A stretch of 64,000 nucleotides of DNA from assembly GCA_000720535.1 (NCBI GenBank), contig JOAZ01000003.1:186001-250000 (forward strand). Direction: 5' to 3'. A program made the translations under genes and the position numbers. The DNA comes from Streptomyces halstedii (GTDB taxonomy: Bacteria > Actinomycetota > Actinomycetes > Streptomycetales > Streptomycetaceae). Under the pieces are notes generated by a model that saw only the letters and a list, made by a program, of their open reading frames with translations, searched no databases and was not told the DNA's origin. This document shows positions 1-64,000 of the stretch, piece after piece (the first letter of the stretch is position 1; each line of letters starts with the position of its first letter).

Positions 1-381
1 GCCGCCCGGGTCCTGGCCGGGGCCGTCGCCGTAGGTGCTGGACTCCGAGGAGGCGACCACCATGGGGACGCCGGCGAGCAGCGCCCCGTGGACGGCCATC
101 GAGCCCTGGAGCAGTCCGGGCGCCGCGTGCAGGAGGACGCCCTGCGGGCGGCGGGTGACCAGGCCGTAGCCGGTGGCCATGCCGACCGCGACGGTCTCGT
201 GGGTGAGGTCGAGGTAGGCGGGGGCCGGGTCGCCGTCGCGGTGGCGCCTGGCCAGGGACTCCCACACCGGGGCCCATTCGGACCCCGACGAGCAGAAGAG
301 GTAGTCGGCGCCGACGGCGGTGAAGGCGGAGACGAAGGCTTCCCCGCCGTCGGCGCCCGGTGTGTTCGCGCTGTCCTTCAT
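1..381 (-). CDS. Thiamine-diphosphate-dependent enzyme, N-terminal part (cut by window edge)
   Basis: Only the first 127 codons are present; the gene runs off the left edge. The protein looks like the N-terminal (pyrimidine-binding) domain of the acetolactate synthase / benzoylformate decarboxylase superfamily. The sequence LTHETVAVGMATGYG carries a Glu at residue 62, the position of the cofactor-activating glutamate, and a LLHAAPGL...GVPMVV stretch follows, as in this fold. Members decarboxylate or ligate 2-oxo acids. It starts 13 nt after the amidohydrolase stop and is the last visible gene of the ALDH-LhgO-amidohydrolase operon, so a 2-oxo acid intermediate of the same catabolic route is a plausible substrate. 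The exact reaction cannot be named without the C-terminal half. Confidence 0.8.
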   Translation of the reverse strand, partial: MKDSANTPGADGGEAFVSAFTAVGADYLFCSSGSEWAPVWESLARRHRDGDPAPAYLDLTHETVAVGMATGYGLVTRRPQGVLLHAAPGLLQGSMAVHGALLAGVPMVVASSESSTYGDGPGQDPGG

Positions 382-394
382 CTCAGGTGTGTCC

Positions 395-1255
395 TCAGCC
401 CTCGACCGGCCAGTCCAGGACCTCGCTGATGCCGCGGCCCATCATCCACTCCAGCTCCTCGGGGCTGAAGTCCCAGTGCTTGGTGAACTGCTCGATGGTG
501 TCGGTGTAGGTGATGCCGTGGCCGAGCAGGCGGGTGATGTCCGTGCCGTAGAAGCAGCGCTGCGGGCCCATCTTGTCGACCATCTCGCGGACGTACTTCT
601 CGATGTTCTTGTTCGGGAAGGCTTCCGTGGAGTACCCCGGCAGGGCCGAGAGCTTGACGTAGATGTTGGGGTGCTCGGCGAGGTCGGCGGTCTCGGCGAC
701 CCAGTAGCCGATGGCGTCGTCCACGCAGCGGGCCATGATGCCCATGTGGTCGATGATGATCTTCAGTTCGGGGTGCCGGGCCGCGATCTGGCCGAGCTCC
801 TTCTTCCAGATCGGCGCGTGGACCATGGTGGGGACGCGCAGTTCCTCGGCGACCGGCCAGTACCAGTCGTTCGTGCCGTCGATCATCCAGTTGCGGTCCT
901 GCGGCCGGTGGAAGGTGAGGCGCGTGCCCTTGATGTGCGGGTTCTGCGCGAAGTCCTTCAGCAGGGCCGTTCCTTCGGCCTCGTTGTCCTGGGGGACGCG
1001 GGCCATGATGCCGAAGCGGTCGGGGTGGGCCTCGCACGCCTCCAGGGCGTAGTCGATGCGGTTGCCCTCCCAGGAGGGCGGAAGGATCAGCGCCCGGTTG
1101 ACACCGGCCTCGTCCATCAGCTCCAGGGCCTCCTCGTAGGAGAAGGCCTCCTCGCGGTGGCCGTTGAGCCGGATGCGCTCACGGGCTCCGGGGACCCAGG
1201 GGCGCTCCGGGGTCTCTTCCTTCCAGATGTGGATCTGGGTGTCGACCACGAACAT
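395..1255 (-). CDS. Amidohydrolase family 2 (COG3618-like) metal-dependent hydrolase
   Basis: 286-residue TIM-barrel hydrolase. The N-terminus (VVDTQIHIW) has the D-x-x-x-H form of the first metal-binding strand, and IIIDHMGIMA near residue 155 and FYGTDITR near residue 240 match conserved blocks of the amidohydrolase 2 family, which contains lactonases (for example 2-pyrone-4,6-dicarboxylate hydrolase) and decarboxylases. GAGG before the ATG serves as ribosome binding site. It lies between the LhgO-like gene (122 nt upstream) and the thiamine-diphosphate enzyme (13 nt downstream). The upstream gap contains a copy of the island's shared motif, so it may also start its own transcript. A ring-opening or decarboxylation step in aromatic catabolism is inferred; substrate unknown. 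Confidence 0.85.
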   Translation of the reverse strand: MFVVDTQIHIWKEETPERPWVPGARERIRLNGHREEAFSYEEALELMDEAGVNRALILPPSWEGNRIDYALEACEAHPDRFGIMARVPQDNEAEGTALLKDFAQNPHIKGTRLTFHRPQDRNWMIDGTNDWYWPVAEELRVPTMVHAPIWKKELGQIAARHPELKIIIDHMGIMARCVDDAIGYWVAETADLAEHPNIYVKLSALPGYSTEAFPNKNIEKYVREMVDKMGPQRCFYGTDITRLLGHGITYTDTIEQFTKHWDFSPEELEWMMGRGISEVLDWPVEG

Positions 1256-1339
1256 GGTGAGCCTCTTTCGTTTCGAGGGGCGGGGTGGTGTGCGTCAGAC
1301 GTTAGGGCGGGGAGAGGGTGTTTGCGCAGATCCGGGCGT

Positions 1340-1354
1340 GCAAGCAGTTGTTGC
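1340..1354. promoter_or_regulatory. Candidate regulator site, copy 1 (GCAA-N7-TTGC)
   Basis: GCAAGCAGTTGTTGC followed by GCG, in the gap upstream of the amidohydrolase. Its centre is 92 nt before the start codon. It has the half-site spacing (15 bp, interrupted dyad) expected of a LysR-type operator and matches the sites at 4179-4193 and 10709-10723 in sequence and orientation. Confidence 0.5.
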
Positions 1355-1377
1355 GCGAACAGCCGGGTCGGGCGGGC

Positions 1378-2589
1378 TCAGGCCGGGTCGCCGGCGCTCG
1401 CGAACACGGCTTCGCGGATGTGCTCGGCGATGGCCATGGAGGCGGTGGCGGCCGGTGAGGGCGCGTTGCGGACGGCGGTGACGCGGCCGACCCGGTGGAT
1501 GCGGAAGTCGTCCACCAGCGAGCCGTCGGGATCGAGCGCCTGGGCGCGTACCCCGGCGCCGCCGCGGACCACGTCGTCGGTGCCCACCCCGGGCACGTAG
1601 TCGCCGGCCTTGCTCATGAAGGCGGTGACGGACAGGGAGCCGCGGTACTCCTTGATGCCGGTCCGCCAGTGCTGGGCGGCCATCTTCCACACGCCCGGGT
1701 AGGCGGCGAGCCGGGCGAGGTCCCTCACGGACACGTCGGACAGCTTGTAGCCCTCCTTGGCGAGGGCCAGGACGGCGTTCGGGCCGACCTCGACCGAGCC
1801 GTCGACGCGGGGGGTGAAGTGCACCCCGAGGAAGGGGTAGCGGGGGTCGGGCACGGGGTAGACCAGTCCCCTCACCAGGTCGGTGCGGTCCGGTTTGAGC
1901 AGCATGTACTCCCCCCGGAACGGAACGATCCGGGGGTCCTCGCGGTCCCGGGCCAGCCCGGCGACGGAGTCGGACTGGAGCCCGGCGCACAGGATCAGCC
2001 GGTCGACGCGGACGCGTTCCCCGCCGGAGCCCACCTCGATCCCGCCGGGTACGTCGGTGAGGGAGGACACCGGGAACCCGAGCCTCACCTCGCCGCCGTG
2101 GGCCACGATGTCCTCGGCGAACCGCCGGGCGACGGCCGGGTAGTCGGTGATGGCGGTCCGGGGCGAGTGGAGCGCCGCGATACCGCCGGCGTTGGGCTCG
2201 ATCTCCCTGATCTCCTCCTTGGAGATCCTGCGCAGATCGGGCACGTGGTTGTTCCTGGCCCGCAGGTAGAGGTCCTCCATGCGGCCGAGCTCGTCCTCGC
2301 GGACGGCCACGACCAGTTTGCCGATCTCCCGGTACGGCAGCCGCCGTTCCTGGCAGTAGGCGCGCAGCAGGGACACGCCCCGTACGCACAGCTCGGCCTT
2401 GAGGCTGCCGGGCGCGTAGTAGATCCCGGCGTGCACCACGCCCGAGTTGTGTCCGGTCTGGTGGACGGCGACCCGCTGTTCCTTCTCGAACACCACGACC
2501 CGGGTTCCGGGGCGGCGCAGCGCGATCTCCCGGCCGGTGGCCAGACCCACGATGCCGGCGCCGACGATGCCGATCGTCTCGTCAGCCAT
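1378..2589 (-). CDS. lhgO: L-2-hydroxyglutarate oxidase-like FAD enzyme (LhgO family)
   Basis: 403-residue DAO-fold flavoprotein. The Rossmann motif GIVGAGIVGLATG lies at residues 7-19 and the signature HQTGHNSGVVHAGIYY near residues 43-58 is typical of L-2-hydroxyglutarate dehydrogenase/oxidase, which oxidises L-2-hydroxyglutarate to 2-oxoglutarate with electrons passed to the quinone pool or oxygen. GAGGAGG sits just upstream of the ATG. It follows the aldehyde dehydrogenase by 33 nt, and length matches the family. In this operon it may oxidise a 2-hydroxy acid produced in the catabolic pathway rather than serve general metabolite repair; that is inference, and the true substrate could be another 2-hydroxy diacid. 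Confidence 0.85.
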   Translation of the reverse strand: MADETIGIVGAGIVGLATGREIALRRPGTRVVVFEKEQRVAVHQTGHNSGVVHAGIYYAPGSLKAELCVRGVSLLRAYCQERRLPYREIGKLVVAVREDELGRMEDLYLRARNNHVPDLRRISKEEIREIEPNAGGIAALHSPRTAITDYPAVARRFAEDIVAHGGEVRLGFPVSSLTDVPGGIEVGSGGERVRVDRLILCAGLQSDSVAGLARDREDPRIVPFRGEYMLLKPDRTDLVRGLVYPVPDPRYPFLGVHFTPRVDGSVEVGPNAVLALAKEGYKLSDVSVRDLARLAAYPGVWKMAAQHWRTGIKEYRGSLSVTAFMSKAGDYVPGVGTDDVVRGGAGVRAQALDPDGSLVDDFRIHRVGRVTAVRNAPSPAATASMAIAEHIREAVFASAGDPA

Positions 2590-2622
2590 CGGCGTCCTCC
2601 TCTCTGTCTGGGTGACCCGCCG

Positions 2623-4080
2623 TCAGGAGCCGAAGTGGAAGGCGACGGTCTTGACGCGGGTGTAGAAGCGCAGGGCTTCGGTGCCCTGCTCCTTGAAGGC
2701 GGAGCCGGAGTCGCGGAAGCCGCCGAAGGGGTGGTGCACGTCCCAGCCCGAGGTCGTGGTGTTGACCGCGATCTGGCCGCAGTCCGCCTCGTCCGCGAAG
2801 CGGTGGGCGGCGCGCAGGTCGCGGGTGAACACGGCGGCGGCGAGCCCGAAGGCGGAGTCGTTGACCTCTTCGAGGGCCTCGTCGAGGCCGTCCACGGGGC
2901 GCAGGACGAGGACGGGCCCGAAGACCTCCTCACGCCAGACGGCCATCTGCCGTGTGACGTCCCCGAGGACGGTGGGGCTGACGTAGCAGCCGTGGGCGAG
3001 TGCCTCCTCGGCCGGGGTGCCGCCGCCCGCCAGGACGGTGGCCCCCTCCCGTACGGCGCGTTCGATGTCGGCGAGGACCCCGCTTCGCTGTCCGGGGCTG
3101 ACGAGCGGGCCGACGACGGTGGTCCCGGAGGCGCCGGGGCCCGTCCGCAGCGCGGACACCGCCTCCAGCAGCAGGCCGGTGAACTCCTCGTACACGGAGC
3201 GCTCGACCAGGACGCGGCTGGTGGCGGTGCAGCGCTGGCCGGCCTGTCCGAACGCGGCGGTCATCAGCGCCGTGACGGCGGCCGGCAGGTCGGCGTCGGC
3301 GAGGACGACCGTGGCGTTCTTGCCGCCCAGCTCGCCCTGGAAGCGGACGGAGCGGTCGGCGAGCGCGGCGCGCAGGCCCTCGCCGACGGCGTTGCTGCCG
3401 GTGAAGGTGACCGCGGCCAGGCGCGGGTCGTCGAGCAGCGGGGCGGAGATCTCGCGGCCCCGGCCGGTGACCACGCCCAGCACCCCGGCCGGCAGGCCCG
3501 CGTCGTGCAGGGCGCGGGCCAGGTGGAGTCCGGACATCGGGGTCTCGGAGGCGGGCTTGAGGACGACGGCGTTGCCGGCGGCCAGGGCGGGGGCCAGCTT
3601 GCGGGCGGGCGTCAGCAGCGGGTCGTTCCAGGGGGTGATGGCCAGGACGACTCCGAGCGGCACACTCTGGAAGCTCGTACGGGTGTCCGGGCGCGCGTCG
3701 TGCAGGAGCGTCCCGTAGCCGCCGCGGGCGAGGCCCGCGTAGTACTCGAAGAAGTCGGCGGCCTTCTGGACCTCTCCCCCGGCCTCGGCGAGGTTCTTCC
3801 CGTTCTCGGTGACCACGTCCGCGGCGATGGTGGCGGCCCGTTCGCGGAGCAGCCTGGCCGTCTCGTGGAAGACACGGGCCCGTTCGAAGGGGCTGGTGCG
3901 CCGCCAGACGTCGAAGCCCTTCTCGGCCTCGTCGTACGCGCGGGTCACCTCCCGGGCGGTCAGCGCCGGGACCCGGACGACGGGGGCGCGGGTGTCGGAC
4001 GGGTCGTGGACCGGCAGCCACGCGTCGGCCGCCACCCACTGTCCGCCGAGAAGGGTTTCCATGGTGCGCATCTGGATCAT
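2623..4080 (-). CDS. NAD(P)-dependent aldehyde dehydrogenase
   Basis: About 485 residues, full length for the ALDH superfamily. Catalytic residues are visible: Glu250 in GELGGKN and Cys284 in GQAGQRCTATSR, with the usual 34-residue spacing; the substrate/cofactor motif TPWNDP is also present. It most resembles benzaldehyde/vanillin-type dehydrogenases. The ATG at 4080 was chosen because GGGAG lies 5 nt upstream; in-frame ATGs at 4071 and 4062 are alternatives, and an open frame continues upstream without ribosome binding site. First gene of the operon running to the left edge, divergent from the ABM monooxygenase. It probably oxidises an aldehyde intermediate to the acid. Confidence 0.88.
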   Translation of the reverse strand: MIQMRTMETLLGGQWVAADAWLPVHDPSDTRAPVVRVPALTAREVTRAYDEAEKGFDVWRRTSPFERARVFHETARLLRERAATIAADVVTENGKNLAEAGGEVQKAADFFEYYAGLARGGYGTLLHDARPDTRTSFQSVPLGVVLAITPWNDPLLTPARKLAPALAAGNAVVLKPASETPMSGLHLARALHDAGLPAGVLGVVTGRGREISAPLLDDPRLAAVTFTGSNAVGEGLRAALADRSVRFQGELGGKNATVVLADADLPAAVTALMTAAFGQAGQRCTATSRVLVERSVYEEFTGLLLEAVSALRTGPGASGTTVVGPLVSPGQRSGVLADIERAVREGATVLAGGGTPAEEALAHGCYVSPTVLGDVTRQMAVWREEVFGPVLVLRPVDGLDEALEEVNDSAFGLAAAVFTRDLRAAHRFADEADCGQIAVNTTTSGWDVHHPFGGFRDSGSAFKEQGTEALRFYTRVKTVAFHFGS

Positions 4081-4124
4081 TGCTCCCGTTCGACCGCTGC
4101 GAGCGCGGTGTTTCAGAGGGGACG

Positions 4125-4145
4125 GTGTGGTCGTCACGACCACAC
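4125..4145. promoter_or_regulatory. Perfect 21-bp inverted repeat in divergent promoter
   Basis: Arms GTGTGGTCGT and ACGACCACAC flank a single central C. The dyad sits 45 nt before the aldehyde dehydrogenase start, between that gene and the divergent ABM gene, where an operator or a transcript leader hairpin would be expected. Its sequence is unlike the GCAA-N7-TTGC motif found 34 bp further on, so a second regulator is possible. Confidence 0.5.
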
Positions 4146-4178
4146 AGGAAGTCGCCCGAGGTGACCAGGCCCGCGGCG

Positions 4179-4193
4179 GCAGACATTGCTTGC
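4179..4193. promoter_or_regulatory. Candidate regulator site, copy 2 (GCAG-N7-TTGC)
   Basis: GCAGACATTGCTTGC followed by GCG. Centre is 106 nt before the aldehyde dehydrogenase start and 89 nt before the divergent ABM start. Same orientation and near-identical right half as the sites at 1340-1354 and 10709-10723. Confidence 0.45.
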
Positions 4194-4274
4194 GCGTCAC
4201 GCACGGCCCCGGGCGCGTGAACCGTGCTGGAATCGGCACCGCCCGAAGCCCTGTGCGAACAAGGAGAAGACCCC

Positions 4275-4562
4275 ATGGCATTCGCCGTCATAGCCCACTA
4301 CCGCTGCGCCCCCGCCGACGAGGACACCGTGCGCGCCGCGCTGCTGAAGATGCGTGAGCACACGCTGGCCGAGCCGGGGAACCTCGGCTACGAGGTGCAC
4401 GCGGACGTGGCGGGTCCGGGTGCCTTCGTGCTGTACGAGCGGTACGCGGACCGCTCCGGTTTCGACGCGCACGCGGCGGCCGGCTACTTCGACGAGCTGA
4501 TCGTCAGGACGGTGCGGCCGCTGCTGACCGAGCGGACGGTCACCTTCACCGACGTCCTGTAG
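4275..4562 (+). CDS. Antibiotic biosynthesis monooxygenase (ABM) family protein
   Basis: 95-residue ferredoxin-like protein of the ABM / quinol monooxygenase group: FAVIAHYRCAPADEDTV at the N-terminus, EPGNLGYEVH in the middle and FVLYERYADRSGFDAH are the typical strands and helix. Such small cofactor-free enzymes oxidise quinols or other phenolic compounds, usually as dimers. The ATG at 4275 is preceded by AAGGAG at 4261. It is the only plus-strand gene inside the catabolic island and diverges from the aldehyde dehydrogenase operon, sharing its 194-bp promoter region with two dyad elements. A role in hydroxylating an aromatic intermediate is inferred. Confidence 0.85.
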   Translation: MAFAVIAHYRCAPADEDTVRAALLKMREHTLAEPGNLGYEVHADVAGPGAFVLYERYADRSGFDAHAAAGYFDELIVRTVRPLLTERTVTFTDVL

Positions 4563-4569
4563 GGCGGAC

Positions 4570-4611
4570 GGGGCCGGGCCGTGGGCGCGGACGCCCGCCG
4601 GTCCCGGCCCC
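4570..4611. terminator. Hairpin between convergent genes
   Basis: GGGGCCGGG (4570-4578) pairs with CCCGGCCCC (4603-4611), and the intervening bases can form a second short GGGCG/CGCCC stem. It lies directly after the ABM stop and before the stop of the convergent MetE-like gene, so it can act in both directions. No U-run, as usual in Streptomyces. Confidence 0.55.
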
Positions 4612-4617
4612 GGCCGG

Positions 4618-5667
4618 TCAGAACTCGTTGCCCCAGCAGTAGCGGGCCAGGGTCTCGACCTGGATCAGCTTGCGGCTCTGCTCCTCGGCGGACAGCAGCG
4701 GCCGGCCGGCGACGTCCTCGAAGCCCCGGGACGGGCACAGCGCCATGTCCTCCAGGTCCTTGACCTCGGCGGCGGCGTCGACGCGGACCATGACCGCGTC
4801 GATCTCCTCGATCTCCGGGACGGTCGCGTCGACCGCCCCCAGGCACGCGTCCCGGTCCTCGGGCAGCGCCCGGAGCAGGTCGAGTTCGGCGGCGGTGCCC
4901 TGGTCGAACGGCAGCACCCAGCGGTCGGCCGGGACACCGGCGTACAGCCGCTCGGCCCTGGCCCGGTCCACCGACGCGGGCGCGGCGAAGCCGGGGCTGA
5001 CCCCGATCCGTACGCCTTCGGGACGCTCCCCCGGCGGCAGGGCCAGCGCCTCCACGGCCAGGGCGTCCTCGAAGGAGAGCGCGCCGACGTCACCGGGTTC
5101 GGTGGCCGTGTGGGCGAGCAGGAGCGGGTTGGTCAGCTGGACGAGGCGCACGCCCCGGGCGACGAGCAGCCGGATCTCCGCCTGGACGATCTCCGCCAGG
5201 GCCTCACCGAGTTCCCGGGCCGACGCGGGGCCGCCGGAGCCGGCCAGGGACGGGTCGAAGCAGGTGGCGGCGAGGTAGGCGGGCGAGGGCAGGGTCGCCT
5301 TGGGCGCGATCAGGGTGAGTTCGCCGAGCAGGGCGGCCCAGTCGGCGAGCAGGGGGCCGTCCGCCTTGGGCAGGGACTCGGCCACCCAGCCGGCGAGGCC
5401 GCCGGTCACCTCGCCGGTGCGGCGGAAGCCGGAGACTCCGTCGAGGACGGCGCCGCGGAAGTCCTCTCGGGGGAAGTCGCCGTCGGTGACGACCGTGGAA
5501 CGCAGCTTGCGCTGGAAGGCCACGGCCTCCGTGACGGCGGCGCGCTCGGCCTCGCGCAGCGGCCCGGTGTCCCCGTCCCGGGCGGCGCGCTCGCGGGCGG
5601 CGAGCAGGGCGGCGGGGCGGACGAGGCTGCCGTGGTGATCGATGCGGTAGTTGAACGTGTCGGCCAT
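4618..5667 (-). CDS. Stand-alone MetE-like (cobalamin-independent methionine synthase C-terminal-like) protein
   Basis: 349 residues, about the size of the C-terminal half of MetE, with the family opening YRIDHHGSLVRP and the UROD/MetE-like barrel pattern (VRLVQLTNPLLL, GVRIGVSPG, ALCPSRGFEDV). The MetE barrel binds zinc through a His-x-Cys pair, a Glu and a late Cys. A late Cys is present in ALCPSRGF, but I cannot find a clear HxC pair; the corresponding strand reads WVLPFDQG. It may therefore be a divergent methyl- or alkyl-transferase or lyase rather than methionine synthase. Last gene of the dioxygenase operon, 3 nt after the GlcG-like gene. Demethylation of a methoxylated substrate is one speculative role. 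Confidence 0.75.
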   Translation of the reverse strand: MADTFNYRIDHHGSLVRPAALLAARERAARDGDTGPLREAERAAVTEAVAFQRKLRSTVVTDGDFPREDFRGAVLDGVSGFRRTGEVTGGLAGWVAESLPKADGPLLADWAALLGELTLIAPKATLPSPAYLAATCFDPSLAGSGGPASARELGEALAEIVQAEIRLLVARGVRLVQLTNPLLLAHTATEPGDVGALSFEDALAVEALALPPGERPEGVRIGVSPGFAAPASVDRARAERLYAGVPADRWVLPFDQGTAAELDLLRALPEDRDACLGAVDATVPEIEEIDAVMVRVDAAAEVKDLEDMALCPSRGFEDVAGRPLLSAEEQSRKLIQVETLARYCWGNEF

Positions 5668-5670
5668 GGG

Positions 5671-6183
5671 TCAGGCTTCCTTTCCGGCGGGGCTGCCCGG
5701 GACTCCGGCGGGGCTGCCCGGGACTCCGGCGGGGCTGCCCGGGGCGCCCCAGGCGGCGAACTCCAGTTCGTAGCCGAGGGACGCGAGGACGTCGTCGGCG
5801 ATCTGCTGGTCCTCGTCGGCGGTGCCTCCGGCGATGCCGAGTCCGCCGATGACCTCCCCGTCCTTCTTGATCGTGACGCTGCCCTCGGTGGCGAGGATGG
5901 GCAGGGCCGCGCCGGGCAGCTGGGAGAGCTGGGAGAAGAAGACGGGCTGGCTCTCCTGCCACTTCTTCAGCATCCGGCCGGGGCGCTGCATGATCGCGGC
6001 GGTGTACGCCTTGGCCCGGGCGATGTCCGGGGTGAGCGGGCGGGCGCCGTCCGCGCGGCGGATGGCGACGGGGAAGCCGCCGGCGTCCACGACGGCCGCG
6101 CTCACGGCCTTGCCGAGCGCCTGGGCGCGCCGGTGCGCGGCGTCGATGATCTCTTCGGCGGCGTCGAGGGTGAGGGTGCTCAT
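5671..6183 (-). CDS. GlcG/HbpS family (DUF336) protein with repeat tail
   Basis: 170 residues. The core (residues 1-about 142) has the family pattern AVVDAGGFPVAIRRADGA, ARAKAYTAA and GGLGIAGGTADEDQQIADDVL seen in GlcG of glycolate operons and the haem-binding HbpS. The C-terminus carries a low-complexity tail of GSPAGVP repeats encoded by a 21-bp tandem repeat. The start codon overlaps the stop of the alpha/beta hydrolase (ATGA), and the MetE-like gene follows after 3 nt, so it is translationally coupled in the dioxygenase operon. DUF336 proteins often sit in catabolic operons as small accessory or detoxifying proteins; the precise role here is unknown. Confidence 0.83.
   Translation of the reverse strand: MSTLTLDAAEEIIDAAHRRAQALGKAVSAAVVDAGGFPVAIRRADGARPLTPDIARAKAYTAAIMQRPGRMLKKWQESQPVFFSQLSQLPGAALPILATEGSVTIKKDGEVIGGLGIAGGTADEDQQIADDVLASLGYELEFAAWGAPGSPAGVPGSPAGVPGSPAGKEA
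5684..5743. repeat. 21-bp tandem repeat, about 2.9 copies, inside a gene
   Basis: Units at 5684-5704, 5705-5725 and 5726-5743 (truncated) are identical in their shared bases. They encode the GSPAGVP heptads at the C-terminus of the GlcG-like protein. The exact identity of the units suggests recent expansion by slippage. Confidence 0.85.
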
Positions 6184-6971
6184 ACGGCTTCCTTCGGGGC
6201 GGTGAGGGTGCGGCGCAGGCGGGCGACGGCCGCGTTGTACTGCTGGGGTGTCTCCCAGTACATCGAGTGCGGGGCGCCGGGGACGATCTCCAGATGGGAG
6301 CCGGCCACCAGTTCGTGGGCGCGGGTGACGGTCTTCACGCCGAGCACCGCGTCCCGTTCCCCGGCCAGGAAGGCGATCGTGACGCCGGAGTCCCGGATCT
6401 CGTCCAGTCCGGGGCCGTCGGTGTCGAGGTTGCGCAGGTCCTGCATGGTGGCGGTGTTGAACGTGCCCATCTGCCGGAAGAGGAAGGTGAGGTCGGCCCG
6501 TTCCCGCTGGAACTCCTTGGTGAGCAGCCGGTCGATGACGGGCAGCTTGACGGCCTCGGCGCGGTCGGCCGCGGCCAGCTCCCTCAGTTCGGGGTGGCTG
6601 ATGCTGCCGAGGGAGTGGCCGAGGACGACCGAGCTGACGCGGTCGGGGCGCTCCAGGCCGGCCCGGAGCGCGGCGATCGAGCCGATGGACTGGCCGACCA
6701 CCATGGCGTCGGTCAGGTCCTCCTGGTCGAGTACGGCGACGACGTCACGGTGGAAGGTCTGGCCGTCGAACTCGGTCCGGGGCGCGGACAGGCGGGTGCT
6801 GCCGAAGCCGCGCAGGTCGAGGGTGACGACGGTGAACGCGTCGCGCAGCGCGGCCACCTGCTGCCACCAGATGGCGTGGTGGCCTCCCGAGCCGTGCACG
6901 AACACGATCGCGGGGCCGTCGCCGTGGCGTTCGTAGTAGAGGGAGGCTCCGTCGGAATCGACGTAGGGCAT
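6180..6971 (-). CDS. Alpha/beta hydrolase (possible meta-cleavage C-C hydrolase)
   Basis: 263-residue alpha/beta-hydrolase-fold enzyme. Visible features: oxyanion loop VFVHGSGGHH (residues 23-32), nucleophile Ser95 in GQSIGS, acid in GERDAVLG and catalytic His in GAPHSMYWE near the C-terminus. Size and loops fit hydrolases of meta-cleavage pathways, which split the ring-opened product of an extradiol dioxygenase, but esterases and haloperoxidase-like enzymes have the same layout. It lies 31 nt after the small VOC gene and overlaps the GlcG-like gene by 4 nt in the dioxygenase operon, which favours a catabolic C-C or ester hydrolysis role. Confidence 0.85.
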   Translation of the reverse strand: MPYVDSDGASLYYERHGDGPAIVFVHGSGGHHAIWWQQVAALRDAFTVVTLDLRGFGSTRLSAPRTEFDGQTFHRDVVAVLDQEDLTDAMVVGQSIGSIAALRAGLERPDRVSSVVLGHSLGSISHPELRELAAADRAEAVKLPVIDRLLTKEFQRERADLTFLFRQMGTFNTATMQDLRNLDTDGPGLDEIRDSGVTIAFLAGERDAVLGVKTVTRAHELVAGSHLEIVPGAPHSMYWETPQQYNAAVARLRRTLTAPKEAV

Positions 6972-7002
6972 GGGGACTCTTCTCCTTGGCGGACGCTGCG
7001 GC

Positions 7003-7374
7003 TCAGTTGGGGCGCTTGCCGTGGAAGACCAGCTCGATCATGGTGTGGTCGGGGTCGTGGATGTAGCAGAACTTGGAGTGGTTCTCGGGGCGTTCGATCG
7101 GCCGGGTGTGGCGGATGCCCAGGTCCTTGAGGTGCTCCAGGAAGTCGTCCCAGTCGTCGACCTCGACGGCGAAGTGGTAGGGCGCCATCCGGTCCATCTC
7201 CTCGACCGGGGTGAAGTGCAGGTCGAAGTTGCCCCGGGTCATCAGCACGACCCGGGTGTTGGACTTGGGCTGGATCCTCTTCATCCCGAAGACCTTGGTG
7301 TACCAGGCGGCGGTCCGGTCGGGGTCGGTGGTGGGGAAGTTGACGTGGTGGATGTAGCGGGGTTCCTTGCTCAC
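7003..7374 (-). CDS. Small VOC (glyoxalase-like) family protein
   Basis: 123-residue single-module VOC protein. IHHVNFPTTDPDRTAAWYTKVFGM at the start and FCYIHDPDHTMIELVFH at the end are the two ends of the beta-alpha-beta-beta-beta units; early His and late Glu are candidate metal ligands. The GTG at 7374 was chosen because it overlaps the stop of the upstream fumarylacetoacetate-hydrolase-family gene as GTGA, and protein similarity to the family starts just there. It may be an isomerase, lyase or small dioxygenase-like step next to the larger extradiol enzyme; the reaction is not predictable. Confidence 0.82.
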   Translation of the reverse strand: MSKEPRYIHHVNFPTTDPDRTAAWYTKVFGMKRIQPKSNTRVVLMTRGNFDLHFTPVEEMDRMAPYHFAVEVDDWDDFLEHLKDLGIRHTRPIERPENHSKFCYIHDPDHTMIELVFHGKRPN

Positions 7375-8192
7375 GGCTGCTGCCGCCTTTCGGGTGGGGT
7401 GGCTGGGGGCCGGGCGGTTTCCGCCCGGACGGAGTTCGACAGGACGCCGATGCCGCTGATCTCGACGTCGACGGTGTCGCCCGGTTCGATCTGGCAGGTG
7501 GACTCGGCGCCCATCCACAGGACGTCACCGGGGTGCACGGTGATGTACTTGGTGATCTCCACGAGGTGGTCGAAGGGGTCGAAGACCATGTCGCCGGTCG
7601 GGAACAGGGCGCGGACCTCGCCGTTGACCCGCAGGGTGGTCGTCTGCGCCAGGGCGTCGACGTCGGTCTCGATCCAGGGGCCCATCGGCTTGAAGGTGTC
7701 GCTGTTCTTGCTGCGCCAGAACGTGCGGTCCTCGTGCTGCCAGGCGCGGGCGCTGACGTCGTTGCCGATGGTCCAGCCGAAGACGGCGTCGCGGGCCTGC
7801 CGGCGGGTGGCGTACCGCAGGGTCCGGCCGATGACCGCGACCAGTTCGGGTTCGGCCTCGAAGCGGCCCCGGAGCCCGTCGGGCTTCACGATCGCGGTGC
7901 GGTGGCCGGTGAGCGCGTTGTTGGCCCGGTAGCCGGCCTCCGGGCGTTCGGGGACGACCCCGGCCGTGTCGCCCAGCAGGCGGGCGTGCTCGATGTGGCG
8001 CGGGTAGTTCATGCCGACGGCGTAGAAGACGGGCGGGACGACGGGAGGCAGCCAGCACGCCTCGTCCAGCGGGACCGTGCCGATGACCGAGGGATCGCCC
8101 TCCAGGGGCGACTCGGAGAGCAGGAGCACGGCGTCGTCCTCGACTCGGCCCCACACCGCCCGGCCGCCCATGGAGACCCGGGTGTATCGCAT
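7371..8192 (-). CDS. Fumarylacetoacetate hydrolase (FAH) family protein
   Basis: 273 residues. The C-terminal FAH fold is clear: VGMNYPRH around residue 60, FEAEPELVAVIG (metal-binding acids), GWTIGNDVSAR and SKNSDTFKPMGPW, the last containing the conserved Lys of this family. Members cleave or hydrate acylpyruvates, 2-hydroxymuconate-derived dienoates and related products of aromatic ring cleavage. The stop overlaps the start of the small VOC gene by 4 nt, and the upstream aldehyde dehydrogenase ends 6 nt before it. Position next to an extradiol dioxygenase supports a late meta-cleavage step (decarboxylase, hydratase or hydrolase); which one cannot be read from sequence. Confidence 0.88.
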   Translation of the reverse strand: MRYTRVSMGGRAVWGRVEDDAVLLLSESPLEGDPSVIGTVPLDEACWLPPVVPPVFYAVGMNYPRHIEHARLLGDTAGVVPERPEAGYRANNALTGHRTAIVKPDGLRGRFEAEPELVAVIGRTLRYATRRQARDAVFGWTIGNDVSARAWQHEDRTFWRSKNSDTFKPMGPWIETDVDALAQTTTLRVNGEVRALFPTGDMVFDPFDHLVEITKYITVHPGDVLWMGAESTCQIEPGDTVDVEISGIGVLSNSVRAETARPPATPPERRQQP

Positions 8193-8198
8193 GGCGCC

Positions 8199-9647
8199 TC
8201 AGTCCGTCAGCAGGTGGGAGACGCGCTTGGTGACCAGGTAGGCGTCCAGCCCCTCCGGTCCGCCCTCACGCCCGTAACCACTGGCCTTGACGCCCCCGGA
8301 GGGCGCCTCGTGCACGGATCCCCCGCAGTGGTTGATGGAGAGGATGCCGGCCTCGAACCCGCGGGTCAGGCGCTCGGCGGTGGCGGCGGAGCGGGTGAAG
8401 CCGTACGCGGCGAGCCCGTACGGGAGCGCGTTGGCCGTGCGCAGGGCGTCATCGAGGTCGGTGAACGGGACGACCGGCGCGAGCGGTCCGAAGGGCTCCT
8501 CGGTCATCAGCGCGGCGTCGCCGGGTACGTCGGTGAGCACCGTGGGGGCGAAGAAGTAGCCCGCGCCCGGGAGGCGTCCGCCGCCGGTGAGCACCTTCGC
8601 GCCCCGGGACACGGCGTCGGCGACCAGGGCTTCCACGGCTGTCAGCCGGCGTTCGTTGGCGAGCGGGCCCATGGTGACGCCCGCGTCGAGTCCGTTGCCG
8701 ACGACGACCGCCTCGGCGGCCCGGACGAACTCCTCCGTGAACTCGGCGAGGAGGCTCTCGTGGACCAGGAAGCGGCTCGGCGAGGTGCAGACCTGTCCGG
8801 CGTTGGCGAACTTCGCGGCGGCGGCGCGGCGGGCGGCGGCCACCGGGTCGGCGTCCTCGCACACGATGACCGGGGCGTGTCCGCCCAGTTCCATGAGGGA
8901 CGGCTTCATCTCGGCGCCGGCGGCGGCCGCCAGCAGCTTGCCGACGGGCACGGAGCCGGTGAAGGCGATCAGCCGGGTCGCCGGGTGGGCGATCAGGTGG
9001 GCGGAGACCTCGGCCGGCTCACCGAAGACCAGGTTGAGGACGCCCGGGGGCACCCCGGCGTCCTCGAAGCAGCGGACCAGTTGCACGGCGGTGCCGGGGG
9101 TCTCCTCGGAGGCCTTGACGACCAGGGAGCAGCCGGCCGAGAGCGCCGCGGCGATCTTCCGCATCGGTGAGCCCGCGGGGAAGTTCCAGGGGGTGAAGGC
9201 GGCCACGGGTCCGATGGGGGCGCGGCGTACGGAGAGCAGGGTGCCGGGCTCGGAGGGGATGACCCGCCCGTAGGCGCGGCGGGCGTCGTCGGCGTCCCAG
9301 CGCAGTGCCCCGGCGACGCGTCTGGCCTCCCCGCTCGCCTCGCGCAGCGGCTTGCCCTGCTCCAGGGTCATGATCCGCCCGACCTCGTCGGCCCGGGAGA
9401 CCAGCAGGTCGGCGGCCTTGTGGAGGATCGCGGTGCGCTCGGCGACCGGGGTGTCGCGCCAGGTCACGAATCCGGCGGCGGCCGCCTCGGCGGCGCGGTC
9501 GAGGTCGGCGGTGGTGGCGAGCGGGACGTGTCCGATCACCTCTCCGGTGGCGGGGTTCACGACCGGCGCGGTGCGCCCGGTCCCGCCCTCGCACCACTCG
9601 CCCGCTATGTACATGCGGACGGCGGGGTATTCCTGATGGGTCGTCAT
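8199..9647 (-). CDS. Aldehyde dehydrogenase (succinate-semialdehyde / hydroxymuconic-semialdehyde type)
   Basis: 482 residues, full-length ALDH. Catalytic Glu253 (MELGGHAP) and Cys287 (NAGQVCTSPSR) show normal 34-residue spacing; the N-terminal MYIAGEWCEG and TPWNFPAGSPMRKIAAAL match succinate-semialdehyde dehydrogenase-like enzymes, a group that also includes 2-hydroxymuconic semialdehyde dehydrogenases. It follows the extradiol dioxygenase by 36 nt and precedes the FAH-family gene by 6 nt, the common order of a meta-cleavage operon. It is not a duplicate of the ALDH at 2623-4080: the two differ in most motifs. Probable role is oxidation of the ring-fission semialdehyde. Confidence 0.88.
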   Translation of the reverse strand: MTTHQEYPAVRMYIAGEWCEGGTGRTAPVVNPATGEVIGHVPLATTADLDRAAEAAAAGFVTWRDTPVAERTAILHKAADLLVSRADEVGRIMTLEQGKPLREASGEARRVAGALRWDADDARRAYGRVIPSEPGTLLSVRRAPIGPVAAFTPWNFPAGSPMRKIAAALSAGCSLVVKASEETPGTAVQLVRCFEDAGVPPGVLNLVFGEPAEVSAHLIAHPATRLIAFTGSVPVGKLLAAAAGAEMKPSLMELGGHAPVIVCEDADPVAAARRAAAAKFANAGQVCTSPSRFLVHESLLAEFTEEFVRAAEAVVVGNGLDAGVTMGPLANERRLTAVEALVADAVSRGAKVLTGGGRLPGAGYFFAPTVLTDVPGDAALMTEEPFGPLAPVVPFTDLDDALRTANALPYGLAAYGFTRSAATAERLTRGFEAGILSINHCGGSVHEAPSGGVKASGYGREGGPEGLDAYLVTKRVSHLLTD

Positions 9648-9683
9648 GGGTGCGTGTGGCCTCTCACGCTCGGCGGACGGGGG

Positions 9684-10607
9684 TCATGAGGCGGGGTTCC
9701 CGGGGGTGTCACGGGAGCCGCGCAGGGTCCAGATGTGGTGGGGCGGCGTGGTCGCGTGGACGCGGGTCTCGTAGGAGTCGTCGACCCGGTCCATGTCGGC
9801 CGCGTATTCGACGCGGCCTCCGCACGGGGCGTGGATGAACCGGAAGACGTTGGAGCCGATGGTGTGCCGGCCGAGTCTGCGGGCCTCCGTCCACCCCTGG
9901 GCGATCATGTGGTTGCCGCCCTCGACGACGTCGTCGAAGCCGGGGACCTCGTAGGAGACGTGGTTGACGCCCGCGCGGTCGGGGCGGTGGCACAGCAGGA
10001 AGTTGTGCTGGTCGTCGTCGCCCTCGCACTGCATGAAGGTGCCCATCGGTTCGACGATGTCGGTGGGCCGGAAGCCGAGGCGGTCGGTGTAGAACGCCAC
10101 GGCACGCTCCCGGCCCGCCTTGGGGATGTTCAGGGCGACGTGGCACATGCGCAGCGGGCGGACCCGGCCGACGGGGCCGAGCGGCTCGTTCCAGCGGCGC
10201 ACGCTGCCCGAGACGTTGGACCGGCGCACCTCGGGTGCGGGCAGTTCGCGGGGCCGGGCGAGTGTCAGGCCCACCCCGAACCCCGTCTCGTCCACCGTGT
10301 GGTGGGTGCCGTCCGCGGTGGTGGTGACGGCGCGGTCCACGGCGACGGCGGCCACCAGCGCGTCCAGTTCCTCCGCGGTGTCGACGCCCCAGACGACTTC
10401 CCGGACGGTGGGCGGGGCTTCCAGCGGCGCGGGCAGCGACGGGTCGGGGAGGGTGTCGAGGTGCAGGGTCTGCCCGGCGAGCGTCCGGAACGAGGCGCGT
10501 TCGCCGGTACGGTCCACGAGCGCGAGTCCGAAGTCCTCGAAGAAACGCACGCACGTGTCGAGTGCGTCGACGTCGTAGGTCACCGATTCGATTCTCTGGA
10601 TTCCCAT
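9684..10607 (-). CDS. Type I extradiol ring-cleavage dioxygenase (two-domain VOC)
   Basis: 307-residue two-module VOC protein of the BphC/catechol 2,3-dioxygenase type. The C-terminal module carries the 2-His-1-carboxylate iron site: His156 (MCHVALN), His216 (GVNHVSYEV) and Glu268 (GGRVEYAADMD). The N-terminal module lacks metal ligands, as in the family. It would open a catecholic ring next to the diol using Fe(II) and oxygen. The ATG at 10607 has GAGGAG 4 nt upstream. It is the first gene of a seven-gene operon ending at 4618. The LysR gene lies upstream on the same strand, with a shared operator-like motif in the gap between them. The ring substrate is not known. Confidence 0.88.
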   Translation of the reverse strand: MGIQRIESVTYDVDALDTCVRFFEDFGLALVDRTGERASFRTLAGQTLHLDTLPDPSLPAPLEAPPTVREVVWGVDTAEELDALVAAVAVDRAVTTTADGTHHTVDETGFGVGLTLARPRELPAPEVRRSNVSGSVRRWNEPLGPVGRVRPLRMCHVALNIPKAGRERAVAFYTDRLGFRPTDIVEPMGTFMQCEGDDDQHNFLLCHRPDRAGVNHVSYEVPGFDDVVEGGNHMIAQGWTEARRLGRHTIGSNVFRFIHAPCGGRVEYAADMDRVDDSYETRVHATTPPHHIWTLRGSRDTPGNPAS

Positions 10608-10707
10608 GAACTCCTCATTTCGCGGACCGATTCCGTGGAACCGCAACGGCTGGGCTGATCGTATTTTTCGGACCCGGCGGTCTCAACGGACGCGGTGTGC
10701 CGGATAT

Positions 10708-10724
10708 CGCAATCGTTTGTTGCG
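10708..10724. promoter_or_regulatory. Candidate regulator site, copy 3 (CGCAA-N7-TTGCG)
   Basis: Perfect 5-bp dyad CGCAA / TTGCG with a 7-bp spacer, centred 109 nt before the dioxygenase start codon, in the 153-bp gap between the LysR gene and the dioxygenase operon. Best-preserved copy of the motif shared with 1340-1354 and 4179-4193. Confidence 0.55.
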
Positions 10725-10760
10725 CAGGCGGTCGCATTCACCCGGAATTACGGCCCGTCG

Positions 10761-11672
10761 TCACCGGGTGATCGCGGCGATGGGATTGCCGGAGAACCAC
10801 TGGGTGAGGAAGTCCAGGAATACGGTGACCTTGCGCGGGGTGTCCTGTCCGGGGCCGTAGATCGCGTAGAGGGGGCGGTCGGGGACGGCCAATTCGGGCA
10901 GGAGGACCTGGAGGGCTCCGGACAGCAGGTCGTCGTAGGCGGACCGCTGCGGCAGCAGGGCGATGCCCCGGCCGTGCACGGCGGCCTTCTGGAGGGCGAT
11001 GTAGGAGTTGGACGAGAAGGCCACGTTGCGGATCTTGTGCAGGGTGCTGGCGTGGCCGTGGCCTATCCGCCAGACCGGGTCGTTCACATGGACCAGGCAG
11101 TCGTGGGCCGCGATGTCGTTGGGGTGGCCGAGGGTGCCGTGCCGTTCCAGGTACTCCTGGGACGCGCACAGGACGAACGGCAGCGAGGAGACCTTCTTGA
11201 GCCGGACGCTGGAGTCCCGCAGGTCCCGGGTGTGGAAGGCGATGTCGAAACCGCTGTCCAGGAAGTCGTAGGTCCGGTCGGACATGCCGCCGAGCTCGAA
11301 GCGCACCACGATCTTCGGGTGCGCGGCCGAGAAGGCCGCGATGGCGTCCCCGAGGTCCAGGCTGCCGATCCACTTCGGGCAGATGATGCTGAGCGTCCCC
11401 TCCGCCCGGTCGTGGCGCCGCGCGAGGGTGGCGTCCTCCGCCTCGATCTCGTCGAGGATGCGCGCGGCGAACTCCGCGTAGCGCCGGCCGGGCTCCGTGA
11501 GGCTGACGGAGCGGGCGGTGCGGTTGACCAGCCGCACACCGATCTGCCGCTCCAGCTCGGCGACGTGGCGCGAGACGAGTGACCCGGAGGAGCTCAGTTG
11601 CTTGGCCGCTCCGCTGAAGCTGCCGATGTGGGCGACGGTCACGAAGCTGCGCATGAGAAGCAGGCGGTCCAT
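10761..11672 (-). CDS. LysR-family transcriptional regulator
   Basis: 303 residues, standard LysR length. The N-terminal winged helix-turn-helix is clear (MRSFVTVAHIGSFSGAAKQL, then SRHVAELERQIGVRLVNRT) and the remainder is the LysR effector-binding fold (SIICPKWIG, VLCASQEYL, GIALLPQRSAYDDL). GGAGGAA precedes the ATG. It is transcribed in the same direction as, and directly upstream of, the dioxygenase operon, and is the only obvious regulator of the catabolic island. The GCAA-N7-TTGC sites upstream of the island's operons have the geometry of LysR-type operators, so it is the natural candidate to bind them with a pathway intermediate as inducer (inference). Confidence 0.9.
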   Translation of the reverse strand: MDRLLLMRSFVTVAHIGSFSGAAKQLSSSGSLVSRHVAELERQIGVRLVNRTARSVSLTEPGRRYAEFAARILDEIEAEDATLARRHDRAEGTLSIICPKWIGSLDLGDAIAAFSAAHPKIVVRFELGGMSDRTYDFLDSGFDIAFHTRDLRDSSVRLKKVSSLPFVLCASQEYLERHGTLGHPNDIAAHDCLVHVNDPVWRIGHGHASTLHKIRNVAFSSNSYIALQKAAVHGRGIALLPQRSAYDDLLSGALQVLLPELAVPDRPLYAIYGPGQDTPRKVTVFLDFLTQWFSGNPIAAITR

Positions 11673-11690
11673 GGTTCCTCCGGCCCCTTC

Positions 11691-11714
11691 ACGGCCAAAG
11701 GCGCCTTTGGCCGT
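11691..11714. promoter_or_regulatory. Perfect 24-bp palindrome before the LysR gene
   Basis: Arms ACGGCCAAAGGC and GCCTTTGGCCGT meet without spacer, 18 nt before the LysR start. It may be an operator overlapping the LysR promoter, or the terminator of the ABC operon that ends at 11877. The lack of a loop and the closeness to the start codon favour an operator. Confidence 0.5.
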
Positions 11715-11876
11715 GTCAGGTGTGGTCGGTGCGGTTGAGCGTGGGGACCCGTGCGGGTGAGGTGCGGTGACGGGGGTGGGGCCCGGTCTTCGTACGTGCG
11801 GGGGACGGGGTGGGTGCCCGGTCGGAAGGGAGCGCGAGGGGTGCGGCGCGGTGGTGGGCGGGTGGTGTCCGGGGGG

Positions 11877-12833
11877 TCAGGACTTCTTCTTCTCGACGGA
11901 GCAGTACTTCGGTGCGCTGTTGACGTTGTCGGCGGTGATGAGGCTGATCGGCGTCATGGCGATCTTGTCGGTCTTCTGCTCGTCGAGCAGTTTGATCGCG
12001 TTGGTGACGGCGATCTTCCCGGTGGTCATGGCGGAGTTGGCGACGGTCGCGGCGAAGCGGCCGTCCTTGACCGCGGCCAGGCCGTCGTCGGTCCCGTTGA
12101 CCGTCACGATCTTCACATCGGCCCCGGCCGCTTGGAAGGCCTTGAGGGCACCGAAGGCCATCTCCTCGTTCGCCACGAAGGCGTACGACATCTTCGGGTG
12201 GGCCTGGATCATGTTCTCGGCGACGTCCTGGGCCTTGGCGGCGTTGAACATGCCCGGCTGGTTCGCGACCACCTTCGCGTTGTCCGGGAGGGCCTTGGTG
12301 AAGCCGTTGACCAGCAGGTCGGAGGCGGCACCGGGGGCTCCGGCGATCACTCCGACCTCGACGGACGAGCCCGCCGCGTCCTTCTCCACGTAGCCGGCGT
12401 CGAGTTCGCCGACCTGCTTGAGGTCGACCACCACCGCGCCGAGGATGTCGCTGGGGTCGTCGGTCACCACGGACGTCAGGAAGATGGGTATGTTCGCGCT
12501 CTTGGCCTTGGCGATGTCCCCCTTGAGCGCGTCGACGTTGACCGTCTGCACGATGAGGGCGTCGACGTTGCGGGAGATCATGTCCTCGATGTTGGACAGC
12601 TCCGTACCAGGGTTCTGGTGGGAGTTGGCCGTGAAGATCTTGGCGTTCCTCGCCTCGGCGGTGTCCTTCACGGACGCCTGGAGACAGGTGTGGAACTCGG
12701 TGTCGCCGCCGTTGACGAAGCCGAGCGAGACCGCCCCGTCGCCGGAGTCGGCGCCGCAGCCGCTCAGTACGAGAGCGAGCGCGGCGGCGGCAGAGGCGGC
12801 GGTGGCTCTGCGGGAGCGAACGGAAACGTTCAT
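11877..12833 (-). CDS. Sugar-type ABC transporter substrate-binding lipoprotein (RbsB-like)
   Basis: 318 residues. N-terminus MNVSVRSRRATAASAAAALA followed by LVLSGCGA is a lipoprotein signal with lipobox LSGC, so it should be lipid-anchored outside the membrane. The rest is the periplasmic-binding-protein type 1 fold of ribose/galactose/xylose binders: DMISRNVDALIVQTVNVDALKG, then VNGTDDGLAAVKDGRFAATVANS near the C-terminus. GGCCCTCCC (complement GGGAGGGCC) precedes the ATG. Last gene of a CMD - ATPase - permease - binding protein operon. Despite its class, the ligand may be a polyol, furanose or aromatic glycoside rather than a free sugar, given its place in the catabolic island. Confidence 0.87.
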   Translation of the reverse strand: MNVSVRSRRATAASAAAALALVLSGCGADSGDGAVSLGFVNGGDTEFHTCLQASVKDTAEARNAKIFTANSHQNPGTELSNIEDMISRNVDALIVQTVNVDALKGDIAKAKSANIPIFLTSVVTDDPSDILGAVVVDLKQVGELDAGYVEKDAAGSSVEVGVIAGAPGAASDLLVNGFTKALPDNAKVVANQPGMFNAAKAQDVAENMIQAHPKMSYAFVANEEMAFGALKAFQAAGADVKIVTVNGTDDGLAAVKDGRFAATVANSAMTTGKIAVTNAIKLLDEQKTDKIAMTPISLITADNVNSAPKYCSVEKKKS

Positions 12834-12889
12834 GGGAGGGCCTTTCGAACGGTACGGGCGGGGATACGGGCAAAGGGGTACGGCGGCCG

Positions 12890-13900
12890 TCAGTGCGGGG
12901 AGGACTTCTTGTGGAGCTGGTTGGCGATCGCGGCGACGAGGAGGACGGCGCCCACGGAGATCTGCTGGAAGTAGCTGGACACCTGGAGGAGGTTGAGCGC
13001 GTTGGCCACGACGCCGAGGAGCACCACACCCAGACAGGTGCCGATGACGGTGCCGAAGCCGCCGGCCAGCATGGTGCCGCCGATCACGACCGAGGCGACC
13101 GCGGTGAGCTGGAGCTGGAGGCCGCCGGTGCCGGGGCTGCTCGCTCCGAGCCGGGACAGCAGCATCAGCCCGGCGAGGCCGGACAGGGCGCCGGCCAGGC
13201 TGTAGAGCACCAGCTTCCGCCGGTTGACGTCGATGCCGCTGAGCCGGGCGACGTGTTCGTTGCCGCCGATGGCGAAGGCGTCGCGGCCGAAGACGGTGAA
13301 CTTCATGACCAGGCCGACGACGAGGAGCACCAGGACCGCCACGATCAGCAGGTTCGGCAGGCCGAGCGTCTTCCCGGTGCCGAGCGCGGACAGATGGTCC
13401 CCGATGGAGACGCTGAGCCCGTTGAGCACCAGGAGGGCGACCCCGTCCAGCAGGGTCGCGGTGGCGAGGGTGGCCACGAAGGGCGCCACGTTCGTATAGG
13501 TCACGACGAGGCCGTTGACGAGTCCGATGGCGGTGGCCAGCAGGAGTGACACGATCACCGTGAAGGCGGTGGAGCGGCCGTCCGCGAGGAACTGGGCGGC
13601 GACGGCGGTGGTGACCGCCGCGTTGCTGCCCATCGAGAAGTCCATGCCCCCGGCGGTCATCAGCAGGGTGAGCCCGGCGGCCAGGACGGCGACCACGCTG
13701 ACCTGCCGCAGGACGTTGACCAGGTTGGTGGAGCTGGCGAACGAGTCGGTCTGCACCCCGGCGAACACGATGACGACGACGAGTACGGCTATCAGGCCGG
13801 CGTGCGGGACGCCGGTGAGTGCGCGGAAGGGCCCCGCCGTCCGGCTGGCGTGCGTGGGGCTCTTGGTTCCGGGTGTCTCCGGCGGAGCGGTGAGGCTCAT
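12890..13900 (-). CDS. Sugar-type ABC transporter permease (RbsC-like)
   Basis: 336-residue membrane protein with about nine hydrophobic segments (for example GLIAVLVVVIVFAGVQT, AVLAAGLTLLMTAGGMDFS, LIVAVLVLLVVGLVM). The conserved loop GGNEHVARLSGIDVNRRKLVLYSLAGALSGLAG is the ATPase-contact region of the ribose permease family. Start at 13900 overlaps the ATPase stop as ATGA, so the two are translationally coupled; the binding protein starts 56 nt after its stop. As in this family, a homodimer would form the channel. Confidence 0.88.
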   Translation of the reverse strand: MSLTAPPETPGTKSPTHASRTAGPFRALTGVPHAGLIAVLVVVIVFAGVQTDSFASSTNLVNVLRQVSVVAVLAAGLTLLMTAGGMDFSMGSNAAVTTAVAAQFLADGRSTAFTVIVSLLLATAIGLVNGLVVTYTNVAPFVATLATATLLDGVALLVLNGLSVSIGDHLSALGTGKTLGLPNLLIVAVLVLLVVGLVMKFTVFGRDAFAIGGNEHVARLSGIDVNRRKLVLYSLAGALSGLAGLMLLSRLGASSPGTGGLQLQLTAVASVVIGGTMLAGGFGTVIGTCLGVVLLGVVANALNLLQVSSYFQQISVGAVLLVAAIANQLHKKSSPH

Positions 13901-15435
13901 CGGGGTTGTCCTCCGAGGGCGGTGGCGACGAGTTCGTCGCGGGTGATGGCGCTGACGTCGTGCTCGGCGACCACACGGCCGGCGCTGACGACGATCACGC
14001 GGTCGGACAGGCGCATGACCTCTTCGGCGGACGAGGAGGCGAGCAGGACGGCCACGCCCCGGGAGGCGAGATCGTCGATCAGCGCGTGGATGTCGGCCAT
14101 CGCCGACACGTCGACGCCGTTGGTGGGGTCTTCGAGGAAGCAGGCGACCGGCGACGTCTCCAGCCACTTGGCGAGCAGGACCTTCTGCTGGTTGCCGCCG
14201 GAGAGGCCGGCCACCACCGGGTTGGGGGTCAGCGAGACCACCCCGTAGGCCTCCCGGCGCGGGGCCGCGCGGCGGGTCATGTCGGCCCGGCGCTGCAACC
14301 GCCGCCGGCCGAGCCGGTCGGTGGCCAGCATGATGTTCTCGTCCACGGTGAGCCCGGGGATCAGGCCGAGCGCACGGCGGTCCCCGGTGACGCAGCGCAG
14401 TCCGCCGGCCAGCGAGCGCGCGACGTCGCCGAAGGGCACCGCGGCTCCGCCCACCTCCATCTCCCCGGCGTCCGGGCGCCGTCGGCCCGACAGCAGGTCG
14501 AACAGCCGGGACTGGGCGTCCCCGGCCGGCCCGAGGACGCCGACGATCTCGCCCTGGCGGACCTGGACGCCGAAGTCGGCGATGTCGCGGCCGTGGGACA
14601 GGCCCCGTACGGACAGCGCGACGGTCGGCGCGGGCGCCGGGCGTTCCGGCCGGCGGGAGACCACGTCGCGGCCCACCATGTGGCGGACCAGACCGGCGGA
14701 GTCCGTCTCGGCGGCGGGGCCGCTGTGCACCACGGAGCCGTCCCGGAGCACGGTGACGTGGTCCGCGAGCGACAGCACCTCGTCGATGTAGTGCGAGATG
14801 TAGACGACGGCCACGCCCTCGTCGCGCAGGGTGCGCACCAGGGTGCGGATCTGGTCGGCGGCCGCCGCGCCCAGGCAGGCCGTGGGCTCGTCCAGGATCA
14901 GGACCTTGCCGCCGCGCCGCACCTCGCGGGCGACCTCCACCATCGTCTGCTCCGCGACGGTGAGTTCGCCCGCGGTGCGCTTCACGTCGATGTCGAGGTC
15001 CAGATCGAGCAGGGCCTGGCGGGCCTGGCGCTCGACGGACTTCCACGACACCACGGAGCGTGCGGCGGGGAGGTCGCCGAGCAGGATGTTCTCGGCGACG
15101 GTCAGTGTCATGACCAGTTCGCGGCGTTGTGGCACGGTGGAGATGCCGAGCTGACGTGCCTTGCGCGCGGTGAGTCCCGAGTGAGGCGTCCCGCCGATCT
15201 CGATCGTGCCGCCGTCCCCCTGGTGCGCTCCGGAGAGGAGCTGGACCAGGGTGGACTTCCCGGCGCCGTTCATGCCCATCAGGGCGTGGACCTCACCGGC
15301 TCGGATGTCCAGCGAGGCGCCCCGGAGAGCCACGGCTCCGCCGAAGCTCTTGGTGAGGTCGCGGACGCGGACCACCGGCTCCGCGACCGGGCGGTCCACG
15401 GCGCGGGCGGTCTCCGGAGTGGTCGTGGCGGACAC
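13897..15435 (-). CDS. Sugar-type ABC transporter ATPase with two fused domains (RbsA-like)
   Basis: About 512 residues holding two tandem ATPase domains. Domain 1 has Walker A GMNGAGKST and Walker B VLILDEPTACLG. Domain 2 has a degenerate Walker A (GPAGDAQSR) but a good signature (LSGGNQQK), the normal condition for this family. GTG at 15435 was preferred because AAGGGAG lies about 8 nt upstream; an in-frame GTG at 15477 that overlaps the upstream stop (GTGA) would add 14 residues. Between the CMD-like gene and the permease in one operon. Confidence 0.87.
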   Translation of the reverse strand: MSATTTPETARAVDRPVAEPVVRVRDLTKSFGGAVALRGASLDIRAGEVHALMGMNGAGKSTLVQLLSGAHQGDGGTIEIGGTPHSGLTARKARQLGISTVPQRRELVMTLTVAENILLGDLPAARSVVSWKSVERQARQALLDLDLDIDVKRTAGELTVAEQTMVEVAREVRRGGKVLILDEPTACLGAAAADQIRTLVRTLRDEGVAVVYISHYIDEVLSLADHVTVLRDGSVVHSGPAAETDSAGLVRHMVGRDVVSRRPERPAPAPTVALSVRGLSHGRDIADFGVQVRQGEIVGVLGPAGDAQSRLFDLLSGRRRPDAGEMEVGGAAVPFGDVARSLAGGLRCVTGDRRALGLIPGLTVDENIMLATDRLGRRRLQRRADMTRRAAPRREAYGVVSLTPNPVVAGLSGGNQQKVLLAKWLETSPVACFLEDPTNGVDVSAMADIHALIDDLASRGVAVLLASSSAEEVMRLSDRVIVVSAGRVVAEHDVSAITRDELVATALGGQPR

Positions 15436-15473
15436 GGCCGTACTCCCTTCCGTACATGACTGGGGGTGGGCTG

Positions 15474-16067
15474 TCACGGCTTCGGCCGGTCTCCGTCACC
15501 GGTGACGCGCGCGAAGCCGCGGATGTCGGGGAACGGGGGCTCGCGGTCGGCCTGGAGGTCGACCTGGAAGGCGTTCAGGCACATGCCGAGCATCGTGAAG
15601 TTGCCCAGGGACCCGATGGCGTCGACCAGGGCCGCCGAGCCGAAGTGGGCGTGCGCGCGGGCGAAGGTGTCGTCCGAGACGAAGTGGGTCGCCAGCAGTT
15701 CCTCGCAGAAGGCGTGGAACGCGGTGTCCGCCTCGTCGGTGAATTCGGGTGTGCGCCGTTCGGCGATGGCCTGCACGGCCTTTTCGGGAACGCCGGCCTC
15801 GACCGCGGCGGCCACGTGCGCGTTCCAGGAGTACTGCGCGTCGAAATGGCGTGCGGCCATCAGCAGGGTCAGTTCCCGCAGGCGCTTCGGCAGAGTCGAC
15901 TCGAAACGCGCGAAGGCGCCGAGTGATTCGACGCGCTCGCACAGTTCGGGGCTGTGCAGCCATACCCGGAACGGCCCGCGCACACCGCCGCGGCGTGCTG
16001 TGATCCTCGCGTGGAGTTCCCGCTGACGGTCGTTCATCTCTTCGGCGGCGAGTACGGGGAGTCTCAT
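15474..16067 (-). CDS. Carboxymuconolactone decarboxylase (CMD)-like protein
   Basis: 197 residues of the CMD/AhpD-like helical fold: LRELTLLMAARHFDAQYSWNAHVAAAVEAGV is the signature helix pair. The AhpD redox pair CxxC is absent; the position reads YSWNAH, so a peroxidase role is unlikely and a lactone-decarboxylase-like or accessory role is more likely. First gene of the sugar-type ABC operon, ending where the ATPase begins. The ATG at 16067 is preceded by AGG, and homology to the family starts there, although the frame is open further upstream. Divergent from the cupin gene. Confidence 0.8.
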   Translation of the reverse strand: MRLPVLAAEEMNDRQRELHARITARRGGVRGPFRVWLHSPELCERVESLGAFARFESTLPKRLRELTLLMAARHFDAQYSWNAHVAAAVEAGVPEKAVQAIAERRTPEFTDEADTAFHAFCEELLATHFVSDDTFARAHAHFGSAALVDAIGSLGNFTMLGMCLNAFQVDLQADREPPFPDIRGFARVTGDGDRPKP

Positions 16068-16165
16068 GGGAGTTGCCTGCCTTTCATCCGGTGACACGGG
16101 TGGTTCGACCGTGCAATGGGAGCCGACCGTACCCCCGAGTCGGCGAGGCTCACCCCTCCCGGAAC

Positions 16166-16180
16166 GCAAGGTAAAGGTGC
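16166..16180. promoter_or_regulatory. Possible weak fourth copy of the island motif (GCAA-N7-GTGC)
   Basis: GCAAGGTAAAGGTGC, centred 106 nt before the CMD-like start, the same distance as the other copies. The right half reads GTGCAC instead of TTGCGC and the spacer does not match, so support is mostly positional. Confidence 0.3.
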
Positions 16181-16217
16181 ACGCCGGATGCCCCTCGATT
16201 CATGGTTCCGGCGCCTA

Positions 16218-16239
16218 ACGTCGGACGACGCACCGACGT
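16218..16239. promoter_or_regulatory. Inverted repeat before the cupin gene
   Basis: ACGTCGG (16218-16224) and CCGACGT (16233-16239) separated by 8 bp, ending 15 nt before the cupin ATG and within the divergent CMD/cupin promoter region. Could be an operator or a leader hairpin. Confidence 0.4.
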
Positions 16240-16254
16240 CGAGAGGGATTCCGT

Positions 16255-16659
16255 ATGACCGTCATCATCAAGGCCGCCGCCGTCCGCCTGCTGGACCGAG
16301 GGGGTTCCGTCGTGACCACTCCCCTGGTCACGACTCAGGCGGCGAACGGCGAGAATCTGATCACCAGCGGAATGAGCGTGTATCCGGTGGGTTCCGGGGC
16401 GCCGATGCACTCACACAACTGCGACGAGCACGTGACGGTGCTGGACGGCGAGGCCGAGGTGCTGGTGGGCGGAGAGGTGACCCGCCTGGAGCGCTTCGAC
16501 ACGACGTACATCCCCTCCCCCCTGCCGCACCTCTTCCGGAACGTCGGCGACACGCCCCTGCGCATCCTCTGGGTCTACACCTCGGGCACGGTGACCCGGA
16601 CCTTCACGGAGACCGGTGTGACGGTGGAGCATCTGTCGGCGGCGGACCAGATGGGGTGA
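16255..16659 (+). CDS. Cupin-domain protein
   Basis: 134 residues with one cupin barrel. Motif 1 is [28 protein letters not shown] (His, His and Glu/His metal ligands near residues 52-60) and motif 2 is [25 protein letters not shown] with its His. Such small cupins are isomerases, dioxygenases or ligand sensors. It diverges from the CMD-ABC transporter operon across a 187-bp gap, and marks the right end of the catabolic island. AGAGGG precedes the ATG. No specific reaction can be assigned. Confidence 0.85.
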
Positions 16660-16662
16660 GGC

Positions 16663-16719
16663 GGGGGCCGTTCCTCCGGCGGGGGGCCGTTCAACCGGCG
16701 GGGGCCCGTTCAACCGGCG
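16663..16719. repeat. 19-bp tandem repeat, three copies
   Basis: Units 16663-16681, 16682-16700 and 16701-16719 follow the pattern GGGGGCCGTTCAACCGGCG; unit 1 has TTCCTC in place of TTCAAC and unit 3 has one G-to-C change. The array begins 3 nt after the cupin stop codon. It is outside any gene I can support. Confidence 0.8.
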
Positions 16720-17180
16720 GCGGCCCGCACGGCTAAACGCCGGGGGCCGCCGCGCACGGCCGGGCCGGTGCGTGGAGGCGGGGTCCCGTGGGCGGGCGGG
16801 GCGCCGTTCCCAAGGAGGCGGCGGGCCGTCGTGGAGGACGGCGGGGGAGGCAGCGGGTCGTCCATGTCCTGCTCCTCGGTCGTGCCGGCGGTGGCCCGAC
16901 CCGGGGTGCGCGCCGGTCACGACCGGAACCTCGCACGGGTGCCGGAACCGCCCGCACGGCGGTGCGCCCACGAACGCCATGCCGCACCCGGCCGGGCGGA
17001 TGGCCCTGGTCCGGATGCGAACGGCGTCGGCTTCTTGGCCGTGACCGTAACCGCACGGAGCGGACATCGGCAAGATGTCTCGCAAGATCGCCGGCTGTGA
17101 GTTCCGGGCTCCCGCCGGGGCCTCCCGTCCGGAAGTGTTCCCAGCTCAGCCGTGCCGCCCCGCCCCGCGCCCGGATACGG
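16720..17180. other. Gene-free stretch between cupin and catalase
   Basis: Open frames exist on both strands but show no ribosome binding site and no recognisable protein; they look like by-products of high G+C. Nothing functional was identified apart from the flanking tandem repeat and the catalase terminator. Confidence 0.6.
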
Positions 17181-17218
17181 CGAAGGCGGCGCCCGGATCG
17201 CTCCGGGCGCCGCCTTCG
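17181..17218 (-). terminator. Strong hairpin terminator of the catalase gene
   Basis: A perfect 17-bp stem (17181-17197 with 17202-17218) closes a TCGC loop. It lies 34 nt beyond the catalase stop codon on the minus strand. Confidence 0.8.
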
Positions 17219-17252
17219 GCCCCTGTGGCGCCGTACGTCCGGCGCGGCGGGA

Positions 17253-19424
17253 TCAGACCGTGGACGGGAAGCGGTCCCAGACCCGGTGGCCACCCAGGAG
17301 TTCGGTGACCTCCTCCAGCACCTCGGTGGCGGCTTCGCCCTCCACCACGCCCGGGGCGTCCAGCGGCACGCCGGCCGTGGAGAGCAGCCGTCCGCCTCCG
17401 GCCCAGGTGCCGATCGCCTTGCCGTGCCGGTACGCCTCGTCGAGAAGGACCGTCACCCGGGGGTCGGGGGCGGCGCTGGCGTCGCCGGGGGCCCCGGCGA
17501 CCAGGACGGCGTCGAACTCGACGGACCGGGCGGTGGCGTAGGTGCGCTGCACGGTGACCGGGTCGCCGTTTCCGCCGATGACTCCGCCGGCGGGGGCGAT
17601 GACCAGGGGCACCATGCCGGTGTCGCGCACCGTGCCGCACACCTCGCGCACCCCGTCCAGGTCCGCGTCCCTGCCGACGAGGATCCCGACGACGCGGCCG
17701 TCGACCGGCCACAGGGCGCCGACCTGCGACAGGGCGGGGCTCGGGTCGGAGTCCACGAGCGGGCCGTCGGGCTCGGGGGCGGGAAGGCCGAGCCCGGCGG
17801 CGACCCGCGCGCACAGCTCGCCGTCGATCCGGGCGAGCACCTTGAGGCCGCGTTCCTTGACGGCCTCTTCGTAGCACTTGCCGAGTTCGAAGGTGTAGGC
17901 GGCGACGATGTGCTCGCGCTCGACCGGACTCATGCTGAGCCAGAACAGGCGGGGCTGGCTGAAGTGGTCGTCGAACGACGCGGCGGCGTCGCGCACCTTG
18001 CGGCTCGCGGCGACCTCGGCCGGTACCTCGACGAAGGCGCGGGTGTCCTCACCCGCGAGGAACGGGCAGCCTCCGTCGAGGGAGTTGGGGCGGTAGGGCG
18101 CCACTCCCCGGTGGACGGCGGTCTGGTGCATCCCGTCCCGCAGCATGTCGTTGACGGGTGCGTGGGTCCGGTTGATCGGCAGCTGGGGGAAGTTGGGGCC
18201 GCCGAGCCGGGTGATCTGGGTGTCGATGTAGCTGAACAGCCGTCCCTGGAGCAGCGCGTCGTTGGTGACGTCGATGCCGGGCACCATGTTGCCGACGTGG
18301 AAGGCGACCTGCTCGGTCTCGGCGAAGTAGTTCGACGGGTTGGCGTCGAGCGTCATCAGCCCGATGGGCTGCACCGGCGCGAGCTCCTCCGGGACGATCT
18401 TCGTCGGGTCCAGCAGGTCGATCCCCTGGAACATCTGCTCGGGGTTGTCGGGGAAGGTCTGGACGCCCAGCTCCCACTGCGGGTAGGCGCCGGACTCGAT
18501 CGCGTCGGCGAGGTCCCTGCGGTGGAAGTCGGGGTCCACCCCGCAGGCGATCTGGGCTTCCTCCCACACCTGGGAGTGGGTGCCGAGCTTGGGCTTCCAG
18601 TGGAACTTGACCAGGGTGGTGGCGCCCTCGGCGTCGACCAGCCGGAAGGTGTGGATGCCGAAGCCCTCCATCATGCGGTACGAGCGCGGGATGCCCCGGT
18701 CGGACATGTTCCACAGCGTGTGGTGGGTCGCCTCGGTGTGCAGCGTCACGAAGTCCCAGAAGGTGTCGTGGGCGCTCTGGGCCTGCGGGATCTCGCGGTC
18801 GGGGTGCGGCTTGCCGGCGTGGATGACGTCGGGGAACTTGATCGCGTCCTGGATGAAGAAGACCGGGATGTTGTTGCCGACGAGGTCGAACACGCCCTCC
18901 TCGGTGTAGAACTTCGTGGCGAAGCCTCGGGTGTCGCGCACGGTGTCGGCGGACCCCCGGGAGCCGAGCACGGTGGAGAACCGCACGAAGACGGGTGTCT
19001 CCACGTCCTGGGCCAGGAAGGCGGCCTTGGAGATGTTCGAGGCCGAGCCGTAGCCCCGGAACACGCCGTGGGCGGCGGCACCGCGCGCGTGCACCACACG
19101 CTCCGGGATGCGCTCGTGGTCGAAGTGGGTGATCTTCTCCCGCAGGTGGTGGTCCTGGAGCAGGACCGGCCCCCGGGGGCCCGCCTTCAGGGAGTGGTCG
19201 GTGTCGTACAGCCGGGCACCCTGCGCGGTGGTCAGGTAGACCCCGCTCTGCGCGTTGCGCGCGGGGTCCGCCCCGGTGGGCTGGCCGGTGGGACTGACCG
19301 TCTCCGGGCTGCTCTGGTCGGGCTTGGGCGGCAGCGGCTCGTGCGGATCCGTCGGTTCCGCGACGGACGGGGGAACGCTGCCCGGCACACCGGGGATGGG
19401 CTGTTCTGCTGGGTTGTCCGTCAC
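17253..19424 (-). CDS. katE: Large-subunit catalase (HPII/KatE type)
   Basis: 723 residues, typical of clade 2 large catalases. The haem catalase core is complete: catalytic His in ARGAAAHGVFRGYG, Asn in VGNNIPVFFIQDAIKFPD, and the proximal haem-ligand Tyr in RLFSYIDTQITRLG. The C-terminal 150 residues (GRVVGILVGRDADLDG...IAPAGGVIGGN...AVLVAGA) form the flavodoxin/GATase-like domain that only large catalases carry. It disproportionates hydrogen peroxide in the cytoplasm. The GTG start at 19424 has AAGGAG upstream. Followed by a strong hairpin; monocistronic. Oxidative or osmotic stress and developmental control are usual in Streptomyces but no promoter was recognised. Confidence 0.93.
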   Translation of the reverse strand: MTDNPAEQPIPGVPGSVPPSVAEPTDPHEPLPPKPDQSSPETVSPTGQPTGADPARNAQSGVYLTTAQGARLYDTDHSLKAGPRGPVLLQDHHLREKITHFDHERIPERVVHARGAAAHGVFRGYGSASNISKAAFLAQDVETPVFVRFSTVLGSRGSADTVRDTRGFATKFYTEEGVFDLVGNNIPVFFIQDAIKFPDVIHAGKPHPDREIPQAQSAHDTFWDFVTLHTEATHHTLWNMSDRGIPRSYRMMEGFGIHTFRLVDAEGATTLVKFHWKPKLGTHSQVWEEAQIACGVDPDFHRRDLADAIESGAYPQWELGVQTFPDNPEQMFQGIDLLDPTKIVPEELAPVQPIGLMTLDANPSNYFAETEQVAFHVGNMVPGIDVTNDALLQGRLFSYIDTQITRLGGPNFPQLPINRTHAPVNDMLRDGMHQTAVHRGVAPYRPNSLDGGCPFLAGEDTRAFVEVPAEVAASRKVRDAAASFDDHFSQPRLFWLSMSPVEREHIVAAYTFELGKCYEEAVKERGLKVLARIDGELCARVAAGLGLPAPEPDGPLVDSDPSPALSQVGALWPVDGRVVGILVGRDADLDGVREVCGTVRDTGMVPLVIAPAGGVIGGNGDPVTVQRTYATARSVEFDAVLVAGAPGDASAAPDPRVTVLLDEAYRHGKAIGTWAGGGRLLSTAGVPLDAPGVVEGEAATEVLEEVTELLGGHRVWDRFPSTV

Positions 19425-19828
19425 TCTGGCTCTCCTTGTGAGGTGTCGCCGGCCCACCGACCGGCCTGCGGTACGGGCGAGGACACCGGCCCGCGTCGGG
19501 CCGCCCGTGGGCCCCGGGCACGCGCCCGGCCCGCACGGCGGTGTGACCGCGTGGGGCCCCCGGCCCGGCCACGCCTATACCTGCCGCCGCCGGACCGGTG
19601 TGCCACGGGGGGCGTCGGCCCGTCACTCCTTCGGCAGCGCCCATCGGTGTGCGCCGCCCGCGCGCCTCGGCAGGGTCGGACGCTCTCCCGGGGGCGTGCT
19701 GCTGCCCGGGGGCGTTCCTGGTGGCGTTCCCGGTACGGAGAAGACCCGGCGCCCGTCCGTCCCCGTATCCGTCGAGCGGGGCGCCCGCACGGAAGGTGTG
19801 CCCTCGGAGAGCGGCCTCCCGGGCCGGT
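19425..19828. other. Gene-free stretch upstream of catalase
   Basis: 404 bp between the catalase start and the AlkB stop, both on the minus strand. It must hold the catalase promoter, but no consensus sigma-factor element or operator could be recognised by eye. Confidence 0.5.
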
Positions 19829-20455
19829 TCAGCGCACCCCGCGCGGCCGGTACTGGACGCTGATCCGCGGGCCCTGGGCGTGCGCGGTCTTGGGGACGGC
19901 GTGCTGCCAGGTCCGCTGGCAGGACCCGCCCATGACGATCAGGTCGCCGTGTCCCAGCGGCCGGCGGATCGTCCGGCCGCCGCCGACGGGGCGCAGGAGC
20001 AGGTCGCGCGGGGCGCCGAGGGAGAGGATCGCCACCATCGTGTCCTCGTACGAGCTGCGCCCGTGCGTGTCGCCGTGCCAGGCCACGCTGTCGCGCCCGT
20101 CCCGGTAGTAGCACAGTCCCGCCGTGGTGAAGGACTCGCCCAGTTCCTCGGCGTAGTGCGCGGACAGGGCCTCGCGGGCCTCGTCCAGGACGGGGTCCGG
20201 CAGCGGGTCGGCGGCCCCGTAGAAGGCGAGCAGCCGTGGGACGTCCACGGTCCGGTCGTACATCTGACGGCGCTCGGCCCGCCAGGGGACCTCGGCCGCG
20301 AGGGCGGCGAAGAGCGCGTCGCCGCCGCTCAGCCAGCCCGGCAGCAGGTCCACCCAGGCGCCGTCGCCGAGGACGGTTCTGCGCAGCCCGGTGAGCCGGC
20401 CCAGGAGCGGGCGGTCGGTCTGGTCGAACAGTGAACCCTGGAGATGCACGGACAT
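19829..20455 (-). CDS. alkB: AlkB-type 2-oxoglutarate/Fe(II) dioxygenase
   Basis: 208 residues. The double-stranded beta-helix iron site is visible: His and Asp in AWHGDTHG, the distal His in RTWQHAVPK and the 2-oxoglutarate-binding Arg pair in PRISVQYRPRG. AlkB enzymes remove methyl and etheno adducts from N1-adenine and N3-cytosine in single-stranded DNA or RNA by oxidative demethylation. Stands alone, divergent from the amf operon with a 282-bp shared promoter region. Some Streptomyces AlkB paralogues may act on other substrates. Confidence 0.9.
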   Translation of the reverse strand: MSVHLQGSLFDQTDRPLLGRLTGLRRTVLGDGAWVDLLPGWLSGGDALFAALAAEVPWRAERRQMYDRTVDVPRLLAFYGAADPLPDPVLDEAREALSAHYAEELGESFTTAGLCYYRDGRDSVAWHGDTHGRSSYEDTMVAILSLGAPRDLLLRPVGGGRTIRRPLGHGDLIVMGGSCQRTWQHAVPKTAHAQGPRISVQYRPRGVR

Positions 20456-20602
20456 GGCACCAGCCTACCGCTAATCGAACATGCGTTCCCTTGCCGAGCG
20501 GGGCGCGCTGTCCGGCCACCCGGTCCGGACCCGCTCGGGGCACCCGGGGCGGCCCCCACCTGCGACGGGCTCCGGCCGGGCCGGCCGGTGTGCGGGACGC
20601 AG

Positions 20603-20615
20603 ATGCGTTACGCAT
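20603..20615. promoter_or_regulatory. Palindrome between alkB and amfT
   Basis: ATGCGT-T-ACGCAT, a perfect 6-bp dyad around one T, 123-135 nt upstream of amfT and 148-160 nt from the alkB start. A candidate operator for amfT (AmfR/RamR family) or for alkB. Confidence 0.35.
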
Positions 20616-20737
20616 GTCCCGCCCCCTCGGCCGGTCGTGACATCCGCGACTGTCGCGCCCCGCCGCCCCGTGGCACTTTTCTCCGTGCCGACGCAATCGC
20701 GTCGGACCGACGCAAGCGCACGAGCGGAGGAGCGCGG

Positions 20738-23404
20738 GTGAATCCGGAGTACGCCTCGTACTGCACGGTGGACCGTCTGTTCTACGACGCGCCCCACCGT
20801 TCCTCCGGGAGCTCCGGTGAGCGGGAGGAGCTGTACGGCCCGGCCCGCGAGCCGGCCCCCGAGGGCTGGGAGCGGTCGCGGCGCGGTGACTGGTTCTCGC
20901 TCACGCCCCTGGGCGTCCGGGTGCCCTCGCAGGGCTGGAAGATCCATGTCTCCTCCGCGCTCGACAACGCCCCCTCGGTGCTCGACCGGGTGGCCGCCTA
21001 CTGCGTCTCCCGGCGGCTGCCCTTCAAGTTCGTCCCGGCGCCCGGCCTGCTGCACCTGCGCAACGCCAAGTACGCGGACCGGGCGGGGAGCGGGAAGTTC
21101 ATCACCGTCTATCCGCGCTCGGACACCGAGTTCCCCCTGGTGTGCGGCGACCTCATGCGGCTGCTGGAGGGCGAGCACGGCCCCGGCATCCTCAGCGACC
21201 TGCGCTGCGGCGGCGGGCCGGTGCACGTGCGGTACGGCGCGTTCGCGCCGCGCTTCTGCGCCACCCCGGACGGCCGGCTCGTACCGGCCGTCGCCGACCC
21301 GCAGGGCACCCTCGTGCCCGATCCCCGGGGGCCCTCGTTCACCGTGCCCTCGTGGGTGGAGACGCCGCCGTTCCTGCTGCCCCACCTGGCGGCCCGCGCC
21401 GCGGTGAGCCTGGACGGCGTGCCCTACCAGGTGGAGCGGGCGCTGCACTTCTCCAACGGCGGGGGTGTCTACCTCGGCCGGGACACCCGCGACGGGGCGC
21501 GGGTCGTGCTCAAGGAGGCCCGGCCGCACGCCGGACTGGCGGCGGACGGGGCCGACGCGCCCGCCCGGCTGGAGCGCGAACGCGCCGCTCTGGAACAGCT
21601 GGCGGGGCTCGACTGCGTGCCGGCCGTCCGCGACGTCCTCGATGTCGGCGAGCACCGCTTCCTGGTGCTCGAACACATACCCGGCGACACCCTCAACACC
21701 GTCTTCGCCCGGCGCTTCCCGCTCACCGTCCAGGACCCGTCACCCGCGGACCTCGCCGCGCACGCCGCGTGGGCGGACCGGATCCACGCCCTGGTCGAGC
21801 GGGCGGTGCGCGACGTGCACGGCCGCGGGCTGGTCATCGGCGATCTGCACATGAGCAACGTCATCGTCTCCGAGGACGGGGCCCGGGTGGTGCTCCTCGA
21901 CTTCGAAGCGGCCTCGCCCGCCCACCGGCGCGAACGGCAGATCGTCGCCAATCCGGCCTTCGTGGCGCCCCCCGACCGGCGCGGCACGGACATCGACGGC
22001 TACGCGCTCGCCTGTCTGCGGCTGGCCCTGTTCCTCCCCCTGACCACCCTCTTCGGGATCGACCGGGGCAAGGCGGCCCCGCTGGCCGCCCGCGCCGAGC
22101 GGCTGTTCGGCCTGGCGCCCGGCGCCCTGCGCGCCGCCGTCGAGGAGATCGAACGCCGTCCGGCCGAGGACACCGCCGCCGTGCGCCCCTCCGGCCCGGT
22201 GGCACACGGGTCCGGCGATACCGACGCGGGCGAGGGGCGCGCGCTCCCCGCCGCCGCCGACTGGCCGCTGAGCCGGGACGCCATGGCCCGCGCGATCGCC
22301 GCCTCCTGCACCCCGGAGCGCGAGGACCGCTGCTTTCCGGGTGACATCGCCCAGTTCGCCTCACCGGCCGGTGGCCAGTCCCTCGCCTACGGCGCCGCGG
22401 GCGTCCTCTACGCGCTGCGCGAGACCGGCGCCGCCTCCTGCCCGCAGGCCCTGGACTGGCTGGAACGGCGGTCCGCCGACCCCGCGCCCGGCACCCCGGC
22501 CGGTTTCTACGACGGGCTGGCCGGCATCGCCTGGACACTGGGCAGGCTCGGGCGCGCCGAACACGCCGCCCGGCTGGGCCGCCTCGTCGCCCGGCAGCCC
22601 TTCGAAGGGCTGCCGGCCGGACTCCACAGCGGTCAGGCGGGCATCGCCCTCGCTCTCGACGACCTCGCCCGCACGGCCTGCCCGGACGACGCGGCCGCCC
22701 TGTCCCGGGCCGCCGACCGGTGCACCGCCCTGGCGGTCAGGACGCTCACCGAGAACCGGCCCCTGGCGGGCACCGGGCTGCTGCACGGCGCGTCGGGCAT
22801 CGCCCTCCTGCTGATCCGCCGCTACGAGGCCACCGGTGACCAGGGGCTCCTGGACCTCGCCGCGATCGCCCTGCGCCGCGACCTCGCCCGGTGCCGCCCC
22901 GGGGCGGACGACGCGCTCGCGGTGGTCGAGGGGAAGCGGACCATGCCGTACCTCGGGGCGGGCAGCGCGGGCCTCGCCGCGGTCGTCGACGACTTCCTGG
23001 CCCACCGGCCGGACGAGGAACTGGCCACGGCCCGGCACGCCCTGCTGCGGGCCTGCGGCTCGGCCTTCTACATCCAGCCGGGGCTCTTCCGGGGCGTCAG
23101 CGGCCTGGTCCTGCACCTGGCACGCACCCCGGGGGACGCCGAGGCGCGGCAGCGGGTGATCCGCCGTCACGCCGGTCTGCTCGACCTGCACGCCGTGCCG
23201 TACGGCGGCGGCCTGGCCTTCCCCGGGGAGCAGTTGCTCCGGCTGTCGATGGACCTGGCGACCGGCACCGCCGGCTGCCTCCTCGCTCTGGGCAGCGCGT
23301 TCGCCGGACGTCCGGTGGCCCTGCCGTTCCTGCCGCCCGCCCGGCTCCCCGAGCCGCGCACCGCGGCCCACAGCCCGGTCCCCTCGGGGGCCGTGAACAA
23401 ATGA
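20738..23404 (+). CDS. amfT: Class III lanthionine synthetase (RamC/AmfT, LanKC)
   Basis: 888 residues with the three-part layout of LanKC enzymes: an N-terminal lyase-like region (to about residue 220, with GWKIHVSSALDNAPSVL), a Ser/Thr-kinase domain (catalytic GDLHMSN and DFE in VVLLDFEAAS), and a C-terminal LanC-like cyclase (LHSGQAGIALAL, LLHGASGIALLL, GTAGCLLALG). The kinase phosphorylates Ser of the precursor, the lyase makes dehydroalanine, the cyclase closes the rings. The LanC zinc ligands are missing, as expected for class III. The GTG at 20738 follows CGGAGGAG. First gene of the amf operon, followed by the precursor gene after 32 nt. Expression is expected to need AmfR during aerial growth. 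Confidence 0.95.
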   Translation: MNPEYASYCTVDRLFYDAPHRSSGSSGEREELYGPAREPAPEGWERSRRGDWFSLTPLGVRVPSQGWKIHVSSALDNAPSVLDRVAAYCVSRRLPFKFVPAPGLLHLRNAKYADRAGSGKFITVYPRSDTEFPLVCGDLMRLLEGEHGPGILSDLRCGGGPVHVRYGAFAPRFCATPDGRLVPAVADPQGTLVPDPRGPSFTVPSWVETPPFLLPHLAARAAVSLDGVPYQVERALHFSNGGGVYLGRDTRDGARVVLKEARPHAGLAADGADAPARLERERAALEQLAGLDCVPAVRDVLDVGEHRFLVLEHIPGDTLNTVFARRFPLTVQDPSPADLAAHAAWADRIHALVERAVRDVHGRGLVIGDLHMSNVIVSEDGARVVLLDFEAASPAHRRERQIVANPAFVAPPDRRGTDIDGYALACLRLALFLPLTTLFGIDRGKAAPLAARAERLFGLAPGALRAAVEEIERRPAEDTAAVRPSGPVAHGSGDTDAGEGRALPAAADWPLSRDAMARAIAASCTPEREDRCFPGDIAQFASPAGGQSLAYGAAGVLYALRETGAASCPQALDWLERRSADPAPGTPAGFYDGLAGIAWTLGRLGRAEHAARLGRLVARQPFEGLPAGLHSGQAGIALALDDLARTACPDDAAALSRAADRCTALAVRTLTENRPLAGTGLLHGASGIALLLIRRYEATGDQGLLDLAAIALRRDLARCRPGADDALAVVEGKRTMPYLGAGSAGLAAVVDDFLAHRPDEELATARHALLRACGSAFYIQPGLFRGVSGLVLHLARTPGDAEARQRVIRRHAGLLDLHAVPYGGGLAFPGEQLLRLSMDLATGTAGCLLALGSAFAGRPVALPFLPPARLPEPRTAAHSPVPSGAVNK

Positions 23405-23436
23405 CGCTCCATCAGTCCCGAGAAAGGGTAAGCATC

Positions 23437-23568
23437 ATGGCACTGCTCGACCTTCAGGCATTGGACACCCCGGCGGAAGAGGCCTTCGACGAGGTGGCGA
23501 CCGGCAGCCAGATCAGCCTGCTCGTCTGCGAGTACAGCTCGCTCAGCGTGGTGCTCTGCACCCCGTGA
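23437..23568 (+). CDS. amfS: SapB/AmfS-type class III lanthipeptide precursor
   Basis: 43 residues. The leader (residues 1-21) contains LLDLQ at 3-7, the recognition motif of class III leaders. The core (22-43) begins TGSQISLLVC and repeats the Ser-x2-Ser-x3-Cys pattern twice: Ser24/Ser27/Cys31 and Ser34/Ser37/Cys41. By analogy with SapB, rings should join Ser24-Cys31 and Ser34-Cys41, with dehydroalanines at 27 and 37. The product is a surfactant peptide that lowers surface tension so that aerial hyphae can leave the medium. GAAAGGG precedes the ATG. A hairpin lies just downstream, before the exporter genes. Confidence 0.95.
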   Translation: MALLDLQALDTPAEEAFDEVATGSQISLLVCEYSSLSVVLCTP

Positions 23569-23575
23569 CCTGAGA

Positions 23576-23617
23576 CCGGCGGGCCGTCCGCGCGCACGCG
23601 GACGGACGGCCCGCCGG
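23576..23617 (+). terminator. Hairpin between amfS and the exporter genes
   Basis: CCGGCGGGCCGTCC (23576-23589) pairs perfectly with 23604-23617; a 14-nt loop can form a further small stem. It starts 8 nt after the amfS stop. It could partially terminate transcription, giving more precursor than exporter mRNA, or stabilise the 3' end of amfTS mRNA. Confidence 0.6.
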
Positions 23618-23708
23618 CGGCCGGTGGTCCCCGGGAGCCCCGCTCCCGGGGCCGCCGCGTGCCCGTATCCGCGCGGTGAGGCAACCGCGCCCGGCAGAGG
23701 GACCACGC

Positions 23709-25418
23709 TTGATTCCGCGTACGTGGGGCCGTCGGCGCCCCGTCGCCGTGATCGCTACCGGCCTCTGTTCGGCGGGGGCCGCGATCGCCGCCGTGGCACT
23801 CCCCGCGGCGCTGGGCGGCGCCGTGAACGGGGTGGTGTCGGGCCCCGGCATCCCCTGGGCCGTGCTCTGGCTGTGCGCCGCGCTCACCGCGGCCGAGGTA
23901 CTGCTGGACTGCGCCGCCACGGTCGTCGGCGGCACCACGACGGCCGGGCTCGCCGCCCGGCTGCGGACCGACGCCCTGGACCGGGTGCTCGGCACCGGGC
24001 TCCGGAACACCGAGCCCGTCCCGCCGGGCGACCTGACGACACGGCTCACCGCCAACGCCCCCGACGCCGCCGCCGCACCGGTCACCGCCGCCGGTGCCGT
24101 CGCCGCGGTCCTGCTCCCGGTCGGCGGCCTGGCCGGACTCCTCCTGGTGGACGTGTGGACGGCGCTCGCGCTGCTCGCCGGCTTCCCGGCGCTCCTGCTC
24201 CTCCTGCGGACGTTCGCCCGGCAGACATCCGGAGCGTCCGCGGACTACCAGGCGGAGCAGGCCGTACTCGCCGCCCGCCTCACCGAGGCGCTGGAGGGCG
24301 CCGCGACGATCCGCGCCGCCCGGACCGGGGCCCGCGAGTACGCCCGGGTCCTGGAGCCCCTCACCGCGCTCGGCCGGCACGGACGGCGCACCTGGGAGGT
24401 CTACGGCAGGGCGTCCGCCCGCAGCGCCGTGCTGCTCCCCCTCCTGACGGCCCTCGTCGTCGCCGTCGCCGGGCTGCGCCTGTGGGCCGGCGCGCTCGAC
24501 GTCGGGGGGCTGGTGGCCGCGTCCCGGTACGCCGTACTGGCCGTGGGGATCGGCTCCCTGACGGGGGCGCTGGGCTCCCTCCAGCGCAGCCGGGCCGCCG
24601 CGCGCCGCCTGGAACCGCTCCTGGACCTGCCCCCCGTGCCGCACCGCTCGCTGGAGCTGCCGCCGGACGGCCCGGGGACCCTGGAACTGCGCGGGGTGGA
24701 TGTCGTACGGGACGGCAGGTACCTGCTGCGGGACGTGGCGTTCACCGTGCCCGGGGGCACCTCGGTGGCCGTCGTGGGGCGTTCCGGGTCGGGCAAGTCG
24801 GTGCTGGCGGCGGTCGCCGGCCGGCTCATGGACCCGGACGCCGGCACGGTCACCCTCGACGGGGTGCCGCTGGACGGTGTCGATCCCGTACGGCTGCGCC
24901 ACGCGGTCTCGTTCGCCTTCGCCCGTCCGGTGCTGCCCGGGACGACCGTCGAGGAGGCGATCTCCTTCGGGGTGCCCCGTCCGTCGCCCGGCCGGGTGCG
25001 GGCCGCCGCCGAGGCGGCCTCCGCCGGTTTCGTCGCGCTCCTCCCTCGGGGCTACGCGACCCCGCAGGCGAAGGCCCCGCTGTCCGGGGGCGAGTACCAG
25101 CGCCTCGGCCTGGCGCGGGCGTTCGCGCACCGGGGGCGGCTGATGATCCTGGACGACGCGACCTGCGGGCTCGACACGGTCACCGAGCGCCGGGTGCACC
25201 GGGAACTGGACGGCTTCGCCGGGGAGACGACCCGGCTGGCCGTCGCCCACCGGCTGTCCGTCGCGGCCGGTGCGGACCAGGTCGTCTGGCTGGAGGACGG
25301 CGCGGTACGCGCGATGGGGCCGCACGGCGGGCTGTGGGCCGACCCGGACTACCGGGCCGTCTTCCGCTCCCCGGACGGCGACGGGTCCGGACCGCCCGAC
25401 GGGAGGGGGACGGCATGA
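23709..25418 (+). CDS. amfB: ABC exporter half, first of pair (RamA-equivalent)
   Basis: About 569 residues: six-helix membrane domain (residues 1-about 300) then an ATPase domain with Walker A GRSGSGKS near residue 357 and signature LSGGE at 458-462. Walker B reads MILDDAT: the catalytic Glu is Asp483, so its own ATP site is probably degenerate. The TTG at 23709 was chosen because AGAGGGA lies about 7 nt upstream; a GTG at 23676 lacks a ribosome binding site. The stop overlaps the next gene as ATGA. Together they should export the lanthipeptide. The name follows my recollection of the S. griseus order amfTSBA; the S. coelicolor equivalent is ramA. Confidence 0.88.
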   Translation: MIPRTWGRRRPVAVIATGLCSAGAAIAAVALPAALGGAVNGVVSGPGIPWAVLWLCAALTAAEVLLDCAATVVGGTTTAGLAARLRTDALDRVLGTGLRNTEPVPPGDLTTRLTANAPDAAAAPVTAAGAVAAVLLPVGGLAGLLLVDVWTALALLAGFPALLLLLRTFARQTSGASADYQAEQAVLAARLTEALEGAATIRAARTGAREYARVLEPLTALGRHGRRTWEVYGRASARSAVLLPLLTALVVAVAGLRLWAGALDVGGLVAASRYAVLAVGIGSLTGALGSLQRSRAAARRLEPLLDLPPVPHRSLELPPDGPGTLELRGVDVVRDGRYLLRDVAFTVPGGTSVAVVGRSGSGKSVLAAVAGRLMDPDAGTVTLDGVPLDGVDPVRLRHAVSFAFARPVLPGTTVEEAISFGVPRPSPGRVRAAAEAASAGFVALLPRGYATPQAKAPLSGGEYQRLGLARAFAHRGRLMILDDATCGLDTVTERRVHRELDGFAGETTRLAVAHRLSVAAGADQVVWLEDGAVRAMGPHGGLWADPDYRAVFRSPDGDGSGPPDGRGTA

Positions 25419-27244
25419 CGGTGGAACAGCGGACCGAGGCGCCGCCCCTGGCCGCTCCGCCCGCCGCGCGGCGGGCGGAGCGGCCCGAGCGGGACCCGTG
25501 GGCGGGGGCGCTGGGCCGGGTGCTGCGGGAGGGACGGCCCTTCCTCCGGGCCCGCCGGGGCGTCGTCGTACGGCTGGCGGGCTGGTCCGCGCTGGAGTTC
25601 GGCCAGACCTTCCTCGGCGGCTACGGGGTCGCCCGCGCGCTGGACGACGGATTCCTGGCCGGGCGCCCGGGGGTGGGCCTGCTCTGGCTGCTGGTCGCGG
25701 TGGCGGCCACCCTTCCGGCCGGGGCGGCGACCCGGGGGGTGTTCGGCCGGCTCGCGGACCTGGTCGAGCCGTTCCGCGACGGCCTGGTGCGGCGCGCCGT
25801 GGCCCGCGCGCTCGGCGACGCCCTGGAGGGCCCCGGGGAGGCGTCCAGCGGTGCGGTGTCCCGGGTGACCCACCAGAGCGAGATCGCCCGGGACGGCTGG
25901 GCCGGGACGGTGCTGGCCCTGCGGTCGTTCGTCTTCACCACCGCGGGCGCGCTGGCGGGGATGGCGGCGCTCGAACCACGGCTGCTGCTGGTCGTCCTCC
26001 CGCCGGTCGCCGTGGGGGTCGCGCTGTTCGCGGCGACGCTCGGACCGATGGCCGCGCGCCAGCACGCCTATCTGACCGCCGACGAGGCGTACGCCGGGTA
26101 CGTCGGGCAGACCGCGTCCGCGCTCCGGGACATCGCCGCGACCGGGGCCCGGAACGAGGTGTCCGCAACCGCGCGGGACCTCACCCTCCGTCAGGCCCGG
26201 GCCGCACGGCAGCTGGCCCGCTGGAGCGCCGTACGGATCGGGGCGACGGCGCTCTGCGGCCGGGTGCCCCCCGTGGTCCTGCTGTTCGCCGCCCCGTGGC
26301 TGCTGGACCACGGGCTGACCGGTGGGGCGCTGGTGGGCGCGCTGACCTATCTCACCCAGGCCCTGGCGCCCGCGGTGCACGCCCTGATGAGCGTGCTCGG
26401 TACGGCGGGCGGCCGGCTGGTGGTGGTCCTGGACCGCTTCACCGACCCGGTGCCGCCGCCCCGGCCGGACCCCGTGCCCGCGGCCCGTGCCGTGCCGCGG
26501 CCGTCCGGCGGCGGGGCGCCCCGCCACGAGGCGGAGCTGCGCGGCGTCACCTTCGCGTACGGGCCCGGGGCCCGGCCGGTGGTGGACCGGCTGGACCTGC
26601 GCGTCCGGCGGGGCGAGAGGGTGGCGGTGGTCGGCCCCAGCGGCGCGGGGAAGTCCACCCTGGCGGGCCTGCTCGCCGCGGTGGTGGCGCCCGACGAGGG
26701 CCGGGTGCTCTGGTCGGGGCGGCCGGCCGCGTCGGTGGAGGCGGCCTCCGTACGCACCCTCCTGCCGCAGCGGGCCTTCGTGTTCAGCGCCTCCCTCCGT
26801 GACAACCTGCGCTATCTGCGGCCGGGGGCCACGGACCGGGAGATCGCCGAGACCGTCGGGGCGCTCGGCCTGGGTGCCCTGGTGGACCGGGTGGGCGGGC
26901 TGGACGCCCCGGTGGCGCCCGGGCACCTGTCCAGGGGGGAGCGGCAGCTCGTCGCCCTGGGGCGGGCCCATCTCTCGGCGGCCCCCCTGGTCCTCCTGGA
27001 CGAGGCGACCAGCGGCCTCGACCCGGTGACGGAGGCACGGGTGGAGGACGCCCTCGCGGACCGGGCGCGCACCCTGGTCGTCATCGCCCACCGTCCGGGG
27101 TCGGCGCGGCGCGCCGACCGTGTGGTGGTGATGGACGGGACGCACGTGGTGTGCGGGACACCGGCCGAACTGCCGGCGCTCTCCCCCTTCTACCGCGAGC
27201 TGACGGGCGTCCCGGGCCGGTGGCCGGGAACCGGGGACCGCTGA
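25415..27244 (+). CDS. amfA: ABC exporter half, second of pair (RamB-equivalent)
   Basis: 609 residues: membrane domain followed by an ATPase domain with canonical Walker A (GPSGAGKST), Walker B ending Asp529-Glu530 and H-loop IAHRPG, but an altered signature LSRGE at 505-509. This is the mirror image of its partner, which has a good signature and a weak Walker B, so the pair should form one active and one inactive ATP site. The start overlaps the first half's stop by 4 nt, giving equal synthesis. Last gene of the amf operon; it converges on amfR with only 28 bp between stops. Substrate should be the modified AmfS peptide. Confidence 0.9.
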   Translation: MTVEQRTEAPPLAAPPAARRAERPERDPWAGALGRVLREGRPFLRARRGVVVRLAGWSALEFGQTFLGGYGVARALDDGFLAGRPGVGLLWLLVAVAATLPAGAATRGVFGRLADLVEPFRDGLVRRAVARALGDALEGPGEASSGAVSRVTHQSEIARDGWAGTVLALRSFVFTTAGALAGMAALEPRLLLVVLPPVAVGVALFAATLGPMAARQHAYLTADEAYAGYVGQTASALRDIAATGARNEVSATARDLTLRQARAARQLARWSAVRIGATALCGRVPPVVLLFAAPWLLDHGLTGGALVGALTYLTQALAPAVHALMSVLGTAGGRLVVVLDRFTDPVPPPRPDPVPAARAVPRPSGGGAPRHEAELRGVTFAYGPGARPVVDRLDLRVRRGERVAVVGPSGAGKSTLAGLLAAVVAPDEGRVLWSGRPAASVEAASVRTLLPQRAFVFSASLRDNLRYLRPGATDREIAETVGALGLGALVDRVGGLDAPVAPGHLSRGERQLVALGRAHLSAAPLVLLDEATSGLDPVTEARVEDALADRARTLVVIAHRPGSARRADRVVVMDGTHVVCGTPAELPALSPFYRELTGVPGRWPGTGDR

Positions 27245-27272
27245 GGCGGCGCGGTTCCGGCGGCCCTCCCGC

Positions 27273-27878
27273 TCAGAGCCAGCCGAATTGCTTGGACAGC
27301 CGTATGGCGTCCAGGCGATTACGCGCGCCGGTCTTGCGTATCGCCGCCGCCAGGTAGTTGCGTACTGTCCCGTTCGTCAGGTGCAGCGCACCGGCGATCG
27401 AGGAGACGGACTCGCCTTCGGCCGCCAGGGCGAGCACTCCCAATTCCCGGCGGGACAAAGGAACATCGGCGGCCTGGAGGAGTCCGAACGCCAAGGATTC
27501 GTCTATGTGCCGTCCGCCACCGGCGACTTTGCGCATGATCTCCGGTAATCCCTTCGCGTTACCGAACTTGTCGATGTATCCGCGGGCTCCGGCGTCGAAC
27601 GCCCGCCGCAGGGCGCCGGGTCTGTCGCCGCGGGCCAGCACCACCAGCGCCCCGTCCCCGCTGTCGGGACATCGCAGCGACTCGACCTCGGCGAGGACCT
27701 CCACGGAGTCCGGACAGTCCAGGTCGGTGAGGAAGATGTCGGGCGACCACTCCTCGGCCGCCTCGCGTACCCCGCCTTTGTCCGTCACCTCGACCAGCAG
27801 TTCGCGGTCGGCGCTCAGAAGGCAGGCCAGTGCGGCCCTCCACAGCGAGATCTCGTGCACCAACAGCACCGTCGTCAT
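27273..27878 (-). CDS. amfR: AmfR/RamR response regulator (NarL/LuxR family), TTA-containing
   Basis: 201 residues: receiver domain then a LuxR-type helix-turn-helix (LSRRELGVLALAAEGESVSSIAGALHLTNGTVRNYL near the end). The acceptor Asp52 (FLTDLD) and Lys104 (YIDK) are present, but the usual pair of acidic residues near position 8-9 reads His-Glu, so Mg2+ and phosphate handling may be unusual. Codon 111 (Leu, plus-strand 27546-27548) is TTA, the only one I found in the window, so translation should need the developmental bldA tRNA. No kinase gene is adjacent. GAGGG precedes the ATG at 27878. It activates the amfT operon in known clusters. Confidence 0.93.
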   Translation of the reverse strand: MTTVLLVHEISLWRAALACLLSADRELLVEVTDKGGVREAAEEWSPDIFLTDLDCPDSVEVLAEVESLRCPDSGDGALVVLARGDRPGALRRAFDAGARGYIDKFGNAKGLPEIMRKVAGGGRHIDESLAFGLLQAADVPLSRRELGVLALAAEGESVSSIAGALHLTNGTVRNYLAAAIRKTGARNRLDAIRLSKQFGWL

Positions 27879-27890
27879 GAACCGGCCCTC

Positions 27891-27930
27891 ATTCGTGAAC
27901 GGGGAATGTGACTTGTACGGATCCACGAAT
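27891..27930. promoter_or_regulatory. Inverted repeat in the amfR leader
   Basis: ATTCGTG (27891-27897) and CACGAAT (27924-27930), 26 bp apart, 13-52 nt upstream of the amfR start. Could be a paired operator or a long-loop hairpin over the leader. Confidence 0.35.
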
Positions 27931-28088
27931 AACCGGTGCGACCCGACAAGGCACCCATTCTCCGGTGAAATGGCTGATTGCGGGGAGGTGTTGACGTGAC
28001 GTACGCGAACGAGCCCCCCGCTCAAGCCGTCCACGCGCCGTTTGCGCCCGGTGTGAGCCCGGTTCCGGTACGGTCGGCACGCCCCGCC

Positions 28089-28955
28089 TCATTCCGTGGT
28101 GCCGCCGTCCCGCGCGCCGGCCGGGTGGGTCGCCGGGCCGCGCCGCGCGCCGGAGCCTTCCGGGTCGTCGCCGCCCAGTTCGGGCTCCAGGCCCTCGCCG
28201 ACGTCGGTCCGGCCGAGCCCGGCGTCCGCGCGCCAGGCCTCGAAGGCCCAGCCGGTGAGCGCGACCACGGCGAGCCCCAACACCCAGCCCCCGGCCACGT
28301 CACTGAACCAGTGGACGCCCAGCGCGACCCGGGTGAAGCCGGTGCCCAGCACGGAGAGGCCCGCCACGGCCCAGCACAGCGGGCGCAGTCGGCGGCGCAC
28401 CACGGGCAGCAGGACGAGCAGCAGGATCGCGAAGGAGGTCGTGGCCGTCATCGCGTGGCCGGACGGGAACGAGAAGCCGGGGGCGTGCGCCACCGGGTCG
28501 GGGAGGGACGGCCTGGCCCGCTCGACGACCGCCTTGGCCAGCAGCCCGATCAGGCCACCGGTCACCGCGGTGACCGCGGACCAGGTGGCGAGCCGCCAGG
28601 CACGGCGGTGGACGAGCCACAGGATGAGCAGCGCGACCGTCACCCGCAGGGTCACCGGGTCCCACACCACGTCGGAGAGGAAGCGCAGGGTGCCGGTCCA
28701 CGCCGGATGGTCCAGGGCGGTCCGGTTCAGGCGGCGCGCCGCGCCCGCGTCGAGGTGCCGCAGGGGGCCCCAGCCGCTCTCCACCAGTGCCAGGAGGAGA
28801 CCGAAGAGGACGGCGGCGGCCGCGGCGACGGCAGCGGAGGCGAACAGCCGGACACCGAACCTGCGGTCGGCGTCCCGGCGGCGGTCCGCCCGTGCGGAGC
28901 GGCCGGTGTCCCCGCGGGGGTCGCGTGGGGAGGGGTCGGCGGGTCGGGCGGGCAT
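28089..28955 (-). CDS. PAP2-family membrane phosphatase
   Basis: 288 residues with about five to six membrane segments. The three phosphatase motifs are visible: KAVVERARPSLPD, FSFPSGHAMTA and RVALGVHWFSDVAGGW. These enzymes remove phosphate from phosphatidic acid, phosphatidylglycerol phosphate or undecaprenyl pyrophosphate at the outer face of the membrane. The C-terminal 50 residues are polar and acidic. The start at 28955 lies 1 nt after the stop of the YihY-like gene, so the gene is coupled to it. It is the last of three tightly packed envelope genes; the exact lipid substrate is unknown. Confidence 0.87.
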   Translation of the reverse strand: MPARPADPSPRDPRGDTGRSARADRRRDADRRFGVRLFASAAVAAAAAVLFGLLLALVESGWGPLRHLDAGAARRLNRTALDHPAWTGTLRFLSDVVWDPVTLRVTVALLILWLVHRRAWRLATWSAVTAVTGGLIGLLAKAVVERARPSLPDPVAHAPGFSFPSGHAMTATTSFAILLLVLLPVVRRRLRPLCWAVAGLSVLGTGFTRVALGVHWFSDVAGGWVLGLAVVALTGWAFEAWRADAGLGRTDVGEGLEPELGGDDPEGSGARRGPATHPAGARDGGTTE

Positions 28956-28956
28956 G

Positions 28957-29907
28957 TCAGGCTCCCGGGTCGGGTTGTACGGGTCCGGGCAGCCTGGCCC
29001 GGACGGCTTCCAGCTGGGCGGCGAACGACAGGCCGAGGAACAGCGCGAGGGAGGTGAGGTAGGCCCACAGCAGCAGCGACATGAAGGCGGTGAGCGGACC
29101 GTACACGGTGTCGAAGGATCCGCTGACCTCAAGATAGAGGCTGAACAGCCAGGTGAAGACGGTCCAGAGCACCAGGTAGACCGCGGCGCCGAAGGCCAGC
29201 CAGGTGTAGCCGGGCTGGCGGCGGCGTGGGGAGCGGCGGAAGACGGCGCTCGCCGACAGCAGCACCAGGAGCACCCCGACGGGCCGGCGCAGCAGGTTCA
29301 AGCCGTGTTCCGCGCCGGGGCCGAGGCCGTACACGTCCACGACGGCCGCCACCAGGTCGCCGCCGGCCACCATGGCGACGAAACCGATGCCCAGCGGGAT
29401 CCCGGCGGTCAGCGACATCACCAGCCCGCGCAGGTACTTGCGGTGGAAGTCCCGGTCGCGTTCGACCCCGTAGATGCGGTTGGCGCCGCGTTCGATCTGG
29501 CACATGGCGGTGGTGGTGTTGGTCAGCGAGAAGACCAGTCCGAACCAGAGGGCGACCTGGGCGCCGTCGTCGGCCCGCCGGCTGCGTCGCAGCGCGTCCT
29601 CGACGACCCCGGCGCTGGGGCCCGCGGTGATCCGGTGGATCGTCATTTCGGCCACCCGGCCCAGGTCCTCGGTGTGCAGGGCGGTGGACAGCCCGACGAA
29701 GGCGATGACCAGCGGGACGACCGCCAGTACCGTCTGGAGGGCGAGCGCCCGGGAGTGGCTGAAGCCGTCCGCGTACCGGAAGCGGACGAAGGAGTCGCGC
29801 AGCAGCGGCCAGCGCCCGTAGCGTCGCAGGGTGGCCAGTGCCTCGTCGCCGGAGAGTTCGGTGCCTCGCATGTCGCGGGTCTGCGGGACCCTGGTGGCGG
29901 TGCCCAT
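28957..29907 (-). CDS. YihY/BrkB-family inner membrane protein
   Basis: 316 residues with about six membrane helices (for example LALQTVLAVVPLVIAFVGL, VMSLTAGIPLGIGFVAMVAGG, YLVLWTVFTWLFSLYLEV). The N-terminal FVRFRYADGFSHSRALALQ and the FSLTNTTTAMCQIERGANRIYG block match the YihY/BrkB family, formerly mis-called ribonuclease BN. The molecular function is not established. It sits between two PAP2 phosphatase genes with 1-nt gaps on either side, which suggests a part in envelope lipid or cell-surface maintenance. Confidence 0.87.
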   Translation of the reverse strand: MGTATRVPQTRDMRGTELSGDEALATLRRYGRWPLLRDSFVRFRYADGFSHSRALALQTVLAVVPLVIAFVGLSTALHTEDLGRVAEMTIHRITAGPSAGVVEDALRRSRRADDGAQVALWFGLVFSLTNTTTAMCQIERGANRIYGVERDRDFHRKYLRGLVMSLTAGIPLGIGFVAMVAGGDLVAAVVDVYGLGPGAEHGLNLLRRPVGVLLVLLSASAVFRRSPRRRQPGYTWLAFGAAVYLVLWTVFTWLFSLYLEVSGSFDTVYGPLTAFMSLLLWAYLTSLALFLGLSFAAQLEAVRARLPGPVQPDPGA

Positions 29908-29908
29908 C

Positions 29909-31918
29909 TCACTCCCCTCGCTCCGGTACGAGCACCGTCAGCGCGCCGGGTACGACCTCGGCGGTGAGGCGCCGGCCCGGGGCCACCGGGTCGCCGTCCA
30001 GCTCGCGCGGCTGGGGCGCTTCGAAGTGGATCTCCGCGCGGCGGAAGGTGAAGTACTCCACCGGGCGTGGCGCCGTGTCCGTCCGGCCGCCCGTCCGCGG
30101 GGACGGGCGGCGGCGCAGCAGTGAGCGGACGGCGGTCAGCCATCCGGCGGGGCCGTGCGGGTCGAGGATCATGAGGTCGAGCAGCCCGTCGTCGGGCCGG
30201 GCCGCCGGTACCAGGGCCGTCCCGCCCTGCACCGTACCGGCGTTGGCGACGAGCACCATCCTGGCGCCGCGGCGCAGCGGCGGTGCCCCGTCGAGGCGGA
30301 GGGTCAGACGCGTCCGGGGCGCGCGCAGTTCGCGCAGGCCCGCGACGAGGTAGGCGGGCCAGCCCCAGGTGGCCTTGGCCCGGTCGCTGGTGCCCTCCAG
30401 CATCGCGGCGTCAAGACCGGCTCCGGACATCACGGTGAAGTGGGCCGGCGGCAGTCCGTCGCCCTCGACCCGACCGAGGTCGATGCGGCGCGGTGTGCCG
30501 CGCAGCGCGGCGGACAGGGCCTTCGCGGGTTCCAGGGGCAGGCCGAGGTTGCGTGCGAGGAGGTTCCCGGTGCCGCAGGGCACCACCGCGAGGGGGGTGC
30601 CGGTGCCCGCCAGGGCCTCGGCGACCGCGCGGACGGTCCCGTCGCCGCCGCAGACCACGACGAGGGCGGCTCCGTCCCGGAGCGCGTCCCGGGCCGGGCC
30701 CTCCCCCGGGTCGTCGGCCGTGGTCTCCAGGAACCGGACGGAGCGGTGGCCGTGCTGTTCCAGGACGCCGCGCACGGCGTCGCGGGCGGCCTCGTCGGTG
30801 ACGGTGGGGTTGTGGATCACCGTGGTGCGGCCGGACCCCGGACCGGCCGGTGCCCCACGGGTGGTCCGGGTGGTCCCGGGGTGCCGGGTGGCGCCGGAGG
30901 GGAGCGGCGCCGGCAGGTGCGGGCCGGCCAGCAGGGCACGGCCGACGATCAGCAGGGACAGCCCGCCGTTGAGCAGACCGCCCGCGACGTCCGTGGGGTG
31001 GTGCATGCCCCGGTAGGCGCGGGCGAGCCCCACCAGCAGGGGCAGGAGCAGCAGCAGGGCGGCGACGACCCTGCGCCAGGGCCCCTTCGCCCGGTGCAGG
31101 ACGAGGACGGCGAGGCCCGCGTAGAGGGCGGTCGCCGCGCCGGTGTGCCCGGAGGTGTAGCTGGAGGTGGGGGGCGAGGCGTCGAGGCGGTCGACGTCCG
31201 GCCGGGTGCGGTCCACCGCCTCGGTGACGACGAGGAAGACCAGGGACTGGAGCGAGACGGCGACGGCCAGGAAGACCGCCTCCCGCAGGCGGGGCAGCCG
31301 GGGGATCAGCAGGAGGGCGAGGCAGCTGACCACGGTGCCGAGGACCACCGTCCCCGTGTTGCCCGCCTCCGAGACGACGGACGACACCGTGTCGAGCGTG
31401 CCGGTACGGGCCCGCTCCAGCGCGTCGTCGACCCCGTCCTCGGACGACAGGGGCCATACACGGGCGGCGGGACCGGTGATCAGGAGCCCCAGCCCCACCA
31501 TCAGGGCGGCCTGGCAGACGGCCGCGGCGGCGATGACCCCGGCCGCGCGTGCGGTGCCGCTTGAGGCCCTGGACGGGCGCCCGGTGGCGCCGGGGGCTTC
31601 CGTCCCGGTCCCGGACGGGCGTGCGGTGGCGTCGGCGGCTCCCGGCGGGCGGTCCGGAAGCCCGGTGGCCGGCCGCCCGCCCGAGGGGGGCCACCGGGTG
31701 GGGGTGGCGGGTCCGCCCGGTCGGCCCGCGCGGTGCGGTACGGCTGGGGCGGCGGGCCGGGCGGCCGTCCCGCCCGGAACACCCGCGTCACCGGAAACGA
31801 CCGGGGCGGCCGTGGCCTCCGGGGTGTCCGGGACGACCGGGGCGGCTGGGGCGGCTGGGGCGTCCGGAGTCTGCTCTTCGGTGCGGGTGTCGCGTCTTCC
31901 CGGTATGTCGGTCGGCAT
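29909..31918 (-). CDS. PAP2 phosphatase fused to diacylglycerol/lipid kinase
   Basis: 669 residues in three parts: a 120-residue Pro/Ala/Gly-rich N-terminal stretch, a PAP2 domain (TSSYTSGHTGAATA and RAYRGMHHPTDVAGG near residues 230-310), then a DAGK catalytic domain starting near residue 365 (VVVCGGDGTVRAVAEALAG and VPCGTGNLLARNLGLP). The first PAP2 motif has Arg instead of Lys before RTRP. One polypeptide would thus both remove and add phosphate on lipid headgroups, a fusion known in actinomycetes. GGGAAG precedes the ATG. First gene of the three-gene envelope operon. The Pro/Ala-rich N-terminus is probably cytoplasmic and disordered. Confidence 0.88.
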   Translation of the reverse strand: MPTDIPGRRDTRTEEQTPDAPAAPAAPVVPDTPEATAAPVVSGDAGVPGGTAARPAAPAVPHRAGRPGGPATPTRWPPSGGRPATGLPDRPPGAADATARPSGTGTEAPGATGRPSRASSGTARAAGVIAAAAVCQAALMVGLGLLITGPAARVWPLSSEDGVDDALERARTGTLDTVSSVVSEAGNTGTVVLGTVVSCLALLLIPRLPRLREAVFLAVAVSLQSLVFLVVTEAVDRTRPDVDRLDASPPTSSYTSGHTGAATALYAGLAVLVLHRAKGPWRRVVAALLLLLPLLVGLARAYRGMHHPTDVAGGLLNGGLSLLIVGRALLAGPHLPAPLPSGATRHPGTTRTTRGAPAGPGSGRTTVIHNPTVTDEAARDAVRGVLEQHGHRSVRFLETTADDPGEGPARDALRDGAALVVVCGGDGTVRAVAEALAGTGTPLAVVPCGTGNLLARNLGLPLEPAKALSAALRGTPRRIDLGRVEGDGLPPAHFTVMSGAGLDAAMLEGTSDRAKATWGWPAYLVAGLRELRAPRTRLTLRLDGAPPLRRGARMVLVANAGTVQGGTALVPAARPDDGLLDLMILDPHGPAGWLTAVRSLLRRRPSPRTGGRTDTAPRPVEYFTFRRAEIHFEAPQPRELDGDPVAPGRRLTAEVVPGALTVLVPERGE

Positions 31919-32321
31919 GGCTTCCCGTCCCTTCGGCTGTCCCGCGGCTACGGGCGGACCCGGGGGCGGCTCGCCCCGGCGTCTCGCCGTCTTCCCCCTC
32001 GCGGGCCGGCCAGACCTGTGGAATCAGCCGGTCCCGGGCCGCTCCCGGCCCGGCCCCCGGTCGCCCCGGCCCCGGATCGGCCATAAGCTGCCGGGGCCGT
32101 CGAGTGGTGGCCGCGACGGCTCCGACCAGGCCTTCCGCTCCGCCCCAGAGCCGCATCGCCGGACCGGATGCACGGGGTGGCCCGGACCGGCCGCCCGTGG
32201 GAATCCGGCGCTTCCGCATCACTGAGCCGGGCTCGCGCGGGCAGGAGAGCGACGACGCCGCACGGCCGTGCGTACGGACGTGGCGGCGGGCACGGCATAC
32301 CCCGAAGGAAGGAACAGGCAC
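31919..32321. other. Gene-free divergent promoter region
   Basis: 403 bp between the divergent PAP2-kinase fusion and DUF5709 genes. No clear operator, sigma-factor element or small ORF with a ribosome binding site was seen. Confidence 0.5.
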
Positions 32322-32777
32322 ATGTCCGGAGAAGGACGCGGCGACGACGTGTACCAGCCGGATGGTTCGGACACGGGCAACCGGCCGACGGACGAGCTCG
32401 ACCCCGAGAACGTGCTCGACGAGCCCGACCTCGACGACACGATGGACACGGGGTACTCCCCGCCCGAGAAGCCCCTGGGTGTGTCGAAGTACGGCACGAC
32501 CGGAGAGGAGCAGCGGGAGGGCGAGTCCCTCGACCGGCGCCTGGCGCAGGAGGAGCCCGAGCGGGGTTCCGCCGAGGACCGGACGAGTGGCCGGGAACCG
32601 GAGAGCAACGGCCCGGCGGAGGACGAGGCGGGCGACGAGCGGGCGGGCCGCGTCGCCGCCCCGGAGGCACCCGGCGACGAACGCCACAACAGGGTGCTGG
32701 GCCGCGACGTGGGGATCGACGGAGGCGCGGCGTCCGCGGAGGAGGCCGCGGTCCACATCCAGGACGACGAGACCTGA
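32322..32777 (+). CDS. DUF5709 acidic hydrophilic protein
   Basis: 151 residues, strongly acidic and without hydrophobic core segments. The pattern TDELDPENVLDEPDLDDTMDTGYSPPEKP at the start and ESLDRRLAQEEPE in the middle is the actinomycete DUF5709 family, of unknown function; the composition suggests an intrinsically disordered, perhaps stress-related protein. GAAGGAAGG precedes the ATG at 32322. Followed by a long palindromic terminator shared with the convergent MgtC-family gene. Confidence 0.85.
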   Translation: MSGEGRGDDVYQPDGSDTGNRPTDELDPENVLDEPDLDDTMDTGYSPPEKPLGVSKYGTTGEEQREGESLDRRLAQEEPERGSAEDRTSGREPESNGPAEDEAGDERAGRVAAPEAPGDERHNRVLGRDVGIDGGAASAEEAAVHIQDDET

Positions 32778-32779
32778 GC

Positions 32780-32823
32780 CCCGGCGGGGCCGCGCCGGGA
32801 CGTCCCGGCGCGGCCCCGCCGGG
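32780..32823. terminator. Perfect 44-bp palindrome between convergent genes
   Basis: The 22-nt arm at 32780-32801 is fully complementary to 32802-32823. It starts 3 nt after the DUF5709 stop and lies 25 nt before the stop of the convergent MgtC-family gene, so it can serve both as a bidirectional terminator. Confidence 0.8.
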
Positions 32824-32848
32824 ACGTACCGGACGCCGGGCTACGGCG

Positions 32849-33601
32849 TCATTCGTCGGCCAGATCGCTTCTGCTGCAGGCCAGCACACCGGAGGTGCCG
32901 GCCAGTCGCGCCGTGAGCGCGTCCACGTCGCCGCGTCCCTGGACGTTGAGGGCGATCTCCACCGTCTGTTCGGCCGACTGCCGCTCCTCCGGCCGCCGGC
33001 GGCGGAACACGCCCGTCCCCTGGGGGGTCAGGGTGGTCAGCTCCGAGATGGAGAACCCTCCGTCGGTGCAGTGGTTGACCAGCTCCCGCAGGGTGCCCAT
33101 GCCCTCGGTGTAGGTGATCCGGTACCCGATGGCGACCGTACGCAGGGCCGGGAGCATGTGGGCGAGCGGCCGGACGCCGTAGGAGACCAGGAAGTACGAG
33201 AGGGTCGCCAGCGTCGCGAGGACGGGGAGACCGGCTCCGGCGGCCGCCCCGACCGCCGCGGTGAGCCAGATGGAGGCCGCCGTGGTCAGGCCCCGGACGG
33301 ACCCCCGGTACACGAAGATGACGCCACCGCCGATGAAGCCGAGCCCGGAGACGATCTGCGCCGCCACCCGCGACGGGTCGAGCACGACCCGTCCCTCCAG
33401 CAGGACGTCGCTGAAGCCGTACTTGCTGACCAGGGTGAACAGGGCGGCCCCCAGCCCGACGATCGTGTAGGTCCGCAGACCGGCGGCCTTCTGACGGATC
33501 TCCCGTTCCAGTCCGATCGCGCAGGAGAGGGCGAACGCGATTCCGAACTGGGCGGCGTGTGTCCAGTTCTGTCCGAACGGTTCATTGATGTCGAGTGCCA
33601 C
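32849..33601 (-). CDS. MgtC/SapB-family membrane protein
   Basis: 250 residues. Four to five N-terminal membrane segments include the family signature ALSCAIGLEREIRQKAAGLRTYTIVGLGAALF and VSGLGFIGGGVIFVYRG; the C-terminal third (about residues 160-245) is a soluble ACT-like domain. MgtC proteins modulate ATP synthase and magnesium/phosphate homeostasis in other bacteria; the ligand here is unknown. (The SapB in the family name is unrelated to the lanthipeptide.) It ends close to the DUF5709 gene in convergent orientation and lies just outside the siderophore cluster. Confidence 0.88.
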   Translation of the reverse strand: MALDINEPFGQNWTHAAQFGIAFALSCAIGLEREIRQKAAGLRTYTIVGLGAALFTLVSKYGFSDVLLEGRVVLDPSRVAAQIVSGLGFIGGGVIFVYRGSVRGLTTAASIWLTAAVGAAAGAGLPVLATLATLSYFLVSYGVRPLAHMLPALRTVAIGYRITYTEGMGTLRELVNHCTDGGFSISELTTLTPQGTGVFRRRRPEERQSAEQTVEIALNVQGRGDVDALTARLAGTSGVLACSRSDLADE

Positions 33602-33693
33602 CGTCCCTCCTTCTCCGCCCCTATGTCATCCGATGTGCGGGAAACAGTAGTGGCCGGCCCGACGGGGCGGGGTCCTTCCGGCCGCCGACCCGG

Positions 33694-33906
33694 TCAGCCG
33701 TCCATGGACGCCGCGAGGGAGCGGGGGCGCAGATCGGTCCAGTGGGTCTCGACGTATTCCAGGCACGCCTCGCGCGTGTTCTCCTCGAAGGCGACCGTCC
33801 AGCCGCCGGGCACCTCGGCGAACGACGGCCAGAGCGAGTGCTGGCCCTCGTCGTTCACCAGGACCAGGAAGCGGCCCTCGGGGTCGTCGAACGGGTTGGT
33901 GCTCAT
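33694..33906 (-). CDS. cchK: MbtH-like NRPS accessory protein
   Basis: 70 residues, complete MbtH signature: [31 protein letters not shown] and the C-terminal WTDLRP. MbtH proteins bind adenylation domains and are needed for their solubility or activity, here most likely those of the trimodular NRPS at 37081-47973. Separated from the NRPS by the divergent esterase and the convergent exporter gene, but an iron box lies in its upstream region (centre about 168 nt before the start), so iron control is likely. GGAGGCAGT precedes the ATG. Confidence 0.93.
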
Positions 33907-34064
33907 GTGTCACTGCCTCCTCGGGTCCGGCGCGGCCGGTGACGGCGGCGCCGGAGGGTGTGGGCCAGGCTCCGGCGGGGTTCGGCCGGATCTGGCTGAT
34001 GCCGGGTCAGCGGCCCCCGTGCGGTGCCCCGTCACACGGTCACCGATGGAAGGAGAGGCCACGC

Positions 34065-34083
34065 TTAGGTTAGGCTCGCCTAA
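34065..34083. promoter_or_regulatory. Iron box (IdeR/DmdR1-type operator)
   Basis: TTAGGTTAGGCTCGCCTAA, one mismatch from the actinomycete consensus TTAGGTTAGGCTcACCTAA. It lies 50 nt upstream of the small ORF/esterase transcript and 159 nt upstream of the divergent mbtH-like gene. With Fe(II), DmdR1 would repress both. Confidence 0.9.
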
Positions 34084-34132
34084 TTGATTGTGAGCTTAGC
34101 CTTTCGCCTTGCCTCTCACAAGGAGACGCCGC

Positions 34133-34234
34133 ATGCGCCTGGTGTTCGAACGGTTCCCCGTCGAGAGCGGCACGGAGCCGCACGCCGGCGTGCGCGCCGG
34201 GGCAGGTCACGACCGCCTCGCCCGCCGGTCGTGA
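34133..34234 (+). CDS. 33-residue ORF upstream of, and overlapping, the esterase
   Basis: ATG at 34133 follows AAGGAG (34120-34125) at ideal spacing, in a leader starting under an iron box; this is the best ribosome binding site in the region. The product starts MRLVFERFPVESGTEPHAG and ends HDRLARRS. It has no signal peptide, Cys or similarity that I recognise. The stop TGA overlaps the esterase GTG as GTGA. It may be a leader that couples esterase translation, or a real small protein of the siderophore cluster. A sequencing or evolutionary frameshift joining it to the esterase is possible but the esterase N-terminus looks complete without it. Confidence 0.55.
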   Translation: MRLVFERFPVESGTEPHAGVRAGAGHDRLARRS

Positions 34235-35343
34235 CCGGCCCCGCGACCGGCCGCGCCGCCGGTACGGAGGACGTCTTCGCCGCGTACGGGCTGCCCGGTG
34301 AACCCGGTACCGACGCCTTCTGGGCGGCGGCGCGGACACCCGTACCGGTGCCTTCCGGCGACGGTGGCTGGGTGGCCTTGTTCCTGTGGCGCGGGGCCCC
34401 GGCGACCGTCGTCTTCGAGAGCTGGTCGCGGCCGGTTCCCCTGCGCCGGCGGGCCGGGACGGACTGCTGGTACGCCGAGGTCCCCATGCCCGCGCGGCTG
34501 CGGGTGACCTATCAACTCCTGGTGGACGGCGCCGCGTACGCGGACCCGTTCAACCCGGCCGGGGCGGGCGCGGACCGGTCCCTCGCCGCCACCCCCGACA
34601 CCCCGGACCAGCCCCACTGGCCCGTCGTCGGCCCCGACGACGTCCCGCCCCTGCCCCGCACCCGGATCCGCTGGAACAGCGAGAAGCTCGGCGGGCGGCG
34701 CACCGTACACGTCCATCCGGCGGGCGGCGGCGGGCCGGTGGTCCTGCTGCTCGACGGGGACGACTGGCTGTATCTGCACCCGGCCGTGTCCGCGTTCGAC
34801 TCGGCCGTCGCCGCCGGGGACATGCCCCCCGTCACCCTCGTCTTCCTCCCGGCCAAGGGCAGGAAGGCCGAGTTCGGGTGCGGGCGCCGGCTGTGGGAGG
34901 CGGTACGGGACGAACTGCTGCCGCTGGTCGCGGAGTCGGGGGTGCGGGCCGACCTGGACCGGCTGGTGGTCGCGGGGCAGAGCCTCGGCGGGCTGAGCGC
35001 GCTGTACGCGGCCCTGGAGTTCCCCGGCCTGGTGACACGCGTCGCCTGCCAGTCCGGGTCGTTCTGGTGGACGCCCGACGCCTTCGACCGGCCGGACCCG
35101 CTCGCCGGTCCGGTCGGCGGTGCCGTCGCCGCGCGCCTGCGGGAGCACCCCGGACTGCCCGGCCTGCGGGTCGCGTTCGACGTCGGGGAGCACGAGGCGC
35201 GGATGCTCCCCCACTGCGGGCTCGTCGAGACCCTGGCCGAGCGGGCCGGGGCGACCGTGCGGGTCTCCCGGTCGCCGTCGGACCACGACCGGGCGGGCTG
35301 GCGGCACGCCCTGCTCAGAGACGTCGCCTGGGCACTCGGCTGA
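34231..35343 (+). CDS. cchJ: Siderophore esterase (enterochelin esterase-like, CchJ)
   Basis: About 370 residues. An N-terminal immunoglobulin-like domain (GGWVALFLWRGAPATVVFES, YQLLVDGAAYADPFNP) precedes an alpha/beta-hydrolase domain with VVLLLDGDDWLYL, nucleophile Ser in VVAGQSLGGLSALY and His in SPSDHDRAGW, the layout of Fes/IroE esterases. In coelichelin clusters this enzyme is implicated in releasing the product from the NRPS or hydrolysing the ferric complex. The NRPS here lacks a thioesterase, which makes a release role attractive. GTG at 34231 was chosen for its 4-nt overlap with the preceding small ORF; no independent ribosome binding site is visible. Convergent with cchI. Confidence 0.87.
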   Translation: MTGPATGRAAGTEDVFAAYGLPGEPGTDAFWAAARTPVPVPSGDGGWVALFLWRGAPATVVFESWSRPVPLRRRAGTDCWYAEVPMPARLRVTYQLLVDGAAYADPFNPAGAGADRSLAATPDTPDQPHWPVVGPDDVPPLPRTRIRWNSEKLGGRRTVHVHPAGGGGPVVLLLDGDDWLYLHPAVSAFDSAVAAGDMPPVTLVFLPAKGRKAEFGCGRRLWEAVRDELLPLVAESGVRADLDRLVVAGQSLGGLSALYAALEFPGLVTRVACQSGSFWWTPDAFDRPDPLAGPVGGAVAARLREHPGLPGLRVAFDVGEHEARMLPHCGLVETLAERAGATVRVSRSPSDHDRAGWRHALLRDVAWALG

Positions 35344-35349
35344 GGGCCG

Positions 35350-35381
35350 CCGGGGCCGTGGTGCCCGCCCCTCGGCCCCGG
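35350..35381. terminator. Hairpin between cchJ and cchI
   Basis: CCGGGGCCG (35350-35358) pairs with CGGCCCCGG (35373-35381), in the 50-bp gap between the two convergent stops. Confidence 0.5.
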
Positions 35382-35393
35382 GTCAGCGGGCCA

Positions 35394-37094
35394 TCAGCGG
35401 GCCACCGCCCGGCAGTACGCCTCGTCGGTGGCCAGGAGGTTGCGGTGGGAGTCCTCCGCGGTGACGGCGCCGTCGTCCAGGACCAGGACACGGTCGGCGG
35501 CGTCCAGGAGGGCCGGGCTGCTGGTGAGGACGACGGTGGTGCGACCCCGGCGGAGCTTCGCGATGTTGCGCGCGATGAGCTGTTCGGTGACCGCGTCGAC
35601 GGCCGTCGTCGGGTCGTGCAGCACGAGGACGTCCGTGTCGGCGGCCAGCGCGCGGGCCAGGGACAGCCGTTGGCGCTGTCCGCCGGAGAGGTTGGCGCCG
35701 CGGTCCCGGACGGCGTGGTCGAGTCCTTCGCGGTGGAGGGCGACGACATCGGTCAGCATCGACGCCTCGACGGCCTCGGGGACCGAACCGCTGGTGCCCG
35801 AGGGGTCGATGTTCGAACGCAGGGTGCCCGCGAAGATCTCCCCGTCGTACGGGTTCACCAGCATGTGCGCGCGGACCGCCTCGATCGACAGGTCCGCGAT
35901 CTCCCGCCCGCCGAGCCGTACCACCCCCTCGTAGGCGTGGGGCGGGGTGTTCCCGGCCAGGATCGACGCCAGGTCGGCCGCCGCGCGCGGCCGGTAGGCG
36001 GTGACCGCCACGAACTCCCCCGCCGGCACCCGGAACTTCAGCTCGCGCAGCGAGCCGTACCGTACGCAGTCGATCTCCAGGTCTCCCCCGGCGGCCGGGA
36101 GCCCCGTCCCCGGGGTCGTCACCGGCGGCGCGGACAGCACCAGGGCCATCCGCTCGGCCGAGGCGCGCGCCATCATGACGTACTTCGGCATCTCCGAGAA
36201 CAGCTTGAGCGGCTCCATGATGAACTGGGCCAGCCCCACCGCCATCACCAGCTCCCCGATGGTGATGCGCCCTTCGAACGCGAGCCAGCCCGCCGTCAGC
36301 GTGACCGCGGCGGCGAGGACCGCGTTCAGCGCCAGCGCGGTGCCCGCGTAGACGCCGTTCACCCGGGCCACCGTGATCGCCTGGCTCCTGGCCTCCGCGC
36401 TGACCCGCCGGTAGGACCGGAACGCCGCGTGGTTGCCGCCGAAGCCGTGCAGCGGGCGCAGGCCGGTGATCAGGTCGGCGACCTTCGCGCCCGCCCGCGC
36501 CACCCGGGCCTGCTGCTCGCGGGTGCTGGAGCCGATCCGTCTGGACATCACCCCGAGGACCGACAGGATCGCCACGGTCCCCACGATGACGAGCAGGCCG
36601 AGGCGGATGTCGGCCAGGCCGAGCGCGACCGCCGCGACCACCACCGCGACCAGCGAGCTGACCAGCAGCGGCACCACCTCGATGATGTCGGCGGTCTGGT
36701 CCGCGTCCTCGGTGGCGATGGTCAGCACCTCGCCGGACTTCAGGTCGAGGTCCCTGCCCACCGGCTGGAGCCCGCAGGCCGCGACCCGCACCCGCCAGCG
36801 GTGCGCCTCGGTCGTGTTGGCCTTCTGCAGGACGCGCATCCCGAACCGCCAGGACAGCGACACGGTCGTGATGATCACGGCCAGCGCGGCGACCGACAGG
36901 CCGAGCGAGCCGAGGTGCCGGTCCCGCAGCGTGTGTTCGACGATCAGGCCGAGCGCGATGGGGAAGGCGGTCTCGCCCGCCTGGTACAGGCCCATGAGGA
37001 CGGTGCCGCCCGCCATGGCGCCGACGTTGCGGCGCAGGGCGGTGCGCAGGATGCCGGACCCCGGGCGGGGCCGCTGTGTGTCAGGAGTCGTCAT
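35394..37094 (-). CDS. cchI: ABC exporter half with degenerate ATP-binding site (CchI-like)
   Basis: 566 residues: six-helix membrane domain then an ATPase domain. Its signature is perfect (LSGGQ at 469-473), but the Walker A position (366-373) reads AYRPRAAA, with no Gly-rich loop or Lys; Walker B reads LHDP (His493 for the Mg2+-coordinating Asp); and the H-loop His is Ser. It cannot bind and hydrolyse ATP by itself. The other exporter half of the cluster (48031-49818) has the complementary defect, so the two probably form one heterodimer that exports the siderophore. The ATG at 37094 overlaps the NRPS end by 14 nt. Last gene of the cchFGHI operon. Confidence 0.9.
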
Positions 37095-40000
37095 CGATGT
37101 GGCGCGCAATCGCTTCCGGGGTTCGCAGGGTGAGCAGATCACGGATCGTCACCACAGGACCGTACTCGCGGCGGAGCAGCCCGACCAACCGCACCGCCAG
37201 CATGGAATGTCCGCCCAGGGACACGAAGTCGCTCACGGCGCTGACCTCGTCGTCGTCCAGGTCCAGTGCCTCGGCGAAGAACGCGCACACCTCGCTCTCC
37301 GTGCCGCTCCTCGGGGCGCGCTCACCCCCCGTGGTCAGCACACCGAGCGGTCTGGCCTCCGGCAGTGCCTTGGTGTCGGCCTTCCCGTTCACGGTCAGCG
37401 GGATGCCGTCGACCTGGGCGTAGTGCGTCGGGCGCATGAAGTCCGGCAGCCCGGCGCCCGCCTCGGCCGCGACCGTCGCCAGGTCGGAGCCGGACAGCAC
37501 GAGGTAGGCGGCCAGCCGGTACGCGCCGTCCGCCTGCGGGGCGGGCTGGGCCACGGCGGCGGCGAACCGCACCGCCGGGTGCGCCGCGAACGCGGCCTCG
37601 ACCTCGCCGAGTTCGACCCGGTGGCCGCGGATCTTGACCTGCTGGTCGGTGCGGCCCAGGTACATGAGGTTCCCGTCGGGCCGCCGGACCACCAGGTCCC
37701 CGGTGCGGTACATGCGCTCGCCGGGAGCGCCGAACGGGCAGGCGACGAACCGGTCCGCGGTCTGCGCGCTCTGCCCCAGGTAGCCGCGCGCGATGCCGGT
37801 CCCCGCGACGTACAGCTCACCGGGCGCGCCGTCCGGCAGGGGGCGCAGCCACGGGTCCAGGACGTGGGCGTCGGTGTTGTCGATCGCCGTGCCCACCACC
37901 GGGTCGGGGCATTCGAAGGTGCCGACGCCGAGGGTGTTGATGGTGTACTCGGTGGGTCCGTACAGGTTGTAGCCCTCGGTCCCCTCGGTCTCCGCGAGCC
38001 GCCGCCACAGGGCCGGGGTGACGGCCTCGCCGCCCAGCAGCACCAGGGCGGGCCGCCGTGCGGGGGTGTCGAGCAGGCCCTCGGCGACGAGCTGGCCCGC
38101 GTAGGTCGGGGTCACGTTGACGACGTCGACGGCGTGCTCGCGGCAGTACTCCACCAGGCGGGGCGCGTCGCGGCGCAGCTCCTCGTCGCAGATGTGCACC
38201 TCGTGGCCGTCGGCCAGCCACAGCAGCTCCTCCCACGACATGTCGAAGGCGAACGACACGGTGTGGGCGATCCGGAGGACCCGGTGGCCGTGGCGCGCGA
38301 GGACCGGTTCGAAGATCCGGCGCTGATGGTTGATCAGCATGTTGGTGAGCCCGGCGTACTCGGTCACCACGCCCTTGGGCTTCCCGGTCGATCCGGAGGT
38401 GTAGATCGTGTACGCGGGGTGGCGCAGGCGGTCCGGGTCCCCGGGCGCGAACGTCACGAACGGGGCGGCCTCGGGCAGCGGGCAGTCCAGCTCGACGAGT
38501 TCGCCGGTCAGCCGGGGCGCCACGGTGCTCACGGTGAGGATGACGTCGGGGCGGGCGTCGGCGGTGATCGCGGCGATCCGCTCGTCCGGGTGGTCGAGTT
38601 CCAGGGGGACGTAGGCGGCACCCGTGCGCAGCACCGCGAAGAGCGCCACGATGGAGTCGAGGGAGCGCGGGAGGGCGAGGCCCACGGTGCGCTCGGGGCC
38701 GATGCCGCGCTCGGCGAGCACCCCCGCCAGCGCCCGGCTGCGGTCCCGGAGCCGGGCGAAGGTCATGGTCGCGCCGTGGGCGACCAGGGCGACCCGCTCC
38801 GGGTCGCGGTCCGCCGCCCGGTCGAACCGGTCCACGACGGTGTCGGTGCCGATGTCCGTGCGGGCGGCGGGCCGGGGCTCCGGTCCCAGGCCCTTCAGGG
38901 CGCCCAGCGGCCCGGTCGAGCGGGCCAGGTCGTCCAGCACGCGCAGGTAGTCGTCGAGGAGGCGGCTGGCGTGCCCGGTGTCGTCGCCGCGGTGTTCCAG
39001 CTTGACCGTGAGCCGGTCGCCGGGCGTGACGACCCAGGTGTACGGGTAGTGCGTCGAGTCGTCGGCCCGCACCGAGGTGATGCCGTGCCGGGCGTTCATC
39101 GCGGCGAGCGCGTCCAGGTCCAGGAAGTTCTGGAGGACGAAGAGGTTGTCGAACAGGCTGTCGTGGCCGGCGGCCCGCTGGATCTCGCCCAGCCCCAGGT
39201 GCTCGTGGTCCATCGCCTCGACCCGGGACGCCTGGACGGCCGCCAGGTACGCCCCGGCCGTGTCGCCGGGCCGCGGCCGGGTCCACTGGGGGACGGTGTT
39301 GAGCAGCACGCCGACGACCTCGGACAGGCCGTCGCCCTCCCGGCCGGAGACGGTCACGCCGAACACGGCGTCGGCGCGGCCGGTGTGCGCGCCCAGCAGG
39401 AGGCCGAAGGCCCCGGTCAGCAGGGAGTTGAGGGTGACGCCGTGCCTCCGGGCGGCTTCCCTGAGGAGGTCCGACCGCTCGGCGGAGAGCGTCTGCGCGA
39501 GGGCGCGCGGCAGGTCGTCCGAGAACGTCGGGCGCGGTCCGGCGAGCAGTGTCGGTCCGGACAGACCGGCCAGGTGCCCGGCCCAGAAGCGCTCCGACAC
39601 GGCGGTGTCCCGGGCGGCGAGCGTCCGGGCGTGGTCCTCGAAGGCCGGTGTGGCCGGGGTGGCGCGCAGCGGTTCACCGGCGACGGCGGCCCGGTAGGCG
39701 TCGAACAGGTCCCGCAGGAGGATCTCGCGGGACCAGCCGTCCCAGAGCAGCAGGTGGTAGCTGAGCAGCAGGCCGTCGCGGTCGTCGGGCAGGCGTACCA
39801 CGGTCAGCCGGACCAGCGGCGGTCGTCCCGGGTCGAATCCGGTGTCACGGTCCCGGGCGCGCAGGGCGTCCACGTCCGCCTCGGTCTCCGTGCGCACCGT
39901 GCGCACCTCGACGCGCCGTCCGGCCTTCAGGGTCTGGACCGGGTGGCCGTCCCGGTCGGTGGTGAAACCGGCGCCGACGACCGGGTGGCGGTCGATCACG

Positions 40001-43000
40001 TACGCCATCGCCTCGGCCAGGGCACCGGAGTCCAGGCGCCGGTCGAAGGTGAAGTAGCTCTGCGCGACGTAGTGTCCGGCGGAGCCCGCCATCTGGGCCT
40101 GGAAGTACAGGCCCCGTTGGAGCGGGGTGACCGGTGCCGTGCGTTCGGCCGCCGCGGCGGTGTCCGCGACGCGCTCCAGGGCGTCGCGCCAGTGCCGGGT
40201 CAGCTCGTCGGGGACGCCGTCGGCGAGGGTGAAGACGGCGCACAGGCGTCCGGTGTCCTCGTCGGTCCACGCGTTGACCTCGACGGCGTAGGGGCTGCCC
40301 TGGTCCTGGCCGGTGACGGGGAGCGCCTCGGACTCGCGGCCCCGGCCGAGGTAGTTGAAGAGCACCTGCGGGCGGGCGGTGAGCAGCGGTGCCGTCTGCG
40401 GGTCGAGGTACCGCAGCTGCCCGTAGGCGACGTGTCCGCGCTCGTCGGGACGGCGTTCGGTGAGTTCGCGCGCCGCCGCGACGGGGTCGGTGCGCGGGGT
40501 GAGGCGCACGGGTGCCACGGCGGTGAACCAGCCGACCGTACGGGTGTAGTCGTGGTGGTCCAGCGCCGGGACCCGGCCGTGCCGTTCCAGCTCGATCGCG
40601 AGGTCGGTGGGCGAGGGCTGGACGTGGGTCAGCGCGGCGCGCAGCGCGCCGCACAGCAGTTCGGTGAGACCGATGCCGAGTGCGGCGGGGGCGGTGCGCG
40701 TGATTCGGTCGCTCACGTCCGGCGGGAGGACGACCGTGGTCTCGCGCGGGCCCGTGACCTCGGGCAGCAGCGGGGGTGCCTGGAGCGTGGTGATCCAGTG
40801 CCCGAGGTCGTCGAGGGCGTGGGCGGGCCGGGAGTTCAGCGCCTCGGCGTACGCGGCGTAGGAGGTGGTGGGCGGTGGCAGGCTGTCGCCGCGCAGGGCG
40901 GTGGCCAGGTCGTCCAGCAGGATCAGCCAGGACACCGCGTCGACGGCGAGGTGGTGGGCGGTGACGACGAGGGTCCGGGTCTCCTCCAGCCAGGCGAAGG
41001 CGACGACCTCCCCGGACTCGGGGTCCAGGCGCCCGGCGGCCTCGTCGGCCGCGGCCGCCGGGTCGGCGGTGTCCGGCCGGGCCACGGTGACGTGGTGGGC
41101 GGGCCCGGTGCGCAGGGCCCACACCCCGTGCTCCACGCGCAGCCGCAGGCGCAGGACCGGGTGCGCGGCGACGACGGCGTCCGCGGCGCGCACGGCGTCC
41201 TGGAAGCCGGTGCCTTCGGCCGCCACCAGCGCCCTGGCCTGGGCGAACCGGGCGAGTGAGCCGCCGAGTCCGCGCCTGCGCAGGATGATCGGTGTGAGGG
41301 CCAGCGGACCGTACTCGGGGTGGGCGGGCGCGGGCGGCGCGGCCCGTGGCGCGCGCGCCGCGAGGTGGTCCGCGAGGGCGCGCGGGGTCTTGTGCAGGAA
41401 CACGTCCCGTGGCGCGATCGGCAGGCCGAGGGCCCTGGCCCGGTTGATCAGGGTGATGGCGACGATGCTGTCGCCCCCTGCCATGAAGAAGTCGGTGTCG
41501 CCGTCCACACCGGGGACGCCGGGCAGTGTCTCGCGGTAGACGCCGACCAGCGCGGCGAGCACGGAGTCACCACCGGCGGCCGGAGGGGTGGCCTCCGGCA
41601 CGGTGGCGGCGTGCTCGGTCAGGGCCCGGCGGTCCAGTTTGCCGTTGACGGTCAGCGGCAGGGCGTCGAGCCGGATCACCCGGCCGGGCACCATGTACGC
41701 GGGCAGCCTCGCGGAGAGCGGGCCGGTGAGGTCGCCGGTCTCCGCGCCCACGACGTGTGCCACGAGATGGTCGCCGCTGTCCGCGACGGTGACGGCCGCG
41801 TCGGTCACGCCGTCGAGTTCCCTGAGCGCGGACTCCACCTCACCGAGCTCGATACGGAAGCCCTTGAGCTGTACCTGGTCGTCGGCGCGGCCGACGAAGA
41901 CCAGCTCGCCGTCGAGCGTGCGCCGGGCCAGGTCGCCCGTGTGGTACATGCGGGAGCCGTCGCCCGCGAACGGGTCCGCCACGAACCGCCCGGCGGTGAG
42001 ACCGGGCCGGCCCAGGTAGCCGAGGGACACCTGGTCACCGGCGACGTGGACGGCGCCCACGCGGCCCGGCGGCACCGGCCGGAGCCGGTCGTCGAGCAGA
42101 TGGACCGTCAGCCCCGGGATGGGGCCGCCGATCGGGCTCGCCTCGCCGTGGACGTCCTCGGCGGTCAGCACCCGGTGGGTGACGTGGACGGTGGTCTCGG
42201 TGATGCCGTACATGTTGACCAGCTCGGGTGAGCCGGTGCCGTGCCGTTCGGTCCAGGGGCGCAGCCGCCCGGGGTCCAGCGCCTCGCCCCCGAAGATGAT
42301 CCGGCGCAGCGCGGTGACCGGCTCGGCGGCCTGCCGGTCGGCCTCGGCGAACTGGTGGAAGGCGGACGGGGTCTGGTTGAGCACGGTCACCCCGCGCTCG
42401 CGGACCAGCCGGTGGAAGTCCACCGGGGAGCGGGTCAGACCGTAATCCGGCACCAGCAGCTCACCGCCGTGCGCCAGCGCGCCCCACAGCTCCCAGACCG
42501 CGAAGTCGAAGGAGTAGGAGTGGAACTGCACCCAGACGTCACGGGGGCCGAACTCCATGTCGGCCCGGGTGCGGGCGAGCAGCGCGACCACGGCGGAGTG
42601 CGGGACGACGACGCCCTTGGGCCTGCCGGTCGATCCGGAGGTGTAGATCACGTACGCGGGGTCCCCCGGGCGGGCCCGGCGGGCGGTGGCGTCCGGCGGG
42701 GGCCCGGCGCCGGGCGTCTCGTCGCCCAGGACGAGCACACGGGCCGGCAGGTGCGCGAAGCGGTCGTGGTGCTCGCGGTCCACGAGGACGACCTGCGGCG
42801 CGGCGTCCGCGAGGACGTGACGCAGCCGTTCGTCCGGGTAGGCCAGGTCGAGGGGTACGTACGCGGCGCCCGCGGTGACGACCGCGACCAGGGCGACGAC
42901 CTGTTCCGGGGAGCGCGGGACGGCGACGGCGACGCGGGTGCCCGGTCCGGCACCGGCCGCGCGCAGCGCCGAGGCCAGCGCGTCCTTGGCGTCGGCGAGT

Positions 43001-46000
43001 TGGCCGTAGGTCAGTGACCTGGTGGTGCCGTCAAGGGCGCAGTGGGTGACGGCGGTGGCGGCCGGGTCGCGGTCGGCGGCGGCGTCGAACAGCGCGTCCA
43101 GGGTCGCCGGGGCGCCCGGGACGACCGGGGCGGGGCGCCGGACGTCCTCGGGGACCAGTTCGACGACCGGGGTGCCGGGGCGGGTGAGCAGGCCCGTGAG
43201 GGTCCGGGCGAAGGTCCGCAGGATCGTCTGGGCGCCCGTCTCCCGCAGCAGCGCGCCGTCGTGGATCAGGTGGAAGCGGGGACGGCCGTCGAGGGCCCGC
43301 TCCACCACCAGGGTCAGCGGGTAGTGCGGGGCGCCCTCGTTGACGATGCCGGTGACGACGAGGTCGTCGCCCGGTCCGCGCAGCGCCTCGACGTCGGTGG
43401 CGACGTCGAACACCACCAGGGTGTCGAAGAGCGGTCCGGTGCCGGTCCGGCGGCCGGTCCGCGCCAGCGAGACGTGCTGGTGGGGCAGTACGGCGCTCTG
43501 GTGGGCGCGGACCGAGTCCAGCAGTTCGCCCGCCGTGGTGCCCGAGGACCAGCGGACGCGCACCGGGACGGTGTTGATGAAGAGGCCCACCATGTCCGCG
43601 ATGCCGGGCACGTCGGCGTCGCGCCCGGAGACGGTGGAGCCGAACACCACGTCGTCGCCGTGCAGGATGCCGCCCAGGGTCAGTGCCCAGGCGCTGTGCA
43701 CGGCCACGCTCAGCGGCACCCCGGCCGACCGGGCGGCGGCGTCGACGTCTCCGTCCGGGGTCACGGCGGTGTCGGCGAACCGGTCGGAGGGGGTGTGGCC
43801 CTCGGCGACCAGCGACGGGCCGGGCAGTCCGGCGAGCTGGTCGTGCCAGACCCGGTCGCTCTCCTCGTCGTCCCGGGCGGCGAGCCACCGCACGTAGTCG
43901 GGGAAGCCGCCGAGCGGGTACACGCTCCCCGGCGCGTGGTACTCGGTCAGCAGCGCGCGGAGCATCGGCGGTACCGACCAGCCGTCCGCGACGATGTGGT
44001 GCACGGTCTGCACCAGCGTGTTCCGGCCCTCGCCCGCGCGGACGAGGGTGTACCGCATCAGCGGTCCGGTGGCGAGGTCGAACCCGGCGCGGCGGTCCCG
44101 CTCGGCGTGGTCGCGCAGCTCGTCGCCGGTGATGCCGGGGCGGTCCAGGACGGTGAAGGGCGCCCGGACCCCGCTCTCCAGCACCGAGACCACCCGGCCG
44201 TCCGCGAGGGCCGTGAAGCGCGCGGCCAGGTTCGGGTAGAGGGTGAGCAGCCGGGTGGCCGCCGCCGCGAGCCGGCCGGCGTCCACCTCGCCCTCCAGGG
44301 TGAGCACCTGCTGCTCGACGTAACTGCCCGTCGAGTCGCCGTCGAAGACGGAGTGGAAGTAGAGGCCCTCCTGCAAGGGGGTCAGCGGCAGGATGTCACG
44401 CAGGGCCGGCCCGTCCAGGGCGTCCACGTCCTCCTGCGTCAGGGATACGGCGGCGAAGTCGCCCGGGGAGTGGCCGCCCCCGTCGAGCGCGGCCAGGGCG
44501 GTCAGGGTGTCCTGGAAGTAGCCGCCGAGGGTGGCGGTGTCCTCGTCGGTGAACACCCCCTCGGGCCAGGAGAGGGTGGTGACCAGCTCGTACCCGCCGG
44601 CCGGGGCGGGTTCGGCGATCGCGTTGAACTCCAGGGCGCGCGGCAGGCGCATCCGGGGGTCGCGCCGCTCCCCCAACTGCCCGGTGGGACCGGCGAACCG
44701 CCAGTCCCCCGGGGTGTCCGAGTCGAAGCGGCCCAGGTAGTTGAAGAGCACCTGGGGCGCGGGCGTGTCGAAGCGGGTGCCGGCCAGGTGGCGCAGGACG
44801 CCGTAGGAGAGGCCGTTGCCCGGTACCCGGCCGAGGTCGTCCTTGACCGCCTTGAGCGCGGCGGCCAGGTACGCGGGGTCGGTGAGGTCGTCCGCCGGTC
44901 CGGGGTCCACGGTCACCGGGAACAGGGTGGTGAACCAGCCCACGGTCCGCGACAGGTCCGGTTCGAAGCCGGCCGTGCCCGCGACGCACCGTCCCTCGCG
45001 GCCGTGGCCCTCCAGCTCGATGTGGGCGAAGGTCTGGTCCTGCCCGAGGTCGCGCCGCCACCGGGCGAGGGCCACGGCGAGCCCGGTCAGCAGGACGTCG
45101 TTGACGCCCGCGTGGAATTTCGCGGGGATCTCGCCCAGCAGCGCGGAGGTGGTCTCGGGTCCGACCGTGACGGTCCGGCGGCGTTCCCGGGCGACGGTGT
45201 CGCCCTCGGACGGGGCGCGCCTGCCCAGCGGGTGGTCCGGGCCGGGCAGCGGGCGCCGGAACCAGGCGCGGTCGGCGTCGAAGGCCGTACGCTCCAGCAG
45301 CCGCGTCCAGCGCCGGAAGGAGGTGCCCACCGGGGGGAGGGCGACGGGTGTGCCCGAGGAGAGCTGCCGCCACGCGGTGGCCAGGTCGTCCGTCAGGACG
45401 CGCCAGGACACCCCGTCGATCACCACGTGGTGGACGACCAGGACCAGTTGCCGGGCCTCGCGGCGCCAGACGGCGCGCAGCATCACCCCGTTGTCCGGGT
45501 CGAGTCCGTCGGTGGCGAGCGCGGTGCAGGCGTCGAGCGGCGCGTCGCTCTCCCGCCAGTGCGCGGTGGCGCCGTCCGCGGGCGGGACGTCGAAGTTCCA
45601 GCGGTCGCCGCGTACGAGCCTGGCGCGCAGCATGGCGTGGTGGGTGACCAGGGCGGTGAGCATCGTGTCGAGGGCGTCGGCGGTGAGGTCCGCCGGGGTC
45701 CGCAGCACCACCGACTGCACGAAGCCGTCGATCGCGTCCGTGGTCGCGCCGAGCCACCGCACGACCGGCGGTCCCACGACGTGGCCGGTGGCCTCGTCGC
45801 TGTGTTCCGCCGGGGAGGTGTCCTCACTGCTCGCGACCGCGGCCAGCGCGCCCACGACGCTGTGGGTGAAGATCTGCCGTGCGGTGACGTGGAGGCCCGC
45901 CTCGCGCAGTGCGCTCAGCAGCGAGATGGCCAGGATGCTGTCGCCGCCGAGCCGGAAGAAGTCCTGGTCGGCGCCGACCTCCTCCAGCCTGAGGACCGCC

Positions 46001-47973
46001 GCCACGGCCGCGCACACCAGGCGTTCGTTCTCGGTGGCCGGCGCGACGAACGGGCCGGTGGAGAGCACGGGTTCGGGCAGCGCGTTCCGGTCGATCTTGC
46101 CGTGGGCGGTGAGCGGGAACTCCCCCGTCACCACGATGTGGGTGGGCACCATGTACTCCACCATGTGCGCGGCGGCCCACTCCCTGACGTCGTCCGCGCT
46201 CAGGTGCTCGTGGCCGGCGGCCGGGATGACGTACCCCACCAGACAGGTGCCGCCCGCCGGGTTCGTTCTCGCGACGACGCAGGTGTGCCGGGCCCCGGGG
46301 TGCTCGGCGAGACCGGCCTCGACGTCCTCGATCTCCAGCCGCATGCCGCGGATCTTGATCTGGTTGTCGGCGCGGCCGAGGAAGTCCAGCGACCCGTCCG
46401 GGGCGAACCGGGCGAGGTCGCCGGTCCGGTAGAGGCGGGAGCCGTCCGACGCGAAGGGGTTGGCCACGAACCGGGAGGCGGTCAGGGCCGGGGCGTTGAC
46501 GTAACCGCGTCCCAGCAGGAGCCCGCCCGCGTACAGTTCGCCGCCGGCCCCGACGGGGACCGGGCGCAGTTCGTCGTCCAGCACGTACAGCTGGGTGTTG
46601 GGGTTGGCCTTGCCGATCGAGGTCGACAGGCGTTCCGCCGCGCCCCGGTAGACGACGTGCGAGACGCCGATCGTCGTCTCGGCGGGGCCGTAGCCGTGGT
46701 ACAGGGGGATGTCGAGCCGGGTGCGGAAGCGCTCGTACAGCTCGGGGGTCAGCACCTCGCCGCCGCACCACACGTGCCGCAGGCTGTCCAGGCGTCCGGA
46801 GTCGCCCACGAGGTCCAGCAGGACGTCCAGCATGGAGGACACCAGGTAGGTGAAGGTGACGCGCTGCCGGGCGATGACGTCCAGCAGGTGGTGCGGGTCG
46901 CGTTCGCCGCCGGGGCGCAGGACCACGACCCGGCCGCCGCGCACCAGCGGCAGGAATATCTCGTTGACCGAGATGTCGAAGGACAGGGGCGCCTTGAACA
47001 GGGACACGTCGTCGGGGCCGAAGCCGAGGATCTCGTCGGCCTGCCACAGCAGGCGCTCGCTGATCGCCTCGTGGCGGATCATCGCGCCCTTGGGGCGTCC
47101 CGTGGAACCGGACGTGAAGATCACATAGGCCAGCGAGGCGCCCGGGACGCGCGGGCCGGGCTCCTCGGCCGTGCGGGAGCCGAGCCGCCAGGCGCCGAGG
47201 TCCACGGCCACGGCCTCCGGTTCACCGGCGGTGTGCTCGCCCGAGGTGTTGAGCTGGAGCACGGCGCGGGCGTCCTCGATGACGACGGCCCGGCGCGCGG
47301 CGGGCCATCGCGGGTCGAGGGGGACGAACGCGCAGCCCGCCCGGAGCACGCCGAGCAGTCCGACCACCATCTCGGCGGAGCGGCCCAGCGAGATGCCGAC
47401 GACCTGTTCGGCGGCGAGTCCGCGTTCGCGGAGTAGGTAGGCCAACTGTGCGGATGAAGCGTCTACTTGACGGTACGTCAGCTCGCGGTCGCCATCGACG
47501 ACGGCGACCGCGTCCGGCCGGGCGCGCGCCTGCTCGCGGAACATCTCCACGACGGTCGGGCGGACCCGTTCGGTCGCGGTGTCGTTCCACCGGGCCAGTG
47601 CCTCGATCCGCTCGGCCGTGCCGCAGGGGCCGATGGTGCCGAGCGGGCGGTCCGGGAAGTCGATCAGGTCCTCCAGGGCCCGCCGCGCCTCGTCCGGTGC
47701 GATGCCCTCGGGGACGGTGACGCTCCGGCCGTCCGCGCCGGCCTCCCAGCCGTCCGGGGCCGCACCGCCGTTGTCCACCCAGCCGAGGACGTCGGCGAAC
47801 AGGGTGCCGGGGGTGAGGTCGAGGCCCTCGGGGCTTCTGCCCGTCGCCCAGTACGCCAGTCCGACGGCGCAGGCCACGGCCACCGTCCGGTCGCCGTACG
47901 CACCGGTCCGCCGGCGCACGGCGGCCGTCCCCGTGGGGGAGAGCGGGAGGAGACGCGCACTCGGTTCGGTCAT
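37081..47973 (-). CDS. cchH: Trimodular coelichelin-type non-ribosomal peptide synthetase
   Basis: 3630 residues, A-PCP-E / C-A-PCP-E / C-A-PCP, with a 130-residue condensation-domain remnant in front. Approximate landmarks: A1 core motif 333, PCP1 Ser 675, E1 HHxxxDG 847, C2 from 1195 with HHIVADG 1324, A2 core 1821, PCP2 2166, E2 2338, C3 from 2617, A3 core 3243, PCP3 3590. Eight-to-ten-residue codes read by eye: A1 DINYWGGIGK (formyl-hydroxyornithine type), A2 DFWNIGMVHK (threonine), A3 DMENLGLINK (hydroxyornithine type). This matches coelichelin synthetase. There is no thioesterase. C3 has His2740-Leu2741 where catalytic HH is expected. Four residues from three modules implies reuse of module 1. 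Between exporter halves cchG and cchI in one operon. Confidence 0.95.
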
Positions 47974-48030
47974 CGAAGACTCAACGCCCTTCCGTGGGAT
48001 GAAAGTCGACCCCGGTCCGACCGGGTCCGC

Positions 48031-49818
48031 CTAACTGCCTTCTCGCCACGCACGCCACAGGCGCGCGTACCGGCCGCCCAGAGCCACCAGTTCGTCGTGG
48101 GTCCCCTGCTCGACCACACGCCCCGCGTCCAGCACGGCGATCCGGTCCGCCGCCATCGCCTGGGTGAGCCGGTGTGCCACGAACAGCGTGGTCCGGCCCG
48201 CGCAGGCGGCCAGTACCGCCCGCTCCAGCTCGGCGGCCCCCTCACTGCCCGCCTCCGCGGTCGACTCGTCGAGGACCACCACCGGCGTCCGCCCCAGCAC
48301 CAGCCGGGCCAGGGCGATCTGGGCGACCTTGGTGACGTCCAGGCGCTCGCCGCCCTCGCCGACCCCGGTGTCCAGCCCTTCGGGCAGCGCCTCGGCCCAG
48401 GTGCCGGCGCCGGCCGTGCGCAGCGCGTCCATGAGCGCGGTGTCGTCCGCTCCGGGCGCGGCCAGCCGCAGGTCGTCGGCGAGGGAACCGGAGAACACGT
48501 GTGTCTCCTGCGTCAGGATGCTCACCAGGGCACGCGCCCCGGCCTCGTCCAGGTCGGCCAGGTCGTGAGACCCGACGCGCACCGATCCCGCCTGTGGGTG
48601 TCCGATGCCCGCGATCAGCGCGGCCAGGGTGGACTTGCCCGCCCCCGTCGCGCCCACGAGGGCGAGTGAGCCGCCCGCCGGGATCGTCAGGGAGACGTCC
48701 GTGAGGACCGGCTGCTCGGCGTCCGGGTAGCTGAAGGTGAGCCCCTCCACGGTCACCGGGTGGGGCACGGCGTCCGCCGGCGCGACGGAGGTGTCGCCCA
48801 CGAGACGGTCCTCGCGGGCCTCCCCCAGGACGCCGACCAGGCGGGTCAGGCTCGCACCCGACTTCTGCGCCTCGTCGAAGGTGAACATGATGGCGCCCAG
48901 CGGGGTGAACAGCCGGTGGAACATGAGCGGGGCCGCCGCCACCTCGCCGAGGGTCGCGGCGTCGCCCTCCAGCAGGGCGTATCCCACCAGGAGGATCAGG
49001 ACGAGTCCGATGAACTCGGCCCGGTTCTCCCTGCCGACGAACCGGCCGAAGAACCGGAACACCTCGATGCCGAGGTCACGCACCCGCCACGACTCGGCGG
49101 TGACCTTCTCCCGGAAGGCCCCCTCCAGGCGGTACGCCCGGACCGTGTCGATCCCGTCGAGTCCGCTGATGAGTGCCTGGGCGCGGTCGGCCTGGGCGAT
49201 CCGCTGCCCTCGGTAGAGCGGGGCGGAGCGCGGGAGGTACCAGCGCAGCGCCAGCGCGTACGCCGGAAGCGCGCCGGCGCCCGCCAAGCCGAGCCGCCAG
49301 TCCAGTCCGAACATGCCGATCGTGGCGATGGCGACCAGCACACCGGCCGAGAACACGGTGGGGACGGCGCTGCGGATGCCCCGGGACAGCACGGCCACGT
49401 CGTCGCCGACCCGGGAGAGCACGTCGCCCCGGCCGACCTGCTCGATCCGGGCGCTCGGCATGCCCAGGACCGCCCGGACGGCTCCCTCCCGCAGCCGCGC
49501 GAGCAGGTCCGCGCCCAGCCGCCCGATCAGGTACGTCGACAGGGCGGTGGCCGCCGCGCCGAGCAGCGCGGCGGCTCCCATCCAGATCCCGACGGTGACC
49601 AGGACCGAGCGCCCGTCGCCCTGGACGACTCCGTCGACCACCCGGCCGAGCAGGAGCACCGGAAGCACCTGGAGCGTCGCGCCGGCCACCGTGGTGAACA
49701 CGGTGGCCGCCGTGAGCCACGGCAGCTCTCGGCAGCGCGCCGCGACCCATCGGGTGGACTCGCCTCCGGCCGCGGTGCGCAGGGCCGCCGGGGCGACGCG
49801 CGTCCCGGCGCCGCTCAC
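48031..49818 (-). CDS. cchG: ABC exporter half with degenerate signature (CchG-like)
   Basis: 595 residues: membrane domain (residues 30-310) then an ATPase domain. Walker A is canonical (GATGAGKST at 389-397), Walker B ends Asp517-Glu518 and the H-loop is FVAHRLT, but the signature LSGGQ is replaced by LDVTK at 493-497. The partner at 35394-37094 has a perfect signature and no Walker A, so together they would make one working ATP site. Position between the binding protein cchF (37 nt upstream) and the NRPS (57 nt downstream) suits siderophore export rather than uptake. Confidence 0.9.
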   Translation of the reverse strand: MSGAGTRVAPAALRTAAGGESTRWVAARCRELPWLTAATVFTTVAGATLQVLPVLLLGRVVDGVVQGDGRSVLVTVGIWMGAAALLGAAATALSTYLIGRLGADLLARLREGAVRAVLGMPSARIEQVGRGDVLSRVGDDVAVLSRGIRSAVPTVFSAGVLVAIATIGMFGLDWRLGLAGAGALPAYALALRWYLPRSAPLYRGQRIAQADRAQALISGLDGIDTVRAYRLEGAFREKVTAESWRVRDLGIEVFRFFGRFVGRENRAEFIGLVLILLVGYALLEGDAATLGEVAAAPLMFHRLFTPLGAIMFTFDEAQKSGASLTRLVGVLGEAREDRLVGDTSVAPADAVPHPVTVEGLTFSYPDAEQPVLTDVSLTIPAGGSLALVGATGAGKSTLAALIAGIGHPQAGSVRVGSHDLADLDEAGARALVSILTQETHVFSGSLADDLRLAAPGADDTALMDALRTAGAGTWAEALPEGLDTGVGEGGERLDVTKVAQIALARLVLGRTPVVVLDESTAEAGSEGAAELERAVLAACAGRTTLFVAHRLTQAMAADRIAVLDAGRVVEQGTHDELVALGGRYARLWRAWREGS

Positions 49819-49855
49819 CCAGGTACCGGCTCGGTCCGGCGGGACGGGCCCGGCG

Positions 49856-50908
49856 TCACTGGTCGACCGACTTGACGAGCTCGTCGATCGCGTACGGCAG
49901 GGACAGCAGGGTGCCCTGGGACATGGCCGCGCCGACCGCCGGGCCCTCGCCGTCCAGCAGGTACGAGACCCTGCCCTTCTTGACCGCGTCCAGGTTGGCG
50001 AACAGCTCGAACTTCTTCAGCGCCTCCTGGTCCGCCTTGTCGGCGATGACGAAGATGCGGTCGACGTCGACCAGGTCGACGCGCTCCGGGGAGAGCACCG
50101 TGTAGAACTTGCCGTCCGCGATCTCGTCGATCTTCGTCGCTCCCTTGAAGCCGATGCCCGTCACGAGCCGCCCGCGCACGTCGGTGGTGGTGAACGGCGC
50201 CACCGAGTCCTCGTACCAGGACAGCGGGACGGCGGTCTGCTCCGCGAACTCCGGGTGCGCCTCACGGGCCGCGTCGAGCTTGTCCTGGATGCCCTTGACC
50301 AGCGCGGCCCCTTCGGTCTCCTTGCCGAGCGCCTTGGCGATGTGCAGCGCGTTGTCCTGCCACGGCGCGCTGAACAGTTCCTTCTCGCCCTTGGTGCGGC
50401 CCACGGTCGGGGCGATCTTGGAGAGCTTGTCGTAGGCGGCCTGGTCGATCTCGGAGTAGACCGCGATGATCAGGTCCGGCCTCAGGGCGGCGATCTTCTC
50501 GTAGTTGGGGCCCGAGTCGCCGTTGCTCATGATGACCTCGGGGCGGGCGTCGCCCCACTTGTCCTTCACCCAGGGCCACTGGGTGTTGACGTCGGGGCTC
50601 TGTCCGGCGGGGTTCGGGTACTGGTCCACCATGCCGACGGGCTTGATGCCGAACGCCAGGACGGCCTGGTCGTCGGTGTAGCCGACGGAGACGACCCGCT
50701 GGGGGGCCTTGGTGACCTCCGTGGAGCCGAACGCGTGCTCCACGGTGACCGGGAACGCGCCGGTCGCGGCGGCGGGGGCCTTGCCGGTCGTCTCGTCCGC
50801 CGTGCCGGAGCCGCAGGCGGCCAGCAGACCGACGCCGAGCGTCACGGCGGACAGCGTCGCCGCCAGCCGTCGCCATGGCCTCACACGCGTCGTTCGATGG
50901 AAGAGCAT
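49856..50908 (-). CDS. cchF: Ferric-siderophore-binding lipoprotein (CchF-like)
   Basis: 350 residues. The signal peptide ends in the lipobox LAAC (GLLAACGSG), so the protein is lipid-anchored outside. The mature part is a FhuD/FecB-type type III binding protein: VVSVGYTDDQAVLAFGIKPVGM, ALRPDLIIAVY, VDLVDVDRIFVIAD. It captures the ferric siderophore and passes it to the permease pair cchC-cchD and ATPase cchE. An iron box (50978-50996) lies 70 nt upstream; the gene is therefore likely the first of an iron-repressed cchF-G-H-I transcript, separate from cchB-E. Confidence 0.92.
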   Translation of the reverse strand: MLFHRTTRVRPWRRLAATLSAVTLGVGLLAACGSGTADETTGKAPAAATGAFPVTVEHAFGSTEVTKAPQRVVSVGYTDDQAVLAFGIKPVGMVDQYPNPAGQSPDVNTQWPWVKDKWGDARPEVIMSNGDSGPNYEKIAALRPDLIIAVYSEIDQAAYDKLSKIAPTVGRTKGEKELFSAPWQDNALHIAKALGKETEGAALVKGIQDKLDAAREAHPEFAEQTAVPLSWYEDSVAPFTTTDVRGRLVTGIGFKGATKIDEIADGKFYTVLSPERVDLVDVDRIFVIADKADQEALKKFELFANLDAVKKGRVSYLLDGEGPAVGAAMSQGTLLSLPYAIDELVKSVDQ

Positions 50909-50977
50909 CCCGTATCCCCTGCTTTCGCACTGTTCCCGCGCCCTGGCTGAGGGCAGCCAAACCTTATCCTCACAAGA

Positions 50978-50996
50978 TGAGGTTAGCCTAGCCTTA
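50978..50996. promoter_or_regulatory. Iron box upstream of cchF
   Basis: TGAGGTTAGCCTAGCCTTA on the plus strand; its complement TAAGGCTAGGCTAACCTCA matches 16 of 19 positions of the IdeR/DmdR consensus. Centred about 79 nt before the cchF start. Confidence 0.85.
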
Positions 50997-51036
50997 CTCC
51001 CTCTGTTTCCCTACGGGGGCGCCCAGTTGGGCGATG

Positions 51037-51891
51037 TCACGCGTGGGGACCTCGGTCGAGCCGGACGTGGGCGCGGCCGATGGGCACGATGAGCGGGCGG
51101 TCCCCCACCGGGTCGTCGATCACCTTGGCCCGCAGCCCGAACGCCTCGTACAGCAGCTCCTCGGTGACCACCTCGCGCGGATGCCCCTGCGCCAGGATCG
51201 CCCCCGCCCGCATGACGACGAGATGGTCGCTGTAGCGGGTGGCCAGGTTGAGGTCGTGGAGCACCATGACCACCGTGCGGCCCGACTCGTGCAGGTCGTC
51301 CACGAGGTCGAGCACGTCGATCGCGTGCGCCAGGTCCAGATAGGTGGTCGGCTCGTCCAGCAGCAGCAGGTCGGTGCCCTGAGCCAGCGTCATCGATATC
51401 CACACGCGCTGGCGCTGGCCGCCGGAGAGCGAGTCCACCGGTCGGTCGGCCAGGTCCAGGACCCCGGTCATGGCCAGCGCGCGCTCGACGACCGAGGCGT
51501 CGTCGGAGGACCACTGCCGCAGCCAGCTCTGGTGCGGGTGGCGCCCCCGGGCGACCAGGTCGGCCACCGTCAGCCCCTCCGGCGCGACCGGTGCCTGCGG
51601 CAGCAGGCCGAGCCGCTTCGCCACGTCCCTGGTCCTGAGCCGGCTGATGTCCTCACCGTCCAGCACGACCGTGCCGCCGGCCGGTTTGAGCAGCCGCGTC
51701 AGGGTGCGCAGCAGGGTGGACTTCCCGCAGCCGTTGGGCCCGATGATCGTGGTGACCAGTCCGGGCGGGATCGACACGTCGAGGCCGTCGATGACGGTCC
51801 GTCCGCCGTAGCCGACCGTGACGCCCCTGGCGGCCAGCCGGGAGACACCGCCGGCCGCGGAATCGATCGTGGTGATGTGCTGAACGGCCAC
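51037..51891 (-). CDS. cchE: Ferric-siderophore ABC transporter ATPase (CchE-like)
   Basis: 284 residues of the FecE/FepC class. Walker [10 protein letters not shown], signature [11 protein letters not shown], Walker [19 protein letters not shown] and H-loop VLHDLN are all canonical. It drives import of ferric siderophore through the CchC-CchD permease. GTG start at 51891 with GGGGGAG upstream. It follows cchD by 44 nt and ends 128 nt before cchF, with the iron-box promoter of cchF in that gap. Confidence 0.93.
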
Positions 51892-51935
51892 AGCTCCCCC
51901 TGTTTCTCAGGATCTCGCGTCTTCTTTGTCATCGG

Positions 51936-52997
51936 CTACCTGAGGTTCGCCCGCACCAGCAGGTACACGAGGAAAGGACCTCCGACGGCCGCCGTGACGA
52001 CGCCGACCGGGAGGGTGAACGGCAGCGCCGTACGCGCGACCAGGTCCGAGCCGGTCAGCAGCAGGGCGCCGACCAGGCCGGAGGCCGCCATGGGAGGTGT
52101 GGGGCACCTGGCCAGACGCATCGCCACCTGCGGGGCCACCAGCGCCACGAACGGGACCGGGCCCGCCGCGCTCACCGCCGCGGCGGCCAGCAGGACCGCG
52201 CACAGCAGCAGGACCGCCCGCACCCGTGTGTACCGGACGCCCAGCCCCGCCGCGACGTCGTCGCCGAGGTGCATCGGCTTGAACTGGAACGCGACGCACG
52301 CCACGACCACCACGAGCACCAGCACGCACCAGAACGCGATGCCGACCTCGTCCCAGGACCGGTTGTCCAGCGAGCCGACCAGCCACGCCTGGGCCCTGGC
52401 CACGTCCCGGATGTCGGCCGAGACCAGCAGCCAGGTCGTGAGCGCCTCCATGACGGCGCTCACCGAGATACCGATGAGGATGAGGCGGAAGCCGTCGATG
52501 CCTCGCCGCCACGCCAGGAAGTACACCAGCAGACCCGTGGTGAGACCGCCGGCGAGCGCCGCGGCGGACAGGCCCAGGGTGCTGACGACCGCCGCGGCGG
52601 TCCCGCCCGACACCGTCACCAGGAACACCGCGACCGTGCCGGCCCCGCCGGTGATCCCCAGGACGTCCGGGCTGGCCAGCGGATTGCGGGCGACGGACTG
52701 CGTGATCGCCCCGGACACACCCAGGGCGATCCCCACGACGAGTCCGGCCAGCGCGCGCGGCATCCGCAGGTCCATGACCACGAACGCGTCGACCTGTTCG
52801 CCCCCGCCCAGGAGCGTCGCGATCACCCGGGGCAGGGCGATGGGGAAGTCCCCGACCGCGATGGACAGGCAGAACACCAGGAAGGACGCCGCCGCCAGCA
52901 GCAGGGTGACGCCGGCGATCCAGGGCCGCCACACGAACGACACCTGCCCGAGCCGTACGCCCGGGGCCGTCGCCCGCTCGGTTTCGGTCGCGTTCAT
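51936..52997 (-). CDS. cchD: Ferric-siderophore ABC permease (FecCD family, CchD-like)
   Basis: 353 residues with about nine membrane helices and the FecCD motifs LRMPRALAGLVVGIALGVSGAITQSVARNPLASPDVLG and PFVALVAPQVAMRLARCP (coupling region). It would form the import channel together with the preceding permease. The ATG at 52997 overlaps the stop of cchC (ATGA), so both halves are made together. Confidence 0.92.
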   Translation of the reverse strand: MNATETERATAPGVRLGQVSFVWRPWIAGVTLLLAAASFLVFCLSIAVGDFPIALPRVIATLLGGGEQVDAFVVMDLRMPRALAGLVVGIALGVSGAITQSVARNPLASPDVLGITGGAGTVAVFLVTVSGGTAAAVVSTLGLSAAALAGGLTTGLLVYFLAWRRGIDGFRLILIGISVSAVMEALTTWLLVSADIRDVARAQAWLVGSLDNRSWDEVGIAFWCVLVLVVVVACVAFQFKPMHLGDDVAAGLGVRYTRVRAVLLLCAVLLAAAAVSAAGPVPFVALVAPQVAMRLARCPTPPMAASGLVGALLLTGSDLVARTALPFTLPVGVVTAAVGGPFLVYLLVRANLR

Positions 52998-54052
52998 GCG
53001 CTCCTGAACTTTCCTCGCCACACCAGGGCCGCGAAGAACGGGGCGCCGAGCAGGGCCACGACGATTCCGGCGTCCAACTCGCCCGGCCGCACCACCAGTC
53101 GGCCCACGATGTCGCAGACCAGGAGGACGACGGCGCCGAGCAGGCCCGCGTACGGCACCAGCCAGCGGTAGTCCGGTCCGGTCAGGTACCGGGCCACGTG
53201 CGCCACCATGAGCCCGAGGAAGGCGATGGGGCCGCACGCCGCCGTCGCCGCCCCCGCCAGCAGGGTGACGGCGACGATGCCGACGGTCCGGCTCAGCGCG
53301 ATGTTCACCCCGAGCCCCCGCGCCACGTCGTCCCCGAGGCTCAGCAGGTTGAGGGACGGCAGCAGGGCCAGCGCCGCCACCAGCCCGACCGCGACGAACA
53401 GGGACACCGGACCGATGACGTCGAACCCGACGCCGGACACGGAGCCCGCGTTCCAGAACCGCAGCGCGTTCAGCGACTTCACGTCCGACAGCGCGACCGC
53501 CGTGGTCATCGCCATGAGGAACACCGTGATGCCCTGCCCGGCCAGCGCGAGGGTCAGCGGATTGCCGGCCCCCCGGCCGATGCTCGACAGCCCGAAGACC
53601 ACGCCACCGGCGAGGGCCGCCCCCGCGAAGGCGAACCACACGTACTGGAACGGATCGTTGAAGCCGAACAGGGCGATCGCCGACACCACGGCGAACGAGG
53701 CGCCGGAGTTCACGCCGAGCAGACCCGTGTCCGCGATCGGGTTGCGGGTGAAGCCCTGGATCAGCGCGCCGCCGGTCCCGAGGGCGAGGCCCGCGACGAC
53801 CGCGAGCACCGTCCGGGGCACCCGTACCGTCCGCACGATCAGTCTGATCTCGGTGTGGTGCCGGTCGGCGTCGGGCGCGGCGGTCAGCCCGTGCCACACC
53901 TCCGCCGGACTCAGCGCGCGCGCACCGACGGCCAGCGACACGGCCACCGCGACCACCAGCACCGCGACCAGCGCGACCGAGCCCGCCACCCGTCTTCGAC
54001 GGGCTGCCGTCATACCCGTGGGCGCGGTGCGCTCCAGTGCGGTCGTGCTCAT
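52994..54052 (-). CDS. cchC: Ferric-siderophore ABC permease (FecCD family, CchC-like)
   Basis: 352 residues, about nine membrane helices. FecCD hallmarks: VRVPRTVLAVVAGLALGTGGALIQGFTRNPIADTGLLG near residue 70 and GPIAFLGLMVAHVARYLTGPDYR in the coupling region. The start ATG at 54052 lacks a good ribosome binding site; no better in-frame start is apparent, so it may be coupled to cchB, whose stop is 102 nt upstream. Partner of CchD in ferric-siderophore import. Confidence 0.9.
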   Translation of the reverse strand: MSTTALERTAPTGMTAARRRRVAGSVALVAVLVVAVAVSLAVGARALSPAEVWHGLTAAPDADRHHTEIRLIVRTVRVPRTVLAVVAGLALGTGGALIQGFTRNPIADTGLLGVNSGASFAVVSAIALFGFNDPFQYVWFAFAGAALAGGVVFGLSSIGRGAGNPLTLALAGQGITVFLMAMTTAVALSDVKSLNALRFWNAGSVSGVGFDVIGPVSLFVAVGLVAALALLPSLNLLSLGDDVARGLGVNIALSRTVGIVAVTLLAGAATAACGPIAFLGLMVAHVARYLTGPDYRWLVPYAGLLGAVVLLVCDIVGRLVVRPGELDAGIVVALLGAPFFAALVWRGKFRSA

Positions 54053-54154
54053 GTCGACGTACGATATCCCTTTGATCAACGGGGAGTTGCGGGGGCGGTG
54101 GGGCATCTCACACCCGTGACGTGGCAGGTCGCGGCTCCGGGGCCCGTGCGCGGG

Positions 54155-55492
54155 TCAGCCGCCCGCGACCGGCCGGGCCGCGTCGGGGGCGGCCTTGACG
54201 CTCCGGTCGATCAGCGAGTCCAGGATCTCGCCGACCCGGATCGCGGTGTTGGACAGCAGGGCGGAGGTGATGCCGTGCGTGTGCTCCGTACCGCCCTGGA
54301 GGTAGATGCCGCAGCGCAGTTCGGGGCCGGTCGCGATGCGGTAGTCGCGCTCGACGCTCACACGCCCCTCGCCGTCGCGCAGGCAGTGGTCCCCGACGCC
54401 GCCGAGGAGGCCGAGGGGATCGACGGGGCTGTAGCCGGTGGCGAAGACCACGACGTCGGCGTCGAGCAGGGTCTCCTCGCCCGTGACGAGGGACTTCACG
54501 GTGGCACTCACCTTGTCCGGCGTCTCCTCGACGCCGGTGAGCCGGGAGACGTTGAGGAAGCGCAGCCGCTCGGTGCCGAGGACCTTCTCCCGGTACACCT
54601 GCCGGTACAGGTCGTCGATCAGATCGATGTCGACCACCGAGTAGTTGGTGTTGCCGTGATAGTCCATCAGCCGGCGCTTGACGTCCTCGGGCGCGGCGAA
54701 GTAGTCGTCGACCGCCTCGGGGTCGAAGATCCGGTTGGCGAAGGCGCTGTCGTCGGCGGGGCTGTACCCGTAGCGGGTGAAGACCGCGCATATCTCGGCC
54801 TCGGGGAAGCGGCGGTGCAGATAGGCGACGTTCTCGGCGGCGCTCTGGCCCGCGCCCACGACGACGAACCTGGCGGGCGAGGTGCCTTCCAGGCCGTCGA
54901 CCTTCTTGAGCAGGTCGGAGTTGTGCCAGACGCGCTCGCCGCGCTCGACGCCCTCCGGCAGGCGGGGGCGCAGACCGGTGCCGATGACGAGGTTGCGGGC
55001 CCGGTGGACCGCGAGCCCCTCCGCCGAGCGGACCGTCACGTCCAGGTACTCCACCGCTCCGTCGTGGAGCACGGGGGCGACGCCGACCACCTCGTGGCCG
55101 TAGGAGACCTGGTCGCCGACCTGGGCCGCGGCCCACTCGAAGTAGTCGTGGAACTCCACCCGCAGCGGGAAGAGGTTCTTGTGGTTGATGAAGTCGATCA
55201 GCCGTCCCTTGCTCTTCAGATAGCAGAGGAAGCTGAACTCACTGGCCGGGTTCCGGAGCGTCACCAGGTCCTTGAGGAAGGACACCTGCATGGTCGCGTC
55301 GTCGATCAGCATCCCGCGGTGCCAGCCGAAGCGCGGCTGCTGCTCGAAGAAGCGCGCGCTGATCTTCTCGCGTGTGCCCGGGTCCGCGTTGTGCTCGCCG
55401 AGCGCGATCGCCATGGCCACGTTGGACGGCCCGAAGCCGATACCGATGAGGTCATGGACCGGTGGTGCGTCGTCGGGATGAACCTGCGACAT
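54155..55492 (-). CDS. cchB: L-ornithine N5-monooxygenase (CchB-like)
   Basis: 445 residues of the SidA/PvdA/IucD class. FAD motif GIGFGPSNVAMA (residues 17-28), NADPH motif VVGAGQSAAENVAYL near residue 212 and the ATGYSP motif near residue 350 are present. It hydroxylates the side-chain nitrogen of L-ornithine with NADPH and oxygen, giving the hydroxyornithine used directly by module 3 and after formylation by module 1 of the NRPS. Divergent from cchA with two iron boxes in the 248-bp gap; probably first gene of cchB-C-D-E. Confidence 0.95.
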   Translation of the reverse strand: MSQVHPDDAPPVHDLIGIGFGPSNVAMAIALGEHNADPGTREKISARFFEQQPRFGWHRGMLIDDATMQVSFLKDLVTLRNPASEFSFLCYLKSKGRLIDFINHKNLFPLRVEFHDYFEWAAAQVGDQVSYGHEVVGVAPVLHDGAVEYLDVTVRSAEGLAVHRARNLVIGTGLRPRLPEGVERGERVWHNSDLLKKVDGLEGTSPARFVVVGAGQSAAENVAYLHRRFPEAEICAVFTRYGYSPADDSAFANRIFDPEAVDDYFAAPEDVKRRLMDYHGNTNYSVVDIDLIDDLYRQVYREKVLGTERLRFLNVSRLTGVEETPDKVSATVKSLVTGEETLLDADVVVFATGYSPVDPLGLLGGVGDHCLRDGEGRVSVERDYRIATGPELRCGIYLQGGTEHTHGITSALLSNTAIRVGEILDSLIDRSVKAAPDAARPVAGG

Positions 55493-55578
55493 GTCACTCC
55501 CATCGTGCGGGGAAACCCCCCGTCAGGCGCGGGGAAGTACGAAGCGTGGGCACACCGACGGAGCGCCCACGCTGGAAC

Positions 55579-55597
55579 TTAGGTGAGCCTAAGCTAA
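55579..55597. promoter_or_regulatory. Iron box upstream of cchB
   Basis: The minus-strand reading TTAGCTTAGGCTCACCTAA differs by one base from TTAGGTTAGGCTCACCTAA. Centre is 96 nt before the cchB start in the cchA/cchB divergent region. Confidence 0.88.
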
Positions 55598-55684
55598 TCA
55601 CGCGAAGCTGTCGACAGCGGCAAATCGGGCGCCCCGGACGCCGGTCCCGCCTCAACTGCGCTGCGAAGCATACCCATTGCGCAG

Positions 55685-55703
55685 TAAGGTAAGCCTTGCT
55701 TTA
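55685..55703. promoter_or_regulatory. Iron box upstream of cchA
   Basis: TAAGGTAAGCCTTGCTTTA, a dyad with 7 of 9 paired positions and the AGGTAAGCCT core, ending 37 nt before the cchA start. A second DmdR-type operator in the divergent region, placed to control cchA. Confidence 0.8.
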
Positions 55704-55740
55704 CTGACATCGACCACTCCCGTCCTGTAGGAGGAACCGC

Positions 55741-56688
55741 ATGCGTGTCGTCATGTTCGGATACCAGACCTGGGGGCACCGCACCCTGCGAGCCCTCCTG
55801 GACTCCGAGCACGACGTGGTGCTGGTCGTGACCCACCCCAAGAGCGAGCACGCGTACGAGAAGATCTGGAGCGACTCCGTCGCCGACCTCGCCGAGGCCA
55901 ACGGCGTACCGGTCCTGATCCGCAACCGCCCCGACGACGAGGAGCTGTTCCGGCGCCTGGAGGAAGCGGCCCCGGACATCATCGTGGCCAACAACTGGCG
56001 GACGTGGATCCCCCCGCGCGTCTTCGCCCTCCCCCGGCACGGCACGCTGAACGTCCACGACTCGCTGCTGCCGAAGTACGCCGGCTTCTCGCCGCTGATC
56101 TGGGCCCTGATCAACGGCGAGTCCGAAGTGGGCGTGACCGCGCACATGATGAACGACGAGCTCGACGCCGGCGACATCGTCCGGCAGGAGGCGGTCCCGG
56201 TCGGCCCGGCCGACACCACCACGGACCTCTTCCACAAGACCGTCGGCCTGATCGCCCCGGTCACCATCGGCGCGCTCGACCTCATCGCCTCGGGGCGGAC
56301 GGAGTTCACGAAGCAGGACCGCTCACGGGCGAGCTTCTTCCACAAGCGGTCCGAGGAGGACATCCGCATCGACTGGAACTGGCCGGCCGAGGACCTCGAA
56401 CGCCTGGTCCGCGCCCAGTCCGAGCCCTATCCCAGCGCCTTCACCTTCCACCGGGGGAAGCGGCTGGAGGTCCTCGCCGCGAGGGTCTCGGAGAACCGCT
56501 ACGGCGGCACGCCCGGCCGTGTCTTCTACCGCGAGGGCGACGGCGTGGTGATCGTCGCCGGCTCCGACGCCCGCACCGGCCGCAACCGCGGCCTGGCCCT
56601 CACCCGGGTACGGACCGAGGACGGCCGGGAGATGGCCGCGGCGGAGTACTTCACCACCATGGGCGGCTATCTGACCGGCCGTCCCTGA
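55741..56688 (+). CDS. cchA: Hydroxyornithine formyltransferase (CchA-like, Fmt family)
   Basis: 315 residues. The Fmt-type formyltransferase active site is clear: Asn and His in LNVHDSLLPKYAG near residues 102-114 and Asp in DELDAGDIV. The C-terminal 110 residues form the Fmt C-terminal barrel (NWPAEDLERLVRAQSEPYPSAFT). It transfers the formyl group from 10-formyltetrahydrofolate to the hydroxylamine nitrogen of hydroxyornithine, giving the building block for NRPS module 1. AGGAGGAA precedes the ATG. Divergent from cchB under its own iron box; ends at a hairpin facing the convergent CoA-transferase operon. Confidence 0.94.
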   Translation: MRVVMFGYQTWGHRTLRALLDSEHDVVLVVTHPKSEHAYEKIWSDSVADLAEANGVPVLIRNRPDDEELFRRLEEAAPDIIVANNWRTWIPPRVFALPRHGTLNVHDSLLPKYAGFSPLIWALINGESEVGVTAHMMNDELDAGDIVRQEAVPVGPADTTTDLFHKTVGLIAPVTIGALDLIASGRTEFTKQDRSRASFFHKRSEEDIRIDWNWPAEDLERLVRAQSEPYPSAFTFHRGKRLEVLAARVSENRYGGTPGRVFYREGDGVVIVAGSDARTGRNRGLALTRVRTEDGREMAAAEYFTTMGGYLTGRP

Positions 56689-56697
56689 CGCCCCGGG

Positions 56698-56729
56698 CCC
56701 TCGGCCCGGGTGGAGCACCGGGCCGAGGG
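56698..56729. terminator. Hairpin between cchA and CoA-transferase beta gene
   Basis: CCCTCGGCCCGG (56698-56709) pairs perfectly with CCGGGCCGAGGG (56718-56729) around an 8-nt loop, in the 45-bp gap between convergent stops. Confidence 0.75.
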
Positions 56730-56733
56730 GCCG

Positions 56734-57375
56734 TCAGACGGCGAGCGCGGAGCGCAGGGCCGCCCCCGTCGCGGCGCGGACCTCGTCCTCGGTGACGCCC
56801 GGCGCGGTCTCCACCAGGACCAGGCCCTCCCCGGTCACGTCGATGACGGCCAGTTCGGTGATGATCCGGTGGACGACGGAGCGCCCGGTGGCGGGCAGGG
56901 TCAGCTCCTCGACGATCTTCGGGCTGCCGTCCTTCGCCGTGTGCTCCATCACGACCAGGATGCGGCGGGCGCCGTGGACGAGGTCCATCGCGCCGCCCAT
57001 GCCCTTGACCATCTTGCCGGGCACGGTCCAGTTGGCGAGGTCGCCGCGGGCGGAGACCTGCATGCCGCCGAGCACGGAGACGTCGATGCGGCCCGCGCGG
57101 ATCATGCCGAAGGAGAGCGCGGAGTCGAAGTAGGCGGCGCCCGGCAGGACGGTCACCGTCTCCTTGCCCGCGTTGATCAGGTCGGGTCCCTCCTCCCCCG
57201 CGACCGGGTACGGGCCGACGCCGAGGACGCCGTTCTCGGAGTGCAGCACCACGTGCACCCCGTCCGGGAGATGGGCGGGGATCAGGGTCGGCAGGCCGAT
57301 GCCGAGGTTCACGTACTGGCCGTCACGCAGTTCGCGGGCGGCGCGGGCGGCGAGCTGGTCGCGGTCGAGCGGCAT
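56734..57375 (-). CDS. CoA transferase beta subunit (3-oxoacid / 3-oxoadipate type)
   Basis: 213 residues of family I CoA transferases. The catalytic Glu lies in [13 protein letters not shown] (residues 42-54), and [14 protein letters not shown] precedes it. It swaps CoA from succinyl-CoA or acetyl-CoA onto a short oxo acid such as acetoacetate or 3-oxoadipate through a glutamyl-CoA intermediate. It begins 2 nt after the stop of the alpha subunit, so the two are made together. Divergent from the Liv-type transporter, whose imported substrate it may activate. Confidence 0.9.
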
Positions 57376-57377
57376 CG

Positions 57378-58181
57378 TCAGTTCTCCTTCGCCGCCGGGG
57401 AGGCGGACGCTTCGGCGGGGACGGGGATCTCGGCGGCCGGCCGGACCGTACGGCGCTCGATGCGCCGGTCGTCCGGGTCGGCGGCGACGACGCGGTCCAC
57501 GAACACCCCCGGCAGATGCACCCGGTCCGGGTCCAGCTCCCCCGGTTCCACGATCCGTTCGGCCTCCACGACGGTGACGCGGCCGGCCATCGCGGCGAGC
57601 GGGTTGAAGTTCGCCGCGGCGGCGTGGAAGACGCAGTTGCCGTGCCGGTCGGCGACGGCGGCACGCACCAGGGCCCAGTCGGCGGTGATCGCCTCCTCCA
57701 GCAGATAGCGGCCGCCGCGGAACGCGCGCACCTCCTTGGGCGGCGAGGCCACCGCGACCGAGCCGTCGGGGGCGTACCGCCAGGGCAGGCCGCCCTCCTC
57801 CACCTGGGTCCCGACACCCGCCGGGGTGAAGAACGCGGGGATGCCCGCGCCGCCCGCGCGCAGCCGCTCGGCGAGCGTGCCCTGCGGGGTCAGCTCCACC
57901 TCCAGCTCGCCGGAGAGGTAGCGGCGGGCGAACTCCTTGTTCTCACCGACGTAGGACGACGTCATACGGACGATCCGCCCGGCGCGCAGGAGCAGGCCGA
58001 GGCCCCAGTCGTCGAGGCCGCAGTTGTTGGAGACGACCCGCAGTCCGCCGGTCCCGGCCTCCACGAGCGCGGCGATCAGCCCCGAGGGGATGCCGCACAC
58101 ACCGAAGCCGCCGACGGCCAGTACCGCGCCGTCGGGAATGCCGGCCACCGCCTGCGCGGCGGAGCCCACCACCTTGTCCAT
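57378..58181 (-). CDS. CoA transferase alpha subunit
   Basis: 267 residues. [25 protein letters not shown] near the N-terminus and [15 protein letters not shown] near residue 115 are the family I alpha-subunit motifs. The C-terminus extends about 30 residues beyond a usual subunit. ATG at 58181 with AAGGCAGCACGAGGAC upstream; an open frame continues further but lacks a start signal. With the beta subunit it forms the active enzyme. A 347-bp divergent region separates it from the binding-protein gene. Confidence 0.9.
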
Positions 58182-58528
58182 GTCCTCGTGCTGCCTTCCG
58201 TACGGGGGGACCGGGGGCCCTCGGGGCCCCGTCGCGCGGCGCGGAGTGCGCGGCGCGGGCGGACGGCCGCCCGGCGATCCGGGACGCGGCACCGCGCCGG
58301 GGCCGGCCGTCCCTCACGATCGCCGTCCCCGGGACGCGGCCGCCATGTGGGACGGACACATGAGCACCGCCGCAGGTGCGGTGGGCGGCACCATGTCGGC
58401 GCCGGTGGCCAACTTTTACCGTCCCAACCGTCAGCAACTGCGCCGCCGCCGCCGTCCGCCGCAGATGTGCCCCGTCCCCCGGGGCACGACGGGACCGGTG
58501 CGGCAACCACTCTCCGGGAGCCGTTCCC
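58182..58528. other. Divergent promoter region, no gene
   Basis: 347 bp between the CoA-transferase and binding-protein starts. Apart from the CATGTG-N7-CACATG dyad and a weak GGTGC/GCACC dyad at 58375-58392, nothing was recognised. Confidence 0.55.
58344..58362. promoter_or_regulatory. Inverted repeat CATGTG-N7-CACATG
   Basis: Perfect 6-bp arms, 7-bp spacer, 19 bp in all, about 160 nt from either divergent start. A good candidate operator for coordinated control of CoA transferase and transporter; no regulator gene is visible nearby. Confidence 0.45.
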
Positions 58529-59764
58529 ATGCCTGTCACCTCCGCACACCCCCGCCGCACCAGAACCCTCGCCTCGGTGGCCGCCCTCGCGGTCGCGGCC
58601 CTCCTCGCCTCCGGCTGCGCCAAGGCCGGCACGGCGGGCTCGGACGCCGCGGCCGGGGGCGGCAAGGACTCCGCGCCCGTCGAGGTCGGTCTCGTCTACT
58701 CCAAGACCGGCCCGCTCGCCGCCTACGGCAAGCAGTACGTCGAGGGCTTCCAGGCCGGACTCGACTACGCGACGAAGGGCACCGGCAAGGCCGGCGGCCG
58801 GACCATCAAGGTGACCGAGCGGGACGACGCCGGGGACGCCTCCAAGGCCGTCGCCGCCGGGAAGGACCTCATCGGCAAGGGCACGAAGATCATCGCGGGC
58901 AGCACGGACTCCGGTGTCGCCCTCCAGATGGCCCCGCTGGCCGCGCAGAACAAGGTGCTGTACATCGACGGGCCCGCCGCCACGGACGCGGTGACCGGCA
59001 TCAACGGGTACACGTTCCGCTCCGGCCGCCAGTCCTACCAGGACACCCTGACCGCCGCCGCCATGCTCGATGACGCCAAGGGCAAGAAGGTCACCGTCCT
59101 CGCCCAGGACTCCACCTTCGGCCAGGCCAACGTGAGCGCCGTCAAGGCGGTCCTCGGCGGTGAGGGCGCCAAGGTCTCCTCGGTGCTGGCACCGCCGAGC
59201 GCCACCGACCTCACCCCGTTCGCGCGCCAGGTCAAGTCCGCCGGTCCCGACCTGGTGTTCGTGGCCTGGGCCGGTGCCACCGCCCCGGCGCTGTGGACCG
59301 CGCTCGACCAGCAGGGGGTGCTGTCCTCCTCCACCGTCACCACCGGTCTGGCCGGCACCGCCTCGTACCCGGTGTTCGGGTCGGGCGGCGCGAAGATCAC
59401 CTTCCTCGCCCACTACTTCGCGGGCGCGGCCGGCACGGACGCGGAGAAGGCGATGATCGAGTCCGTCGAGAAGGCGGGCGGCACCCCCGACCTGTTCACA
59501 CCGGACGGCTTCACCGCCGCGCAGATGGTCGTGCGCGCCGTCGAGGCCGGCGCCGACGACGTGGACGCCATGGTGAAGTCCCTGGAGGGCTGGACGTTCG
59601 AGGGGGTCAAGGGCGAGCAGAAGATCCGCGCCGAGGACCACGCCATGCTCCAGCCGATGTTCCAGGCGAAGCTCACCGGCAGCGGCGAGACCGCGGTGCC
59701 GGAGCTGATCAAGACGCTCCCCATGGGCGAAGTGACCCCTCCCGTCCAGCCCCAGGCGGGCTGA
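58529..59764 (+). CDS. Branched-chain-amino-acid-type ABC substrate-binding lipoprotein (LivJ-like)
   Basis: 411 residues. The signal peptide ends in lipobox LASGC. The mature protein has the two-lobed Leu/Ile/Val-binding fold: VEVGLVYSKTGPLAAYGKQYVEGFQAGLDYA at the start, AGSTDSGVALQMAPLAAQNKVL and FRSGRQSYQDT in lobe 1. Such proteins also bind aromatic acids, amides and short carboxylates. GGGAG lies 8 nt before the ATG. First gene of a five-gene transporter operon plus hydrolase; the neighbouring CoA transferase suggests a carboxylic-acid ligand (inference). Confidence 0.9.
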   Translation: MPVTSAHPRRTRTLASVAALAVAALLASGCAKAGTAGSDAAAGGGKDSAPVEVGLVYSKTGPLAAYGKQYVEGFQAGLDYATKGTGKAGGRTIKVTERDDAGDASKAVAAGKDLIGKGTKIIAGSTDSGVALQMAPLAAQNKVLYIDGPAATDAVTGINGYTFRSGRQSYQDTLTAAAMLDDAKGKKVTVLAQDSTFGQANVSAVKAVLGGEGAKVSSVLAPPSATDLTPFARQVKSAGPDLVFVAWAGATAPALWTALDQQGVLSSSTVTTGLAGTASYPVFGSGGAKITFLAHYFAGAAGTDAEKAMIESVEKAGGTPDLFTPDGFTAAQMVVRAVEAGADDVDAMVKSLEGWTFEGVKGEQKIRAEDHAMLQPMFQAKLTGSGETAVPELIKTLPMGEVTPPVQPQAG

Positions 59765-59767
59765 TCC

Positions 59768-60559
59768 ATGACCGCGGCACCCGAAGGCGCCGGGCACGGG
59801 CCCGGCGCGGCGGTCGCCCCCGCCGTCCTCGCTCTGGAGTCGGTCGGCTGGACCGTCGGCGGCGCGACCATCCTCTCGGACGTCTCGCTGGACGTCCGCG
59901 AAGGCGAGTTCCTCGCCTTCATCGGCCCCAACGGGGCGGGCAAGACATCGCTGTTCAACCTGATCAGCGGTCTGGTCCCGGCCACCACCGGCCGGGTCGT
60001 CCTCGACGGGGCCGACATCACCGGCGAGGCCCCGCACGCCCGCGCGCGGCGCGGTCTCGGCCGCACCTTCCAGACGTCGAGCCTGTGGCCCGCGATGAGC
60101 GTCGCCGAACACGTCCGCCTCGCCGCGCAGGCGGCGGGCGGCGGCTCGTACCGGATCTGGCGGCGGGCCTCCCGCTACCAGGACCAGGTGGACGACGTGC
60201 TGGTCCGCACCGGTCTGACGCACCGCGCCGACGTACCGGCGCGGTCCCTCTCGCACGGGGAGAAGCGCAAACTCGAACTCGCCGTCCTGCTGGTCGGTGA
60301 GCCCCGGCTGATGCTGCTGGACGAACCGATGGCGGGCGTCAGCGCGGAGGAGGTGCCCGCCCTGACCGAGCTGATCCGCGGTCTGCACCGCGACGAGGGC
60401 CGCACCGTGCTCATGGTGGAGCACCACATGGACGTCCTGCTGGGCCTGGCAGACCGGCTCGCCGTGATGCACCACGGCAGCCTGCTCGCCCTGGACACCC
60501 CCGAGGCCGTCACCGCCGACGCCACCGTCCAGCGGGCCTACCTCGGGGCGGCCCTGTGA
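59768..60559 (+). CDS. ABC transporter ATPase (LivG-like)
   Basis: 263 residues. Walker A GPNGAGKTS, the LivG-characteristic GLGRTFQTSSLWPAMSVAEHV after the Q-loop, and Walker B LMLLDEPMAGVSAEEV. The signature reads LSHGEKRKLEL, the usual LivG form. It starts 3 nt after the binding-protein stop and overlaps the next ATPase by 4 nt (GTGA). With the LivF-like protein it powers uptake. Confidence 0.92.
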   Translation: MTAAPEGAGHGPGAAVAPAVLALESVGWTVGGATILSDVSLDVREGEFLAFIGPNGAGKTSLFNLISGLVPATTGRVVLDGADITGEAPHARARRGLGRTFQTSSLWPAMSVAEHVRLAAQAAGGGSYRIWRRASRYQDQVDDVLVRTGLTHRADVPARSLSHGEKRKLELAVLLVGEPRLMLLDEPMAGVSAEEVPALTELIRGLHRDEGRTVLMVEHHMDVLLGLADRLAVMHHGSLLALDTPEAVTADATVQRAYLGAAL

Positions 60560-61386
60560 GCCCCGGCCGGACGGCCCGGACCGTCCCCACCGCCCGTCCA
60601 GCCGAGGGCGGCCCGCTGCTCGCCGTCCGCGGCCTGCGCGTCCTGATCGGCGGACGGCACATCCTGCACGGCGTCGACCTCGACGTCGCCGCCCAGGGGG
60701 TCACCGCCCTGCTCGGCCGCAACGGCGCGGGCAAGACCACCACCGTGCGCGGGGTGCTCGGCCTGGTGCCCCGCACCGGCAGTGTGCTGCTGGACGGCGA
60801 GGAGACCGTGGGCCTGGCCACGCACACCCTGGTCCGCCGGGGCATCGGCTACGCCCCCGAGGACCGGGGCGTCTTCGCCGGTCTGACCGTCGCGGAGAAC
60901 CTGCGCCTGGCCGAACGCGGCGACGGGGAGCCGGACTACGCGCTCGTCCACGAACTGTTCCCCGAACTCCTCACCCGTGCCCGGCAGGCGGCCGGCACGC
61001 TCTCCGGCGGCCAGCAGCAGATGGTGGCCATCGGCCGCACCCTGCTCAACGGCAACCGGCTGATCATCGCGGACGAGCCGACCAAGGGCCTCGCCCCGAA
61101 GGTCGTCACCGAGGTCACCTCCGTGCTGGAACGCGCGGCCGAGGCCGTACCGGTGCTGCTCGTCGAGCAGAACCTCGCCATGGTCCGCCGGCTCGCCACC
61201 CACTGCGCGGTGCTCGCCGACGGCCGCACCGCCCACCAGGGGCCCGCCGCCGCGCTGCTCGGCGACCCGGAGGCCACCCGCCGTCTCCTCGGCGTCGGGC
61301 GCGCCCCCTCCCCCGCCATCCCGCCCACCACCGCCGACGACGCGGCCGGGGCGGGGCGGTCCGACCGCACGGAGGCCGACCTCTGA
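60556..61386 (+). CDS. ABC transporter ATPase (LivF-like)
   Basis: 276 residues. Walker A GRNGAGKTT, the LivF motif GIGYAPEDRGVFAGLTVAENL, signature LSGGQQQMVAIGRTLL and Walker B RLIIADEPTKGLAP. The Walker B Asp-Glu pair is intact. Starts with GTG in the stop of the LivG-like gene; its TGA stop shares one base with the permease ATG. The C-terminal 25 residues are Ala/Asp-rich and probably disordered. Confidence 0.92.
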   Translation: MSPGRTARTVPTARPAEGGPLLAVRGLRVLIGGRHILHGVDLDVAAQGVTALLGRNGAGKTTTVRGVLGLVPRTGSVLLDGEETVGLATHTLVRRGIGYAPEDRGVFAGLTVAENLRLAERGDGEPDYALVHELFPELLTRARQAAGTLSGGQQQMVAIGRTLLNGNRLIIADEPTKGLAPKVVTEVTSVLERAAEAVPVLLVEQNLAMVRRLATHCAVLADGRTAHQGPAAALLGDPEATRRLLGVGRAPSPAIPPTTADDAAGAGRSDRTEADL

Positions 61387-62273
61387 TGGACACCGTCGTC
61401 CTGCTCACCCTGACCGGCCTCGGTCTCGGTGCGCTGTACTTCCTCGTCGCCTCCGGGCTGTCGCTGATCTTCGGCCTGATGGACGTGCTGAACTTCGCGC
61501 ACGGCGCGCTGCTGTCGGTCGGCGCCTACGCCACCTGGTGGGCCGCCTCCGGCCACCTCCCCGGCGCGGGTTCCGGCGGGCTCGGCTTCGTCCTGGCTGT
61601 CCTGTTCGGGGTGGTCGTCGGCACGCTCGCGGCGATCGTGCTGGAACTGGTCGTCGTACGGCCCCTGTACACCCGCCCGCGTGAACAGGTGCTCGCCACG
61701 GTCGGGGTGTCGCTGGCCGTCCCCGCCCTGCTGTCGGGGATCTGGGGCACCGATCCGCTGACCTTCCCCGGCCCGGAGGCGCTGAAGAGCACCGTCGGGG
61801 TGCTCGGTGCCAGCGTCCCCGCCAACCGGCTGGTGCTGATCGCCGCGGCCGTGCTGGTCTGGGCGGGCCTGAAGCTGTTCCTCGACCGCACCCGGCACGG
61901 CCTGGTGGTCCGGGCGGGGGTCGAGGACCGGGCCATGGTCACCGCGCTGGGCATCGACGTCCGCAAGGCCTTCACGCTCGTCTTCGCGATCGGCGGCGCC
62001 GCCGCCGCGCTCGGCGGGGCGCTGGGCGGCCTGTACTTCGGTTCGGTCGACCCGGGCCAGGGGACCTCGCTGCTGATCTTCGCGTTCGTGGTCGTGGTGA
62101 CCGGTGGCATGGGCTCGGTGACGGGTGCCGCCGTGGCGTCCGTCGTCATCGGCCTCGTCCAGCAGTTCGCCAACTACTACACCACCGCCGGTCTCGGCGA
62201 CCTCGCCGTCGTCGTGCTGCTCGCCGCCCTGCTGCTGGTGCGCCCGCGCGGTCTCACCGGGAGGCTCGCATGA
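61386..62273 (+). CDS. ABC transporter permease (LivH-like)
   Basis: 295 residues, about eight membrane helices. LIFGLMDVLNFAHGALLSVGAYATWW is the LivH signature, and LGIDVRKAFTLVFAIGGAAAALGGALGGLYF marks the ATPase-coupling loop. Its start shares one base with the LivF-like stop and its stop overlaps the LivM-like start (ATGA), so it is coupled on both sides. Confidence 0.92.
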   Translation: MDTVVLLTLTGLGLGALYFLVASGLSLIFGLMDVLNFAHGALLSVGAYATWWAASGHLPGAGSGGLGFVLAVLFGVVVGTLAAIVLELVVVRPLYTRPREQVLATVGVSLAVPALLSGIWGTDPLTFPGPEALKSTVGVLGASVPANRLVLIAAAVLVWAGLKLFLDRTRHGLVVRAGVEDRAMVTALGIDVRKAFTLVFAIGGAAAALGGALGGLYFGSVDPGQGTSLLIFAFVVVVTGGMGSVTGAAVASVVIGLVQQFANYYTTAGLGDLAVVVLLAALLLVRPRGLTGRLA

Positions 62274-63463
62274 GCACCGTCACCGACACCGCCACCCGCG
62301 CCACCGCACCCGGCGCCGGGGGCTCCGCCGTACACCGCCTGCTGCGCCGGTGGCCCGTGGGGCTGTTCGTCCTGCTGTTCCTGCTGCCTTACTGCGCCCT
62401 GGAGGTCCCGGTCCTGCTGGACGGGCCCGTCGGCAGCGCCGGCAGTCTGCAACTCCTGGCGACGTGCCTGCTGTTCGGGGCCCTGGCGACCGGATACGAC
62501 CTGCTGCTCGGCCGCACCGGGCTGCTCTCCTTCGGCCACGCCCTGTACTTCGCGGCGGGCAGTTACGCCACCAACACGATGATGCAGGAGGCGGGTCTGC
62601 CGTTCGGCCTGTCCGTGGTGCTCGGGCTGGTCTTCGGCGTCGTGCTCGCGGTGCTGCTCGGCTCGGTCAGCCTGCGGGTCACCGGCATCGGCTTCTCGAT
62701 GGTGACGCTGGCGTTCGCGCAGGCCGGTTCGATCGTGGTGGCCCGCGACCCGGGCGGCTTCACGGGCGGCGAGGAGGGCCGGGCGGTCGCCGCCGGATTC
62801 CTTCCCTCCTCGCTCGTCGGCATCGACAACACCGCCAACCTGTACTGGATCACGCTCGCCTTCCTCGGTCTGACCCTCGCCGTGGTGCACCTCACCACCC
62901 ACTCGCCGACCGGCCGGGTCTGGGAGGGCATCAAGGAGAACGAGCGCCGCGTCGAGGTGCTGGGGCTGCGCCCGTACGCGTACAAGCTCGTGGCCTTCAC
63001 CGTGGCGGGCGGTCTGGCCGCGCTCGGCGGCATCGTGCACCTGCTGCTGACCGGCGGCTCGACCCCGCACACCACCAGCTCCGAGTTCACGCTGTCCCTG
63101 CTGGTCATGGTCGTCCTCGGCGGCTCCGGCACCCGGTGGGGCCCGATGCTCGGCGGTATCCTCTACACCTGGGCCGACCACCGCCTCGGCGACGTGGCGA
63201 ACTCGGCGGCCGTGGCCGACCTGCCCGCCGTGCTGCGGGTGCCGCTCAGCCAACCGCTGTTCCTGCTCGGCGCGTTGTTCGTGATCGTCGTCAACGTGCT
63301 GCCCGGCGGCCTCGCCGCCCTGCCCGGCCGGATCCGCGAGGCACGCGCCGCGCGCCGGGGTGCCGGGAAGGACGCCCGGGACGCCCCGGCCCCGGACGCC
63401 CCGGCCCCGCCCGATGCCGACACCGACACCGACACCGACACCAAGGAAAGGCACACGCCGTGA
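62270..63463 (+). CDS. ABC transporter permease (LivM-like)
   Basis: 397 residues, about nine to ten membrane helices. TGLLSFGHALYFAAGSYATNTMMQ and ENERRVEVLGLRPYAYKLVAFTVAGGLAALGG are LivM signatures. The C-terminus ends in a cytoplasmic tail with Pro/Ala/Asp repeats and a run of TDTDTDT encoded by short tandem repeats. The stop overlaps the hydrolase GTG (GTGA). Confidence 0.92.
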   Translation: MSTVTDTATRATAPGAGGSAVHRLLRRWPVGLFVLLFLLPYCALEVPVLLDGPVGSAGSLQLLATCLLFGALATGYDLLLGRTGLLSFGHALYFAAGSYATNTMMQEAGLPFGLSVVLGLVFGVVLAVLLGSVSLRVTGIGFSMVTLAFAQAGSIVVARDPGGFTGGEEGRAVAAGFLPSSLVGIDNTANLYWITLAFLGLTLAVVHLTTHSPTGRVWEGIKENERRVEVLGLRPYAYKLVAFTVAGGLAALGGIVHLLLTGGSTPHTTSSEFTLSLLVMVVLGGSGTRWGPMLGGILYTWADHRLGDVANSAAVADLPAVLRVPLSQPLFLLGALFVIVVNVLPGGLAALPGRIREARAARRGAGKDARDAPAPDAPAPPDADTDTDTDTKERHTP

Positions 63464-64000
63464 CCCCCACCGGCACCACGCCCGCCGCCGCATCCGCCGG
63501 TCCCGAGCCGCTGCCCTTCGAGGAACTGCGCGTCCCGGTCCCCGGCGGCGACCTCGCCGTCCTGCGCTGGCCGGCGTCCGTCCCCCGGGCCCCCACGGTG
63601 CTCGCCCTGCACGGCATCACCGCCAACGGCCTGTCGTGGGGCGCGGTCGCCCGCCACCTCGCGGGCCGCGCCACGCTCCTCGCCCCCGATCTGCGGGGCC
63701 GGGCGGGCAGTTCGGACCTGCCCGGCCCGTACGGCATCGACGCGCACGCGGACGACGTCGCGGTGGTCGCCGAGGCGCTCGCGCCGGAGCGGCCGGTGCT
63801 GGCCGGTCACTCGATGGGCGCCTTCACGGCCGCGCTGGCCTCCGTACGCCACCCGGAACGGTTCGGCCCGCTGCTGCTCGTGGACGGCGGGGTCGGCTTC
63901 CCCGCCCCCACCCATCTGTCACCGGACGAGCTGATGACCGCGGTGATCGGTCCGGCCATGGACCGGCTGTCCATGGTCTTCCAGGACCGCACCGCCTACC
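63460..64000 (+). CDS. Alpha/beta hydrolase, N-terminal part (cut by window edge)
   Basis: The first 180 codons are present; the gene continues beyond the right edge. The fold is clear: VLALHGITANGLSWGAVARHL holds the oxyanion loop, LLAPDLRGRAGSSDLPGPYGI follows, and the nucleophile Ser lies in VLAGHSMGAFTAAL. GTG at 63460 overlaps the LivM-like stop, so it belongs to the transporter operon. It probably hydrolyses the imported compound (ester, lactone or C-C bond) before CoA activation by the divergent transferase; this is inference. Confidence 0.85.
   Translation, partial: MTPTGTTPAAASAGPEPLPFEELRVPVPGGDLAVLRWPASVPRAPTVLALHGITANGLSWGAVARHLAGRATLLAPDLRGRAGSSDLPGPYGIDAHADDVAVVAEALAPERPVLAGHSMGAFTAALASVRHPERFGPLLLVDGGVGFPAPTHLSPDELMTAVIGPAMDRLSMVFQDRTAY

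Follow-up and report, generated by a model that had tools for sequence, protein, structure and literature searches.

A conserved interrupted dyad as the predicted operator of a catabolic gene cluster with a LysR-type regulator in Streptomyces halstedii

Genes of the cluster

We have analysed a 64-kb stretch of Streptomyces halstedii DNA (64,000 nucleotides, called the window here), which carries a gene cluster with enzymes that point to ring cleavage or to the catabolism of sugar acids. The dioxygenase operon on the minus strand starts with an extradiol-type dioxygenase of the glyoxalase/dioxygenase superfamily (9684..10607, NCBIfam score under the cut-off). It continues at 4618..9647 with genes for aldehyde dehydrogenase 2, an FAH-family protein, a VOC protein, an alpha/beta hydrolase, an HbpS-like protein and a MetE-like protein, which were named from Pfam, NCBIfam and their translations. 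The operon is deduced from the gene spacing, and its gene order is kept in most relatives.

The same strand encodes an amidohydrolase-2 family enzyme (395..1255), followed by a TPP enzyme that lies partly beyond the window (L031:18142-19881), and aldehyde dehydrogenase 1 together with an FAD enzyme resembling L-2-hydroxyglutarate oxidase (1378..4080). Divergent from aldehyde dehydrogenase 1 is an antibiotic-biosynthesis-monooxygenase (ABM) domain protein on the plus strand (4275..4562). A CMD-like gene and a ribose-type ABC importer occupy 11877..16067 on the minus strand, and a cupin-type protein is encoded divergently from CMD at 16255..16659 on the plus strand. Of these, the importer binding protein is RbsB-like with a score under the cut-off, the ATPase, the permease and the cupin-type protein were named by reading the translations, and the CMD-like gene shows only a weak peroxidase-related match. 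The cupin-type protein has no NCBIfam match at 1e-20. In PDB sequence searches the dioxygenase and the MetE-like protein had distant matches, while the amidohydrolase (at 1e-5) and the TPP enzyme (at 1e-30) had none.

The sole regulator among the 17 mapped cluster genes is a LysR-type protein (10761..11672, minus strand), in which an N-terminal HTH_1 and a C-terminal LysR substrate domain both score over the Pfam cut-off. Its best NCBIfam models belong to the YafC / AaeR / GcvA group; since all the listed scores are far under the cut-off, we give the protein no specific name. Its best PDB sequence match is 3hhg. Genes of LysR-type regulators are usually divergent from their targets, though this is not required. 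Here the lysR gene lies upstream of the dioxygenase on the same strand, both in the window and at most loci of relatives, and is found on the opposite strand in L122, L124 and L137.

Four predicted operator sites and their conservation

A preliminary description of this DNA had proposed a motif, GCA(A/G)-N7-TTGCGC, upstream of three catabolic operons. Exact matches are indeed present at 1340-1354, 4179-4193 and 10709-10723, and there are no others in the whole 64-kb window. With one mismatch allowed, 15 matches are found against 8.5 expected, a number reached in 3 of 100 shuffles.

For scoring, a weight matrix was trained only on the dioxygenase-promoter sites of relatives, without any sequence of the window, and a score of at least 8 bits was counted as a match. 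Its training set holds 74 sites, of which 15 have only 6 or 7 of the 8 motif letters and some may be chance matches. The predicted operator site 1, upstream of the dioxygenase operon (10709..10723, minus strand, core GCAACAAACGATTGC), scores 30.9 bits. Site 2, upstream of the amidohydrolase (1340..1354, minus strand, core GCAACAACTGCTTGC), reaches 15.0 bits, and site 3, between the divergent aldehyde dehydrogenase 1 and ABM genes (4179..4193, minus strand, core GCAAGCAATGTCTGC), 11.9 bits. The weak site 4, between the divergent CMD and cupin genes (16166..16180, plus strand, core GCAAGGTAAAGGTGC), scores 7.1 bits, which is below the 8-bit cut in the window itself. The common orientation that had been noted holds for three sites but not for the fourth, whose top score is in the cupin direction.

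The genome as a whole gives a neutral answer. The exact pattern occurs 39 times in 7.74 Mb, versus 86 times for a reversed control, so that the string is neither enriched nor unique to the cluster; this frequency had been named as a refuting check. At the genome rate, at least three exact matches would be expected by chance with a probability of 0.0044 for 64 kb and of about 2e-9 for the intergenic DNA, estimated at 470 bp; both figures flatter the motif because the pattern was chosen after the sites had been seen. We dropped the exact-pattern genome counts as evidence in either direction, as they do not separate the sites from background. A crude filter that placed 21 of 30 exact-pattern sites (out of the 39) inside coding ORFs was also discarded, since it misfiled site 3 as coding. 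When scored on matrix columns 2-17, sites 1-3 outrank all 93 scored others among 121 pattern matches in the genome. Under full 21-mer scoring, two sites in likely coding ORFs of the same genome reach 17.3 and 17.1, above sites 2-4, and genome-wide uniqueness is therefore claimed for site 1 only.

The case against chance rests on conservation of the predicted sites in relatives. Of 76 relatives, 59 have all 8 letters of GCAA-N7-TTGC before the dioxygenase, while Markov-resampled upstream regions contain 8 of 8 letters in 0 of 760 cases and 7 or more in 47 of 760. Outside its training sample, the matrix matches the region upstream of the amidohydrolase at 51 of 54 loci, the one that separates aldehyde dehydrogenase 1 from ABM at 52 of 55, and the one that separates CMD from cupin at 41 of 65. 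With the same matrix, ten further upstream regions in the cluster show 0-4 matches each, and column-shuffled matrices give at most 1.6 matches on average. For the three matched regions, in the same order, 200 such matrices average 0.7, 0.9 and 0.9 matches, with largest counts of 6, 13 and 12.

Conservation upstream of orthologous operons, the check suggested earlier, is thus seen in Streptomyces and likewise at loci of Actinoplanes, Actinomadura, Actinocorallia, Planomonospora and Nocardia. Overall, sequence comparison shows four places in the cluster where members of a single dyad family, GCAA-N7-(T/C)TGC, are conserved. The proposal of a new regulon stands, and the weaker copy at 16166-16180 belongs to the set as had been supposed.

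Spacing between the dyad and the promoters

Equal distance to the start codon had been offered as an argument against chance. The centres at 1347, 4186 and 10716 do lie 92, 106 and 109 nt upstream of their ATG codons (1255, 4080 and 10607, respectively), and site 4 lies 106 nt upstream of the CMD start, with the divergent cupin start (16255) 82 nt away on its other side. This regularity is lost in relatives, where the distance ranges over 19-208 nt for the aldehyde dehydrogenase and 86-187 nt for the amidohydrolase (starts extrapolated from tblastn). What is conserved instead is the spacing from the site to the putative -10 hexamer.

At the dioxygenase promoter, a -35-like hexamer TTGAGA (10681..10686, minus strand, read from the sequence) and a -10-like hexamer TACGAT (10658..10663, minus strand, 45 nt past the site) follow the dyad, which thus lies upstream of the -35 hexamer. 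A TTG-N-type -35, starting 21-22 nt past the site, with a TA(C/G)G(C/A)T -10 is found in 51 of the 60 loci listed. Among 66 relatives with the site, 55 have TANNNT at offset 44-46.

The other promoters are closer. The amidohydrolase has TAACGT (1299..1304, minus strand) 35 nt past the site, and TANNNT occurs at offset 34 or 35 in all 51 relatives with the site. The same holds for the cupin promoter (TAACGT, 16216..16221, plus strand) in 38 of 39 relatives with the site and for the CMD promoter (TACGGT, 16126..16131, minus strand) in 40 of 41. For ABM the -10-like hexamer is TGGAAT (4228..4233, plus strand, 34 nt past the site), and 47 of 52 relatives have TGGAAT at offset 34 or 35. Aldehyde dehydrogenase 1 has only a possible weak hexamer, TGTGGT (4139..4144, minus strand), and TANNNT stands at its -10 position in only 6 of 45 relatives.

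With transcription starts estimated from the -10 hexamers, the site centre falls at about -64 to -66 at the dioxygenase and about -54/-55 at the other promoters. In each of the two divergent regions a single dyad faces a promoter on either side; in all, six promoters are probably served by the four sites. At five of the six no clear -35 hexamer can be seen by eye, which fits the expectation for activator-dependent promoters.

LysR-type regulators usually occupy a primary site near -65 and a second, activation site near -35; the estimated -54/-55 position at five promoters would be off this rule. As to a second (activation) site, none is seen apart from a GCAA half-site 14-15 nt downstream of the amidohydrolase site, which is present in 38 of 51 promoters; at the other promoters such a half-site occurs in 2/67, 1/52, 0/52, 0/41 and 3/41 cases. 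The motif had also been called a typical LysR-type operator. This is apt for the interrupted dyad of about 15 bp, GCAA-N7-TTGC, but not for the T-N11-A box, which is absent: none of the 74 dioxygenase sites has the T at core position 2 that the box needs (73 have C there, and 69 have G at position 14). One study reports variants of the T-N11-A rule (PMC12609908).

The candidate regulator and competing readings

A LysR homologue of at least 45% identity is present at 75 of 76 loci. In addition, the 15 dioxygenase-positive genomes besides S. halstedii's own are the LysR-positive ones among the same sampled genomes, the LysR negatives being not all listed. A strong site (at least 15 bits) accompanies all 60 LysR proteins of at least 75% identity, versus 1 of 15 with 45-75%. 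This relation fits co-divergence of regulator and site, but it also follows descent, and the sites were in the training set of the matrix; in addition, Frankia-type LysR proteins, whose loci are without the motif, have almost the same recognition helix. Of eight LysR paralogues with other neighbouring genes, five have a motif match within 500 nt, a number reached in 3 of 500 shuffles. One identical match, with a core starting ACAA rather than GCAA, is common to two of the paralogue loci (L190 and L192), and random 1-kb pieces of paralogue loci contain a match in 204 of about 2000 cases.

Based on these observations, one regulator very probably docks at the motif and switches the pathway as a whole, and the LysR-type protein, assigned from its context, is the likely binder. 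We consider it probable, with appreciable room for doubt, that a single regulon spans the catabolic cluster with the motif as its operator, the LysR-type protein binding the dyad and activating the six promoters (dioxygenase, amidohydrolase, aldehyde dehydrogenase 1, ABM, cupin and CMD). The protein would sense a compound of the pathway and then activate transcription from the positions given above, and between divergent genes one dyad would act in both directions. A more specific version is tentative: each divergent pair would be driven by one symmetric operator, at about -54/-55 relative to either start, with the dioxygenase site about one helical turn away, and activation would follow dimer or face-of-helix rules, with neither a dedicated second site nor T-N11-A.

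It is rather unlikely, though the foremost alternative, that the operator is real but bound by another regulator encoded elsewhere (e.g., of the IclR, GntR, LacI or TetR family), the LysR-type protein having a different target. The missing canonical T-N11-A and the five promoters with a site near -55 would agree with this, and in one genome a LacI-family gene adjoins the cluster with a match 85 nt before it (L153). That gene, however, is found at one locus only, whereas the LysR-type protein travels with the cluster as its sole mapped regulator, and several of its paralogues elsewhere have a motif match nearby.

Some LysR proteins act as repressors, and the protein could bind the dyad mainly to repress, with an inducer releasing the pathway. 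We regard this as less probable still: nothing specific speaks in its favour, while the -10 hexamers follow the sites at a distance of 34-46 nt, without overlap, and five promoters are without a clear -35. Chance resemblance of the three sites, for which one may cite the genome-wide occurrences of the exact pattern and their rarity relative to the reversed control, is highly improbable given that four sites and their spacing are conserved in relatives with the out-of-sample matches above. We think equally little of a transcribed leader structure or a sigma-factor promoter element, since the dyad, though close to the promoter, lies upstream of the dioxygenase -35 and well before the -10 hexamers.

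With the LysR-type protein as activator, the cluster, which is conserved in many Actinobacteria, would form a compact regulon in which one candidate regulator acts on six promoters through four predicted operators. Such co-regulation can help to define the pathway and may supply parts for a biosensor. Among the open-licence PMC matches listed, titles and abstract openings name neither the motif, the regulator nor the cluster, and the motif string retrieved no paper.

Related systems are known, as far as the available parts of the sources describe them. CatR, ClcR, TfdR and AphT of aromatic catabolism in Betaproteobacteria are likewise encoded with catabolic genes, and their inverted-repeat operators have been studied by genome comparison (PMC6449761). 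Those operators follow T-N11-A, unlike the S. halstedii dyad, and the CatR, ClcR and TfdR genes are divergent from their operons, whereas here lysR lies upstream of the dioxygenase in the same direction (PMC6449761). CutR of Mycobacterium sp. JC1 is likewise an actinobacterial LysR protein whose operator is not T-N11-A; its inverted repeat at -60 is described as T-n12-A, bound by a dimer, with no suitable activation site found (PMC12609908). The CutR operator differs in sequence, and CutR is reported to act on the genes for carbon monoxide dehydrogenase (PMC12609908). ThnR of tetralin degradation in Sphingopyxis is similarly a single LysR activator of several promoters including a divergent pair, with a primary site that lies at -64 in three promoters and is displaced by one helix turn, to -76, in the fourth (PMC4834489). 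Each divergent ThnR promoter has its own site, while here one dyad lies between both; the odd ThnR site is further from its promoter, while the shift here is towards it, to -54/-55 (PMC4834489). The S. halstedii cluster would thus allow the action of the LysR-type protein from different helical positions to be compared within one regulon.

The cluster and its dyads

The window lies at C3:186001-250000 within the 7.74-Mb genome, and its cluster runs in the order cupin (divergent), CMD-like protein, ABC importer (ATPase, permease and ribose-type binding protein) and LysR; then extradiol-type dioxygenase, aldehyde dehydrogenase 2, FAH-family, VOC, alpha/beta hydrolase, HbpS-like and MetE-like proteins; and then ABM (divergent), aldehyde dehydrogenase 1 (ALDH1), an L-2-hydroxyglutarate-oxidase-like FAD enzyme, amidohydrolase and TPP enzyme. 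The names are at family level. Only the FAD enzyme exceeds its NCBIfam cut-off (528 bits against a cut-off of 299), and the names of cupin, permease and ATPase were assigned by reading; operon membership is predicted from gene spacing and direction. A single scan has given 77 loci surrounding dioxygenase relatives, for the most part from Streptomyces and also from Actinoplanes, Actinomadura, Nocardia, Microbacterium, Frankia and others, and the gene order is conserved across most of them. One locus (L139, dioxygenase 37%) did not reach the 45% identity cut and was dropped, so that the dioxygenase was usable in 76. To the left of the window, past the TPP enzyme, siderophore-like genes were seen in the overlapping locus L031 at 7728-15321 (isochorismate-synthase-like and NRPS-like reading frames, named from reading translations).

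The preliminary description had placed GCARN7TTGCGC sites before three catabolic operons, here those of the amidohydrolase (1340-1354), ALDH1 (4179-4193) and the dioxygenase (10709-10723). All three are present as the sole exact matches within the window, the distances from their centres to the start codons are 92, 106 and 109 nt as described, and their cores on the gene strand read GCAACAACTGCTTGC, GCAAGCAATGTCTGC and GCAACAAACGATTGC. The weak fourth site (16166-16180; core GCAAGGTAAAGGTGC on the plus strand) does lie 106 nt ahead of the CMD start, and also 82 nt ahead of the divergent cupin gene.

Upstream of the dioxygenase, all eight letters of GCAA-N7-TTGC were found in 59 of the 76 loci, seven in 5, six in 10 and five in 2, with the majority letters GCGCAAGAAACGATTGCGCA. 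When these upstreams were resampled with a first-order Markov model, eight letters appeared in 0/760 and at least seven in 47/760, so the weaker-matching loci may contain chance matches. In the Frankia-type loci (L130, L132, L133, L157-L159) the motif is absent upstream of the dioxygenase; by eye, several of them carry a dyad of the form GCATC(T/A)TTAG..TTCGC at a similar distance from the promoter, possibly a diverged operator.

We have built a weight matrix from 74 dioxygenase sites (at least six letters), with the window sequence and all other promoters excluded. At 8 bits or more it matched 51/54 amidohydrolase, 52/55 ALDH1-ABM and 41/65 CMD-cupin regions (51, 41 and 29 at 10 bits), where the denominators are loci in which the gene reaches 45% identity and has the expected direction; owing to common ancestry, these loci are not independent draws. 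In control regions of the same loci, the 8-bit matches were 4/72 for lysR, 1/47 for the binding protein (sbp), 0/45 for the ATPase, 0/73 for aldehyde dehydrogenase 2, 0/73 for FAH, 0/72 for VOC, 1/73 for alpha/beta hydrolase, 1/72 for HbpS-like, 0/58 for MetE-like and 0/56 for the FAD enzyme. For 200 column-shuffled matrices the mean was at most 1.6 matches per region, while the highest counts for a single matrix were 6, 13 and 12 in the amidohydrolase, ALDH1-ABM and CMD-cupin regions and as many as 60 in a control region. Within the window, the dioxygenase, amidohydrolase, ALDH1/ABM and CMD/cupin sites score 30.9, 15.0, 11.9 and 7.1 bits; the last is below the 8-bit cut and owes its place in the set to its relatives.

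Spacing to the -10 hexamers

Among loci with a match, TANNNT begins 34 or 35 nt past the core at 51/51 amidohydrolase, 38/39 cupin and 40/41 CMD promoters, and on the ABM side TGGAAT does so in 47/52. ALDH1 is weaker, with TANNNT there in 6/45 and TGTGTT-like hexamers at offsets 35 (27), 33 (21), 34 (7) and 32 (4), in overlapping counts over 52 loci. Each of the two divergent regions thus has a single dyad with a predicted promoter on either side. By eye, the consensus lines of these five promoters have no clear -35. At the dioxygenase, TANNNT starts 44-46 nt past the site in 55/66, and a TTG-type -35 beginning 21-22 nt past the site accompanies the -10 in 51 of the 60 loci printed. The offset gap is thus 9-12 bp, near one helical turn (commonest offsets 34 versus 46; 34-35 versus 45 in the window, where the values are dioxygenase 45, amidohydrolase 35, ALDH1 34 with TGTGGT, ABM 34, cupin 35 and CMD 34). 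If the hexamer spans -12 to -7 and transcription starts are placed accordingly, the site centre would be at about -54/-55 for these five promoters and about -64 to -66 for the dioxygenase promoter.

A typical primary site lies near -65 and has T-N11-A, according to the ThnR paper (PMC4834489), and ThnR itself sets a precedent, as a single regulator with sites at -64 and one helix turn off. CutR (PMC12609908) is a precedent for a repeat other than T-N11-A that lies at -60 and lacks a suitable activation site. In 38/51 amidohydrolase promoters, and at almost none of the others, a GCAA half-site is seen 14-15 nt past the core; at the amidohydrolase it may be an activation half-site.

The candidate regulator

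The LysR gene (10761-11672, minus strand) encodes HTH_1 and substrate domains, and no other regulator occurs among the 17 mapped genes; a homologue at 45% identity or more is found in 75/76 loci. In a genus sample, a dioxygenase of at least 72% identity is present in 16/199 genomes, own included, while a larger draw has LysR in 28/392; among the first-draw genomes the LysR-positive ones are the same 16, the larger draw's negatives being listed only in part. Where LysR is at least 75% identical, the dioxygenase site reaches 15 bits in 60/60 loci; at 45-75% it does so in 1/15 and reaches 8 bits in 7/15, counts that are confounded by descent and include sites of the training set. The recognition helix is nearly constant in the Frankia-type LysR proteins, and some of these loci have, by eye, a related but different dyad at the equivalent position.

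Overall, we consider a LysR-type activator regulon to be the best reading and a probable one, in which the predicted activator would act through the cluster dyads. We confine this regulon to the cluster sites and claim no further members in the own genome. There, the exact pattern is not enriched (39 matches versus 86 for the reversed control), nor is YGCAAN7YTGC (121 versus 295). By full score the dioxygenase site alone stands clearly apart in that genome; scores of 17.3 and 17.1 bits are reached by two sites in likely coding ORFs. A near-perfect, seemingly intergenic palindrome around GTGCAAAGTCAAGTTGCAC (own-genome locus L242, position 1441) is perhaps the site of another regulator.

LysR paralogues in other genomes

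In some genomes, LysR paralogues of 76-84% identity adjoin other genes, namely two proteins with an aminomethyltransferase folate-binding domain in locus L153, a metallo-beta-lactamase-fold protein in L190, L194 and L195, and ABC-importer genes in others. The L153 pair lies on either side of the second lysR, at 8271-9689 (minus strand; DesA/LigM-like, under the NCBIfam cut-off) and 11963-13303 (plus strand). Because a DesA/LigM-like protein adjoins the paralogue, we would guess at O-methylated aromatics as substrate. A motif match lies within 500 nt of 5/8 paralogues, which 3/500 shuffled matrices equalled, against a background of 204 matches in ~2000 1-kb pieces taken at random from these loci; since L190 and L192 have one identical match with a core beginning ACAA, not every one of the cases is independent or perfect.

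The second lysR copy of L153 has a 17-bit match at 9766, and the main cluster is on the same contig. A LacI-family gene (13425-14369) adjoins the cluster there, with a 14-bit match at 13340, 85 nt before it. In the locus L191, a 26-bit match at 2589 follows a second CMD-like gene and precedes a second binding protein, far from that genome's main cluster.
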